This document shows positions 1 to 64,000 of a stretch of DNA of 64,000 nucleotides, piece after piece. The position numbers were made by a program, and so were the translations under genes. Numbering within the stretch: position 1 is the first letter of the stretch; each line of letters begins with the position of its first letter. The notes beneath the pieces were generated by a model, which worked only from the letters and a program-made list of their open reading frames with translations, was not told the origin of the DNA and made no database searches. Source of the DNA: Strix aluco (taxonomy: Eukaryota; Chordata; Aves; Strigiformes; Strigidae); assembly GCF_031877795.1 (NCBI RefSeq), contig NC_133943.1:13261001-13325000 (forward strand), given 5' to 3'.

Positions 1-600
1 CTCGACCTGCTGCCCACACTGCTCTTGATGCAGCCCAGGACATGGTTGGCTTTCTGGGCTGCGAACGCACATTGCAGCAGGGCTTGTGAACATGAGGCTG
101 CTTCTATCTATCTGTAGAGGGCCTCATCCTCTCAGTCTTCCTGGTAGGGTGGCCTGTAGTAGATCCCCACTGTAACATCTCCTGTTCCTGCCTTCCCTTT
201 AATCCTGACCCACAAGCTCTCAGTTGGCTCCTCATCCATCCCCAGGCAGAGCTCCAGGCACTCCAGCTGGTCTCTGACAGAGGGTGAGTCACAGAATCAC
301 AGAATCATCTAGGTTGGAAAAGACCTTGAAGATCACCTAGTCCAACCATTAACCTAACATTGACAGTGGTCAATTTGGTTCCAGACGGTAAACCACAAAT
401 TGCCTGTCCTTCCTAAAGAGCCTGTATCCTCCCATTCCAACACTCCAGTCGTAGGAGACATCCCACCACATCTCTGTGATGCCAATAAGATCGTAGCCCT
501 GCAGATGTGCACACATCTCTAGCTTCTCGTGTTTATTCCCCATGCTACATGTGTTTGCATAGAGGCATTTAAGTTGGGCCCCGGTGAAGCTGATTTACTG
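1..600 (-). mobile_element. CR1 ORF2 fragment with internal deletion, host of a nested CR1
   Basis: Read on the minus strand, 600 down to about 410 encodes the CR1 endonuclease region (CLYANTCSMGNK, GITEMWWDVSYDWS, GYRLFRKDRQ). It resumes at about 293-104 (ESLWVRIKGKAG, VGIYYRPPYQED). From about 100 to 1 it jumps to the far C-terminal ORF2 (CAFAAQKANHVLGCIKSS), implying a large internal deletion that removed most of the RT. Stops show the copy is dead. It extends beyond the left edge of the window. Confidence 0.85.
294..408 (-). mobile_element. Short CR1 3' end inserted in the older CR1
   Basis: Plus strand shows cacagaatcacagaatcatc, the reverse complement of the CR1 3' terminus (tandem ATTCTGTG units), then the usual ggttggaaaagacctt and agtccaaccatt blocks. 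It interrupts the endonuclease frame of the surrounding CR1, so it is the younger insertion. The 5' boundary near 408 is approximate. Confidence 0.85.
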
Positions 601-610
601 GCTGGAATTC

Positions 611-638
611 CTTTGTGCTGCTCTTCAGCAGCACAAAG
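611..638. repeat. Perfect 12-bp inverted repeat with 4-nt loop
   Basis: Arms CTTTGTGCTGCT (611-622) and AGCAGCACAAAG (627-638) around CTTC. A partial second copy (gtgctcttcagcagca) follows at about 647-662. Sits at the edge of the CR1 copy. Confidence 0.9.
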
Positions 639-639
639 A

Positions 640-3600
640 GAATGATGTGCTCTTCAGCAGCAGAAATGAAATTGCTCTAATAAATTAGTGATTACTTATC
701 CAAATATAAAAAGGTAACTCCTCTCAGCAGAAACCAAAAATGATGAAGCCCTCCAACAAAAAAAATCTGTATTTTCAAATGCTGTGATTAAAAATCCAGT
801 TTCAGAAAGACATAATAAATATAAACCAGAAAGAGCTCTTAAAGATAGTCAACAGCTGATTTCCCTGTACAGCTTGTCTTTTAGTTTCTCTGGTTGCTAA
901 GATACTAGCAGTATTACTTTTCACTACATCGTTGGGATTTGAAGGTTTATATTGTAAATCTCCTCTCCAAGTATTGCATCTGTACGTTTACCTGCACCTT
1001 TCCTTTCAGAAAGAGCAGGTGGACAGTGTAAGTGAGATTCTCCACACGTATAAAGCCACAGACCTACAGTTACTCCAGCGGAGCACTCCTACCTTCCAAC
1101 CACTTACAATCTGGCCTGGTAAATGCAACTGCTTTATTTAGAAATTAACAGTTTTGGGGTTGTGTCATACTAGGTAATGTAGACTCTTCAATATATGTAG
1201 ATAACTTCACTGTCCTAAAAGATTCTAGATTTATTTTATATGAGGTTTCTGATTTTCAAAGTTAACTTTCAAATTCTATGCTCAAATACCTGATTGCCTC
1301 AATCAAAATAATTTTGATGTCTAAATGGTTTTGTATTTTAGTGCTCTACCATCAGTCTTAAACTATCATGAAGCCTCCAGGCTGGGGAAGTTGTCTTCAG
1401 GATTTTATAAATGATGATGTCCATTTCCAGGAGAACTGAAGATAGAATGATTTGAAAGAAACTCATTCTTTAAAGTTCATCACTCTCACTAAGTGTGATT
1501 AAACACTATATAATTTAACATTATTTGCTGATAGAAAATCAAAGCATTTGCCCCGAGCATGCTGACATTTACAGCAGTGGAGAACATTTGCACATTTTAT
1601 GCTTATAATAACAGATGAAGTATGAAATGGATTCTGATAATGCTTTGAACACCATGGAAGTTTTGTCATTTATCACAGCATATGAGCTTGCTCTGGATCT
1701 CTAACATTATTGTGATATATTTCTATACAGTAGAAGTAGAGTATAGCTTTATTTTGATGATGGATAGTGGATGAATCTTCAAAAGTCCAGTAAGCACGTT
1801 CTCTTCAAGCAAGCCCCACTGTAATGCCAATCTAATTTCTCGCAGGGATTTTTTTTTTTTCTTTTTTTGTTAATAAAGACTTGGGTAGACAAATAGCTGA
1901 TGTGGATCATCTGTAACTCCTTATGCGAAGAGATCAGATTCTCTCTTGAGATGCTCTACTGTCTTACATTTCTGTGAAACTATGATATATCACAAATAAC
2001 CAGTTATGTGGAGTAATCTCAAGAAACTGCAAATCAGTCTAAATTTTAAATAAATGCAAGTCAAATGCACACGTCGTGTCAGAATATTCCTTTTAAATAA
2101 GCTGCCTTCTGAATCAGTATTAGGATTTAAAATATTTATTTGGTGTGTGCTTGGACTCCCTTTATTAAAAGGTCCTGGAGAGTTAGATTCCTTTGGGCTG
2201 TAAATTTTATCTTTGGGTTTTTTTCATCTGAGAACTAATAGCTGCAAGCACAATTCTGGCTCTTTGATGTCTCTGGACTATATTCTCTCCTTACTGTGAA
2301 ACTGAAGATTATGAAAAGGAGCAAAGGATCTTAAGAACAGATTCTCATACTTTATAAACGTTCAAAATTTTTTGAGAAATTGTATTTGAGTCTTTACAGC
2401 ATTAACTTCTCTCAGAACAAGATTAAAAGCAAAATCATCTTAGTCTACAAGTGTGGAGCCATTCTTCACAGTCCTCTGCACTTAACTGAGAACATACATG
2501 GAGGCATATGTTACTCATTTTACTCATAAAACATGTTAGCTAGACACTCCAAGCCCTGAGTGATCTCTGAAAGTAGTTCAAGAGTTTTGTTTGGAAATCT
2601 CCAGAAGGCCTTGAACATGTTCATGTTCTTCCTTTATCATTATGGTGTACTCCTGGTCTTGGTAATTATTAGTCCATCTCCTGCTCTATCCCATGTACGC
2701 AGTAACAGAACCAAGGATCTGGTCTCCTCTTCAAATCTTGATTTAGATCATGACATTACTGGCTGCAAGTTGCCTAAACATTGTGAAAGAGGAACCATTC
2801 AGATTTAGCATATATAGATCCTGGCAAAAGTCTTTAGAATTAAAGTATTAACAAAACAAGATAGGCTCTAATAAAATGTCAGCTGAGTCCAGCTGATTTT
2901 AAATAAGCTCTATTGACCTGCCTGCAGCCTACTGATTTACATTTGTCCTTTTTTGAATAAAAACAATAAAAGTACAGAAGTTCCCTAAATGATCTCTTTG
3001 AGGTTAAATAGAACAATGTTAGTAAAACAGGGAGGAATACCAGCATACAAAAGGAAGGCCACTGCTGTGCTGACGCTCATTGTCCAATGTACTGGTTACT
3101 TATTTTAAACATTTTTCACTGTTTGGGAAAAATACATTCTCTCCATCTGAGGTTCTTTGGATGCCCACCATCTCATGCAAAGTGCAATGCCCAGGAAGAC
3201 TAAAGTATCTACTGACTCACTGGAACAGTCTATGGTACTATAAGCGTAGCAGCTATTAAACCAATACATTCAACTTTAGAGCCCAGCTTTGCTTTCTGGC
3301 TGGCTTCACACTCTCACAGGGACTGCAGGCAAAACGGAAAAAAAGATCTGAACAGCTGAAAACATAACCAAGAGCTCTGACAAGTTTCTTGTCAGAGTTA
3401 TCTGAAGCAGTTGAAGAGATTATCTGTGGTTCTTGTGTCACCCTTGTGATGAGGGCAATAAACTGTGGCAGAGAAATAGCCCCCAGGGCTGGCAGCAACG
3501 ATGTGTTAAACTGGTCCCCCCCCTAGTCCCATAAAGGTCTTGACTCTGCTTTGTGGGGTTGAACCGAGGGCAACAACAAAGCAGCAGCTAATGACTTATT

Positions 3601-6600
3601 TTCTGTTAAGTCAAGGTCAAAATTCAGTTTCCCTGGAGCCAAAACTTGACCTTTTAGTTGTAGTAATCATCATTTAGAGTTCCGCTCTCCTGTTGAAGAA
3701 CACAATAACCACACCAGTTCTTTGGGCACTAACGTGGAAGGAAACCTGCCAAGTATGCCTGGAGGGGGGAGCATACTTCAGTAGCTGCACTGGGGATGGT
3801 GGATAAACAACCATCGTCTTCAATGCCTTCAGACAACAGACGGCTACCCCTCTGATATTTTTGGAAAAATAATGATTCAGACTCTATTTAATCTCAGTCT
3901 TGTTTATGTAACTGAGAATAATCAGGTGTTATATTAAAGAGCCAGGCAGCAAGTTCTGTTCACAGTTGTCTCATGTACTGATAATTGCAGCAAGTTCCAA
4001 TCACTGGCAGTGTCAAAAGTACTTTATAGATCTTCAGTGTTATTTGGTCAGCTCTCTAAATCCCACCCTCTGTGATCATTATCTTCAAGAGTATCTTGTC
4101 TCCACGTTTATATTTTTACTCAACAGTGCTGCTTACAAGTACCTAATCGTGCCACATCCTGCCTGAAGTCACCTTACCCCTAAAGCAAATAGCTCTGTAC
4201 TCCCACACCACCTCAAACTGCAATCAAACAAATGAATTAAACATTGCAGCATCAGCCAACAAAGTGTCAAAATACACGCAGTTCATCCTTGGGAAAAGTG
4301 GTTTCTGTGCTGGAGCACCATGCACACCCTATCTCTACATAGTTTAAAACCTGTTTTTCTATTTCTGAGGTATATCAGAAAAGAGAACAAACTGGATTCT
4401 GCCCTCTATCCCACCTGAATAATTCTGGATTTTAGACTGAACAGTAGATAATCAGCTATAAGTGTCAAAGACCACATCTCCAACTTGCTGTGCTAAGACA
4501 GACATGAACAAAGTGTAGACGTGTATGCATTTCCCACACCCTGTATTAGAAAAATCCTGAACAACTTGCGTCTGTTGAGAACATGATGGATGGCTCTTCA
4601 CTGGCCTTTGCCAGCAGCCTGGGACTGCATCTGTTACTCAGCTACCAATAGACCTGGTAACTTGGCTCCTCTTCACCTCTATATGAGGTGCCACCTTCAG
4701 TTTGCCACATAGGTATAGCTCCATATAGCTCAAAGCACTGTTGGATATGCAGTATTATTATTATAATAATATCATAGACCAAAATAAAAAGTATGCAGTG
4801 ATTTCACAAAAAAACATTAATTTTAGTGTTTTATAGTCCAAGTGTATGAAATGTTGAATATCACCAGAGGACACATTAAAAAGTGAGACACCTGTTCTGT
4901 TGTGAAGCATTTGCATTAGAACTAATGGAATATGTATCTTGACAGTATTATTAAATATGTCTTCAAATAAAAAAAAGCTAGCTTGGAAATCCAGTTAGGT
5001 CTAGATAACCCATTTAGTAAATACACCTCCCCTCTTGCAAATAAATTCATTGGAGGGCTTGCTTTCTTACTGTAGGCTTGCTTTCATTGGAAAAAAAAAA
5101 AGTTTTTTAACTCTAGATCCTGCTTCCCAAAGGGATTGATCGTCTCAGCTAATTTACCTCATGATCAAAGGAAAGTGCTTGTTCACCATCTTTTTAACAT
5201 GAGATAGTTCATGATCACTGCTTCCCCAGGAGCATAGAAAAGATCACACTGTTTAGCAGTGAATATGGGTCCTGAACTATGGCAGCATCTGCTTTGGAGG
5301 AGGGATGTTCACATTCTCACACAGGCGGAGAGGGATCAGCGGAGAGCTTTATAAAGCTGCGGAGCTAGCTGGGATGCAGAGGCCGGGTCTTGCCCGATAC
5401 TGCCTTTGTTTCTGATTGTTGCAGATTTGTCTCTCCTCAAGGATTAGGGATGCTTTTCTTCTATGTTGCAAACTCTCCAGGTAAATGAATCTATTGGACC
5501 ATTTTGTTAACATCTACCACACAACAGAATTACCAGATTGTAGGTCTAGCTGTAGAATTATCTAAGGCAGCATACAACTTTGGATTCTTTCTTTCTTTTA
5601 ACTGAAGTAACTATTTTTGGTTACAGCCTAGAAGCTACTTAGAGAGGGGCTGTCTTCTACATCTTTTATCCCCTGACATAGCAGGGACTCCATCACCACA
5701 GAGCTTTTAGGGGCTATTTTGCTGGAGATCATAAGCAATCCTTCCTTCATTCCCCTTCTTAAAAGGACCCTCCCTTAACTATATGCCATTTCTGAACCTA
5801 AGCTCAGCTGTCAGGGCAAAATGCATGGCAGAGTGGTTTTCCAGAAGCTGTGATGAGAAAACACGAGATTAGTTCTTGGCTTTGAGTTTAGAAACATCTA
5901 CAAGTCTTCCAGATTTGCTTAAACATAATCTGTTTGGCCCTTTACCCATATATGCTTGGTCCCCTTACACATTCAGATAAATTTGTTATCTAGTTTTTCT
6001 GATAAGCATTCCTATAGCATGGCCTACTAGATAGAGGAGTGGCCTCTGAAAACATGAGTTTGACACTCATGGATGACAATAGGAAAATCACTACTCTGCC
6101 TCTGGTTTTTTTTTCCTCTCAACAACACACCAAGTCATGACCATATTACATTTATTACTATAAAAACACTTCACATTTTGTAATAAAATGTATAAGGAAT
6201 TGGCATCTTCTTTAAGTTCAAAGGAAATGGACCATTTAATGTAAAAACATGGCTGTGAATCATAAAAGCTTGATCTTAAGTTTTGTCACCCAAGGTCCAT
6301 TCCCAGCTAGTGAGCAAACATTTGAACAATCTCACACTCCATTAACAATAATCTCAGCTATGCCTAATTTCCTTCATTTTGTGCATCATGCAAAAAATCT
6401 CTTTCTGAATTGTTTAACAGCTGACAATTAATACTTTAATAATTATAGTTCTACGTGTGCTCTTGCTTTGGCTACCAGAAATCCCAGTGGCAGGTATGCT
6501 ACTCAATTTTATGGGTTTTTTGGTTACTTTAAAGTAACATATTGAAGACTCTAGTTACAGTAATTATTATAACACACAGAAGTTAAATTAGCATTTGCTA

Positions 6601-7912
6601 AATAGGTTATTAAACAGATCACACGTTGTGATAAGTAGTAAATAGCTAGATTAATATAGCATGTATAAAAAAAGCTAAAAACCTACTTAAATCAGAACCA
6701 GTGGTAGATTCACAAAAGTACAGATTGCTTGAATTTAAAACATAGTTATGATTTTACCCCACATTGTGAAGAAAAAGTTGGGAAACGGTCTTACTAGTCA
6801 ACATTTCTATAAGAAATACCAAAGTCACCTTTCATTGCATTGCAATAGGTAGTGATGATGCTGACATTTTATGTTTGGTTTTTTTTTTTTCTGCATCTTG
6901 TTGCCCTGAGATACCGAAAAGGATGAATGTATTATGCATATTTTGGTCATTCTACACCATGTACTTACTGCAATGTGATTAGTGACCTTCATATATTGCT
7001 TGTCAAAATTTCTGTTATTGAAATCTCCATCAACTACTGAATGTAACCAATTTAGGGAGGAGCATGATTTATACTTGACTGAATGCAGCAACACTACATA
7101 ATAATATAGAAAATGGAAGGAAGAAACTGAATTTCTAGATGAAAAAGCAGGGACAACTTTAGAATTCCAGAACATAAATCCTTGAATTTGACTTGTTATA
7201 TCTGTCTACTTTTGTAGGTATGAAGAAGTAGATTCCACTTATCCCTGAGTTATCCTGTCAGTTCTTGGAGTTCAGTATTTGCATTCTTCTACTTTATAAA
7301 CTCATTTCTCCTTTTCTTAACAGTATCAGGTCAAACCACTGCCTGCATAAAAATACTGAGCTTACTGTTCAGGGAAAACAGATTATAGACCTGATATTTC
7401 TATATGTATGAAGTCCATATATTAAAAACCAGAACATTCTCTAGTATCTTTCTGATGCTGTTATTCTGCAAATACCTTTAGTACCAGGAGATGACACATT
7501 TTCCAGGCAAAACTGTAATTTTTAAGTTAGTAAGTTCTTTTTAAGACTTTGATAGTAAAAGCTAGAGTGGGATGTGTTGCTCTAAGACTTAGGTTAATAT
7601 AGAATGGATTCTCTCTCTATTACCTCAATAGCATAATAACATTGAAACATCACTAGTACAATTATTCCCTATTAGTGTGAAAGAAAAATATTCCTTGGTG
7701 AAAGAAAGTAAGTGTATGTTTCTCAGCAACTGTGTGATGCTCATGTAACATTCCTCTAATGAGACAGAACCAGGAAGATCAAGAAGTCATGTAATGACAA
7801 ACCGAAACTATATATGCACATAGGAAAAGTTGCATATTAGAGATATTATTGCACTACTCCACGTGCCTCTCTCCTTTTGTAGGGAGCATCATGGTTAAGT
7901 ATAAATAGACTT
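640..7912. other. Region downstream of ATP10B, no recognised gene
   Basis: About 7.3 kb of AT-rich sequence that would contain the ATP10B 3' UTR at its right end. ORFs are short and show no known domain. A palindromic TATA-containing element with an exon-like stretch lies at 5345-5480. Homopolymer runs are at about 1851-1867 and 5091-5102. Confidence 0.7.
5345..5480 (+). promoter_or_regulatory. Palindromic TATA element followed by a first-exon-like segment
   Basis: AGCTTTATAAAGCT at 5345-5358 is a perfect 14-bp palindrome holding a TATA box readable on both strands. It is followed by a locally GC-richer stretch (5359-5400) and a donor-like ctctccag|gtaaat at 5478-5484. Read on the plus strand this looks like a non-coding first exon of about 105 nt pointing towards the ATP10B 3' end. 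No ORF of note inside. Chance remains likely. Confidence 0.22.
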
Positions 7913-7918
7913 TTTATT
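7913..7918 (-). terminator. Candidate polyadenylation signal AATAAA
   Basis: AATAAA on the minus strand, about 55 nt after the ATP10B stop codon. This would give an unusually short 3' UTR and there is no strong GT-rich element after it. The next minus-strand AATAAA downstream is at about 6147-6152, so a 3' UTR of about 1.8 kb is equally possible. Confidence 0.3.
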
Positions 7919-7972
7919 TTCCCTATGGTATCCTTTTCCACATGGGCTGTGGATCCCATTTCTGAATGTTCT

Positions 7973-8480
7973 TCAGAGTGTCACTGCACTCACAGATTGC
8001 CGATGGCTTCCATGGTTAAAATTGTTAGCATTATTTTTAGTCAGTTTGCCACTGTTCTGTCCAGGATTTGTTACCCTGCTGGGTACAAGGGGGTAATGGC
8101 CAGAGAAAGGTCCTGCTGAAGAGTCTGTAGCAGTAGATTCTTCCTCTGCCCACCTATTAAAGAAACAGTAGCCTTCTTCAGGTGTCTGTTTCCTGAGAGG
8201 ATTCACATCAGAGGTGGAAAGTCCCTGAGTTTCTGTGTCCCCATGAGAGACAGCTGCTGCTGCTGGATGTAAAAATGGTGACACACATAAGTGGCTGATG
8301 TTTTGGTCAAGGTCATCATTAGATGCAGGTGATGCTACAGCTGCACCAGAGGTAGTTTGTTTTCTTGATCTCAATTTCTGGATTTCAAGATCCTGTTGCC
8401 CTTTGGGAAGTTTATCTAGTTGCTGTGCTTTCAGAATCAGAGATGCTCCAAAGGTTCCTCGCAGAGCAAAAATGAAGAAC
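7973..8480 (-). CDS. ATP10B: ATP10B coding exon 22 (C-terminal tail and stop)
   Basis: Residues 1298-1466 plus TGA at 7975-7973. Starts [20 protein letters not shown], then [14 protein letters not shown], aligning with human RYFFLSLQGTCGKSLISKAQ and LDKLP-type residues. The middle of the tail is poorly conserved. The last residues, [12 protein letters not shown], correspond to the human end SHRRSQSSLTI. Acceptor ttcatcag|GTT completes the split Arg. The C-terminal V-T-L fits a class II PDZ-binding pattern. Confidence 0.94.
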
Positions 8481-11400
8481 CTGATGAAAGAGGAAGAGAA
8501 TGAATTGTCTTACCAGGGGGTTCCTTTCATAATCTGCATCACATAACACAAATCCTGTTGCTAATTTTCCATTGCTCTATAGGCATCTGGTAGACACCTT
8601 ATACCTGGTAGATGAAAGTTGACTTCTGGATCTTAATGCAACATGTAACTATACTTATCTTGACCTGTACAGAGTCAACTACATGCATATAAATACTAAA
8701 TAAATTATAATAGACCTACTTGAATGCTGAACAGTGCAAGAAAGATACACAGAAGTTCACCAAGAGATGCAGTATTTGAGGAGATTGAGACTGTATTTAT
8801 ACTGCTAAAACAGGCTAAAGAAGGGATCTTAATATGATAGGTAACATAAAACCAGAAATTACAAAACCTCAGCATGTGGATTTGCTCAGGAAGCAGAAAA
8901 AAAAAAAAAAAGTCCTACCTGCCCTTTGCAGGACAGAGAACTTATATAACTATATATTGTGTGCAGTGAGAGAGCACACACCCTCTCTCCATGTCATGTC
9001 TGTTTTGTCTGGAAACCAAAGTCTCTTTCAAAGCATCTTTCTAATAGGATTTGACCTTTACATAGATGGCCTCAATATGCATTTTAAAACAAACATGGGG
9101 ACTCTTTGAAATTGCATTAAGAAAGCTGTCATCTTCACATCCTGCTGCTAAATGTATGCATAAATAAGTATAACGAGATTAAAAAGGCTAACAAGCTAGA
9201 CTGTGTACAGAGGTCTTTTAAGGCAATGGGTTTCTCAGGCCTATCTGCACAAGTAGGAATGGATAAACACGTATTTGCTATGCCTGTGCTCAGGCTGGTC
9301 AATCCCATAGCATCTCAGGATTGGGAACTGTGCAGTTGCTGGTTATGGTTGGGCAGCTAAGAGCACAACTACAGAGAGCTGGGATCCATTTGTGTAGATC
9401 TGGTGTGGATCATAGTGTCCTTTGTCTTTCCCCTCAAGTCGCCCTCTGTATGTTCTGTGCAAGTTGCCAGTGGACCAGACAGGAGGACAGAGAAGGGAAG
9501 GAGAACTGTGTCTTTCATCCCGTGAACTGCTTTCACTTGCTCCTGCCCTTCCCACAGCCCTGCAGGGTGCGAGACTCAATTACCTGTTGGGGCTCTGCAG
9601 GGCTTCCTGGCAGACTGCAGTCTGCCTCCCACAGCTGGAGAAATATATCTGGTTCGTATATTGAAACCCTCCAAAAGACACAGTGCCTTCCCTTGCCAAT
9701 GAATGAACATGAAATTCAGATCTCTTTCTTCTTCTCAGATTAGAGGGTTTTAGTACCTAACACTGTGCAGTTTGTGTCCCAAAACAAAGTTCAGAGGCAG
9801 TTCTGAGGTGCAGATGCACAGAGGATGCACTGCAAAGTACTGCCAGACATGCTCCAGGAAAAGCTTGCATGCAGGCAGGGCACGGGCAAGCGCCCCCCGA
9901 GTGCCTGCAGTGTCTCAGAAATGTCAGCTAGCACAGAAGGCAGTAGCAAAAGGAAGAACTGAGGAGAGCAAGGATTTTAACAAAGCTTCTTAGAAAGAAA
10001 CCAGAATCTCAAGGACCCAACTGGTTTCTGAAGGAGATAGGGAGCAGGCAACGTGGTGAGATGAACCAACTGAAACTTAAAATTAAGTGCATTTTAACAA
10101 CGGGTGGTTTCACCACTGCTGTGATATGCTGATGCAGCTAAATTGTAGTAGATACTGGGGGATGGATATTCTGTGAACTGAGGACTCTGCAGAAGATAAT
10201 CTGGGGTATGTACATGAAGGAACAGCAGTTCTCCAACCCTGAAGATATCAAGATACAAATCTTTAAGCTCAGTATCCTGCTGAGGCAGCAACAATAACCT
10301 TGCTGAATTCCCAAGATGGAGATATGAGTTCTCTAACCACATGTTTGATGTAGCTCTCGGTAGAAAGCTCAGAGTTAAAAATGACACTGCGAATGAAGGC
10401 TGATAGGAAAACAAAAATCACACAGGAGCAAAACAGCCTGGGAAAGGATGCCCTGCCTAGGAGACATGAGACCTTACTGAACTGTGTGTTGTTTATCCTG
10501 ACCTGAAGTTATATAATATAACATGAAATCACAAGAGCATCTCAACTCAAATGGGGAAATAATAATAATAATTTGAAGAAAAATATAGTCTAATCTTGAA
10601 AGGATCCTTTTTTAGACAAAGTTAAGGCTCAGATTCTAATGGCTTAAAGGACTTACAAAATCAGATACTAAGGATATTTTCCTGATTCTTGCAATACTAG
10701 TGTGCTGCACTACTTCATGACAATTAGGATGAGAAAGAGACTAGCAAGATAGTCAAACAAACCCATTTCTTTCATTGTCCAAGCACAAATAAAGATTTTT
10801 AAATAAGTGGTGCAACTCAGACAAAGCATATCTGCTTAAAGAATCATTAAGGTATTAAGCACCAAAAGTAGTAAGGTTACAATATACGTATACGGGAACA
10901 GAATCATTATGTTTTTCAAACCAGTTTTTCAGCAACCTATCAAAATAATTATCCCTCTCCAAATATTATTCAGCCTCAGTTAAAGCTATCTTTAACATAC
11001 CTGATTTGTTGCACAGAGTGAAACTAAAATTCTGGATGCAGAAAATTATTTCATATAGAAACATGTTCTTAAATTTGGCTTAGTAATGCACTGTAATACA
11101 CTTAACAAACAGAATACATTTTGTAACTCTCAAAGCACATAGGAATATTTCAAAGACCTGCTTTCTAGTCTTGATCTTGTGTTTATGATAGTGAGCAATT
11201 ATGTAGCAGATTTGTACTTGTAAACTTTGAAGTACCCCAGAAATAAAGGTTTTCCTGATGGGAAAACAAAAGCAGTAGATATACAGTGACTTATCTAGGG
11301 TTATATAGCTGAATAAATTAAAGGTTCATGAACTGGAAAGTTGAATCCAGACATCTGACTTCCACACTGATCACTTAGCCCTGTGCAACACATGTGCCCA

Positions 11401-14400
11401 ACATCATTACCACATCATTATTGTTATTTCACTCAAATGCCTACAAATCCACAAAATAAAAATTGAGAGGAACACTGTGCATCATTCAAACCTTGGCAAG
11501 AGTGCGATGACTGGGGTAATAAGACACAGTAAATAGAAGGTGGGGTCTGAAAGCTGTCTCTCCATAATCCAGTAAGGGTTGGTGGGAGGGTTGCAGACCA
11601 CGCAGGTGGCATTGTAGATCAGAGAGAAGACGAAGTAAAACACCACACTGCCAACCATCGTTACCAAGTGGAACAGGGTCTGTAAGCAGAATTGCACGAA
11701 ATGAAAGTGATGCTTGTAAGACCCTGAGTCTTGGTGTAAGACAGGAGGATACAAAGACACGTCAGAAAGAACGTATCCAATAGTCCATGCTACTGAAAAG
11801 TGCAGTAGGAGAAATTAACTTGCAAAACAACAGTGACAGTGAATACAGTTCTTTAAGAAATATGTTCTCATATATTGAAGTATGTAAAAATTGTGTTCTG
11901 TTCTGTTGAAAGGCACAGTAGAAACAAAGTCTGTCACTGTGCACAAGGTATTATCCTGAGGCTAATAATCAAATCTGACACATTGTGAAATCTGAGTGCA
12001 TCTTTACTTACTTTTTGTGACCCAGAATTCAGGTAAATGACTCCGAGAGACAATGCCATGTCTACACAGTATGCTATGTTCACAAAAGAAAAATAGTCAC
12101 GTGAACACGACAGGTCAAACACATACCCACGTTTTCATTTCTAGAGCCTGGTGCAAGAGAATGGTCAGGAGGGAGATGGTATTGATGGGGTTTCCAAAGG
12201 AAAACACATCTATGTCAGAGTCCTTGTATGTCTAGAAAACAAGCAGATAGAGTGTGATGAACCCTGACTATTCAGAAGTGAATTTTTCTATTTTTTAAGG
12301 AGGATAGGAGAACGAGAATATTAATGAAGATGGTACTTACCAAATAGGGGACAAAGAAGCAAATGAGGCTCTGATAGAAGGCATCCAACATTGTAATAAT
12401 AAAAGTTGACAGCTTGTATATCTGCAGGAGTTTATAGATAACAGTCATTATGATGGGACACACATCTCTAGTCTGTCCTGCAGACATGATTGCTGTCTGT
12501 TTTCTTCCATTCAGACTACTGTTTATAGCTAACTGGTCTGACTCTTCATGAGTAAATGCCTCCTGAGCAGCTGATTTTGACCAAAGGTTTATCTCTGACC
12601 AGGCATTTTCTCTGCATTAACTAAAGACAGACCTTAGGAAGATCAGTCAATCAACTAAGGGTCTGAATGTCATGAATGCCCCTTCCCTCCCCAAAGGACC
12701 CCATTCCTCAAATTCTTTTTCACACAAAGCTCTTCCTAGAGCTATAGAATTGGTCAAAAATCCTTTCTGTTAAGGTTTCTTCCATTGAAACATCTATTTT
12801 GTGCCATTTTACTTTGACTATTTGTCATATTCAAACTTATCTAGCAACCTGTGGGGCCACAGCTCCTGTGGAGTGGGATGCATTATTGGAGTGACAGAAG
12901 GCTGGACTCCTGTTGTGTCAGGGTAAACAAAATGCCAAAGCAACAAGAATAATCTCTTCAAAATAGTAAAGAACATATATTTCACACATATGTGAAGTCC
13001 AATAGCTTATAAGAAAAGGGATGGAAAGTCCTGTAGAGAATCCTCAGATTCTGCACTCCCTTGCATAGGTTTTTCAAAACATCATTAAACATGATGTGGA
13101 CCACCAGTGTTCATCAGTGCTAAAAATCACTGCTAAAAAGTCCAGGATAATGAAAGTAGGTATTAAGAGAAAGAGAAGGAAAGAGAAGAATTCCTAAGTA
13201 CGCTGCGACTTTGTGATTTAAAACTAAGGTCACTTAAAATTTTGCTTATTAACATTTTCATAATTTCCTGTTAAAAATGTTAAGGCAGTTTGGGAATAAG
13301 TGCTACTGTACTGTATGCATATGCAAAACCTGGTATGTATGGTCCTCGCAAACATACAGAGATCAGCCTGGTTCCTAAACCTGACAGGCAAACTGAGGTA
13401 AAAACATAACATATTTCATGCATATTTTCTGAGGGTTACCAATACCGACTACTGAAATAAAAGAAGTAAATAAATGAAACAGTTAATGCCTGGAACAGCC
13501 TAGATACCAAACTGTGACAAAATCCTTTATGTATTAACAGGTGTATTTCTGAACCTGAGAGTAGAAATGTCGGGTTGTTTATTGATTTAAGGGTTTGTGT
13601 TTTCTTGTCATTTTTGCTGTAATCTTTTTAACAAGCTTTTCTTAAAGAGTAGGCTGAGACTGTTCGAAGCACCAAATCTAAGCAGAGTTTAATCAGGGAC
13701 CAGCTAAACTATTTTACCCTCATTTGTTACATTTCTCATCCCGATTCCTTTATTTCTCCCGATGCCTTACACTAAGAAATCGTCTATATATGTGATGTGT
13801 ACAAATACATGTACACACACATATTTCCTCTGTCATCTCTCTTCAGATCAGAAACATCAAACTCAGAGCTGATTCGCTAGCACATCACTCTACTTATTAT
13901 CATGCAGCATGCTGGTACCAAACTGAATTGCTCCATATATTTAATGGCAGAATAAACCTTCCCATATACATCTTCCAACTATGACCAAGCACCCAGCTTC
14001 ACTTCCAGGAAGCAACTTCAACCATATGTTCCTTACCAGTTCTTCTGACAGCTACCATTATACCTTCTTTTAGTGCACATCAGTAAACTGGAAACCATAA
14101 ATGGATTATTTGGTTCCAAGTAAGTCTAAACTCTTCCTTCCTTCCTCACGAAACCAAGAAATCTGTGGTCCTTTGGCTTATCAAGCAGTTATTTCAGCAA
14201 CCAAGACATACCTCTGAATTTTGTCCATTCTTGTACAATTCGGGCAAACTAAGAAGTGTTTCTGCAGAAACATCCTTATCCAGGACTCCAAAGAGAAGAG
14301 GGGGCATTGAGGTGAAGAAGAGATTGAAAAAAATCATCTGCCAGTAATCTATCATTGTGCTGCCTGAGAACCCACAGAAGAACTGGTACCAGAAGAGCAG

Positions 14401-17400
14401 GTTGACGTAGCTCTGTGGAGAGGCAAACACAAACACAACATCCTGTTACAAGCTGAAGTGTGGCTCCCCACCTGTGCAGAAGCACATCCTTCATGCTGAT
14501 GTGATTTCATTTCTCTTTGGATTGTGGGAGTCGTGAAGCTGCACCTTTCCTGTGGCCTCTCCTTTATGTCCTCTTCCTTTCTCCGTGTTGTTCCCTACTA
14601 TTACAGCTGTTCTGAAGCCTTTAATTTGCAATTCATACATTGTCTGTGTCTCTCATATTTCCACCTATGAGGTTTATGTAGTATATCGGTTATTAACAGC
14701 CTCCCAAGAATACATTATTTTGGTTAAAGGTACCATCAGTAGACAGCTCTGCACTTTATTCCATAAGATTCCATATCTTAAGGAATATCTACTCCCATAT
14801 CTACTCCACGCTGATCCACTGTGATACAGCTTTTTTAAAGCCATTACATTTCCTTAAGAAAATATCAGAGAATAATTAAGTAAACTGTTCACAGCTCTGA
14901 GCACCAGATTTTAAAATCCTTTTACAAACTGGTTGCCCATGTGGAATCAAAGGCCTCCTGCTCCCTAATGGTAGCGGGAGATAATAGCACAGCAGCATCC
15001 CAGTCTGGAGAGCTATTTCACATTGCAAATATATATCCTTTGAACTCTAAAAGGATGCCCAATCAAGAAAAAAAAAAGTCTCCATTTCCACTACAAATTT
15101 TAACAGTGATAAGTAATTCATATTCAAAATTATTAAAAAAACCCCAACAAATGCTTTGAATTCTAAGTAGTCTTTCATGCTCAGAGTGTATTTCAGGTCA
15201 AATGGACTTGTTTGCACAGTCTTGTAGAAACTGTATGACTATCAGGTTTTTCCACTTTACACTATTCTTCAATGCACTGCTCATTTGCATATACATTAGA
15301 TTTTTAATAAAAATGCCAGTTATGACCGCATCATTACTTGCAAGTGGTTCCTATCAAATTAAATGCAAAAATTCAGAGGTTTCACAGGCAACCAATTCTT
15401 AATGCAGAGTCATCTTCTATATTCTAGCACTAATAATCTGTGCTTCCTTATGCAAATTTTATTTTGAGGCTCATGGGTATTATTAATAAAGTTTCTTGAA
15501 CTACCATATAAAAGTTACTAAGCCTTGAGTCCTTTTTCCCTCTGGAATAATGCTATTTCAAAATATATTTAGAACCCATATTTTCCTCAATGCTTTATAC
15601 AGCACATTACTGAGAAGGAGGTAGCGTACTATAAACTTGCAAAGTGAAGAAGCAGGAACTGTAGCTTCATAAAAAGTAAGACAGTATAACCTGCAAAAAA
15701 CAAAAGTAAACCAAGAAAAGCCCCCAGCCCTGGGCTTAATCCTTGCTAGGATGAAAGCTTCCAGAATTTTAATAATCTTACCACATTTTTGTAGAAAAAG
15801 TAAATCACCATCTTTGCCAGGCGAGCGTAACACCAATGTCCATGGACAAGAAGCAGTTTTTTCAGATGCTTAAATCGGGATATTGCAAAGTCACTAGCCA
15901 TCACAGCCTTTGGTAAAAAGAACAGAAGATAATTTGCAACATATCTTTTTCCCACCCAATATGATGAAATTTGAACACGGACATTGAAATGATTCCCTAA
16001 TATTGAATATTATAGAAAAAAAACACCCTTGAGAAAATAGTTGGAATTTTCTATCTCTGCAGAACTGTCCATCTTAGGAGAATGAGGAAGGGGGATGTGT
16101 GGGAAAGAATCTGGGGCAGAAAACACTGAAAGGGAATCAACAAAACCTGGAAATGCTATAGCAGAGATGATTCAGAAACCAGATGCTAACCTAACACTGG
16201 ACAGGCATCTGCTAATTTTCCATGCTTATGAGCAAACACATGTTTGTTCATGCATGCTAATTGTTGGCTCAAAACACTCTTTTTTGGCTGGACCCATAAT
16301 TACAAATTGCATATTAATTTACAACAATAATGATGCCAACTTGCATCATTAAGATGACACTCAAGAGTATAGGGCTGCTATGAAACTTATTAAGCAGCAA
16401 GAGACCATGTGACAAAAGAGGAAAGGAAATAAATTGAAGAGATACCTGCATGCCTTCTTGGCCAGATATTCCAATTCCAACATCAGCTGCTTGAATCATA
16501 CTTACATCATTTGCACCATCACCTAGAATGGGAAGACAGGAGGGAACAATAAAGGTGCAAGAAAGGGTGCTTGATACAAAATGGCTATATCAGAACAAGA
16601 AAAACGCCCTAGCTATGCTGATAAACAAAGGCTATTCTGTACTACCATGCATCTTAATTAGGGTAACTGATACTCAGCATCTAGCAGTCATGACCTCTAG
16701 GCTCTGATCTTGGTTAGAACATTCTCCTTCCCAGGAGATCTGTATCCACCAGAGCTAAGCCTGACATTGAGGCCAGCTGGGTGGTGGCATGGCCACCCCA
16801 ACACCATCTACATCTGCATTGTTTTGTATGTTTCTGCTTGGTGAACTCCATATGCTCAGTGACATGCTTTGCAGCACCCTACTTCACTGAACTCTCCAAA
16901 TTATATGATAAATTTGATTGTAGTCAACAATGTAACAAGCCAATTTCAGGACTTATTCTGCTCATTTCAGCTTACTGCATACATAACCAAATTTCTATGG
17001 AAAGACCAGCCATGGTTGTTGCCTGCGATGTGGAGACTGTGAACTAGGTTAGCTGGTAAAGCAAAATCAATGAAGCAGAAGGCTGAAAGCTTATATTTTG
17101 AACTCTAAGGCAAAGCAAAAAATTTAAAAATACATCAGACTCTTCCTTCTCTGGTCCACAGAGGTATATTTTTTAGTTTTAAGTCATAAAAATCAATTCT
17201 GCAAGGATTTTAGTGGGGTCACTTAACAAAAGTAGAGCAGGAAACTCAAAGCATTTCACATTATTTGGAGGTAAAAAGCAAGCGAGGCAGTGCTTAATAC
17301 CACTCTGGGGATAACTCCGTTTTCACCAGTTGGGAAAATCTGACAGAAAAAGGGCTTTATGAAAAGACAAAACAGTGACTTCTATTGACTTCTTTCCACA

Positions 17401-20400
17401 CCCAAAGCAAGGGCATTCTGAAGGGAATGTGTACGTACGTTTGTACCAGTGTGCATGAAAGGGACTGCTGGGAGATTCTGAATTTGGAGTGCCTTCATCT
17501 TGTTTAAATGGAGGCCAGATCTGCTCAGTGAAAGCTGAAGAAGGACTTTCATGTGGTTTTTAATCAGGAAGGAGTATTCAGTGCTATTTTCCCACTATCT
17601 ATCTAAGGCACAAGAAATAGCTCATACAATATATTCCATACATTTCCGTAACTCATAAATAAAGAACCTCCTTCCCCCTTTCTCCTGTGAGATTCAGAAT
17701 GGAGGTACCTATTGACAGGGTCATCACTTTAAGCTTCCTCCGGATGAGCTTGACCACCATGCTCTTCTGAAGAGGGGTGGAACGGCAGCACAGCACCGAG
17801 CGGCAGTGCTTCGTCAGCGCCAGGAACTGCTCCTCCAGGCCCCCCTGGAAGATGACGTTCAGCGTCCGTCCATCGATCACCAGTCCGAACTCAGCACTGG
17901 GAGCCTCAGAGGCTGAGAAGGATGTAGGGATAATGCCAAAAAACTTCCTCTGTGGTTTTTCAACCTCGTAATTCTTCCTCACCTCTTCCAAGGTTAAATT
18001 CAAGAGAGATTCACAAGTTTCCTGTGAGAAAATAGAAGTGGTTCTAGAAATAGTTATCTCCATCTCCCTTTACAGCACAGCGCCTTACAAAGTGTATGTT
18101 TGTATAATTATGCCAGTGGGTTTAAGCCTATCAGATAAACATTAGGGAAAACTGAGAAACACACTGAGATTCATCAGATTGGAGATTATTTCAGTGACGT
18201 CATTGAATCCTTCAGTGAAAACACTGTGCATCTTATCAGCTAGTTAACTGTGTAAGGAATTATTTTAAAAGAAAAGAAAATAATCTTCACATCAGGAGGA
18301 CATATTTGTACTTGCAATGCTGAGAGTTCAGAAATTTTTAAAAAATCCTTTTCTTCTAAAGGAGATTTTAAAAAATCTAGTTCTGACATGAATGAGATAT
18401 TGTAGCATTTGCTTCCCTCAGAAATAAACTGCAGTAGAGAAACAACACATTCTTATTTTCAAAATTACCCAGTAACTTTGACAGTTTGGCCTTTTCTAGG
18501 GTGCAAATTAGGTGTGTGTCACAGTTAGGGACAGAAATAAAGCTTCATATTGCCCAGCACTGTGCCTCAAACACAAACTCTGTCCTTCTTAGCAAATCTG
18601 CCTCATTTTGGACTGAAGTTCCCTCTTAGGTGCAAACAACTGGAATTGACTTAATATCAAATACACACAGATTTAAGGGGGGTGCTTTTACCTCTCCCAT
18701 ACAGATCTAAATTCGCACATCACTATCAGAGAAAACCCAGAATGATCTGGAAGTTATTGTGCTGCCTGTTAGTACTAAAAGTCCTCCTTCTGTGGCATGG
18801 CACTGAATACCTGAGGAGCTAATCACTCCCTTTTCTACCTTTTCTGTCAGCTTTATTGAGTGATGATTCAGTTCTAAAATGTTATTTTCACTTTATGTTG
18901 CATAAGGTACATGTGTAGGATGTTTGCAAGATTTAAATTACACTTAAGTGGGAGGTTCTGGAATCAAATGTACCTCTGACATCTAATAAAAAGCTGCATA
19001 TATCCTGCACACTTAAAACCTCTAAAAAATATTGAAGAAGCATCATCTTTCTGTGAACAATCCAAAAACTGTAGTGGAAATTCCTGGTTTGCCTTGGCTT
19101 GTCTTTTTAAATAATTCCCCCAACTACCTATTTGTGTTGCTTCTGCCTGGAAGATATTTAATTTTCTGTGTTTGAATAAGCTGCTGGGCTCAGGGGGTAA
19201 ACAGAATCCCTTCCCACTGAAGGCAGTCAAGGGTTAATTTTGGCAAAATTAATGGGTGAAATGCTTTGTATGTATTATTTGTTTTTCCCTGCTGCTGTCA
19301 TTGGGAGACTCTTTCAGAATCAGTGTTCTTGGCTTCATTTTGAAAGGGAAGGAACTAAATCTTATTGTGGAGAAACTCTAGTGCCCACTGAACCACATGT
19401 ATTCACACAAGCACCCATATGTGCACAGCTTGCATCCAAGCCTGGGTCGAGGGCCATATAGGGTGCTGTGGGTAAGTGCATGTGCCTGTGTTTCCTGGAG
19501 CCAGGGTGGTCCTGCCTGCAGCATCACTTCTCTGACAGAAACCATCTTCTAATTTCCATCCTAAATATATTAATTTTGCCTTCCGTTAAAGCAGATATGC
19601 GTATCAAATGAAATTACACATTGAAGCAAGGAATGTATTCCGTGTCAAATTCCATATCATCTTTGCATGTTTCCCTACTTCTGTGACATTAAAAGAGAGA
19701 GACACTTGCATAGGATTTCATTCTTGTTTGGAGAGCTACTAACTGCAGACAAAAGCAGTTAGAAAGTAGGCCACCTAACTGCTTTATACAACTGCCTATT
19801 GCAAGAAAAATAGTATTTTAACTAGATTTAATTAATCATCACAATAGCTTTATAGAGAAGGCAAGCTAGTATCAGTAACTCTCCTTCTGTGGGGAGAAAA
19901 ACAGGCAGCCAAGACCAGCGACTTGCCTAGTCACAGAAAGAAGCCCTGTCTTCCCTCCTCAACCTCCTGTCTACCCACAGCAAGGCTTGTGTCAGGCTAA
20001 CCCCTGTCGCTGCTGAGTACAGGCCACAGGTGGTCACTCCATAAAAAGGACAGAGCAGCACACTGGGAGAAGGGCAGCAGCTGCTGCCTGGGGCAGCTCA
20101 GGGGCATCCAGAGCTGTACAGGGAGTAAGAGGTCACTTGCAAGAAAATAAAAAAGGACATCACAGCTGGTATTTTGGACCCTGCTTTTGGGTGTTAGAAA
20201 TGATCAGGGCTGACCTCTCCTTAGCAAACGAGTCTGGTTTAACCATAATGCTTGAACTTGCTCTCCCCTAAGTCCATCTCACAAAGCAATCTATCCCACC
20301 AGGATGCCTGGAGGGATGAGATGCTAGGCTGTGCACAGTGCACATTCCGTTTGCCAAAGGCAAGACATGGTTTTCCTGATACCCTACTTATGTTGCTTCA

Positions 20401-23400
20401 CAATCTCCAAAAGCCACTGCTTGCTTTTCTAAAGCCTTCTACTTTCACCATCCTTAATAGCGTTTACCCTCTTCAAAAGTTAGGACTGTTTTCTCTCTCC
20501 CATTCAGGTGGTTTCAGGAATAGCTATAGATTGCACCACAGATTTTTCACTGTATTTTAGTAAGTCACAGGAGCTGAGAGATGTGCCCTCGAAGTGATTA
20601 TTCTCATATTGGAGTATGTTTGCTTTGCCTACTCTGTGACCTTCTTATTGCCCATGGAAATTTAGGGAGTATCTGTGCACATCAACAACTATGTGTGTTA
20701 CGTGGAGTCTAAAGAGTTTCTGCCCTAATGCTGCTATGTGGGTTTTTGATTGGCTGTTTTGTGTTGAATGCAGCCTAAAGCAAAGCAGTGCCAAGCTGCA
20801 AGAAACAAAGAAAGGGAAAGATAGCAAATTCTGTGCATCTCCCTGTACTCACCTTATTTTCAGTGTTAATGGTGAAGACAGTGTCTCTTTGGTTCAGCAG
20901 TTTACAGGAATATGCAATGTTAACTGCTGTTTCCTGTTTGTCTCCTGTCAACACCCAGATTTGTATACCAGCTTCTCGAAGAGCCGCAATAGTGTCAGGC
21001 ACTCCATCTTGCAGTCGATCTTCAATCCCTGTTGCTCCTGGGCAAACAGGAAAAGAAGTAGTGAATTAGTTTTCTTTCATTTGGAAACCACATTGCTATT
21101 CTCTTTTTTAAGAAAAGGTCTTTGACTTCCAGTTGTGATCCTGAACTTATCAAGAGCTGAGCCAAGGTACTGTCCAGCAAATAAACACACAGGCACAAGT
21201 TCTGCATTTGGATTAAGATCTGAATGTGTCAGCAATCAAGTTCTGGCTCTTCATTTTACTCGTTGCTAGAACAACGCATTTCATTTCTTCTTAATAATCC
21301 AAAATGACAATGTACTGGCAGAGGAATTACACCATATGCATTTTTAAAGTAATACATTAAGTCCCATCAAAGCAAAAGATGAACTTTGACTATTTAAATG
21401 AATGCTATTCCTGTTGTCAAGTTAGATCCTTCACCCATCAAAGGGAGAAGAAATGGTACAGTGTTTTCTTTTTGAAAATGTGCAAACTTAGAAGCAGATG
21501 CCAACACTCATCCTGATGGTAAGTCACCATCTGAATATTACAATACTGTTCTTATCTCTTCCACTAGAGGTCAGTTTGAAGATGTTGTAACTGTGATGCA
21601 TTAAAGACTGATAATGATTTAAGCTAAAAGAACACTTTTTGTGAAATAAAGTATGAAAGCACACAGAGCCTTAATGGTTGGCAAAGGTAACAGATTCTGA
21701 CAAGATCTACATTACTTCTTATGTGGTTCTGCTTATGGCATTTACTGTTATTACTCTAATTTTTTAAATCACTGCAGAGATTATGAGAAGCCATAATGCT
21801 AATAGCTTGCAATCACGGAAATTCAGGATAATGAAGTACGGGCACAGATTGTATTCACAGAAAAATGAGACCGAGACAACTCCGAAAATCAAAGTCCTAA
21901 AGAACAAAATGTTTGGAAACAAAATAGAAAATAAAGCACTGAAGTGCTCTGTGATTTAACAGAATAGTGTTGTTAGATACAACAGTGATGGATGATGCAC
22001 AAGTGCCACTGAATTTAAGTTTTAACACGAAGTATCCTTTTACAAAGTGCAGAAAGCAAACACGACAATGCAACAACAGCAGGAATTCACTAGCAAAATT
22101 GCCTATGTGTTTAAGTTACTGTTTAAGTACCAAAAGTCCCTTGGAATTTGTGCTCAAAACTGTAGTTAATTTACAGGATTTTATAGGTTTATCTAAGGAC
22201 ACAGACACATGATTGAATTATGGGAACTTCATTAGCTACTGTGTCAGCTGTGCCACTAACAGCTGATGTAAATGTTCTTTGCTCCTGGCACATGATAGTT
22301 TCAGTACACTCTTTCAAAGTTACTGCTGCTCAGAATGTACAAGAACTTGTTTAGACACTGTCATTGGACTGTATACCCTAGCCCTGAGATTTCCAAACCT
22401 CAGAGGAAGACTTTTTGATATAAATTAGTATAAGCTGTTTGTCTGATTGCCAAGAATATCACAGGAGAGCAAGTGATACTTCACGCAATGACGATTTTTA
22501 TTTTTAGCTACCCAGCAAGGTGAGTTTGGTCTCCAGATGCTGCGCTGTCTCCATTAACAGCTCATCTCTGTTGTCAATTGCAACTTCTGCCTCCCGACGA
22601 AAATTGGCCCATTTTTGAAAGTCATCTTCATTCAAGACCTGCATAACGCAATTTAAACAGAACTCATTTTAAATTTAAAAAAGAGAAGAATGCCAACATT
22701 CTGGATCACAGAGACTTAACTCCTATCCAGGCTGGTAAAGTACTTTAAAATAACAAGCTTTTCCAAGATAAGACTGCAAGAACTAGTAGTAATGAGAAAA
22801 ATAAACCTGCCTTCCTGTGTATAAATGGCCTACAGCTGAGACTTAAAAACGTGACCTAGAGAAACCTTGATCACACAGCCCTTAGTTGGGACCCTGAACT
22901 AGAACACACAGTTTCTAAAGGTCGCTCTACATTTCTCCAGAGCTTGAATATGACCTATTTGTTGCACATAGACAACTTCTGTATTAAAGTATCAGGCTAA
23001 GATGTACTAACTCAGGCTGAGGGCAAGATTTTTGAAAGCTGAATGCTAAGCAAAACAGAAAAAGGTTGGCTCCTCTGCAGACTTTTTATTTCTTGATTGG
23101 AATCACTGTAGAGAAGGTCAGCTAGAGTTAACATAAGAGAAACAGAAATGAATGGTTTGAGGATGACCAAAAATCCATCATCTACTCACATTGAGGAAAA
23201 AGAGACTGCAGAGCAATGAAATAGAGGGACAATCTGATTGGGTTGTATCTGGCATGTTCTCTGAAGCAGAAAGAATTGTAACCATTACATTTTTCTAATA
23301 AATCTATTGACATGTACAGAGCAAAACTGTAAACAATATTAGGCTAATGCCCTCCTACCTTCTTGGCTATGCACAGAGTTCGTAGGCCATCGCGGGCATA

Positions 23401-26400
23401 GTAATCCAGATGCTTCTGTGTTTTTTCTTTTATTCTTTTCATTCTCTTTTCTGCACTAATGTCAGCTGTGAAATACAAGGAAAAGATTCTGTATTTTAAG
23501 CACAGATCATTTCCGACCTAATGGCCTAAGATTAAAAAAGAGTGGGCATTAGAGAAAACTGGATACCAGTATAACAACAATTCCTTCAAAAGCTCAAAAG
23601 TGCATAAGCTGAAAGCTTGCTAAAGAACCCTGTTTCCTTTAAGATAACATTACTTGGGGTTTTTTGTTTGTTTGTTTGTTAATGTTATAGCACTCTTGCT
23701 GACAAGCTGAAATACGATGGTCAGGCCCTTATGACAGTATTATTGCAAAGCACACAGTCCACATGGGTTAGTGCTGTCAGTGAATTTTAATTAGCCCATT
23801 CTGTATTCTAAGCACTACTCAGGTTAAATAAATACCTCGGTTTTGATCTGCAAGGATAACACTAGAGAAAGCTTATTCTTTTTTTACACTTCTAATGCCT
23901 AGATAAAATATTTCATGCAGAAAAGAGTACTGCAAACTCTTGTGCTTCTTTATAGGAGATGACAGAAATAGCTCATTGGCTAGTTACCTTTGGCAGAGTC
24001 TTCCAGCAAGTCCATTATAACAGAGTCAGCTCCTTTTGTGTAGACAACAATCTCCTTGGTTAGAGGGTGTCTCACCACTACAGACATCCTTTTCCTTACT
24101 GAGTCAAATCCCAAAGTGTAGAGAATATCAAAAGTCAGGAGTGTGCCTTGTGGCAACCGTACGGTCACCTGTTCAGGAGTTCGGGACACTAAAGTAAAAC
24201 TATATGCCTGGGCAGCGTAGACAAGTGCTGCCTCATCTGGGCTCTCAGCCTCATAGCAAAAGTCTGTTGGCAAAGAACTGCTAGTCACAGATTTAAAAAC
24301 CTCATCCAAGGAAGCACTACCAATATCTGTGCTGCCCTTGCCCTGGAGCTCATCGCCTCTACCGCTGGCACAGCAGTTGTCATCATTGTCACAGCAATCC
24401 AATGCAGCAAGATGCTCCTCGGTGTTTTTTGCACTGAAGCTAGCACCTAGGTCTGAACTAGACTGAGATGATGAAAAAGACTGGCTAAGGCTTGCTAATT
24501 TTAGCCGTTGAAATATCTGATGAATCTTCTCCAGGGTGATTCCTGATGGTTTTATTGGTGGTGGGACTGTAACCTAGAAACATGAGAAAACCTATAATTA
24601 AAAATAAATAAATGTGAACTACAAGATACTTTTCAAACCTTCAATATATTTTTCTGTATCTAAATGACGATAATTAAAAAAGCAACTTTTTTTTTTTCTT
24701 CCACCCTATTTAACTGTGGTGGGGGAAATCAGTAGCGGAGTCTTGGGTGAGTTAGCATCCAGATTTGATGGTGATTTGTATCTCTACTTCTGAAGCAGAA
24801 GATGGAATCAAGCACCTTGTAGTTCTGTCAACGGCCTGAGAGATCAGAGAAAACCCACTATGTTCAACATACTTATTACAGTATATATAATATAAAATCC
24901 AAAAGAAAAATGGCAGATACTGTACTGGCCATAGCTATTCATCAAACATAAAAAGCCATGTTAGGAAGGGATATACACAGGCAGGGAATCAGTAGATATT
25001 ACACAAAAGGTAAGAGAACTAGAGGAGAACTCCCAAACAAGCTATTTTTCACCGATCAGGTTTCACTGAACACTGCTCTATGTTGTTAAATGGAAGCATA
25101 ATCAACTTTCCTCATATATTTAGATTACCCTTTGTCTTGGTTCAGTAGCTGTGGAGACCAGGACTGTATTGCAGATGGCAAGGGCAAGAAAAAAGTCAGT
25201 AAGGGATGTGGAAGTCTTCATATGTATAAAAGGAGAAAGATTTTCAGTCTGGAGTGCAGCTTCTCTCACTCGCCTCAGCAGCCTTCTATCGGGAGTCACA
25301 TCCTTTTCCTGGAAGAGAAATTACTTAATGAGTGTTATTCCCATTTACCCTTGTCCTCAAGGAAGACCTATCAACTTGATAGCTTCTTCTTGCCTCTTAT
25401 TGAATTTACACCTAGAATTATGTAAGGTAAATGCCTTTTGTACTTAACATCTAGGGGAAAAAGGTACATTTCTAAAAGCTGCATAACTAGATCATTAGAA
25501 CGAAATGCATCTTGAAACAGAAGATGATTTCAGAATTTTATTTCTTGTGAGATCTACTAGAAATCAAAAATAATCTATACTGTATTCCCCAACTTTGAAA
25601 CTGATGACTACTGAATTAAAGGTCATTCCAGGTGAAAGTGGACTTGGGATCTCCTATTTCAGTGTGGGAACTCATTGTTATTTCAACTGAGAATAGGTTG
25701 TGCTTATGGCTTGGTTACAGCAGTATCACTTTTTGTTCCCAGAGTAATTTTGCTTTGCACCCAGAAAGAGAAGCTGTGTCGAACTGCTCTCCTCAGTTTT
25801 TACAATAAATAAATAAATAAATAAATACATACATACATACATACATACATACATACTTCATTTGTTCCTGAAATGTTACTGTAATTTTACTACCACACTC
25901 TTCCTAATCAAACCTAAATTTGCAAGCCAAACTACTTAACAATGTCACTTACCTACAATTTAATTTGATGTAGGGCTATGGGAGTATTACTTTTAATGGA
26001 AATTTCATATTAGAAGAGTCTGGTTTGGATTTAATTCCGGGCCATATTTAACAAGAGCTTCCAAATTTAAAAGACACCTTCCTGTGAGCCAACACTTTTG
26101 GATGCCTTCTTTAAGGAACTGCCAAAGTGATTTCTAGTTCATCTCAGCTATTACCCTCTCCTCCTTGAATCTGGCACAGTTTTCTTAAGTTCCCATAATA
26201 TGCAACAGAAGTCAACCAACCACCTTCATGGCTGTGTTGTGCTGAGCTGAATATGTTGCATTGTAATTCCTGCTTGCTAAAGTGAATAGCGGTTCTTAAA
26301 TCATCCTAATAATTGCAAATAAATCTACTGCTCATTTTGCAGAACAGAGCTCAATTGAAATCCAAAGATGGAACAAGGTTTTACACTTTCTCTGCTGCAG

Positions 26401-29400
26401 GAGGCTCTGGTTCCTCTGACTCAATGTTTTCATGCGTTTTTGTTTCACATATGGGAAAATGTTTTAAGTATAGATTCAGTCCTTCCTCTAGCATACTGAT
26501 ACATACTGAGAATAAGCCTGATTTTTTAGTTATCATCTCAGGTCTCTTAAAAGGAGTAACAGGCTGGAAAGTTAAAGCTGTCATTCTTTAGAAACCCTTT
26601 CACAATATTGCACTGCAGCAGACAGTTACTGTGGGTAACTCTGTCTGTTGCCAATACTGTGCTTTGTACATACAGCAACCCCAAATAGCTTGACTGGACA
26701 ATTCCAGTAAAGAACACATATGTGCAGACACAACTGTCAAAACAGTTATGTTGGGAATTTCATTAAATTCAAAACATGCAAGTTTAGAAACTCACTGAAT
26801 GTTTGCTCAACCATTCATATAATTTCCTCATGCATTGCCACAATTAGAATGAATCTCACGAACCTCAAATTATTACACATGGATCTCAGCCTCTCCCATC
26901 ATCCCACCCAATTTCATTTGCATCTATATCCCCAATATCTGCCTCTAGTTCATGTCAAAAATCACAATGCACTAGTAGGTAATCCACTTCAGTAGAAACT
27001 TTCTGAACTCAAAATTTTCCTCTGGAAAAATAGAAAATTGTCAGGTCAATTGTGGCCTCAGAGACAGGTTTTAAAAAACAAAATAATAAAAAAATCTATA
27101 TTTATCAGAAAAGTTTTTCTCATTTTCTTTTTCACATTCAGTGAAAACAGGGCTCACCTGAATTTCCGGTCTTATGGAACTTCAGGAGATAAAAAAAAAT
27201 CAGACAAAGAAGTCTGTTTATTGACCAGTCTGAACATATATAAAAACAAACAAACAAACAAAAAGAAAATGAAATTATGATCAGTTAAATTTATCACCTT
27301 CTCAATGTTAGCAATTTTGTTAGTGAAAATGCCAATGTTATAAAATGGTTAGTGCCATTCAGTTTTTAAGATTTCCTCATTAATTTGATAACATTTCTTC
27401 TACTTGATGGAATTAAAACCTGAGGACAATTGAATTCTTCATGAAATGCTTCTAATTGCAAGGCACTATTTATTGGAATTATTAAATCTAGAAGGAAATG
27501 TGCTGTCACGATCTTAATTCATAAGAACACCTAAAAGTAGACAGAGTAAATGTTATTTCTCTATCTTGTTCCAAATTTACTTATAATTTTGTATTTTTCC
27601 TATTCTTTTAAAGTTCCCTTAAGTCCTTCTGTCAACCATACCTCAGTTGTTTTATAATACATTATTTTATTTTTCCCTCTAAGAAGTTGCAGCAGCCACA
27701 AGGAAGCAATTAATAAAGTATACTGGCATTGTCTCTTTTTGAGGTACTCAAAGAAACCAGCAAGTTGACCAATGCCATCTTCTAGGTCCTAAAATGAGAT
27801 GGTGTCCTCTAGTTGGGTTGAAGGCTGTCTCTCCAGAGGGCTAGACAGGCAGATGAATATCAGTTTCTGTTTTCACAGGAGGTGTGACATAACAGGTAAC
27901 TCCATTCTTTTTCCAATTGCATTAGATACTTTAGATACGGACATGTCCATGAGCAGGGGATACTTTCTACCTGGACTTCAGTAAGGCCTTTGACACTGTC
28001 CCCTGTAAGATCCTCATAGGCAAGCTGTTGATGCATGGGCTGGATAAACAGGCAGTGAGGTGGACTGAAAACTGGCTTGAATGGCCAGGTCCAGAGGGTG
28101 GTGATCAGCAGTGCAAAGTCTAGATGGAGGCCAGTGACAAGCAGTGTATGCCAGGGATCAATACTGGATCCGGTCCTGTTTAACACGGGAGGAGTGGCTG
28201 ATAGACCAGAGGACCTCAACAGGCTGGAGAAATAGGCTGACAGGAACCTTATGAAGCCCAACAAGGAGAAGTACAAAGTCCTGCACCTGGGGAGGAACAA
28301 CCCCAGACACCAGTATAGGCTGGGGGCCACCCAGCTCAAAAGCAGATTGGTAGAAAAGGACCTGGGGGTCCTGGTGGACACCAAGTTGAACATGACCCAG
28401 CAGTGTGCCCTTGCAGCAAAGAGGGCTAATGGTATCCTGGTCTGAATTAGACAAAGTATTGCCAGGACAAGGGAGGTGATTCTACCCCTCTACTCAGCAC
28501 TGGTGAGACCGTACCTGGAGTACTGCATCCAGTTCTGGGCTTCCTAGTACAAGAGACACATGGTCACACTGGAGAGAGTCCAATGAAGGGCCACAAATAT
28601 GATTCAGGTACTGGAGTGTCTCTCATATGAGGAAAGGTTGAGAGAGCCACAACTGTTTAGCTCAGAGAAGAGAAGGCTGAAGGAGTATCTTATTAATGTA
28701 TATAAATACCTGAAGGGAGGTGCAAAAAGGACAGAGCCAGGCTTTTTCAGTGGTGCCCAGTGATGGGACAAGAGGCAATAGGCACAAACTGAAACAGAGA
28801 AAGCTCCATCTGAACATCAGGAAACACTTTTTTACTGTGAGGGTGACAGAGCACTGGCACAGGTTGCCCAGAGAGGCTGTGAAGCCTTGATCCTTGAAGA
28901 TATTAAAAAGCCATCTGGACACAATCCTGGGCAACTGGCTGTCCCTTCCCCTCTCAACCATTGTGTGATTCTGTGATGTCTGTCACCTTCCAGAATTCTC
29001 ATAAATATTTATGGAATGAATAAATCACTCACTACATTTCCCTTTCCCAGATACACTAGGAGATCTCTGAAGCAAAGACTACACTGTTCTTTCTTTTCCA
29101 TTCCACATAAAACCTAAGACCTACACACACATTTCACATTTTTACCGTATCAATATAAACACCACAGGCTTGGCAGCAATTCTCAACTGAAAGTTTTTGG
29201 AATTTGTGTTCAAACAGATCTGTTCAGCTCAGTCTCTAATTTTCCAAGTGTAACTATTAATAGGTAGATCTCTATCTCTTTGTATTTATGTTTAGTAAGA
29301 GTAGCAATGCTGACAATAAGCTAGAAATTTGCTTCTCAATTACCTAAGACCCGGTCAAGCTCCTTCCCACTGAATAGACTTTGCCATTGAATTTTTGGAA

Positions 29401-32400
29401 GCTGGACATAGGATTCATCATTTCTAATGAACTGCATAAATTGTATGCAAGGAGGCGCCACAAACTGCCATGGACCATGAAGACTATGGACAAAAGTATT
29501 GGCAGAAGCAAAACCAGAGGGTAAGCCCTAGGAGTTAGGCTCTGCATTACACCTGTGCTACTTTTACTCCAGAAAAGACAAGAAATGTTGTTTAGTTATT
29601 CTTCTAGGATCTGCAGGCTCCAGTTTAATTAACTTTATCAAATGCCATGAAAAACCCATCATCCTCATCTCTATCTCAGAGACACACTGAAATGAACATG
29701 TTAATTGAGAAGAGCTTCTCGGATTTCAGCAAAACATCAAAACTTGTCAAGCAGTGAACACTCTCACAAACAGGCAGGCTGAAATACATTCTGTAGCTGC
29801 AGACCCTCCTAATTGCAGAACTGCTCAGAATACTGAGACAAAGTTCAAACATGGTGATTTGCAGGCAGAATCAATTACCACTGTACAAATGCACTTAAAA
29901 TACCATATGCAACCTGCTTATCACCGATTCATGTAAGGCTGATTGAGAGTAAGTGAATTTTGTGATCACTGCATAGATAATTTTCCTTTAAAAACTGTTC
30001 ACATATAAATTTGACATTTGTAAATTATTATCTTTTGTTTGTCACAGTTACTTTCAAATTAAACTCTTTCCATTTTGTAGGATACTATTATGTTAACAAC
30101 TCTTGCTTTAAAATGCCTTTCTGGCAACAGTTCTGACATGCAGGTGCTCATAGCAGATGCTGTGCTAACCCTTACCCAAAAATTATGTCTTCTCAGCACT
30201 GCAAAGTTCTTCGATTTTACTATTACCTGTAGCTACTAGTTTTCATGAATAGCTTTCATGCAGCTGGCACATCAACCCTTGGAAACTTGACGTTTATTAA
30301 GAAAAAAGCCAACAACAACAAATTGTACAATGCCAACTACTGGCCTTTGGACTTTACATTGTTTATTATGTAAAGCAGGTTTTTTTTTCTCTTGCATTTT
30401 GTTGATCTGAAGAAGCCAAGTCTCACAATTTCATAGTGAGGATTGTGTTTGACAATCACTGACTGCCACTGAACACTTCAGTGCTTTTATTTTAGCAGAG
30501 CTATTAATCCAGAAGGGCTCTGCAACCCTTAAATTAATCATGTTAAATAGCAGTCCTTGTGTCTTCACTCACACATTGTTCAAAGATGGATTTTTCTTAA
30601 GAAACGTTGACTACTGAGATACATTCAGGCCCATAATACTGTCTGTATAGCTAGAGTACTCAAGATGCTCCAGATTTGTAGAAAAATACAAATGCACCAG
30701 ACAAGGTGATATAAGTTCCAGGAAAGGTCAGGAACCACAGAGATACAGAAAATTTTATTATGCCAATTTTTTAAATAGGGAATTGGCTTGGCTGCTAAAG
30801 AAAGATACTACTACATATCATTTGAAGGATATCAACATAGAGGACAGCCTCTGGGCAATATCTAAGTATCTCAATTTTTACTGTATCTTCATATTTGTCA
30901 TAGAGGTTAAATGATTTATCCAGATAGAGTGACACTTTTTTTTTTTTTTTCTTGAAAAATGCAGTATTTATCTTTGGACACATTAACAAAATCCCAGAAC
31001 TGCTCTGGAGAGTGCAGCTTGGGCATATTGCATGCACGGCGCAGGGGTGGCTAAACTTTGTTTAATGCAGTCAATATGTTGCAGTGATAGTAGCAGAAGT
31101 AGTTTGTGGTTTTCTGACTTCAGACTTCAAACCCATACCGTCTTTCCAGCCATCATCTCCCAGGAAGACCTGTACCTGCTGTTTCTGCAAAACCAGGCCC
31201 CAGACTCACGTTCCCTGTGTAAGCTTCTCTTACACAGCCTCAGCCCAGAATCCCCATCTCATTTTCCCTGGCATTTTAGCATACCAGAACAGTACAAAAA
31301 GCTCATTCCTCTTTGTGCTATGTCTTGCTCTTATGAACCACAGCCTCAATCGTTGGACCTCAAATTCATGTCTCGTCCTCCTGTCAAGCAACCATCACAA
31401 AAACTCACTGTTTTTGAGTGCCCCCAAGCTTCTGCTGCAGTCTTTGATACAAGGACCCAGATTCCCAAACCCTTACCTAACTGACTGTAGTCTGCACACT
31501 CCAAGTAAGGACCCCAATGTCTCCCCCTTCCCTCTTTCAGGTCCACCAGGGCTTGGATTTTTCCTGTCCACCTGTTGGATTCCCATCACAAAATGCAACA
31601 GAAAGAAGAGCTTAAAATGTGTTAGCTCAGTCTGTTCGTACTCACAACGGTACTGCTGAATGCCACTTGAGACTGGTTGCTGTCACGACGACCGAGTGAC
31701 CTGTTCCTTGTATGCCCCTGAAAATGAGCCCTAGCACTCTGGCACCTCCCTAAAGGTTTCATGGTCCTCTGTTTATAAGTGGCTTGTCTCTCAGTATTCA
31801 TGGGAGGAAGACTGAAGTGTTGAAATTTTGCAAAGTCTTCATCATCTAAGTCCAAGTCTTTGTAGCTTTCCAGGCGCCTGGCTGTAAAAAGAGAAAATGA
31901 AACCTTACATCTTATTTTGTTTTTTTGCATTGCTCAGGAGGAATTCCTTGGTTGGTTAAAAAAAACCCGAAACAAACTAAACCAAAGCAAAAATATCTCA
32001 AAAGCCAGTACCAGAAAAACTTCACTATCCGCTTCATTTTCTGGCAACTCCCACTTTCCAATGTTTATTGTTGCAAGAAAACAAAAATGCATTTTCAAAG
32101 CGTTCAGTCACTTCTGTGGACTTCTGCTAATCCTTGGTCTCTTTAGCTGCATTTTGCAGTTGAGTGGAACAAGAGAGTTAAATATGGTAATTCACATATT
32201 TGCTTATATTTTCAGTCACAGAGCACAAACGTCTTTCTGGCAGCTGCTTGCCAGCTTAATAAAATCCTTTGCACTATGTAGAGAGAGAAAGTAGCATCCA
32301 AGAATGGGCCTGAGTCAAACCCCCAGATTTAGAGCACTGAATGCAAAGAGACTTCAGATATGGACTGCAGATAGCATCAACTCAAGAAAATGTGTAGCTG

Positions 32401-35400
32401 TACCTTTCATACACACAGAAGACTATGGTAATTACTTTTGGACCCACTGAGTTTAATTACTAACTAATCTCAGTTTGCGAGTTTATAAAAAGTTGGCTGG
32501 CATTCATTTAGAAATAAAAATGTTCTCTTTGCACTCTCGAGTGAGTCTTGATTACAGGGCAAAGCCTGAGATATCTGCAGAGGGAACCAGAAAACCTTTA
32601 CCATCTGACTTCACACCTTCACTTTCATGAATCTCTGTTAACAGGAGTCCCTTGCAAAATGGAAGCAAATCCACCCAGCTCTAAATTCAGTCAGAGGGTT
32701 CAGTAGGTTTAAATATTAATATTTAAATTAATAACATTTAGTTGCTCAGAGAGAAAAACAAGTATAAAAAAGTGACTCTTACCATTTTCCTGATGTGAAA
32801 ACTCAATTCCATCGACAGTACAGCGTCGGAATACCATTTTGTTTTCTGTTAGTGTCCCAGTTTTGTCTGAGAAGATATGCTGGATTTGCCCAAGATCTTC
32901 AGTAATATTTAGGGCACGGCACTGTATAGGCAAATCTGCTTCTTCATCATACAGGTCAATGTCATTGTGAATTAAGAAGACTTGGCCCAACTTGACTAAC
33001 TCAATGGACACATATAGAGAAATGGGGATTAAAACCTGAAAGAGAGTTTAAATTCTCAGTGAAGGGTGAGACAAGTCTTATTGCTTTCTGTCAGCAATGT
33101 CCTGGCACAGGTATATTAATAATTTTCAGAGAAAATGTTCTTCCTACAGACATATTGTAGGATGGAATAATAATAATTCAAGGGAGAAAAAAAATCCTGC
33201 ACAAAACAGCAATGGATAAACAGGGAGAGTAAGTGACAAATTTTAGACAAAATTCCTAGAATACAAGACACAAAGATGGGTCTTTCAGAGGATGCTCTTA
33301 CAAAGAACATCTTCTGGACTGAGAAGCATGCTTGCTCTTACCCTCCTGAAACTCTGAAAGGATTCACTAGCACAGACTAACTCTTAATGTAAAAAAGTTT
33401 CACAAGCAATTACTTTGCACACAAAACTTCCCACCCACTAGCTTCCCTGCCCTGAAATAATGAATTCTCAAGTTGCACAAATATTCTGTTTCAGTAATGA
33501 AGAATAATCCCCCAAGGAATCTCTGAGCAACTCTGAAAGTTATCCTCACATTTAGTTTGTATTAAAGAAATTCTGTCCACTTAAATCTCAGCAGTTACAT
33601 CAAGAAATCTGAAAAGTAAACGTGATTATTTTCCCCATCCCATAAAATGTTCTCTCCCAATTAGGCTTAATCAGACTCAGATATACAAGCATCCTACTTC
33701 TGATTTACCTTCATTCCTAAACCAGCTGAACCATACCTAGCTATTATTCCCTATTGGCAAAAATGACAATTTTGCTTCACTGTTTTCCTGAGATATTAAG
33801 TGGCGTTCTTATTTTGGAATTCTGGACATAGGCAGAAAAAAAAAAAATGCTGACATTTGGATGTAAATATCCTCTTTATTGCATACACTAGATATTCTGG
33901 AGTTATTTAAAGATATAAAGATATATAAAGATATAATACACGATCTTCATATCTATATCCTTGTGGGATTTCAACAGCAAGAAAGAAAAATCTGCAGTGT
34001 GAAAGAAAAAAAAGATACACTATTTCACACTTGGATGACTTGAAACACTCCTAGCAATCTTTTCAAATAAGGTTAAGAAGGTACTGCACAGCTATTAGTT
34101 GATATTAATTGTTCATTAGTGATTATACACAGTTTTGAATAGCTTCTTCCTTGGAGGTAACAGAGAGGTTTTTGTCTTTTACCTGCAACAGGATTATCAT
34201 TGTCAAGAACATGTAGAAACCGGCAAGAACTGGAGACAGAAAATTGCCATTTTCATCTGGGACATCATAGGGTGGATGCTCTGAGAAGGTTCCAGTCCAA
34301 ATGCCATGCCCTGTAGGAATGATATACAATACTGAAATACGCTGAGCAATAAGTGATTTGTGATTGACAAAGCTGAAATTTGCAGATATGGACTGCTATG
34401 ATATTTAAAAAGAAAGAACATTTCCAAAGCAACAGGCCCTGAGCAATGCTGTAAATCTATTGGAGAATGCAAAGTATAAGCAGAGCTCTGTAGCACATGC
34501 ATATAATTGATATGTTAGTAAGAAATGAGCAGTCGTGGATATTTTTATTCACCTCTCCTTCAGCAGGTGACCCCCAGTGCACTTAGCTCTACACAGAACT
34601 TTCATCATTCTATGTCTTGCTGCTGGAGGACTCCATCTCTACTACCTATCTTTAAAAATCCTCAGTGCTGAAGACTCCCATTCTTGTTTCTGAAATCTTT
34701 CTTATCCTTCCCGACCATTCTTGATTTCAATCTGTCTTTGTTAGAGTTCACAAAACCCCTATAATTCAGTCTGTGCAGCTCATTTTTACATTCCCTTCAA
34801 TTAAGGCATACCCCAAAACTGCTTCTTCCCCTGTGTCTTAAATATCAGCAGATATCATTGCACTACTACAACAAAGCCTCCATTTCAGGACTTAACATCC
34901 CATCATGATTACTTTGCCACCTTTCATACTGCCCTTACTGAAATAAACCACTCAAAGATGTTACTAAATTTACAGCATCAGAAACTTCACACAGAGCTAG
35001 GACAACTCAGCTTCCCTCACTGCATCATCGCTCCAGATGCTAAAACCCTTTATTAGTCCACTTTGTGGATCTAGCTCTGATAAAACTCCTGTTAACACCT
35101 GTTAAACAAGCAGTTGTTTTGCAGCATCTGCCTACTAAAATGCTGCCAAAGGAATTAAAATTATTTCATCAATACTTTCTGGCTGCTAGAGATCAGTCAC
35201 ATCTGAGCAAGGACAATTATACTCTACAAGCCACTTCTTAGCCTGATTTTTCACTGTGTGCAAGAAAAATCCTGATAACCAATCCACCATCTTCCTAGAA
35301 CCCTACACTCAGAGAAGGTTGCAAAGCAAGAACTCATGGTAGAGCTGTGAGACGTTTTGAATAGATGAAAGCTAATGGACTTGTTACTATTTCACTTAGA

Positions 35401-38400
35401 CTATGAACATTTTATATATATCTCTCTATATTTTTAAAGCTGAGTAGATAAATTGTTTTTTAAATGCTGATTTTTTCATCTGAGACCATTTTAAACCTTA
35501 AATTAAAGGACTTTATTACTCAAGGGCCCCTACACACCAGACAAGGACAAGTCTCTAAATCTACATGACAGCAGCCAGGGAACAATGAAAATAAAGTCTC
35601 TCCCTCACACAGAGCTCAGTTGTCAAACTGAAATCCCATTTCTGTGCCAAAAAAGCCCACTGCAACTTGAAGCAGTAAAATTTAAAAAGTGATTAAGTCA
35701 GTTCAATTGTTCATCTTTTTTGGATGGTCCTTACTCTAATGGCATTACACTGATGACTGACTGGTGTGTCACATCACATGCCTCCAGGGCAGGTTCATGA
35801 AAACTTGACAGGGCCACATGATTTGACTTTGTCACTACAAACTAAACCAGAGCGGTGGCACTAAGCAAGTTACCACCGAGATGGAATTGATTAAAAAAGG
35901 GTCTTTGAACACAAAACGCTCATGGCAGCCTCTGTTATCTCTTTAAAATAGTGACCCATTCAAAAGCTAGTGGACTTAAAAATTGGCCCTTTCCTCGAGA
36001 CTATGAGATCCTATTAATCCTGACCTGCCTGGGACAGATTGCAATCAGAGCTGGAAGGCAAGCAGGTGCTTATGTGCAGTGAAGATTAGCAATGTAGTAA
36101 ACTCTAGTCAGCTAGCCACAGTTACTATATTCAAGCGTGCTTACTTACAAGGACCTCAGAAAAATGCAGTCTATTCCTACCTAAACAATTAATCCATCTC
36201 ACAGCCTGCTGTAAAGGGGCTTTTGAGAAGGAAGGTAGCTGTGAAGACTGTAAACTGGCTGAATTAAGTCATGTGCAGGTCATGGGTTGTAAACTGGGTA
36301 ACTGGTTAATATCACTCCTGAACGTATTAGAGGAAGATGTTACTAAATGAAGGTGAGGTAGATCATTTTACTTCTGTTGTTATACACAAGGAACAAACAT
36401 CTACTCAGGAAGCAGATCTCGGTTGGCAACTACCAATTCCTATAATGCATTAACTCAATGGTTTTCGCTTGCTTGCTTGACACATATTTTACCACAGTGG
36501 AGATGGGTCTTATCTGAAATATTTATAACCACGGGTGAGTTTCTTCCATCTGAATTCCTCAGATTTGCCATTTTAACTTGTCTAGTTGAAAGACCAAGGA
36601 GCCTAAAGACCCCAAGAGCATTCAGCTCTAGATCTGATCTCATTCATGTCTATAAGATCAATTTTAACCACCATTTAGAAAAAAAGCAATGAAACAGAAG
36701 ATCTTTGTCAGTGCTTCATACCTACAGCTCCAACAAGACACATCATGAACAGAAGTCCCACACATAAGAAAATATCCATATTCATCCGTCGCTCTATCTT
36801 GCTGCGCTTGTAACGAGGACCATTGTTATTTAGCATGGCCTTAGTTTCATGACCTTCAAAACACAAATGAATATCATCATGTTTATGTAATACTTTGTAG
36901 TTTGTTTTGGTTTTTTTTTAAGTATTTCTCTTGCAAAATGAGAGCAGGATGCTCATGACTAATGTTAATTTGACTCTAGTTTCATTCAGTATTTTTATTG
37001 CCTATCTTCTCATTTGCCTGAATAGTAGAATATATCAGAGACTAAATCTAGAGCTTTACAGAAGACCTCTATTACATTACAGATTTCAGCTGTCATATAT
37101 TTTACTTTCCCAAAGACAGCAGATTCAGTAGCATCACAAGGTTTATATAAATATTCAAAAGCTAAAGCTCCTTCAAAATAAAAGGGAAAAGAACAATAAT
37201 ATTATATTTTTGTATTTTACAAACAACTTGATTAGGTGCTATACAAATTCCTGAAACTTACACTTGAACATTTTTCAACAGCTATTTAAAAGCAACTAGA
37301 CACATTTCATGTATTATATAAAATCCAACATGTCAGATCCAACAGTGAAAGACACTAATGTTATTTAGTTTTTTGCTATGTGGTTGTAAAGTGCTAACAA
37401 AACAGTAGGACAAGAAATAAAAAAACCTCAAATCCTTAAAACTTACTGAATTAGAATTGAGCTGGTGTATTTGTAATGGAAAAAGAAGAGTGCTGTAAGA
37501 AGCCAAGAAGCAGAAATTGCTTCTTCTATTCTATTAATATTATCTAAACTGTGGTTCCACAATTGGGATGTCTGGATATCATCTGTTGCTATATTAAATG
37601 GTATCTTTTGTGTTTATTTCTAAAGTTCTTTTCCCTGAAAATACAGAGCCTGTAGATTTCTATTCAGTTTTCATTTGTATGTGCATGATGTGTGTGAGAG
37701 GGACTGTTTTCCAAGCTACCTTTTGGCTTTCTCTAGGGAAGTGGTTTGAACCAAAAGCTGGAAGTTAGGTGCGATTCAATCATGACTGCTGGATTCATTC
37801 CAGGTTTACATCAAAGGTTATTAATTGAGGCAGAGAATGAGAGAGAAAATTACTCTCCAAGCCTTATGTTTAGGACATTCACCCAAGAGCTGGGACTCTT
37901 GGCTTCCTGGTGAATAAGTAATTCTTTACACAACCTGGAGCTATGTCAGTGGGACCAGATTATACTACCAATGCTCCTTCCTTTCCAACTCATGTCTATG
38001 TACGTACCCACTTGTTCCACACAGTTGGGTATTCAGAGTACAACTTGTGAAGCAGGAGATGTATGTTCACTCCCATACAGGCAGAACTAAGAACAAAACC
38101 CAAGTCTTCCCTTTGGTGAACAAATGCTGTAACTACCAAGCTACACAGAAGAGGAACATACTGCTGCCTGCACTTCTGTTCCTCCGGCAGCTGTGTGAAT
38201 CTTGTTCCTCACTTTTCTTTTATGTCAGGCTTAATGGAATGTTTTGTGTTGAAAACAAAACAAAGCCCTCTAATCCTTTCCAGAAAACCCTCAAAGAAAT
38301 GATGGATTTATTTCAGGAAGAAAATGGGATGAGATTTCTTTCAAAATATCAGCTCTATCATTCCCTTCCAGTTCAGCTGACCAACAGGAAAAGGACATAT

Positions 38401-41400
38401 CTGTTATACAGATATCACCTTGCAAGAAATAGAATATCAGGAAAAAGAGGAATAAACTACTTTGTCCTCCTCTAACCCTCACGGTTTCATATGCTGTGCA
38501 ACACAGCACCTCACCTACCACCCAACTAGTACCTTGTCTCTCTGAATGCCGATGAGCTTATCTAAAATTTCATTCTGGTACCTCATTACTTGAAAAACAT
38601 AAAATTCTTGCTGCTGTCCCTATCACAATGAGAAAACGACATTGGCTGTCCCTCTGTAATGAGGTTTTTGTGCATTAGTGCTATTGCTTTGTGAAGGACC
38701 ATTTGGGTAGCCATGAAAAGTGTAACCATATTTGGGTCAGATGAGAACTGCACAGGCTAAACAATCACGTTAAGTGATGACTGTACTCTTCACAAAGGCT
38801 TCCATTAGAAAGTAAGTTTGAGGAGTAATAGAGTTATAAAAATGGAGAATGTGCCATCCTATTATGTGACAGATCTTGATTGTTCAGAAAAGGTCACAGA
38901 CCATGATTAAAAGCCAGAGTATAATCAATGTCAAAGACCCCTAGAAATTAAACTGGTGCTGGTACTGGCTCAAGTGAGTCTAATTTTAGAAGAAAAAGAA
39001 TAAACTTTTATACTGACATTAACAATAAGATGTCAGCTGGAAATTGAATTGAAGACTTGAATTGAGAATGACTTTAAAACTCCAACTTTTTCTACTAGCC
39101 GCTTAAGCAACATTAACAGAGGTCCACATTAGAGTCTGTGCTGGTGGTTAAAGGAACATGCTGGGATATCTTCACTAAAGAGAAGAAAAATAAGAATCCT
39201 AACAGAAAAAGACAAGTTACTCCAATTCTGTAGGGAATGATCTCTGCAGAGATTTTTATATAGTAGTTACTTCCAAAAAATGAGTGGTGAGTTTGTCTCT
39301 AGCTCTCCTTCTCTGTCTGGTAGGCACCATCCTTACATGTGGTATTCAAAGAGACAGGCAATGAAAAACCCACACAGTGAAGGTTACTTTGGAAACATGA
39401 GAGCTATAGTCATTTGGAGTCCCCTTCTGCAGTAGTGAAATAAAACGGTCAGTTGCCAGATAAAATAATCTGGATTGTGGAGATCAATCTAAGGTAAATG
39501 ACTCTTGCAAAGATGGTGACTTCTATTTTCTCTTAGGTGGCTCAGCCTTGAACCCCTTTCTGCTAATTAGACATAAAACGGGTGATATGATTCTACTGGA
39601 AAAATAAAAATAACCAATTACTTGTTTAATTGTTTTTATTTAATGTTTTTATTTTATTTTATTTCGTTTTTTATTTTATGTTTTAAATTTTATTTAATCT
39701 ATAAATAAAGAGGGCAGCTGATATACTCTATCTGAAGCAGAAGAGGGCACAGCTGGCAAAGGCAGTGATAGATCATGCTCACTGATTAAAGCAGTGGTAA
39801 CACTCCAAAGGTGAAAGATGCTGAGAAAAAGATGAACTGACCTACTGCTGAACCTGGCACTGCTGCATTTGATCTGGGCACTGACACTGTCTTACTTGGT
39901 TAATGTCTCTACTGCATGAAATTCATGGCTGCATGGACACACTATGTCTATGTCAGCACAAACCTGTGCTGCTGCTGCCTCCTCTGCCACCTCCAGCTGC
40001 TGTTCTCACTGCCTCCTGTGTGCTGGCACTGGCACAGCTTGGCTTTGTAACAATTTTTTTTTTTTTCCAAGCAGATCTTCACCTGCATCAGTTTCTACCC
40101 TGAGGAGCCACGGAGACCTCCTTTAGGGCAGCCGTGTAGATTTTATGCCAGATAGAATTAGTATTATAATCAGAGCAGCAAAGCTGAGAGTTAAACTCAC
40201 CTTAGCAGTTCTTTACTTGTCTGGATATTTTTGCAAGATATTGTGGAGATAGCAAGATATCTGACATACACAAGGATACTGTCACTTGCCAGATACCCAG
40301 TGCAGGATTTGCTGGCTTTGGAGATGGATGAGTAATACCTTTACTTTAAAAAGTTATGTAGTTTTCCCATGTGCTACCAGTTCTTAAAACAAAATGTCAA
40401 ATTGTGATGCAATATTAGACTATATTTACTTAAAGATATTTACAGGGAAATTCTATGTTTACCTAGGTAGAAAGTACATCTTACCTGCATATATAACAAT
40501 TCCTATTGCAGCCTCAGTATTTCTGATTGTACATCCACGAAGCAAGAGGCTTTCAATGTTAAAACCAATCCGTTCATGATTTGGCTGCTCCCTAAAAGAA
40601 AGAAAATAAAATAAAGCAATGACTTTTTCTGTTCTAATATAGTATTACAGAAAATTCTTGTGTGCATGTTTGTTTCAAGTTGAAATCAAGGAACTGTGAA
40701 GGCCCTATTTTGCTTGTATTTCACTCAGCTTTAATAAAGACTCTAGGAAGAAGTTGCAGAGAAATCCAAATATCTCTTTTCAAGACCTCTTACATGGTGT
40801 GTGCATCGTGATGTCAATATGAAGCAAGTTTGGCTTTCATCTGGTACCTTATCTGGCAGATTCATTATCTTATGAATGAAGCCAGGATATATTATGTGGC
40901 TTCATTTAGATGAAATTCTTTTAGAAAGCTGGGCAGGGTTTGTCTGCTGTTAGAGGTTCAGATTAAAACGTCTTCACTCACTAAGAGCCTCTGTCTCTCT
41001 CTCTCAGCCACCAAAGGGCTTCTCATCTTTGTGAACCTCAGTTCACTTGAACAGTCTCTAGGCTGAGGCTTTTTCCTCGCTCCCACGCTGGATGGAAGAC
41101 TTTTCATTCTGGCTGAAGATGTCCCGTCACACACCAGAGCTTTCTGCTAGCAGAACAGACTGATGAGAAATTAATGGAAATTGTAAGGTCAGTGCTCCAT
41201 CAGGCAGGCAATGTGTTACCTCTGAAAATAAAAGCACAAAACTACTTTTGCTCACATTTTTTATTAAAGACTAGGGAAGGTTCCTTCTGAGATCTTTACC
41301 AAAGCTGAGATTTTTCACTTCAATCACTCCATCTGGTTTTGTTATGTAAATATCAGCATCAGAAAATATTTTTTTTCTAGAATCTTTTGCTACTTTCTAT

Positions 41401-44400
41401 TCCATATTTGGCATTGCATTTACTAGTAAACTGCAGCAGTACTTAAATGCAGGGCAAGGTTAGGTGCTACCTTAGGGCTAAGTACAGTCCTGTATCAATA
41501 TGCAGCTGCACATTATTACATGACATCAAACTAGACAAGTGAAAAAGTTTAGATGCCAACAACCTACAGCTGGTAGAATTTCAAAAAATGATGCGAGGAA
41601 CCTGTTTGTCTGGGAACCTAGATTCAGCCTTGGTGAGCACATTTAATAGAGGCCTTCTTGCATCTCCTTCAGTAGAATCTGCTACGCTCAGGCATGTCAG
41701 ATGAATGTCACTAAGTTTGTTATAATTTTTAGCAGAAAGAGTACTGCTACCATTTTATAGCAAGGCAATAGAGCCTAAAGAGTTTATTAAGGGTTCTTGG
41801 AGAAAAATGTAACATGCTCCAAGTAATTTGTGTTTACAAAATAGCTCAAACAGCAGCAGACCAAAGACAGAAAGTCTACTAACTGTTAGTAAGTAATTTT
41901 CACTAGCAAATTTCATCTACCCCTGAAGCAGGGAGAGAAAAGCAGATAATTTCATATTCCACCATGCAGGTGAGATAATAGGAATTTTCCAAAAGAGATT
42001 TCTGTTACAGACTTTCAATAGAGAGTTGAAGATTTTGAAGACACTCCTGGGTCCTAAGGGTGTGTATTTGTGTGTGTTTTCTTGTGACATATCACCTACA
42101 TTTCTATAATCTCAGTGCTCTTGTGCCGTATTACAGCAGGCTAATTGGAAGGATTGCTTCAATTTAGATTATACCCAGTGGTCCTCAAAGCCATCAACCA
42201 CAGCCAGCAATCAATAGAAACTTGACCTCTTTCTCCCTTTTAAGATATCAGAATAGAGAGGAAATGACATTGCTATTAGAGGCATCATTCTTACAGGGCA
42301 TAAATTCTCAAAACCAGACTAAGCACAGTCAGTGCTAATGGGTGAGAACCCTCTGGTTTACTCCTGTCAGAGGATCTGGCCATTTGTAACTACTCCAGGT
42401 ACAACACTCGCTGCATTCTTGCAGAGACATTAACTCCTAGCTTAGATATTAGTAAATTTAACAAAGCCAGGGCATGGATAGGAATGCTAGCAGAGTCATA
42501 CAGTTAAATTATTTGCATAACGTGGGGCATGCATTTGGTCTGGGGCAGTAGGTATTTCGGACAATTCTCTGGTGTGATGTGGGAATCAGCATGGACCAAT
42601 GACTGCTCTGAAGAGCGTCCTGGGAAACAGCTGCCCTGTACTGGAGGGTAAGAGAATATTATGACATGAGCCATGCCATACAAATTGGCCTTATAGCCAG
42701 AGAATGGGCTTAAATCTGCTGAATTTTCTAGTATAGATTTCCCTGTTAGACCTGTGCCAGAATTATTTATTGAAGAAAGAACAGAAGGAACACAGGATAT
42801 GGCTTTTTCCTCACATACATAGGCTTACACCTTCTTGCTTGCTTGCTTTTTCTAGCTGTAAGAAGAAAATCTGATCTGTTTGTTAGATCCTGGATACCTT
42901 TTCCCAATGGCCATAAAGATGAAGAAACTAGAGGCATGCAGCTGAGTATCTTTAACATTAGGAAGGATTTAGATTTAAAATCCAGCCTAGACTAACCAGG
43001 TCAAACGTAAATGAGCTTATGGCTGAATTCTGAAAAGAGCTGAAACCTTGTGAGAACAGTTTCTATGAAACAACTGCAAATTCAATGTCAAGCCTCGGTT
43101 CTGCCTTGCCTTGAAACACAGATTCCAGTCTACATTTCATATTGACTTCTGAATCCAGGAATAGATAATAGTGACATTCATCATTTTCTGCAAAATAGGT
43201 TCTTTCCATCCAGTTCCTCCAAGAGAAATACTAAAGTTCAGATACAAAATGCATTTATAAATAACAAATACTTACATGTACCCTTTGAATTTATTGAGAT
43301 CATTGTTAGGCATTTCACAGATGATGGTGTTTTGGAAAAATTCGGGTTCAAACAAGGCATTCTGCAAGAGGAAACACACTGAGAATGAGTGTCAAATCCA
43401 ATGAGTACTTGAAATGTTATACACTACAAGCAGCTAAATATAGTCCACCAGGATAGTTGGGGGCTGGAGCACTTGCCCTACAAGGAAAGACAGAGGGAGT
43501 TTAGCTCATTCAGGATGAAGCAAAGCTTCAGAGGGGCTAAGTAAAGATTTGAGATTTTCCTCTCTTGGATTAACAACTGGTTAAATTAAATGAAGAAAAT
43601 GCTGTGTATTGGACAAGGCATCACAGATGCCAATTAGTGAAAATATCTGTCTTCATTTAAAGTGAATGTAACAAATTGATCAAATTATTTATGAAAGAAA
43701 ACCAGCCTTCAATCAAAAGCAAGCTCAAATGAAAATAATTTCAGGATTTATTAGGATTTTGAAATATGTTAGAAGAGTTATGTTAGAAGAGTTATGTTCA
43801 GTGGCCAGGATGGTATAATCATAAGAGCCCACACATTTGAATAAACATTCAAATAGACTAAAAGCAAGACTAATAGTGCAAAAAAAAAAAAAAAAAAAAA
43901 GCCCCCCCCAAATGAACAAAGAAACAAACAAATAGAACCAAAAGAGGGAAGGCAGTAGAATCAGTCCAAACCTCTGGGAGAGACAAAAGAAGACAGAGAT
44001 TTTCAGGATAAGTGCTCGCTCTAAAAGAGCTTGGAGCTGAACTGAGACACAGAATTTTGCTTGATTTCCCCTGTGTTCAGGGAAACAGGCCTGGGTTTTG
44101 GACTGCATGAAGCAGTTTGGAAAGTAGACAGCATGAGAGGTACTTGACTGCCATAAGTGGTGTTTTTTTTCTTAACTGAAAAAATACATAAAACTTTGAT
44201 TTTAGATTCAGAAAATGTAATAAAAATACGATGTGAGGAATGTGAAAGAGAATCGTTATTGCTGTGCTATAAAATCTTTAAAAGAACTGAAACTCACTTT
44301 AATCCAAACTCCTCCCATTAGAAAAGCTGGAAATCAAGTCTGCTGCTGGGTCTCCCTACCTTATTCTACAGCAAGAGAGACTTCAGAGATTAGACTCCTT

Positions 44401-47400
44401 CAGAAACTGCAAATCCTGGGAATCCTTCACTGGAATTCACAAAAACTTTGCCAGACTGCAAGAGGACTTCCTTACACTGCCAGTCCTCAAGTCTCAATTT
44501 TTTCTTCACTGTTCTTTAATTTTTACATTATTTTCTCTCTCCTGTTCTTTTTTTTTTTTTTTTTTTTTTCTGAGCAATACATATATTCTTTTTTTAGGAA
44601 ATATATATAAAATATCTAAGTACAATCAAGTAGAGAATCTGATCTAAAAAAAAAAAGTTGGAGGAAATATAAAAGCTTGATGAATATAAAGGCATTTTGT
44701 TATACCTTCTGACCCATGTGGCTGAATATTTTCAGAATTTCTTTTAAGAGACATTGTTCATCTCTGCTGAATCTTGTTTAACTCTGTGAACTCAACAGGA
44801 AAACCAGCACATATTTGGTTGTGCTAGAAATATTTGTACAACAGGAAAGCAGGAAGATTCAAAAGGCACCTGGAGAGCTCATTACTAACGAAGAAAACAT
44901 ATAGGCTTCTAGCTAGAAAGTGATAGAGAAGGATGATTTTTTTTGTTTTGATGACAAGAATTTTACATTTGAAAATTCAAGTTAGAAAATGGCATAAGAG
45001 GAAGAAAATAACAATCCTTCCTCACAGTCTTGAGGTGAATTCAATATTCCTAAGCATATCCTAAACCAAAGAACTAGCCACAGTTCATACGTACTTCCTC
45101 CCTCCTTAAAGAGTCACACTTTATAGACATAATTAAATCTGAGTAAGTTATGTAGCACATAAATCACAGGACTAAACAAACCTCAAAGAACAAGGAAGGA
45201 GTTGGCACACTAAATTGCACATATGATATTTTTAGCCAACGTACTGTTTACACCAATACGTTAAAGTAACAGGGTAATATAGTTGAATATTAAACCCTGA
45301 ACTTCCTGAGCACTGGTTATCACCATGGTCAGAACTGCATTCCACTCTGCCAATGTAACAAGATTTTGTAAGTATAAACACTTCCGGGCATACAGTTTGT
45401 CTAAATAACTCAAAATCTAAATAAAAAAAACCATGAATAGGCAGTGCGAAGCATAACTCGGCATGCAGGGGTTTTCTGATTTAAAGAAAGACTTCCTCAT
45501 AATATAAATGACTGAGGCAAAATTTGCATTTTGTATGATAGTTGAGCACTCTGTTTTCCTCTAAAAGCAAAAATACAAAACCTAATGTGTAAACTATGTG
45601 ACACAAATGCAGCATTTTAATTTTTCTATTTAAGTAGCTAGTTTATTGGGTTTTTTTGCTAAATCTCTACATATTAAAAATTTTCAGAGTTTCTCAGGAA
45701 AAAAACTTCTCCCTAGTCATCATTGGAAAGCACTGGAAAAGGTATGCTTTACCTGAGAAAACCCTTAATTGTGCAAGTAACGCTGTAGTACAGTACCTGA
45801 CCACAACTGGTCATGGAAATGGTGTACTTTAATAAATCTGGTTGCTCACTGGAAGCTGTGTCCCACCCACCAATAACCCCGAAAGATCTTCCTAATGGCA
45901 CTATTACTAATGGCTAAACAAGTGGATGTAATTCCTAGAATTACCTACCATGTTTTGGGATTTTCTGTCTACTGGAGTGATTCCAATAAAACAAAATATT
46001 TCTCTTTACATGGTACAACTCCTTAAACTTGTTCTGTGTTATTTGAAAAACTGAAAAGATATGTAACAAGTACAACTCTCCTTAAGTCATATTTTCTTCT
46101 TTACTTCAGGTTTATCAAACATGAGTGAAGAGAAAATACCAGTAAAGTGTTTGTAAAAAGGAAATGATAATGGCCTATGGAAAAAAATACAGTGATTTTA
46201 AGCACTCAAAACTGAATCTCTGCTAACAATCAAACTGATGTCAAACATATCACTTTATTTAATTTACCTTGACTCCCTATTCAATTGTTAATTATACTCC
46301 TATAAAAGGTTCCATTATTTCATTACAACTTAGTGTGCCTTAGAGCAGTTCCTAGTTGAACTGCCATACACCTGCCTGCCTAGCAAATGAGTAATGGTAC
46401 ATCAGCTGTAACAGAGAAGCAAAATCCATAAGGAAGCCCATGGCCACTTTGGAAGGGGGGCCATGAGCTCTCTTCCAATTTCCGTGCAGAAATAATTCAC
46501 TCGGTAGTAGTGGCTTTGCTGTGGGGCGCGCTCTGTGCTGTGACAACCTGGAGGGTCCAGATGGCTGATACATAGGAAAGACTTGCTGCTGTCCCAAACG
46601 TGGTACTGAGTGTTGCTGCTTAAGCATCTGCTGATGCAGTTTGCTGCAAACAGCTACTCTCTGAGCTAATACTCCTTTTTATACAGCCATCCCTGTGTCA
46701 GAAAAACAAAAATCTTCTAGGGCAAACTGCTGCTTTCTGCACAGGGCATTAGCTCCAACAGAAAAACGCTTTCATAGCTGTATCAGCGCAACCAGACCAC
46801 CAGAACTGGTGCAGTTCATGGCTGGAACTGGTGTGAAAATGGGCCCAGACCGCCCTGCACTGCATCGGCTGCATTTTCAGCAGACTTACCTGGCTGGAGA
46901 AACCCATCACGACGTGTCGTTGTTTAAGGTTGGTCTCCCCATCGAGGTTGGCAGTTTCCAAGTGACAGATCCCGTTCTGGTCAGAGGAGTACAGCAGTAG
47001 GATATCAGCTGGGATGGTCTCGTTACACTGAAGCTGTACAAAATCCCCCACTCGGACATCTTTCCAGCATTTCTCAACATAAGCACGTTCTTCCCTGTTG
47101 CATTAAAAACATGTCATGGGTGAATAGTGACATCAGGAAGGCAGGCCTCCTGGATAGTGGGGCTTTAAAAAAAACAAACTGGGGTGGTGGCATATTGCTG
47201 TATTTAATAGTATCATTTCACCATATATCACATTCAAATAAAATCTTTAAACTACAATAAAAGTTCTCTTTCATTTTAGCATTAGCCCTATAATGTCCAC
47301 AGCAAAAGATAGAAAGTTGTTCAGAATAAGAGGTGTTTAAAAGTACCTTATTCAAACATTTAAACATTTCACAAAAAAAATTATTAATTAATTAATTAAA

Positions 47401-50400
47401 AAAAAATAATTATGTGACTATTTCTCAGAAACTTTCCAGCAACAGCATATGGATCCTGAAGGAAGCAAACTGATATCTCAGCTACACTTGCTGCAGGTCT
47501 TTCCAGTTTGTAACTCTCAAAAGGTAATTACAAGTCTTGAGCTTAGCGCACAGAATCAACTTCAAAAGGTAGAACAGCAGACAAACAACCCCTTAATATT
47601 AAGCAAAAAAAATGCAATAGAGCCGAAGTTTAATGAAAAAGTTAAGGTAAGAAACAAAGAGCTTCTAAATTAAAAAAAAAAAAAAAAAAAAAAACAAGAA
47701 AGGAAAAAGAGCTTATGAGGTTCAAGGAAAACAAATTATTATTTCATCAACGAAGCAGTGCTCAATGGTTCAGGAAGTAGCAAACTTTTTGACGTTACAT
47801 TTCCAATAATTGATCCTTCAGCTGCTCTTAATCATCTAAGCAAACTGAAAACCGCACAATAAGCTTTAAAATTAATTAATGGAAAAACTGCATGGACAAC
47901 AATGGCCCCGTTCATTTAACTCTTCGAGAAGAAATTATTTTTTCAATATGAATTATTGAATCATCTTATGTCTTGCTCTGTAAGAGGGAAAATGCTCATG
48001 ATACTTTACCAGACAGACAGTAAAAGGCTTTTTGTAATGACTCAGTGTCCCATTTTTGTTTAAGTTTTTAATCATCCTCATCTATTGCCTGAAGAATACT
48101 GTCTTTCAATTAAGTGCTTGGATCATGAGGAGAGCAGTGATACAGCAGATGAAGTGTTTTGCTTCAGTTCAAAGCACACATCCAAGCATTGCTTCAGAGT
48201 CAGGCCAAAGGCTACTTCCTGCTAACCTACTTTCCCGGTCTTCTGTAAAGGGGAGCCAGCAATGATGCTGTCAGGCAAACCCTTGCACTTGGCTGATATC
48301 CTTATACGCAAACCAACATGGAATAACAGCTTCCTGCAAAGGTTATGCACACAGTTAAATTCTGTGTATTTCCCAGTGGTCTCCACTTTTTATTCAAAAA
48401 AAGAATCCCCATCCCACACCTAAATATTTAAACCCCTTTAATGCTAGATGTGAGATGCTTATAATAATTTTTCCTTCTTACATTAATTTTTCATTCCCGA
48501 ATTTTTTATTCTTCTTTCTTCTTTTGTCTGACTCTACTTATCTGCATGTCCTTTTTTCTCTTGCTCAACAACAGACATAAAACACCACACTGAAGAACAG
48601 AGGTTTAAGTTAATTTGATGTTGCTGTGCATTATAAAAAAAATTCCAGATGAATTTTTATTTGAAAAGTATTTAAGCAAGTGCATGTTGAGTATTTGCTT
48701 TACAAAGTAGATACTAATGTTAATATAGTAAATGAACTAAGTAACTGTGAATCTGTTCCATGTCAAACACTTTCCAGGTAGAACTTCTTAATTTGTTTTT
48801 TCAAGACATAAAAATCAGAATACAGAAGCAGTTTAGAGCAAGCAGATGGCTTGTCTTGCTATCCTAGACATTTGGATGGTGTGTATAGTTTGCGTATGAT
48901 GTTTGCTATGACTTCTGCAGGACTTCTGTACATCAACTCTGGCACAATTCTGAGGTTTATAGAACACACTTCTATTTTTTTCCACTCATAAAATGCTATA
49001 GAAGGGCCTTGCCCAGCTGGCTGTCTTCCACATCAGCCTAAAGAAACCAGGTTAGCAAAAATAATCCACAGAAATCACAGATTTGTAATATCATTTCAGT
49101 AATTCCCTATGAAACATACATTATACAGAAAGCTTCAGGTTCTGCCCATACACTAATTACAGAGGAGATGGTGAGTCAAAAAAGCCAAATAACCTCTTTC
49201 AGAACAGAGGAAAAGTCTTAGCACAGGGACTAGAGTTCAGGAATTGCTAGAATCCCAAACCTGCATTCAGGTGAACAGACTCTCCCTGTATCCCAACGAG
49301 CATCAAATTTGGTTAAGAAATGCATTTTCTTTTCCTGAAAGAACTATTCAGCTGGAGCGGTAAGATTAACAATTTCCTACAGTACAAAGGTTTTCTACAA
49401 CTTTGTAGAGAATTACCAATGGATGAAAGGAAGAAAAGTACTTCATAAGAAGCCTGGTGCACCCCACAGCAGCACTGGACTAGTTGCCTAACAAGATTTT
49501 TCAAATGAATCCGTTCCTTTTAGCAATTCCTGTAACTGGGAACACTGCCCATTTTCTATTCAGTGATTAAAGTTCATAGCACAAGCTCTGGCTGCAAAAT
49601 AAACAGAGGAGCTTCATAAATCTGAGATGGTCTGATGAGAAATATACAAAAAGGGCAAACCTATTTATCCAATAAAATAAACAAGCTGTGGTGATTTTCA
49701 ATAGGTAGAAAGCTTGAGGTGTGATTCTCATAGCACGTGGCATCAGGACTGCGACATGTCAAAGACAAGATTTAAGAGCAAAGTTTCTCAGTACCTTGTC
49801 TCTTTTACGAGTCAATTTATCAACAGCACATTTTAAAAAGTGTTCCCTTGCTATCCTGGGATAATGGGTAGCACAATAATGCTTCATCAGAGGATAATGA
49901 CAACACAAAGAGGCAGTTAGCCTTGAACAGTCAAAGTGAAGTCTGCCAGAATTTGTTATTGGGCTCATCATATCTGACCAGACGGCCTGAACTAAATGGA
50001 CTTTATGAAGTCATTTCTGGAAAGAAAGGATCATAAAAAAATCCTGCTGTTGTGGGTGATTTGGGGGGAACACGAATAAATTATTGACTTTGTGTCAACA
50101 ATTTCATTTCACATTCTTGGTTTCAATACACATAGATCTCAAAAAAAACTGGGTCAAAATGGATGGTGAATGGGAGCAAATAAAAATTATTGTTCTGCTC
50201 CCCAGGGAGATTACATAAAAGTCATTTTTCATGTGCACTCCATATCATGTCTGAGTCCTAGATTGTCTTAGAGAAAGATCTTCAGAAATCTTTATCATCT
50301 AGAAGTATTGTATCAACCAATTAGTTCAGTGAGTCTTATTTCCTTGAATTATTGCAAACTCCATACCAGGATCCTCTGCAGCTTGAAGTAAAGTCATTGT

Positions 50401-53400
50401 TTGCTCTACCTTTCATCCCCTAAATTACCACGAGGTTGTAATACTTAGAAAAAATCAGTATCAGTGTCACAAATAGATAAAACCCAATGTTTGTACTTTA
50501 TCATATTTTCTAGAATGTTATATTTGAAAATGGCCCCCCTCAATCATTACCTACTTTATAAAAAATGCTAATGTTCTGAGATTCTTAGTTCTACACAAAC
50601 AACAGGTTGAATCACACATTTTTATGCTTTACACCACCTTTTAAATGGAAAAATGTCACAAGATGTTTTCAAAGACCGCTTTATGGCTATGATCTCATGG
50701 TTAGGAGCTACTGCCATAAAACTTTGAAAAACTGACAACAAAGGAGCAGATTTAGGACTTGAGGAAGGCACTAGACTGGAAAGGAATTGACTCTGAAACC
50801 TGTCCACAGGTCAGAGTACAGCACAACTTGGCTGATAGTATTCCTGAGCTAGAGATATTATCTGAGCATGAGAAGGTACTCTATTGTCCGTAACAATCCA
50901 TCCCTGGCTTCTGCCACGTTATCATTACAGTAGCTGGGAAGGTTGTTTTCGTGACGTGGACATCAGCCCAGCAGCATCAATGATGTCACTTAGCAGATGC
51001 TGGTCCTGTAACAAACCCTCATTAGCAAGCAGCTATAGCTTTTCCACATAGCCCCAAACTCTCAGGATTTGAATATTACCTTAAGACAGCAGTAATCATC
51101 TTTTAAAGATAACAGGAGTAAAATTTTTCTAAATTCTAACAAAATACATCTTTAATTATACCATTTTGGCATTCCAAATTCCTTAATGCTACGAACAGAT
51201 CCTATCTTTTTATGTGCTAAAACTGTCTGTAGCATCCTGACAAGGAAGTTATTCTCTCAATGATAAAAGAAGCCTATATTCAGCTTCTGTAACCAATTCA
51301 AGTTTATGTGAACTTTAAGTAAGTACCAGAACTTTATAAATGTATTATATATCCATATACAAGGTTTTGGATTTAACTTGCCTTTTTAATCTCTATCTTG
51401 ATTTTATAATAACTTGCACCAAATGAAGAAATAAAATAAAATATAAGCTAAATGTATTTTGAAAACATATTTGCTTAGACTTTACTAGGTTCATTTTGTA
51501 AGTTATGGATTATTGTATTTAGGAAAATCTAATTTTTTTTTTTTTAATACTGCCTTTAACAAAATGCTATTGCTATGATTCTGCCTGGCACCAGCTGGAA
51601 TGAACAGGTAACTCCAAGGTCACTTAATGACTGCTAATCATTAGTATTAGTGTCTAAGGACTCCCATTAATTTATCAAATTTCTGGAAGCCACAGCCTAG
51701 ATCAGCTTTTTGGTACAGCCATTGTCTTATATGACCTTGTAGCTCTTGAGGTCACATGGTAGAACCCTGCTTCTCTCCGGTTTTTAATGGTGCTTTCAAA
51801 ATTCAGAGTTAGGATGGAACTTAATGTCATGAGGTCATGATTCTGCAGGTCTCTGAGCCAAAACCAGAGGTTATAATTTATTTGCCCTTTGTCTTTAATT
51901 GTTAGCTTCTGCTGCTGTCTGCTAAACCATTGCACTTTTTTTGTGAAGCAGTTTAAATGCCTTGGCAGGTAACAGATCTTGAAGAAAGCTCTGATAAAGG
52001 AGTACCTAAACCAGTGGGAGCATTAGTAATGTATTTCTGGATTTTCTTCCACAGAGACCGAGGATCCTCACTGTGGCAATACACACTGACTGACAAGAAC
52101 TGCTAGCTCACTGCTCTTTGACTTTCAAGTGCTGCTGCCTGGACCAGTTGAGCGTTGAAAACGTCACGTTTTTCTTTTGCATTTAGTCAGTTTAGCATGT
52201 CACATATTTCTTCAACACACAATCAGCATGCTCACCATAAGATGAATTAACTTTTTAATTATTTCTTCACAATTTGGTACCACTGCTTTCAAGCAGCTGC
52301 ATGGTGACATAACATACCTGAGTGTACTGTTAAGGCCATTTTCTCAGCTCACTGGAAGCTTGAAGAATGCCTCACCTTGCATAAACAGAAGGTGCTGTTT
52401 GTGCTTTCAGTAAAACCCACTGCTAATTCAGGTATCTGTAGTTAAACTAGGAACAAATATTCCATAGTACCTGAAGTAGATACAAAAGTTCTACGGATGA
52501 CAGAGCAGAGGATGACAACTGCCAGTGATAGTCCCACACAGAGAACAATATAGTCATGTTTGACATTAAGCAAGAGAGAGTGCTGATGCATAGTGAGTTG
52601 TAATAATATCATAGCACATAATAATCCTGCAGTTATTGTAACTTACTCATATTGCTACTTTTATAAGAAATAATTCATGTTTCAATTGATCTAAGTTCAT
52701 GCTTTGTGGCTGTGATAAGAATGCACCTTCAGCCATGCAAAAGCTGGAGATCTTCAGATCTTCAGCCTCCAGCTGATGAAATTCATGCACTGTTCAGAGA
52801 AGGCACCACTGAGGTGTAGAAGCCTTGATATTGCTATGCCCCAAAAAACTGATTGCAATTTTGCCTGAGGGAATGTGGTGGGACTTCAAGCAGGCCATAG
52901 GCTTTAAACTCTTTGGTTTTGGTGTACAAAATGAATCGGCTAAAGCCTCCAGCAGCATAAATTTATGCTTTGTTAGAAAACAAAAATAAAGCAGAAGGAA
53001 AAGACTCTTTAACAAGTGAATACTCATTGCTGCTGAACAAGACTTTAAATGAAAGCACTGGTAATAAATCTCTTTTTTCTTACTGTGCCCTTGGCAGGGT
53101 GGTATTTTCCTCTCATCCTGCTTTCTATCCTACAAACTTTCAGGTTCAGCCTGGGCTGAATGAGCTGCATATGATGTTTCCTGTGTCCAGAGAAAAGTTG
53201 TCTTTTTTCTTTCACTTCTGAGATTTGACAGTATGTCAATTCCTGTTTTCAAGCACGCTCCCTACCCTTCTCTGCTGTCTTGCAGATGCCACAGACTTCT
53301 GTTGGTCATCGCATCCCTGGCCAATCCCAGTTGCTCTCCCAGACATGGGGAGCATCCAGGGGAGGTGCAGTCTCTCCTCCCTTCAGAAGGTCCAGCTGAT

Positions 53401-56400
53401 CTGAGCGTATGAAGGAGGTTGAAACAGAAAGGCAGCCTTCATCTTCACTACCCAGCTTCCCTAATTTTAAGAAAATATAAAGTATACTATATATACAGTA
53501 ACCTGTAGGCAAGAAGATCTCCATTGCTGCCATAGAGATAAATTACAACACAGAGTTACAAAACTTCAATCGACTAATATATTTTAATTCTCTTTCAAAC
53601 CAGTGAGTCTAGCGTAAGTCATTTCCAGCTTTTCAGCTGTTGGCATTTCTGACTTTGTGCAACACAGAGATGAGTTCTTTGCTTTTTACTTATTTCCATA
53701 TCACTGCTCTAGGGCTAACAAAGAGTTAGTGCTGATGCAGAAATCTTTAAATGTTCTAAAAGCTTACACTAAGCAGATAGAGTTACAGCAAAGGCCAGCC
53801 TGAATTTTTTGTATCACAGACATCAGTGGACCTAGAGAGGACAAGGAGATTGATGCTTGTAGGAACTATTTGAAAACCACAGGGCCTGAAAGCATCACAG
53901 AGGAACTTGCTACTGAAAGAGTAATCAGGCTATCTCATTTAGTATGCCTGCTGACTTACCTAGTTATCCGACAGCTCCACAGGATGATTCAAAGCATACA
54001 AACTAAGCTTCTCTGAGTCACTGTCTCAGATATCTGAGTTTAGGTGTTTAGAATTAAGCAATGTGAATAGCTTAAATAATGTTAATGTTTTTATGGCTGC
54101 TGCTGTCTGATGTACGTGCATTCAGTCAAGTGTGTTGCTGTGCCATCTTGAACTGTGCATAGTTCTTGCATTTGCATCTGAGTGTCTATTGAAACACTGA
54201 GAAAAAAATAGGTTCAATTTTCCAGACTGTCTGTCGCTATTGAGTATTTACAGACCATTAAAGCTTAACCCTAGGGGTATATCAGATCCAGGCCATACAT
54301 GCTTCAAGAAAACTAAATAATAGCTTTTAGCAACTGTTGGGTTGATGTTCACTTACAGGTTTGTATACTACATTCAGTGCCAGCCTCTGTTGTTAGTAAG
54401 TTAATGATAAAATGGAGAGAGTTCAGAGAAAAGTAACCACAGTAGATTAGGAGGGACTGACTGACAAGAAAGATTAAAAGAGTGAGCTATATACAGATCT
54501 TGACTAAAAGGTGACTGGGCGTAGCAAAATGAACATGATAAAAATCACATATATTTGAAGATTATAATTAAATGGTATGGATAAAGAATAACTAATTAGG
54601 GTTGCATGAAACCAGGTGACTTGAGGAATTTGAATGCAATTAAAGAGGGATAATAAAGCATAGTATCACAGAAAATGCTTTGACAATCACGTTTTGTAGT
54701 AATGGAAGCCCCCTTGCTTGGAAAATTTCAAAGCTGTCAAAGTCTATTTTAAAGAGTACCAGGAGAAAGGAGGTGATTAAGCATAGGTCTGCGCCATCTG
54801 GAATTGAATTTTCTGTTCTCTTCTTTTGGTGTTGTGCGATTCATTCTGACAGCAGTTTGTATACAGTTATTATGATTCCAAAAGTTTTGGGTCAGAAATT
54901 AAAAATTCCATAATCAAACATTAGATCTAAGTTACTGCATCCCCCCCAAGACACTGTAATGCCTATTAATTGTCTCCCATTTTCTCAATTAAACATTCTT
55001 TAAATACACTACTTGAAGTGTCTTTTCCTTCATTTGACTAGCAGACTAGATTTCCCATTCCAGCTGATCTCTGTGAGAAGAAAATTAGAAGAAAAGTGTT
55101 TACAGGGCAGCCTATTTAAATTCAATTTCCCTTGCTCTATGTTGAAAGAAAGCAAGTTACTGCATTTCCCCTCGTCTTCAAGAAAGTTTTGGAGAACATT
55201 CAGCAATTAGAAAAGATTGGTCTTTTTTTTTTTTCAGCATTTAGAAAAGATTGCCCTTGTATTTCTTTTGGAACAGGAACCAGAGTTCTTGTTATTGAAA
55301 TCTGAAATAAAGACAATATACTCTCCAAGATTAACTCTTAAAATCTAAGTAATCTTTCATTTTAGGATGGAAGATCAGTTGCTCTATTAAAAAGAATTTT
55401 TTTTTGCTGCCACAAGATTAACAAAATTTGCAGTGTCTTAAAAAAGGCTTTCACCTATGTTAAAAAATTACCTACAGCAGATGATTCATAAGGAAGAAAA
55501 TCAAAAGACCACACTCTTCCATGACTTTACAGTTAGCAAGACGAACAAGAAATATCAGCTTCCCAAAGCACTATAGAAGCCTGATTAAAATTATTCATGA
55601 TATAATAAGCTGTAGCTACTGATCTGATGGCAATTGTAATTACCTACGATTTTTCCAGACAGGATGAATGCTATAGTCTGAAGCCCTCCTCATTTTCCTT
55701 TCTCTTATAGCACCTTTTTGGGCCATAAAACTTCGGTGAAAGACAAGATTCTAGACAAGATTTATTCATAGATCAAAGTCTTTTTATATGGGATAACCAC
55801 TTTTAAGATAGACCTATGTCAGGTTTCTGCATAAGAAAGTACTCATGGCTATAGCTTGAATCTGGATCTGTATGTATGTTGTAATTCCATGATGGACATT
55901 TCTCTCATACAAAGTCAGTTTTATTCCCCGCTTCTCATGTTCCCATGGTAAAAGGCTTTCAGATATAAATTAACATGGTTGCTTTACGTAAAGAGGAAAT
56001 AAATAAGATTCCTATGTGGATTCATTCATTAGTGCCTACTGCACCACCTATTCTCTTTCATACTGGTTTTAGCAAGTGTTAACAAATAGTCTATTGCCTC
56101 ATGGGTTAACACAACATTGAAAAGATTAAAAAATCCTACTAGATTGCAGTCTCAAAGATAGGCAGAAGAGACAATTTTGCCACCCCACCCAAAGAGCTAC
56201 AGTTTTTGACAGTCTTCATGGTAGAAGATAAGAAATCTTAAATGAACAGTATTTAGAAACTTGTAAAATGTCTGCTTTTTCAGACAAGTTGGCAAGGAGA
56301 GTAGCGCGATTTTGGTTTTGACAATTCATTATTTATATGTGGGAATAAGTTTAGCCCCCAAACAAGCAAATCCATTGTTTTCCTGTTTAACCAGCAGGAT

Positions 56401-59400
56401 ATAAAAATAAAAACCTGACAAACACATGCAAGAGAAACAAACAGAAATGACAGCACTGTGTGATAAAAGCCAGAGTTCTGCAAGATCTTGCTTGTGAAAG
56501 CGTACGTTATATAAAGCACTGTTGATTAATTTGAGGGATGACAGGCAACATTCACGGAGATGGAAACTTTTGCTCTTCTGACTCCCAGATGTGATATTTT
56601 AACAGAAAGAAGTTATTTTCTACTTTGCTGAGAGAACAGTTTTGATAGAATAAAACATAATTTTCAAACTTCTGAAAGTCCTAAAAGCAAGAGGTCATGA
56701 AACATTTTGAAGAAGTGAGCACAGACACATGTAGTTAATTCATTTAGAGATGACTGAACAGAGGCATATACTACCATCTCCCATTTTTAACCTGCATTTT
56801 TACAGTGTTATTTTACATGCAACCTAGTAAAAGAAATACATCTGAAAGCTAGTCTACAGTGTAGAGTATAAAGTTAAACGTAGTTCAAAGAGCTACATTT
56901 TTAAGAGGTTTCTTGGCATCTAAGCATGTAAATAGGTCCCATGACAGATCTTGTTCTGTGCTACTGACAGAATTAAATCCCCTTGAAAATTCCTTAGAAA
57001 TCTGGGTGCTTATAGCTATTTAAGCACCTGTTTTCACTGCACTCCATGCTTAAGAGGTGATAGCCACACCAATACCATGAAATTCAAACTTACCTTCCCA
57101 GTCTGAAAATGAGATTTAAACAAAAAAAGAAGTATCTTTCTCTGTATCAGAACAAATACCAGGTCATATATAGTCACTATGACTTTTTCTTGTTTCACTT
57201 AATCATTGTGATTTTCCAGCAGTTAATTATTAATTATTTTAAACAAAAAGACTCGCCATTGAGTCTCAAGCCAACTTGTTTTGTAATAAAAGCTGTATGA
57301 AACTCACCTGCTGTAAATGTAGCATCCCATATGATTGATTTCTTTGTCTAATTTATACCGTCGAAAATCCTCCCAAGCATCTTTAATGGCTGTAATGGCC
57401 ATTATAACACAAATTGGGATCACAGAGACTTCTGGTTGGAAAGCATTCACCACTGGCACAAAATTCAGCAGTGCAATGACCACAAAATAAATATTGGCAA
57501 AGCGGTGAAACTGCTCATAGATATTTTTAGGGAAGAAAGACAAGATGGTATACTTTGTGGTCTTAATTTTATTGGAGTCATAGTATCTGTTTGGATTTTC
57601 CTTCCGCTTCTTACTTCCAAAGGGCAAATTGGAGATGATCACTCGTTTATTTTCATTTTTCTTCTTTCTTTTCTTCACTTTTCCTCTCTTCTCCAGCTCT
57701 TCATTTTGGATTTCAGTGTCTGGAGCAGCACATCGGCAGCAGGTTTCTTTGAAAAAATGTTTTTTCCATATCATTCTAGAGAAGCAGCCTGGAACACTTT
57801 TCCTTGACATCTTGTTTTCCTCTCAAAAAGCAGTCTCAAGTTGGAAACCAACAAAGTTAGAAGAGTTCAATAATCCAAATAAACTCCCAAGTGTTGGAGA
57901 GAAGAGTCAAGATGTCTGAAGCCCAGGGCTGCCTCTCCTTCGACTCCAACCTCCACCTGCCTAGGGACAGGTATCGTCCTGACTCAGCTGCACCAGGCCC
58001 TATAGCCTGCTGGGGAAGCTGCACCTCTTCTATGACAAAAACATCCTGAATGTTTTGTTATTCCTATTAGCATACACCCGGAGGCTCCATTCAGAGCATT
58101 TCCCTGGCATCAACTATCTGCTCACATGAAGTGTCTCTGTTTCAATACAGACCAGCGACAAAGCTAAGAACACACACACAATTTTCACAGTTCACTCTGT
58201 GAGTTTCAGAATCACTTTATAAGCCTGGGAGTTGCCAGGAAGTTCAAAGGTAATGGGCAGAGCTCTGTGTCCCAGAAGTCAACAGAAGATTGCTAGAAGC
58301 CTCAGTACAGACAGTATTTCTTTCTTTTACTTCCTCTATCTACTAGTTGTTTTCATGACCATAGAATGGATTATTAAACAAACAAACAACACCCATCCCC
58401 CCAAACCAAGCAAACCTGTGATTTGGTAGTTGCGCAAATTATACATAGACATAAGCAATTGGAGGGCAATTTACCCAGATTACCCCTCAGCCTGGTCCTT
58501 CTCCTCTGATAGACCCCCTGCTTCTGGACACCCAAAGCGTCACTCTCTCACCCAGTAATCCCTTCCAGCCTCTCATTTCTTCTTCCCCATTGGTCCTTGT
58601 GCCTCTGACACATACGTAAGTAAGCACAGATGAGGGCTCATTTCCAAGAGAGCTAATGAGGTGTGTAAAAACCATAGTAATTTTTTCTCTATGGCCTGGG
58701 TTTAAGGAGAGGTGAAAAAAGAAAGAGACCCAAACTTTTAAACATCTTTTAAATGAAAACTCCTATCTATTGCATTATGTAGTGACAAGCTAAGTAGTCT
58801 CAAGTCAAGTTAGTACTTGGACAAGAAATTCTGATGAAATCGAAATGTTGCAATAAGAATTGCACATGAAAATATTTCTTCCTTCTGAGTCAGTACTGAG
58901 CAAACATCACAGCTTACTGTGGGTGTTGTACCATCTCCAAAGCGAAACCGTGTTGTATCGATCACCTGTGCTTACTGGAAGTCCTATAAAATTTTTTTAA
59001 GCTCCTGCTTACGCTTCACCTTGAATAAAGCTGATTATTAATTTTTGTATTAATGGTTTTAGTGTGAAATGTCTGAAAGACATTGCTCCAATTTGTTAAC
59101 AGCCCCAGTAATCCTTTACAGACTTGAACACATTTAATTTTTCCTCCAGATCCTTCGGCTACCTGGAGAGGATGTTGTGTGTGTTGGCAAGCTGGTTTGG
59201 AAACTTGGAATGAAAACTTGTATATCAGCACACACTGCTGTGATATGAAACAAAACTTCAATGATACCAGGATGACTTAAGTGAGATAAACGAGGCATTT
59301 TTAAAGGCAGAACAAAACTCTTTTATAACAGCTTTTCCAAACTTACTGTACACCAAAGGGTCAGTGGGGGAATTTCTGCAAAATCAGATGAGCAGTTTCC

Positions 59401-60980
59401 ACCACATCAAACACAAAGAAAAATAATTGGTTTAGTTTACTTACTTGTCATACACCCTGGTTTTAGAGAAGTTTATTGTCTTATCAAATAGGTATTTTCT
59501 ATGGTCTTCAATAGCATCCTTAATCATACTGGCAAGCAGCACCACAATCAGAGGCAACATAGTAATCTCCTTGTGGAAGACTTCCACTTGTGGGAACCAG
59601 TTCAGAACCACCAGAAAGAAGAAATAAAGATTACCCAGCCTGAAAATGTATAAAATAAAAGTAGTCAGAAATCAGAATGTGTCCTTTTCTTAATGAACAT
59701 TCCCCATTTTGTGTCAAAGGAACATTAATTATTTTACTCCTCTACCCTCCTCTTCCTTTCCCAGAATTAATTAATCAGTTGCTTAACTGAGATGCTAATT
59801 TTTTCTTTAGAAGAGCCTGTGAGATACATTTTCATAATGCTATAGCTACCTCCATTTTCCCACATATTACAAACACTTTTTATCTCTAGGAGCTAAAACT
59901 TCTTTAATGATTCCCCCCGCCTCAGTGTTGGACATAAGCACCAAACAAAAGCCCCCCAAAAACTTAAAAAAACCAACCAACGTAACAGAACGGGTGTAAA
60001 AACCCACATGTTCAGAATTATGAAAATATCCCCATCAGGAATCCATGAAGGATTCCACAGGTGAAAGGTCAAATTATGAATGTGTAAATCTAATATACTG
60101 AATGAAAATTTCAAAGCCAGATATGGATATACAACTTTCATTTATCTTTATCATAATGATATTTTCCTGGGCATCTTACTGACACGATTCATTATGCAGA
60201 GGGGCTACATAATTTCAAACCAGCACTTGGGAAGAAACCTGACCTACCACTTGTATATACATGTATACTGTTTGTAAGTTGGTAGACGAAGTAAATTGAT
60301 GCCATTAAAAATGTACCAAAATTAATCTATGAGCCTCTGAAATCTACAGAACTTCAAAGGTGTCTCAACACATCAAATGAGTGTCTTTTAATATTCTTAA
60401 AAATTAGAGGTTTATTAAACACAGAAACAGAGGGATTTTTAAATAAAAACCTGAAACTTTTACACAGAAAACCGTTCCAACATTCAAACAAGAAAATTGG
60501 CTACAGCATCAGTTAAGCACACCTAGTGTTTGTTTCAAACCTCCAGTTCAGTGTGAATCATATGACATTTGGTTACAAATAATCATCACCTAAATTTTAG
60601 CAATGTGGCAACTACAAAAGCAGCCCTTCTCCATCACCCTCAAATATCGCTGTTTCAGAGAGAGTTATTAAATCTCATGTGTCTCTGAATGACTTTTTTT
60701 TTTACCTGTGAAACTGCTCAAAAAGATTTTGGGGCAAAAAAGTGAGCCATGTGTATTTTGTGGTCTGTATTCTGTTTCCAGAATAAAACACAGAAGCTTG
60801 TTTCCAGTCTTTCCACTGTCTCCCATTGTCAGGAAACACAATCCTCCATTTGTTTAACTTGAGTTTTGGTTTGTCTCTGACAGAAAACAGCAGTGGTGTT
60901 GATTCTGATCGAGTCTGGGAGGAACTTTCAGCTCCTAGTCGCTGCCAACGGTACAAAGCAGAATCCACAGACAAAGCCAT
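7973..60980 (-). CDS. ATP10B: ATP10B, class 5 P4-ATPase flippase (whole coding span, 22 exons)
   Basis: ATP-driven lipid flippase that moves glucosylceramide and phosphatidylcholine to the cytosolic leaflet. In mammals it acts in late endosomes and lysosomes with the subunit CDC50A/TMEM30A (family knowledge). Joining 22 exons gives 4401 nt and 1466 residues, against 1461 in human. Seen in order: cytosolic N-terminus 1-91; M1-M2 about 95-135; actuator DGET 208-211; M3-M4 about 312-390 with PISL 380-383; DKTGT with phosphorylated Asp433; a long linker 455-650; nucleotide domain with [13 protein letters not shown] and KGAD 779-782; TGDK 903-906; GDGAND 1039-1044; M5-M10 about 1090-1297; C-terminal tail to 1466. 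The N-terminus (MALSVDS), the linker and the tail match ATP10B rather than ATP10A or ATP10D. All introns are GT-AG and phases agree throughout. Exon coordinates are listed separately. Confidence 0.96.
8481..11491 (-). other. Intron 21
   Basis: About 3.0 kb before the last coding exon. A locally GC-richer stretch at about 9320-9990 has overlapping ORFs in several frames (up to 140 codons) without recognisable homology. A15 tract near 8898. Nothing else. Confidence 0.8.
11492..11679 (-). CDS. ATP10B: ATP10B coding exon 21 (M9-M10)
   Basis: Residues 1236-1298: [40 protein letters not shown] and [18 protein letters not shown]. Human has [22 protein letters not shown] at the same place. Acceptor gcttacag|ACC. 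The donor is ccaag|gtttga, a weak match to the consensus, splitting the Arg codon (AG|G). Confidence 0.94.
11680..12126 (-). other. Intron 20
   Basis: About 0.45 kb. No feature recognised. Confidence 0.85.
12127..12231 (-). CDS. ATP10B: ATP10B coding exon 20 (loop and start of M8)
   Basis: Exactly 35 codons, residues 1201-1235: [20 protein letters not shown] then [15 protein letters not shown]. Separated from exon 19 by an intron of only 109 nt (12232-12340), the shortest in the gene. Acceptor ttttctag|ACA, donor cgtgg|gtatg. Confidence 0.96.
12341..12421 (-). CDS. ATP10B: ATP10B coding exon 19 (M7)
   Basis: Exactly 27 codons, residues 1174-1200: [20 protein letters not shown] and CFFVPYL. 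Human reads [27 protein letters not shown]. Acceptor cctgcag|ATA, donor atttg|gtaag. Confidence 0.95.
12422..14211 (-). other. Intron 18
   Basis: About 1.8 kb. Short alternating purine-pyrimidine (TG/CA, TA) runs near 13785-13830. No other feature. Confidence 0.85.
14212..14412 (-). CDS. ATP10B: ATP10B coding exon 18 (M5-M6)
   Basis: Exactly 67 codons, residues 1107-1173: [54 protein letters not shown] and [12 protein letters not shown]. Near-identical to human ATP10B. Acceptor ctccacag|AGC, donor cagag|gtatg. Confidence 0.96.
14413..15781 (-). other. Intron 17
   Basis: About 1.4 kb, AT-rich. No feature recognised. Confidence 0.85.
15782..15907 (-). CDS. ATP10B: ATP10B coding exon 17 (leading into M5)
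   Basis: Exactly 42 codons, residues 1065-1106: [42 protein letters not shown]. HGHWxYxRL marks the start of M5 in P4-ATPases, and KN within M5 contributes to the lipid path (family knowledge). Acceptor ccaaag|GCT, donor atgtg|gtaag. Confidence 0.96.
15908..16445 (-). other. Intron 16
   Basis: About 0.54 kb. No feature recognised. Confidence 0.85.
16446..16522 (-). CDS. ATP10B: ATP10B coding exon 16 ([11 protein letters not shown])
   Basis: Residues 1039-1064, [16 protein letters not shown] and [16 protein letters not shown] binds Mg2+ near the phosphorylated aspartate. Acceptor ttctag|GTG, donor tgcag|gtatc. Only 77 nt, yet perfectly conserved in the motif. Confidence 0.96.
16523..17708 (-). 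other. Intron 15
   Basis: About 1.2 kb. No feature recognised. Confidence 0.85.
17709..18021 (-). CDS. ATP10B: ATP10B coding exon 15 (P domain)
   Basis: Residues 935-1039: [19 protein letters not shown], a variable stretch, then [38 protein letters not shown] and VMTLSIG. CCRxTPLQKS is invariant in the family. Acceptor ctcacag|GAA, donor aatag|gtacc, phase 1 so that the Gly of GDGAND is split across the junction. Confidence 0.96.
18022..20852 (-). other. Intron 14
   Basis: About 2.8 kb. A 102-codon plus-strand ORF at 20252-20560 has no recognisable homology. No repeat or RNA gene recognised. Confidence 0.8.
20853..21037 (-). CDS. ATP10B: ATP10B coding exon 14 (P domain, TGDK)
   Basis: Residues 873-934: [45 protein letters not shown] and TINTENK. 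TGDK (903-906) belongs to the phosphorylation domain. Acceptor gcccag|GAG, donor ataag|gtgag; ends on a codon boundary. Confidence 0.96.
21038..22511 (-). other. Intron 13
   Basis: About 1.5 kb of AT-rich sequence without recognised features. Confidence 0.85.
22512..22638 (-). CDS. ATP10B: ATP10B coding exon 13
   Basis: Residues 831-873: [20 protein letters not shown], then [22 protein letters not shown]. Human has [28 protein letters not shown] at the same place. Acceptor atgcag|GTC, donor gctgg|gtagc; the donor is slightly off consensus at +4 and +5. Confidence 0.95.
22639..23358 (-). other. Intron 12
   Basis: About 0.72 kb. No feature recognised. Confidence 0.85.
23359..23465 (-). CDS. 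ATP10B: ATP10B coding exon 12
   Basis: Residues 795-830: [36 protein letters not shown] split over basic and conserved parts. The [10 protein letters not shown] block is a nucleotide-domain signature of P4-ATPases. Acceptor ttcacag|CTG, donor aagaag|gtagg. Confidence 0.95.
23466..23987 (-). other. Intron 11
   Basis: About 0.52 kb, with a short GTTT repeat near 23662-23680. No other feature. Confidence 0.85.
23988..24573 (-). CDS. ATP10B: ATP10B coding exon 11 (nucleotide-binding domain, KGAD)
   Basis: Largest exon of the set, residues 600-795. First half is a Ser/acidic-rich, poorly conserved linker with a Cys pair cluster ([10 protein letters not shown], 658-667). Second half is highly conserved: [55 protein letters not shown] and [19 protein letters not shown] (779-782) lies in the ATP-binding pocket. 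Acceptor tttctag|GTT, donor aaag|gtaac. The linker is shorter than in human, which accounts for part of the length difference. Confidence 0.96.
24574..25128 (-). other. Intron 10
   Basis: About 0.55 kb, with a T-rich run near 24688. No other feature. Confidence 0.85.
25129..25308 (-). CDS. ATP10B: ATP10B coding exon 10
   Basis: Exactly 60 codons (residues 540-599): [20 protein letters not shown] through [25 protein letters not shown]. DFFLALxICNTV is the P4-ATPase segment at the start of the nucleotide-binding domain. Acceptor cttccag|GAA, donor caaagg|gtaat; both ends are on codon boundaries. Matches human EKDVTPD...TTEPRQR. Confidence 0.95.
25804..25856. repeat. Compound tetranucleotide microsatellite (AATA)n(CATA)n
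   Basis: About six AATA units followed by about seven ACAT/CATA units, uninterrupted. Likely length-polymorphic between individuals. Confidence 0.95.
27960..28975 (+). mobile_element. CR1 non-LTR retrotransposon, 3' fragment
   Basis: Begins in the reverse-transcriptase domain: [12 protein letters not shown] is readable at about 27963-28000. It continues through the C-terminal ORF2 region ([19 protein letters not shown] at about 28260-28320) and the 3' UTR (arrgttgcccagagaggctgt-type block near 28860), ending near the CR1-type terminus attctgtgat at about 28967-28976. A gap near 28190 joins RT to the downstream part, and stops and frameshifts interrupt the frame. It is 5'-truncated and dead, as most CR1 copies are. 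Inserted opposite to ATP10B transcription. Confidence 0.92.
31646..31881 (-). CDS. ATP10B: ATP10B coding exon 9 (linker, Arg/Ser-rich)
   Basis: Encodes residues 461-539, starting [16 protein letters not shown]. It includes the basic Ser-rich stretch [10 protein letters not shown]...[12 protein letters not shown], which parallels the human QSARVPIQG...RQRS region specific to ATP10B. Several RxxS sites could be phosphorylated (inference). Acceptor tttacag|CC, donor cgtt|gtgag; ends on a codon boundary just before EKDVTPD. Confidence 0.94.
31882..32782 (-). other. Intron 8
   Basis: About 0.9 kb between the DKTGT exon and the linker exon. Nothing recognised; plus-strand ORFs here are short and unrelated to known proteins. 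Confidence 0.8.
32783..33035 (-). CDS. ATP10B: ATP10B coding exon 8 (M4 PISL and DKTGT phosphorylation site)
   Basis: Encodes residues 377-461. Starts [18 protein letters not shown] with the PISL motif (380-383) in the middle of M4, then [18 protein letters not shown] and [16 protein letters not shown]. Asp433 is the catalytic phosphorylated aspartate. Acceptor ctttcag|GTT, donor aatg|gtaag, phase 1 out. All catalytic residues are intact, so the gene should encode an active ATPase. Confidence 0.97.
33036..34182 (-). other. Intron 7
   Basis: About 1.1 kb, AT-rich, with a short ATATAAAG-type repeat near 33910-33940. No other feature. Confidence 0.8.
34183..34310 (-). CDS. ATP10B: ATP10B coding exon 7 (M3-M4 loop and start of M4)
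   Basis: Encodes residues 334-376: the lumenal loop ([16 protein letters not shown]) and [13 protein letters not shown] at the start of M4. The loop contacts the CDC50 subunit in solved P4-ATPase structures (family knowledge). Acceptor ctacag|GGC, donor tgcag|gtaaa. Ends on a codon boundary. Confidence 0.96.
34311..36721 (-). other. Intron 6
   Basis: About 2.4 kb of unique-looking AT-rich sequence. No feature recognised. Confidence 0.8.
36722..36853 (-). CDS. ATP10B: ATP10B coding exon 6 (M3)
   Basis: Encodes residues 290-334: [19 protein letters not shown], then ERRMN and the hydrophobic segment M3 ([18 protein letters not shown]). Acceptor ttgaag|GTC, donor gtag|gtatg. Nearly identical to human ATP10B in the cytosolic part; one Ser-to-Asn change in NNSGPRYKRS. 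Confidence 0.96.
36854..40484 (-). other. Intron 5
   Basis: About 3.6 kb. A T/A-rich low-complexity stretch built on TTTTA/TTTAT units lies at about 39618-39710. A 142-codon plus-strand ORF at 38047-38475 matches no family I know and is probably chance. Confidence 0.8.
40485..40591 (-). CDS. ATP10B: ATP10B coding exon 5
   Basis: Encodes residues 254-290 ([15 protein letters not shown]...IGIVIYAG), the end of the actuator domain leading towards M3. LLLRGCxxRNT is a P4-ATPase hallmark. Acceptor ttttag|GGAG, donor gcag|gtaag; phases 2 in, 1 out. Confidence 0.96.
40592..43275 (-). other. Intron 4
   Basis: About 2.7 kb of AT-rich sequence with no recognised exon, repeat family or RNA gene. Confidence 0.8.
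43276..43361 (-). CDS. ATP10B: ATP10B coding exon 4
   Basis: Encodes residues 226-254 of the actuator domain ([20 protein letters not shown] and following). Acceptor cttgcag|AAT, donor tacat|gtaag, ending in phase 2. The family usually has CEKPNNxL; here it is CEMPNNDL, a conservative change. Confidence 0.95.
43362..46889 (-). other. Intron 3
   Basis: About 3.5 kb. Contains a minus-strand TATA-like motif at 46675-46683 followed by a 91-codon ORF (46627-46352) of unknown meaning, a 22-nt T tract at 44548-44569, a 21-nt A tract at 43880-43900 followed by a C8 run, and a short tandem repeat of a 14-mer near 43766-43800. Nothing else was recognised. Confidence 0.8.
46675..46683 (-). promoter_or_regulatory. 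TATA-like motif upstream of an intronic ORF
   Basis: Minus strand TATAAAAAG, about 48 nt before an ATG at 46627 that opens a 91-codon ORF ending at 46352. The ORF is Gln/Pro/Arg-rich at first and matches nothing I know. It sits in intron 3 just 3' of exon 3. Confidence 0.15.
46890..47094 (-). CDS. ATP10B: ATP10B coding exon 3 (actuator domain, DGET)
   Basis: Encodes residues 157-225, [18 protein letters not shown] through to MGFSSQ. Contains [22 protein letters not shown] (208-211) is the P4-ATPase dephosphorylation loop equivalent to TGES of other P-type ATPases. Acceptor aacag|G, donor ccag|gtaagt. Its leading G completes the split codon from either exon 2 (AA+G, Lys) or the alternative first exon (AG+G, Arg), making it the shared acceptor for both isoforms. 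Confidence 0.96.
47095..57307 (-). other. Intron 2, long 3' part
   Basis: About 10.2 kb with no recognised exon. It holds simple sequence: a (TTAA)n/A-rich patch near 47380-47410, a 23-nt A tract at 47672-47694 preceded by a 74-codon plus-strand ORF, a T tract near 51533-51545, and a small hairpin at about 52740-52775. Short ORFs across it do not resemble known proteins. Confidence 0.8.
57308..57810 (-). CDS. ATP10B: Alternative ATP10A-like first coding exon of ATP10B
   Basis: Single open exon of 503 nt encoding 168 residues. ATG at 57810-57808 has A at -3; an in-frame TGA lies 15 nt upstream. Residues 1-80 are cytosolic and strongly basic (41-56), with a CCRC cluster at 24-27. Then follow [13 protein letters not shown]...EQFHR, M1 with [23 protein letters not shown]2 and [11 protein letters not shown]. 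The M1-M2 block resembles ATP10A (ALLNFVPxVNAFQP, INHxGC) far more than exons 1-2 of this gene. The donor gcag|gtgag leaves 2 nt, the same phase as exon 2, so it joins exon 3 in frame ([14 protein letters not shown]) and predicts a 1477-residue protein. There is no internal stop or frameshift. Alternative reading: a remnant of a tandem or paralogue duplication; the intact frame and matched phase argue against that. Confidence 0.8.
57811..59444 (-). other. Intron 2, part upstream of the alternative first exon
   Basis: About 1.6 kb between canonical exon 2 and the alternative N-terminal exon. If the alternative exon has its own promoter, this stretch should hold it. A TATA-like sequence on the minus strand lies at 58215-58223. 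There is no CpG-rich segment and no other recognisable feature. Confidence 0.6.
58215..58223 (-). promoter_or_regulatory. Possible TATA box upstream of the alternative first exon
   Basis: Minus strand reads gcTTATAAAGtg, about 405 nt before the alternative ATG at 57810. A TSS about 30 nt downstream would give an unspliced leader of about 375 nt. This rests on a short motif in AT-rich DNA, so chance is a strong alternative. Confidence 0.18.
59445..59639 (-). CDS. ATP10B: ATP10B coding exon 2 (canonical M1-M2)
   Basis: Encodes residues 92-157: M1, the short lumenal loop and M2, ending KTRVYDK. Clear match to ATP10B ([13 protein letters not shown] in the M1-M2 loop; MIKDAIED at the end of M2). 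Acceptor ttttcag|GCTGGG, donor gacaa|gtaagt; both ends are in phase 2. The first codons read R-L-G-N where other family members have R-(W/F/P)-A-N. The acceptor and phase leave no alternative that restores the usual residues. Confidence 0.94.
59640..60705 (-). other. Intron 1 of ATP10B
   Basis: About 1.07 kb between coding exons 1 and 2, with gtaaa donor and tttcag acceptor. AT-rich, with homopolymer runs. No coding, repeat or RNA feature was recognised in it. Confidence 0.9.
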
Positions 60981-60999
60981 TCACAGCAGGGATGTCAGA
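60706..60999 (-). CDS. ATP10B: ATP10B coding exon 1 (canonical N-terminus)
   Basis: Encodes residues 1-92 from the ATG at 60980-60978 ([13 protein letters not shown]). A TGA codon lies in frame immediately before the ATG, so the start is firm. The exon appears to begin at 60999, after a good acceptor (gtctttcag), leaving 19 nt of 5' UTR; at least one non-coding exon must therefore lie upstream. The donor cacag|gtaaa splits Arg92 (2 nt in this exon). The peptide contains an acidic dileucine motif, ESTPLL (26-31), conserved in human ATP10B as I recall it, and the P4-ATPase block TTKYT...NLFEQFHR just before M1. ATG context is modest (T at -3, G at +4). Confidence 0.95.
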
Positions 61000-63900
61000 C
61001 TGAAAGACAAATGCATGACAAGGACTGAAAACCAATTTGACTCTGGTAGAAAATTAACTTCATGTCTTGCTAGCAGAGGTTTAAAGCAGCAAACAATACA
61101 CCTGTTCAGTGCATTGCATGTTCAGTCTTTGAGCTCAGCACTTTCTGCAGAGAATGCACAGAATAAAAGATACAACATCTTCAATATGGAAAAATCTATT
61201 TCTATCTCTGGGGAAAAAAATCCCAAATCTATTTCCTGTGTGTTAAACAGCAAACTAACATAGATAAAGCCAATTTAACAGAGGTGAACAATGGCTTTTC
61301 CATTACAAATTCTGTATCTTTTTCCTCAGTTTATGTACCAAATCTATTCAGGCATTTTTCTTCAAACGTCTGACTTCCTTACATTACTTTTTCTATTCAC
61401 ACTTACTTACAAAGGGACTGGTTCAGGTGTTGAATCTTAATAGCCCAGATAATAAAGAACTGCAGCATCAGCTTAATGCCATTTAATGCCAATGTAACAG
61501 TTTTCCAGAGTCTCCATAGAAATCTGATTTGAACGGAAAATGCCAGCCAGCACTAAAACAATGGATGTTTTATTGGTTGGAGAGATAAAGGAATTAAATC
61601 TCCCAATACTAATCCTATTACCATTGAACACTTGACTTCTGACTTGTTCACACATCCACAACTGCAATTGTGATCCAGCGTGCAGGACGCTCAGCCAGCA
61701 GCACAGGGGTGTATGCTGTAATGCTCAATCTAAACACAGGAAAATCTCAATCCAACAGCAGGATTTTGAGGACTGGAAGCTGCCTTACAATGATGAGGCA
61801 CTAAATGTGAAAAAGCAAACAAAAAAAAAGGCACTGGCTTTGTGCAACTTCAAGGTTCTGCTAAACAAAACATGTGAACTGAACCCACCTCACTTAGACT
61901 GTGGAAATAGAAAAAAAATTATTTAAACTTGGACAATGGTCATTTAGGTCAATTCACTTAAGAACTGGTTTAAACTTTATTTAATAGCAGCTGTATTTGA
62001 AGCAGATTGAGAATATCTGTATGTATTTGTGCAAGTCTAAACATATTTCAAATACATTAAACCTTCTACTGTATGCAATATGTGACTTCCTTTGGAAGAA
62101 AATAATATTTAAAAATATGTACATGTTTGAGTCTTGGAAGGGGAAAAAATATACTGTACCGAATTTCACTAACACATTTGAAGTGTGTTGTTTAATCAGC
62201 AAAATTATTTTTTATGCATTATTACTCACTGGCTGCTCAAAAAACTTTAATTCAGAGTTCAGGTTGCTCAGCAGTGCCCAAGGATCCTCTACAATGTTGA
62301 GAATGGCTAATTTATGCCTATCAGAAGCTTGGAAATACTGGCTCGGTTGATACAAACTTAAGTCCCAATACCTAAAGAATCTAGACTTAATGTCATGTTA
62401 CCCTGACAGGGAATGTTGAAACCATGAATTGCTGGGAAGATACAAGGGAAGGTAAATTGCACAACAAGCAAGTGAAAGGAGTTTTTAACAGAATTTGCTG
62501 TTACTTCTGCTGTGATTCACAGACTGGAATTCCAGCATATATCCCTTGATTTTAGATGACTTCACTGTGTTTGTAATAACTTTATTCACCTGTTGAAAGA
62601 TGAGCCACTGTAAGGTAAAGCAGCTGCCATTGTGACAATGGGTTCATGTGTACTTAAAAAATGATCTCCAGTTCTTGCTGAGTGTCAATAAAAGCAGCAC
62701 GCTTCCAGGATCCCAGGCCATAGATGAACTGTAGGCAACATGTAGTAAGTCAGAGATGGTCTGCATAGGAGACGGACAGTGATTTGATGAAGGTATGCTG
62801 AACCTAAACCTGAGCATCAGATTCTCCTTCACTCTGCTTTTGTGCTGTGTTCCTGGGTGGTCTTCAAGCACCCATGGGAGCGTTGTGCTCATAGGCAGGA
62901 GAGGAAAATTAAGGCTTCATTTAGGACTAGTGAGAACCTTGGGACAGGACACCACCAGCAGCTGTCTCTTAGCATGATGAAGTGGCATTTAGTTTATTCT
63001 GTTTTACTGTGGGTGAAGAGCTAGGAAAAAAAGACACCTAGACACAATAATAAGTATGGAGTACTGACTTGGAGTATTGAAGGAAAGCCTTCTATAACTT
63101 CCAAGGTGTAACAGACAACATTTTTAGAGGACTTGGATTTCAGGAACTTTTCCTCTGTAAGATCCCAGATTTATACTAACAAGAGAGAGGACTGGAAGCA
63201 CAGTAGACATGATGACTGACTTCCTTGTGTCTGGATTTTAGCACATTTGGTTTACTGAGGAAAATTCATCATTTGAAGGTGTTACATCAAACACACAACC
63301 TAAAGCTCTGAATGGTTTCATGAGAACTGAATGAACGTGTAGTTTAATCCATAAAAGAGGACCTCCTGTAATCCATGTTAACTACTCTGTCAGTGCCCAA
63401 ATGAAGGAGGACTTTAACTGAAATCAAGATGATATTCAACTTAAATTGTGTTAGAGCCAGCACTTCCTTACACTATAATTTTTAATCTGTGGTGCTGAAA
63501 GATTTTACAATGAAAAGGCCGAAATTCGATTGTTGGTAGTTACTAAAAAAGGCACAGCTATCACTCAGTGAAAATGCTAGAGTGAAATGACACAGCTCAT
63601 GTTTGCTAGTTAAAGGGTGGATACTTTTGCCACCTTGTTCTGTGCAGTAAGCTCTCAAGTTAATTTCATTTACATCATAAATTAAGATCTGAACATTGGA
63701 CGGAAGAGTGGCGGTCCTTAGTGGCTCTGATACACACTGAGTACATATGTCTTTATCAACGTTATATATATATATATAAAAGTTGCATGTAGCAGAGCTA
63801 CATATATGAGTTACACACAACATACCAGAGCACCAAATTCATTCTGCTTCTGAGATACATCAAGGTAGGTTTAAATTTCTTAGAAATTACAGATGAAAAA

Positions 63901-64000
63901 AACCCAATAGTTTCAGGCATATTACTAAAAATATAAGCAGACAAGATTAATTAAGGCAGCTTTACACACAGATAGTAGCATGTCTTCCACAACTTCCCCT
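61000..64000 (-). other. Upstream of coding exon 1: presumed 5' intron, no recognised exon
   Basis: The acceptor at 61001-61000 implies that this 3 kb is intron leading to a non-coding first exon, probably beyond the window. AT-rich, no CpG-rich promoter-like segment, no recognisable repeat apart from the (TA)8 run. Small ORFs show no known domain. Confidence 0.6.
63763..63778. repeat. (TA)8 dinucleotide repeat
   Basis: Eight uninterrupted TA units. Confidence 0.95.

Follow-up and report, generated by a model that had tools for sequence, protein, structure and literature searches.

ATP10B of Strix aluco contains an additional, intact exon, here termed B2, which lies between exons 2 and 3 on the minus strand and is predicted to encode the N-terminal tail and M1-M2 hairpin of a P4-ATPase of the ATP10A type. 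Taken as a whole, the data are probably explained by B2 being an alternative first coding exon that gives rise to an ATP10A-headed ATP10B, ATP10B having kept both heads of a two-headed ancestor. The window, by which the complete 64,000-nucleotide stretch analysed is meant (C13:13261001-13325000 of a 1.41 Gb genome), contains no N and holds ATP10B on its minus strand, from exon 1 through to the C-terminal codons. In chicken, ATP10B is located on chromosome 13 (PMC12111742). The canonical head, encoded by exons 1 and 2, is referred to as B1. The exon model was guided by a provisional human ATP10B sequence; its last exon was split by the aligner (8480-8285 and 8224-7976) though the frame is open throughout, a break that is probably artefactual and leaves the head unaffected.

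Coordinates of the ATP10 head exons and associated features (positions without a contig prefix are those of the window).
Feature	Coordinates	Strand	Basis
B2, candidate alternative ATP10A-type first coding exon of ATP10B	57308..57810	-	translation, genome search, exon 3 join, tree and quartet test
B2 splice donor CAG|GTGAGT, 9/9 to consensus MAG|GTRAGT	57302..57310	-	sequence scan
B2 polybasic stretch, residues 41-60, 11 K/R in 20	57631..57690	-	aligns with ATP10A head polybasic stretch
B2 M1 gate residues N-F	57460..57465	-	aligned with Dnf1 G230/A231
TATAAAG, possible promoter word, may be chance	58215..58221	-	sole TATA[AT]A match in 1.5 kb upstream of B2 ATG
Exon 1 of canonical ATP10B (N-tail including the dileucine motif ESTPLL, as far as FEQFHR)	60706..60980	-	guide: provisional human ATP10B sequence
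Canonical ATP10B exon 2 (M1-M2, B/D type; end phase as B2; 195 bases)	59445..59639	-	
ATP10B exon 3, acceptor shared by the two heads	46890..47094	-	
ATP10B exons 4 to last, shared body	7976..43361	-	
ATP10A one-exon head	C2:64600140-64600582		genome search
ATP10D two-exon head	C4:29310718-29310986 and 29311748-29311942		

The exon is 503 bases long. From its ATG at 57810 it comprises 167 codons and two further bases, encoding an 83-residue N-tail followed by M1-M2, within a minus-strand open frame of 172 codons (57822-57304). The ATG has an A at position -3, an in-frame stop lies 12 bases 5' of it, and a second stop directly follows the donor (AG|G TGA), so that open frame and exon end together. 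The donor is a perfect match to the consensus, compared with 7 and 8 of 9 positions for the canonical ATP10B head exons. Perfect donors account for 3 of the 22 donors scored, B2 being counted among both, and the minus strand of the window holds five such sites, three of them at ATP10B exon ends. A preliminary description made from the letters alone had proposed an intact ATG-initiated exon of 168 codons with these bounds, and the open frame agrees, codon 168 being completed by exon 3 (AG+G, arginine; after canonical exon 2, AA+G, lysine). The in-frame join to exon 3 in the phase of exon 2, also proposed there, was reproduced at 47094, and B2 joined to the modelled downstream exons translates into 1457 residues with 0 stops, a reading under which the locus could, as suggested, make an ATP10A-type head on an ATP10B body. 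The exons that follow B2 encode the ATP10B body, so B2 is not joined to an ATP10A body. Exons 1 and 2, placed about 2 kb upstream in that description, lie 1.6-2.9 kb away.

Four AG sites occur in the 100 bases 5' of B2, each with a G before the AG; acceptor-like AGs are found 105-353 bases 5', past the in-frame stop (e.g. 57957 and 58164). B2 is read as a first coding exon because it has its own ATG, an in-frame stop precedes that ATG and there is no convincing acceptor nearby. The elements by which an alternative first exon can be recognised in sequence are present, namely a start codon, an open frame and a donor that is phase-matched to the competing exon. The region upstream of B2, with a CpG observed/expected ratio of 0.23 and one TATA-like word, shows no clear promoter. 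No Rfam match was obtained at the gathering threshold.

A search of solved structures with B2 returned 20 sequences at E<=0.01, all labelled phospholipid-transporting ATPase (some as "probable"). The best of these was yeast DNF2 (E 2.3e-24), and this homology rules out a chance open reading frame. When the other three heads were used as queries, the best relative varied by head, and an older head type was not indicated. One scan each of the viral and the bacterial/archaeal collections confirmed 0 relatives among 18 and 53 pattern matches, respectively, as expected.

The head class of B2 was analysed over a gap-free core of 85 residues, from TTKYT to the end of the exon. Identity within types was 60/85 for B2 and ATP10A and 55/85 for B1 and ATP10D; across types it was 38/85 (B2-B1), 42/85 (B2-ATP10D), 42/85 (ATP10A-B1) and 48/85 (ATP10A-ATP10D). 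Nine diagnostic sites favour the split of ATP10A and B2 from B1 and ATP10D, against 0 and 1 for the other two splits, and a quartet AU test rejects both alternatives (p 0.008 and 0.010), in line with the ATP10A resemblance noted in the preliminary description. In a tree to which the cores of DNF1, DNF2, 6lcp, 9dzv and ATP8B1 were added, the branch uniting ATP10A and B2 received support of 94.1/84 and that uniting B1 and ATP10D 88/72. Homology between B2 and ATP10A extends into the tail, through the polybasic stretch (13 K/R in 20 in the ATP10A head) and the motif RV[IV]xSNL, with 55% identity over 136 residues. On these sequence comparisons B2 would be classed as a P4-ATPase N-terminal region with M1-M2, and core identity, diagnostic sites, the AU test and its one-exon layout would make it an ATP10A-type head. 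The extreme N-terminus of B2 is longer and cysteine-bearing, with a ten-residue stretch that has no counterpart in the aligned ATP10A head; this stretch is a possible palmitoylation site.

A whole-genome search with B2 gave at least 13 matches at E<=0.001 (29 candidates scored). Among the 13 listed, six are heads of ATP10A, ATP10B or ATP10D, and seven weaker matches (E 2.4e-8 to 2.9e-4) are presumably other P4-ATPases. The best non-self match listed is a one-exon head on C2 (E 6.7e-45, 56% identity over residues 35-167) whose locus carries the ATP10A body, and the likeness to ATP10A first noticed from the letters was thereby borne out. Within the stretches read, ATP10A has a one-exon head, ATP10D a two-exon head and ATP10B both. 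The intron after FEQFHR, described as missing from B2, is indeed absent there and from ATP10A, and is present in ATP10D and canonical ATP10B. Since ATP10A itself has no such intron, retrocopying is not needed to account for B2; a retrocopy of ATP10A mRNA was rejected, there being no intron in the ATP10A head to lose and B2 terminating precisely at an exon boundary that has a donor. Post-head exon lengths are alike in ATP10B, ATP10A and ATP10D (205, 86, 107 and 132, then 128/134/128, respectively, then 253), the C-terminal pieces of ATP10A after 64715570 being unsure, as is the end of ATP10D (stretch read to 29346000). The GC3 of the ATP10A head core is 0.92 and that of B2 0.45, a contrast that may reflect different promoter settings. 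Frames resembling a retroelement protein, which we take to be CR1-like, lie in introns of ATP10B (window 28158-28489, minus strand) and ATP10D (near C4:29315731-29315880).

Comparisons with human proteins were made with provisional sequences. On that basis, the head cores of the bird and human proteins are identical at 73/85 positions in ATP10A, 76/85 in ATP10D and 55/85 in canonical ATP10B, whose core (60980-60706 and 59639-59445) is fast-changing relative to the heads of its two paralogues. The distance between B2 and bird ATP10A is 0.443, compared with 0.175 between bird ATP10A and the provisional human ATP10A, and the clade of bird and provisional human ATP10A excludes B2 with support of 96.3/94. 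Because these two group without B2, the split of B2 from the ATP10A head points to an origin before the bird-mammal split, if the provisional human sequence is right. Of the origins suggested in the preliminary description, an ancient duplication therefore stands, given the provisional human sequence, a late capture from ATP10A falls away, the distance to B2 exceeding that between the bird and provisional human ATP10A, and an early capture is possible. Body identities are about equal among the paralogues: 669/1221 (54.8%) for ATP10A-ATP10B, 588/1032 (57.0%) for ATP10A-ATP10D and 593/1041 (57.0%) for ATP10B-ATP10D. Ratios of head to body distance were 0.49 for ATP10A-B2, 0.71 for B1-ATP10D, 0.63 for ATP10A orthologues and 1.54 for ATP10B orthologues, values that rest on 85 residues and do not separate "paralogue age" from "somewhat later".

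Purifying selection on B2 is supported by pairwise codon data from one bird's B2-ATP10A pair. The two cores differ at 21, 11 and 57 first, second and third codon positions, respectively, the last being 57 of 85. The dN/dS proposed as a check was answered in part: the NG86 dN of 0.20 indicates constraint, and saturation of dS leaves no ratio (no dS was obtained by NG86 in the 6 pairs; YN00 returned a value for 1/6 and LWL85 for 2/6, in neither case ATP10A-B2). When an unconstrained exon was simulated at 0.3 substitutions per site, 38/2000 replicates were free of stops and 3/2000 reached 60/85 identity; at 0.5 substitutions per site the counts fell to 9/2000 and 0/2000. At 0.02 neutral substitutions per site 1430/2000 exons stay open, so that a recent loss of B2 use would be invisible. 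Relative-rate counts gave 8 changes in B2 against 2 in ATP10A with ATP10D as outgroup, and 7 against 3 with B1, numbers that are too few to decide, with 15 undecided in each.

Under the preferred explanation, transcription would begin at a second start upstream of B2, possibly with a noncoding leader exon, and B2 would be spliced to exon 3 in place of canonical exons 1 and 2. The product would consist of the ATP10B body with an ATP10A-type N-terminal tail and M1-M2 hairpin, would lack the dileucine motif and would carry an ATP10A-like polybasic tail; its M1 gate would read N-F in place of N-W. The aligned sequences agree with this outline: the residues at the positions of Dnf1 G230/A231, an entry-gate site according to PMC11460456 and PMC12424579, are N-F in B2 and ATP10A and N-W in B1 and ATP10D; a match to [DE]xxxL[LI] is found in the tail of B1 (ESTPLL) and in none of B2, ATP10A or ATP10D. 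Homology would assign sorting signals to the N-tail and a share of the lipid entry gate to M1-M2. The glutamine at Pro-4 of M4, described in PMC12424579 as essential for glucosylceramide (GlcCer) transport by ATP10A and ATP10D, is kept in the shared ATP10B body. ATP10B reportedly has a dileucine-like motif (PMC11460456) and ATP10A an N-terminal polybasic cluster (PMC13212812), and the N-terminal cytoplasmic region of ATP10B is reported to take ATP10D from the plasma membrane to lysosomes (PMC10910339).

The B2 isoform is predicted to reside at the plasma membrane instead of lysosomes, and its substrate range to shift from GlcCer plus phosphatidylcholine (PC) toward PC. Since GlcCer is listed alongside PC among the lipids moved by ATP10A (PMC11460456, PMC12424579), the predicted shift may be a matter of degree. 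According to work cited in PMC13212812, a swap of the ATP10D termini left flippase activity unchanged, and exchange of the tail alone may therefore alter location only.

For the origin of B2, differential retention of two ancestral heads is favoured. Both heads would have existed in an ancestral vertebrate ATP10 gene before the vertebrate duplications, after which the copies would have dropped one or the other: the one-exon head would survive in ATP10A, the two-exon head in ATP10D and both in this ATP10B. A remnant of the missing head was sought in 200 kb around ATP10A and 40 kb around ATP10D and was not found, the best matches beyond the known head exons (E 0.02 and 0.17) being low-complexity or chance; the two-head ancestor is therefore unproven. 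The same negative result speaks for the rival view, in which ATP10B took an A-type head from ATP10A after the paralogue split, through a segmental duplication or by shuffling of the exon into its intron, and then kept it as an alternative first exon. Such a capture would agree with the ATP10A head being the nearest to B2 and likewise consisting of one exon, and the head/body ratio of ATP10A-B2, below that of the ATP10A orthologues, fits an early capture as well. However, on the tree with the provisional human sequence the capture must predate the bird-mammal split, and the heads of B1 and ATP10D are comparably diverged to those of B2 and ATP10A, as expected for equally old head types; we consider a capture somewhat unlikely. 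Decay of a formerly used B2, now untranscribed or slowly degenerating, would be compatible with the slightly higher number of changes in B2 and, had use ceased within the last 0.02 or so substitutions per site, with a frame that in most simulations is still open. The whole open frame, ATG, perfect donor and phase are nevertheless all intact, and the protein has changed slowly over a long time, making this reading rather improbable.

Two further readings concern the nature of the exon itself. Its resemblance to ATP10A could in principle come from a misplaced piece of that gene, as the preliminary description had cautioned, but ATP10A has its own head on C2, which differs from B2 at about 44% of residues in the aligned region, and the window is free of N; an assembly or annotation artefact is thus excluded for practical purposes. 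B2 might instead be an internal, mutually exclusive exon, given its position between exons 2 and 3 and the acceptor-like sites farther upstream. The available part of PMC5740500 reports a cluster of mutually exclusive exons in ATP10B in all Eutheria and not in marsupials, without naming the exon. Against an internal exon stand the length of B2 (503 bases, that of exon 2 being 195), the presence of a separate ATG, preceded in frame by a stop, and of an N-tail of its own, and the G that precedes all four AG sites in the 100 bases upstream. The absence of the reported cluster from marsupials (PMC5740500) also sits poorly with B2, which seems older than the bird-mammal split, marsupial loss being possible. 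Because PMC5740500 treats terminal exons apart, the Eutherian cluster is probably something other than B2, and we regard an internal exon as very improbable.

Alternative first exons are common. Among the open-literature records listed, no description was found of a B2 isoform or of a flippase in which tail and gate helices are naturally exchanged; gene models predicted automatically for bird ATP10B may already include B2. If B2 is used, M1-M2 and the sorting tail would have been swapped in nature on a body that stays the same, Pro-4 glutamine included. The gate features that separate the GlcCer-only human ATP10D from ATP10A, which strongly prefers PC, remain unclear according to a review (PMC12424579), and direct comparison of the two ATP10B isoforms would then test this entry-gate question. 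In people, ATP10B is associated with the risk of Parkinson's disease (PMC7244618); use of B2 would mean that ATP10B in some vertebrates can have two products with different homes, and that specialisation of the ATP10 paralogues went by loss of alternative exons. More tentatively, it is possible that the ancestral vertebrate ATP10 was a two-in-one gene with switchable gate-address modules, of which ATP10A and ATP10D each froze one once the genome had duplicated, and that ATP10B of at least some birds still switches between a lysosomal GlcCer/PC pump and a plasma-membrane PC pump.

Among its relatives in the same genome, B2 shares with the ATP10A head a single exon, a polybasic N-tail, the stretch beginning RV(I/V)x, the end phase and 60/85 core residues; it differs in its location, the ATP10A head lying at ATP10A and being GC-rich, and in its longer, cysteine-bearing extreme N-terminus. 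With canonical exons 1 and 2 it has in common the position in the protein, the end phase and exon 3, whereas those exons are two in number, carry a dileucine motif and an N-W gate and match it at 38/85 core positions. Splice variants of ATP11C and other flippases likewise alter a terminus and with it the location of the enzyme, but in ATP11C-type variants the C-terminal tail is altered, unlike B2, in which the N-terminus with the gate helices is exchanged. In the ATP10B-ATP10D laboratory chimera described in PMC10910339, swapping an ATP10 head moves the enzyme between plasma membrane and lysosome, as is predicted for B2; that chimera is man-made and involves the cytoplasmic N-terminal region only, whereas B2 would swap M1-M2 as well.
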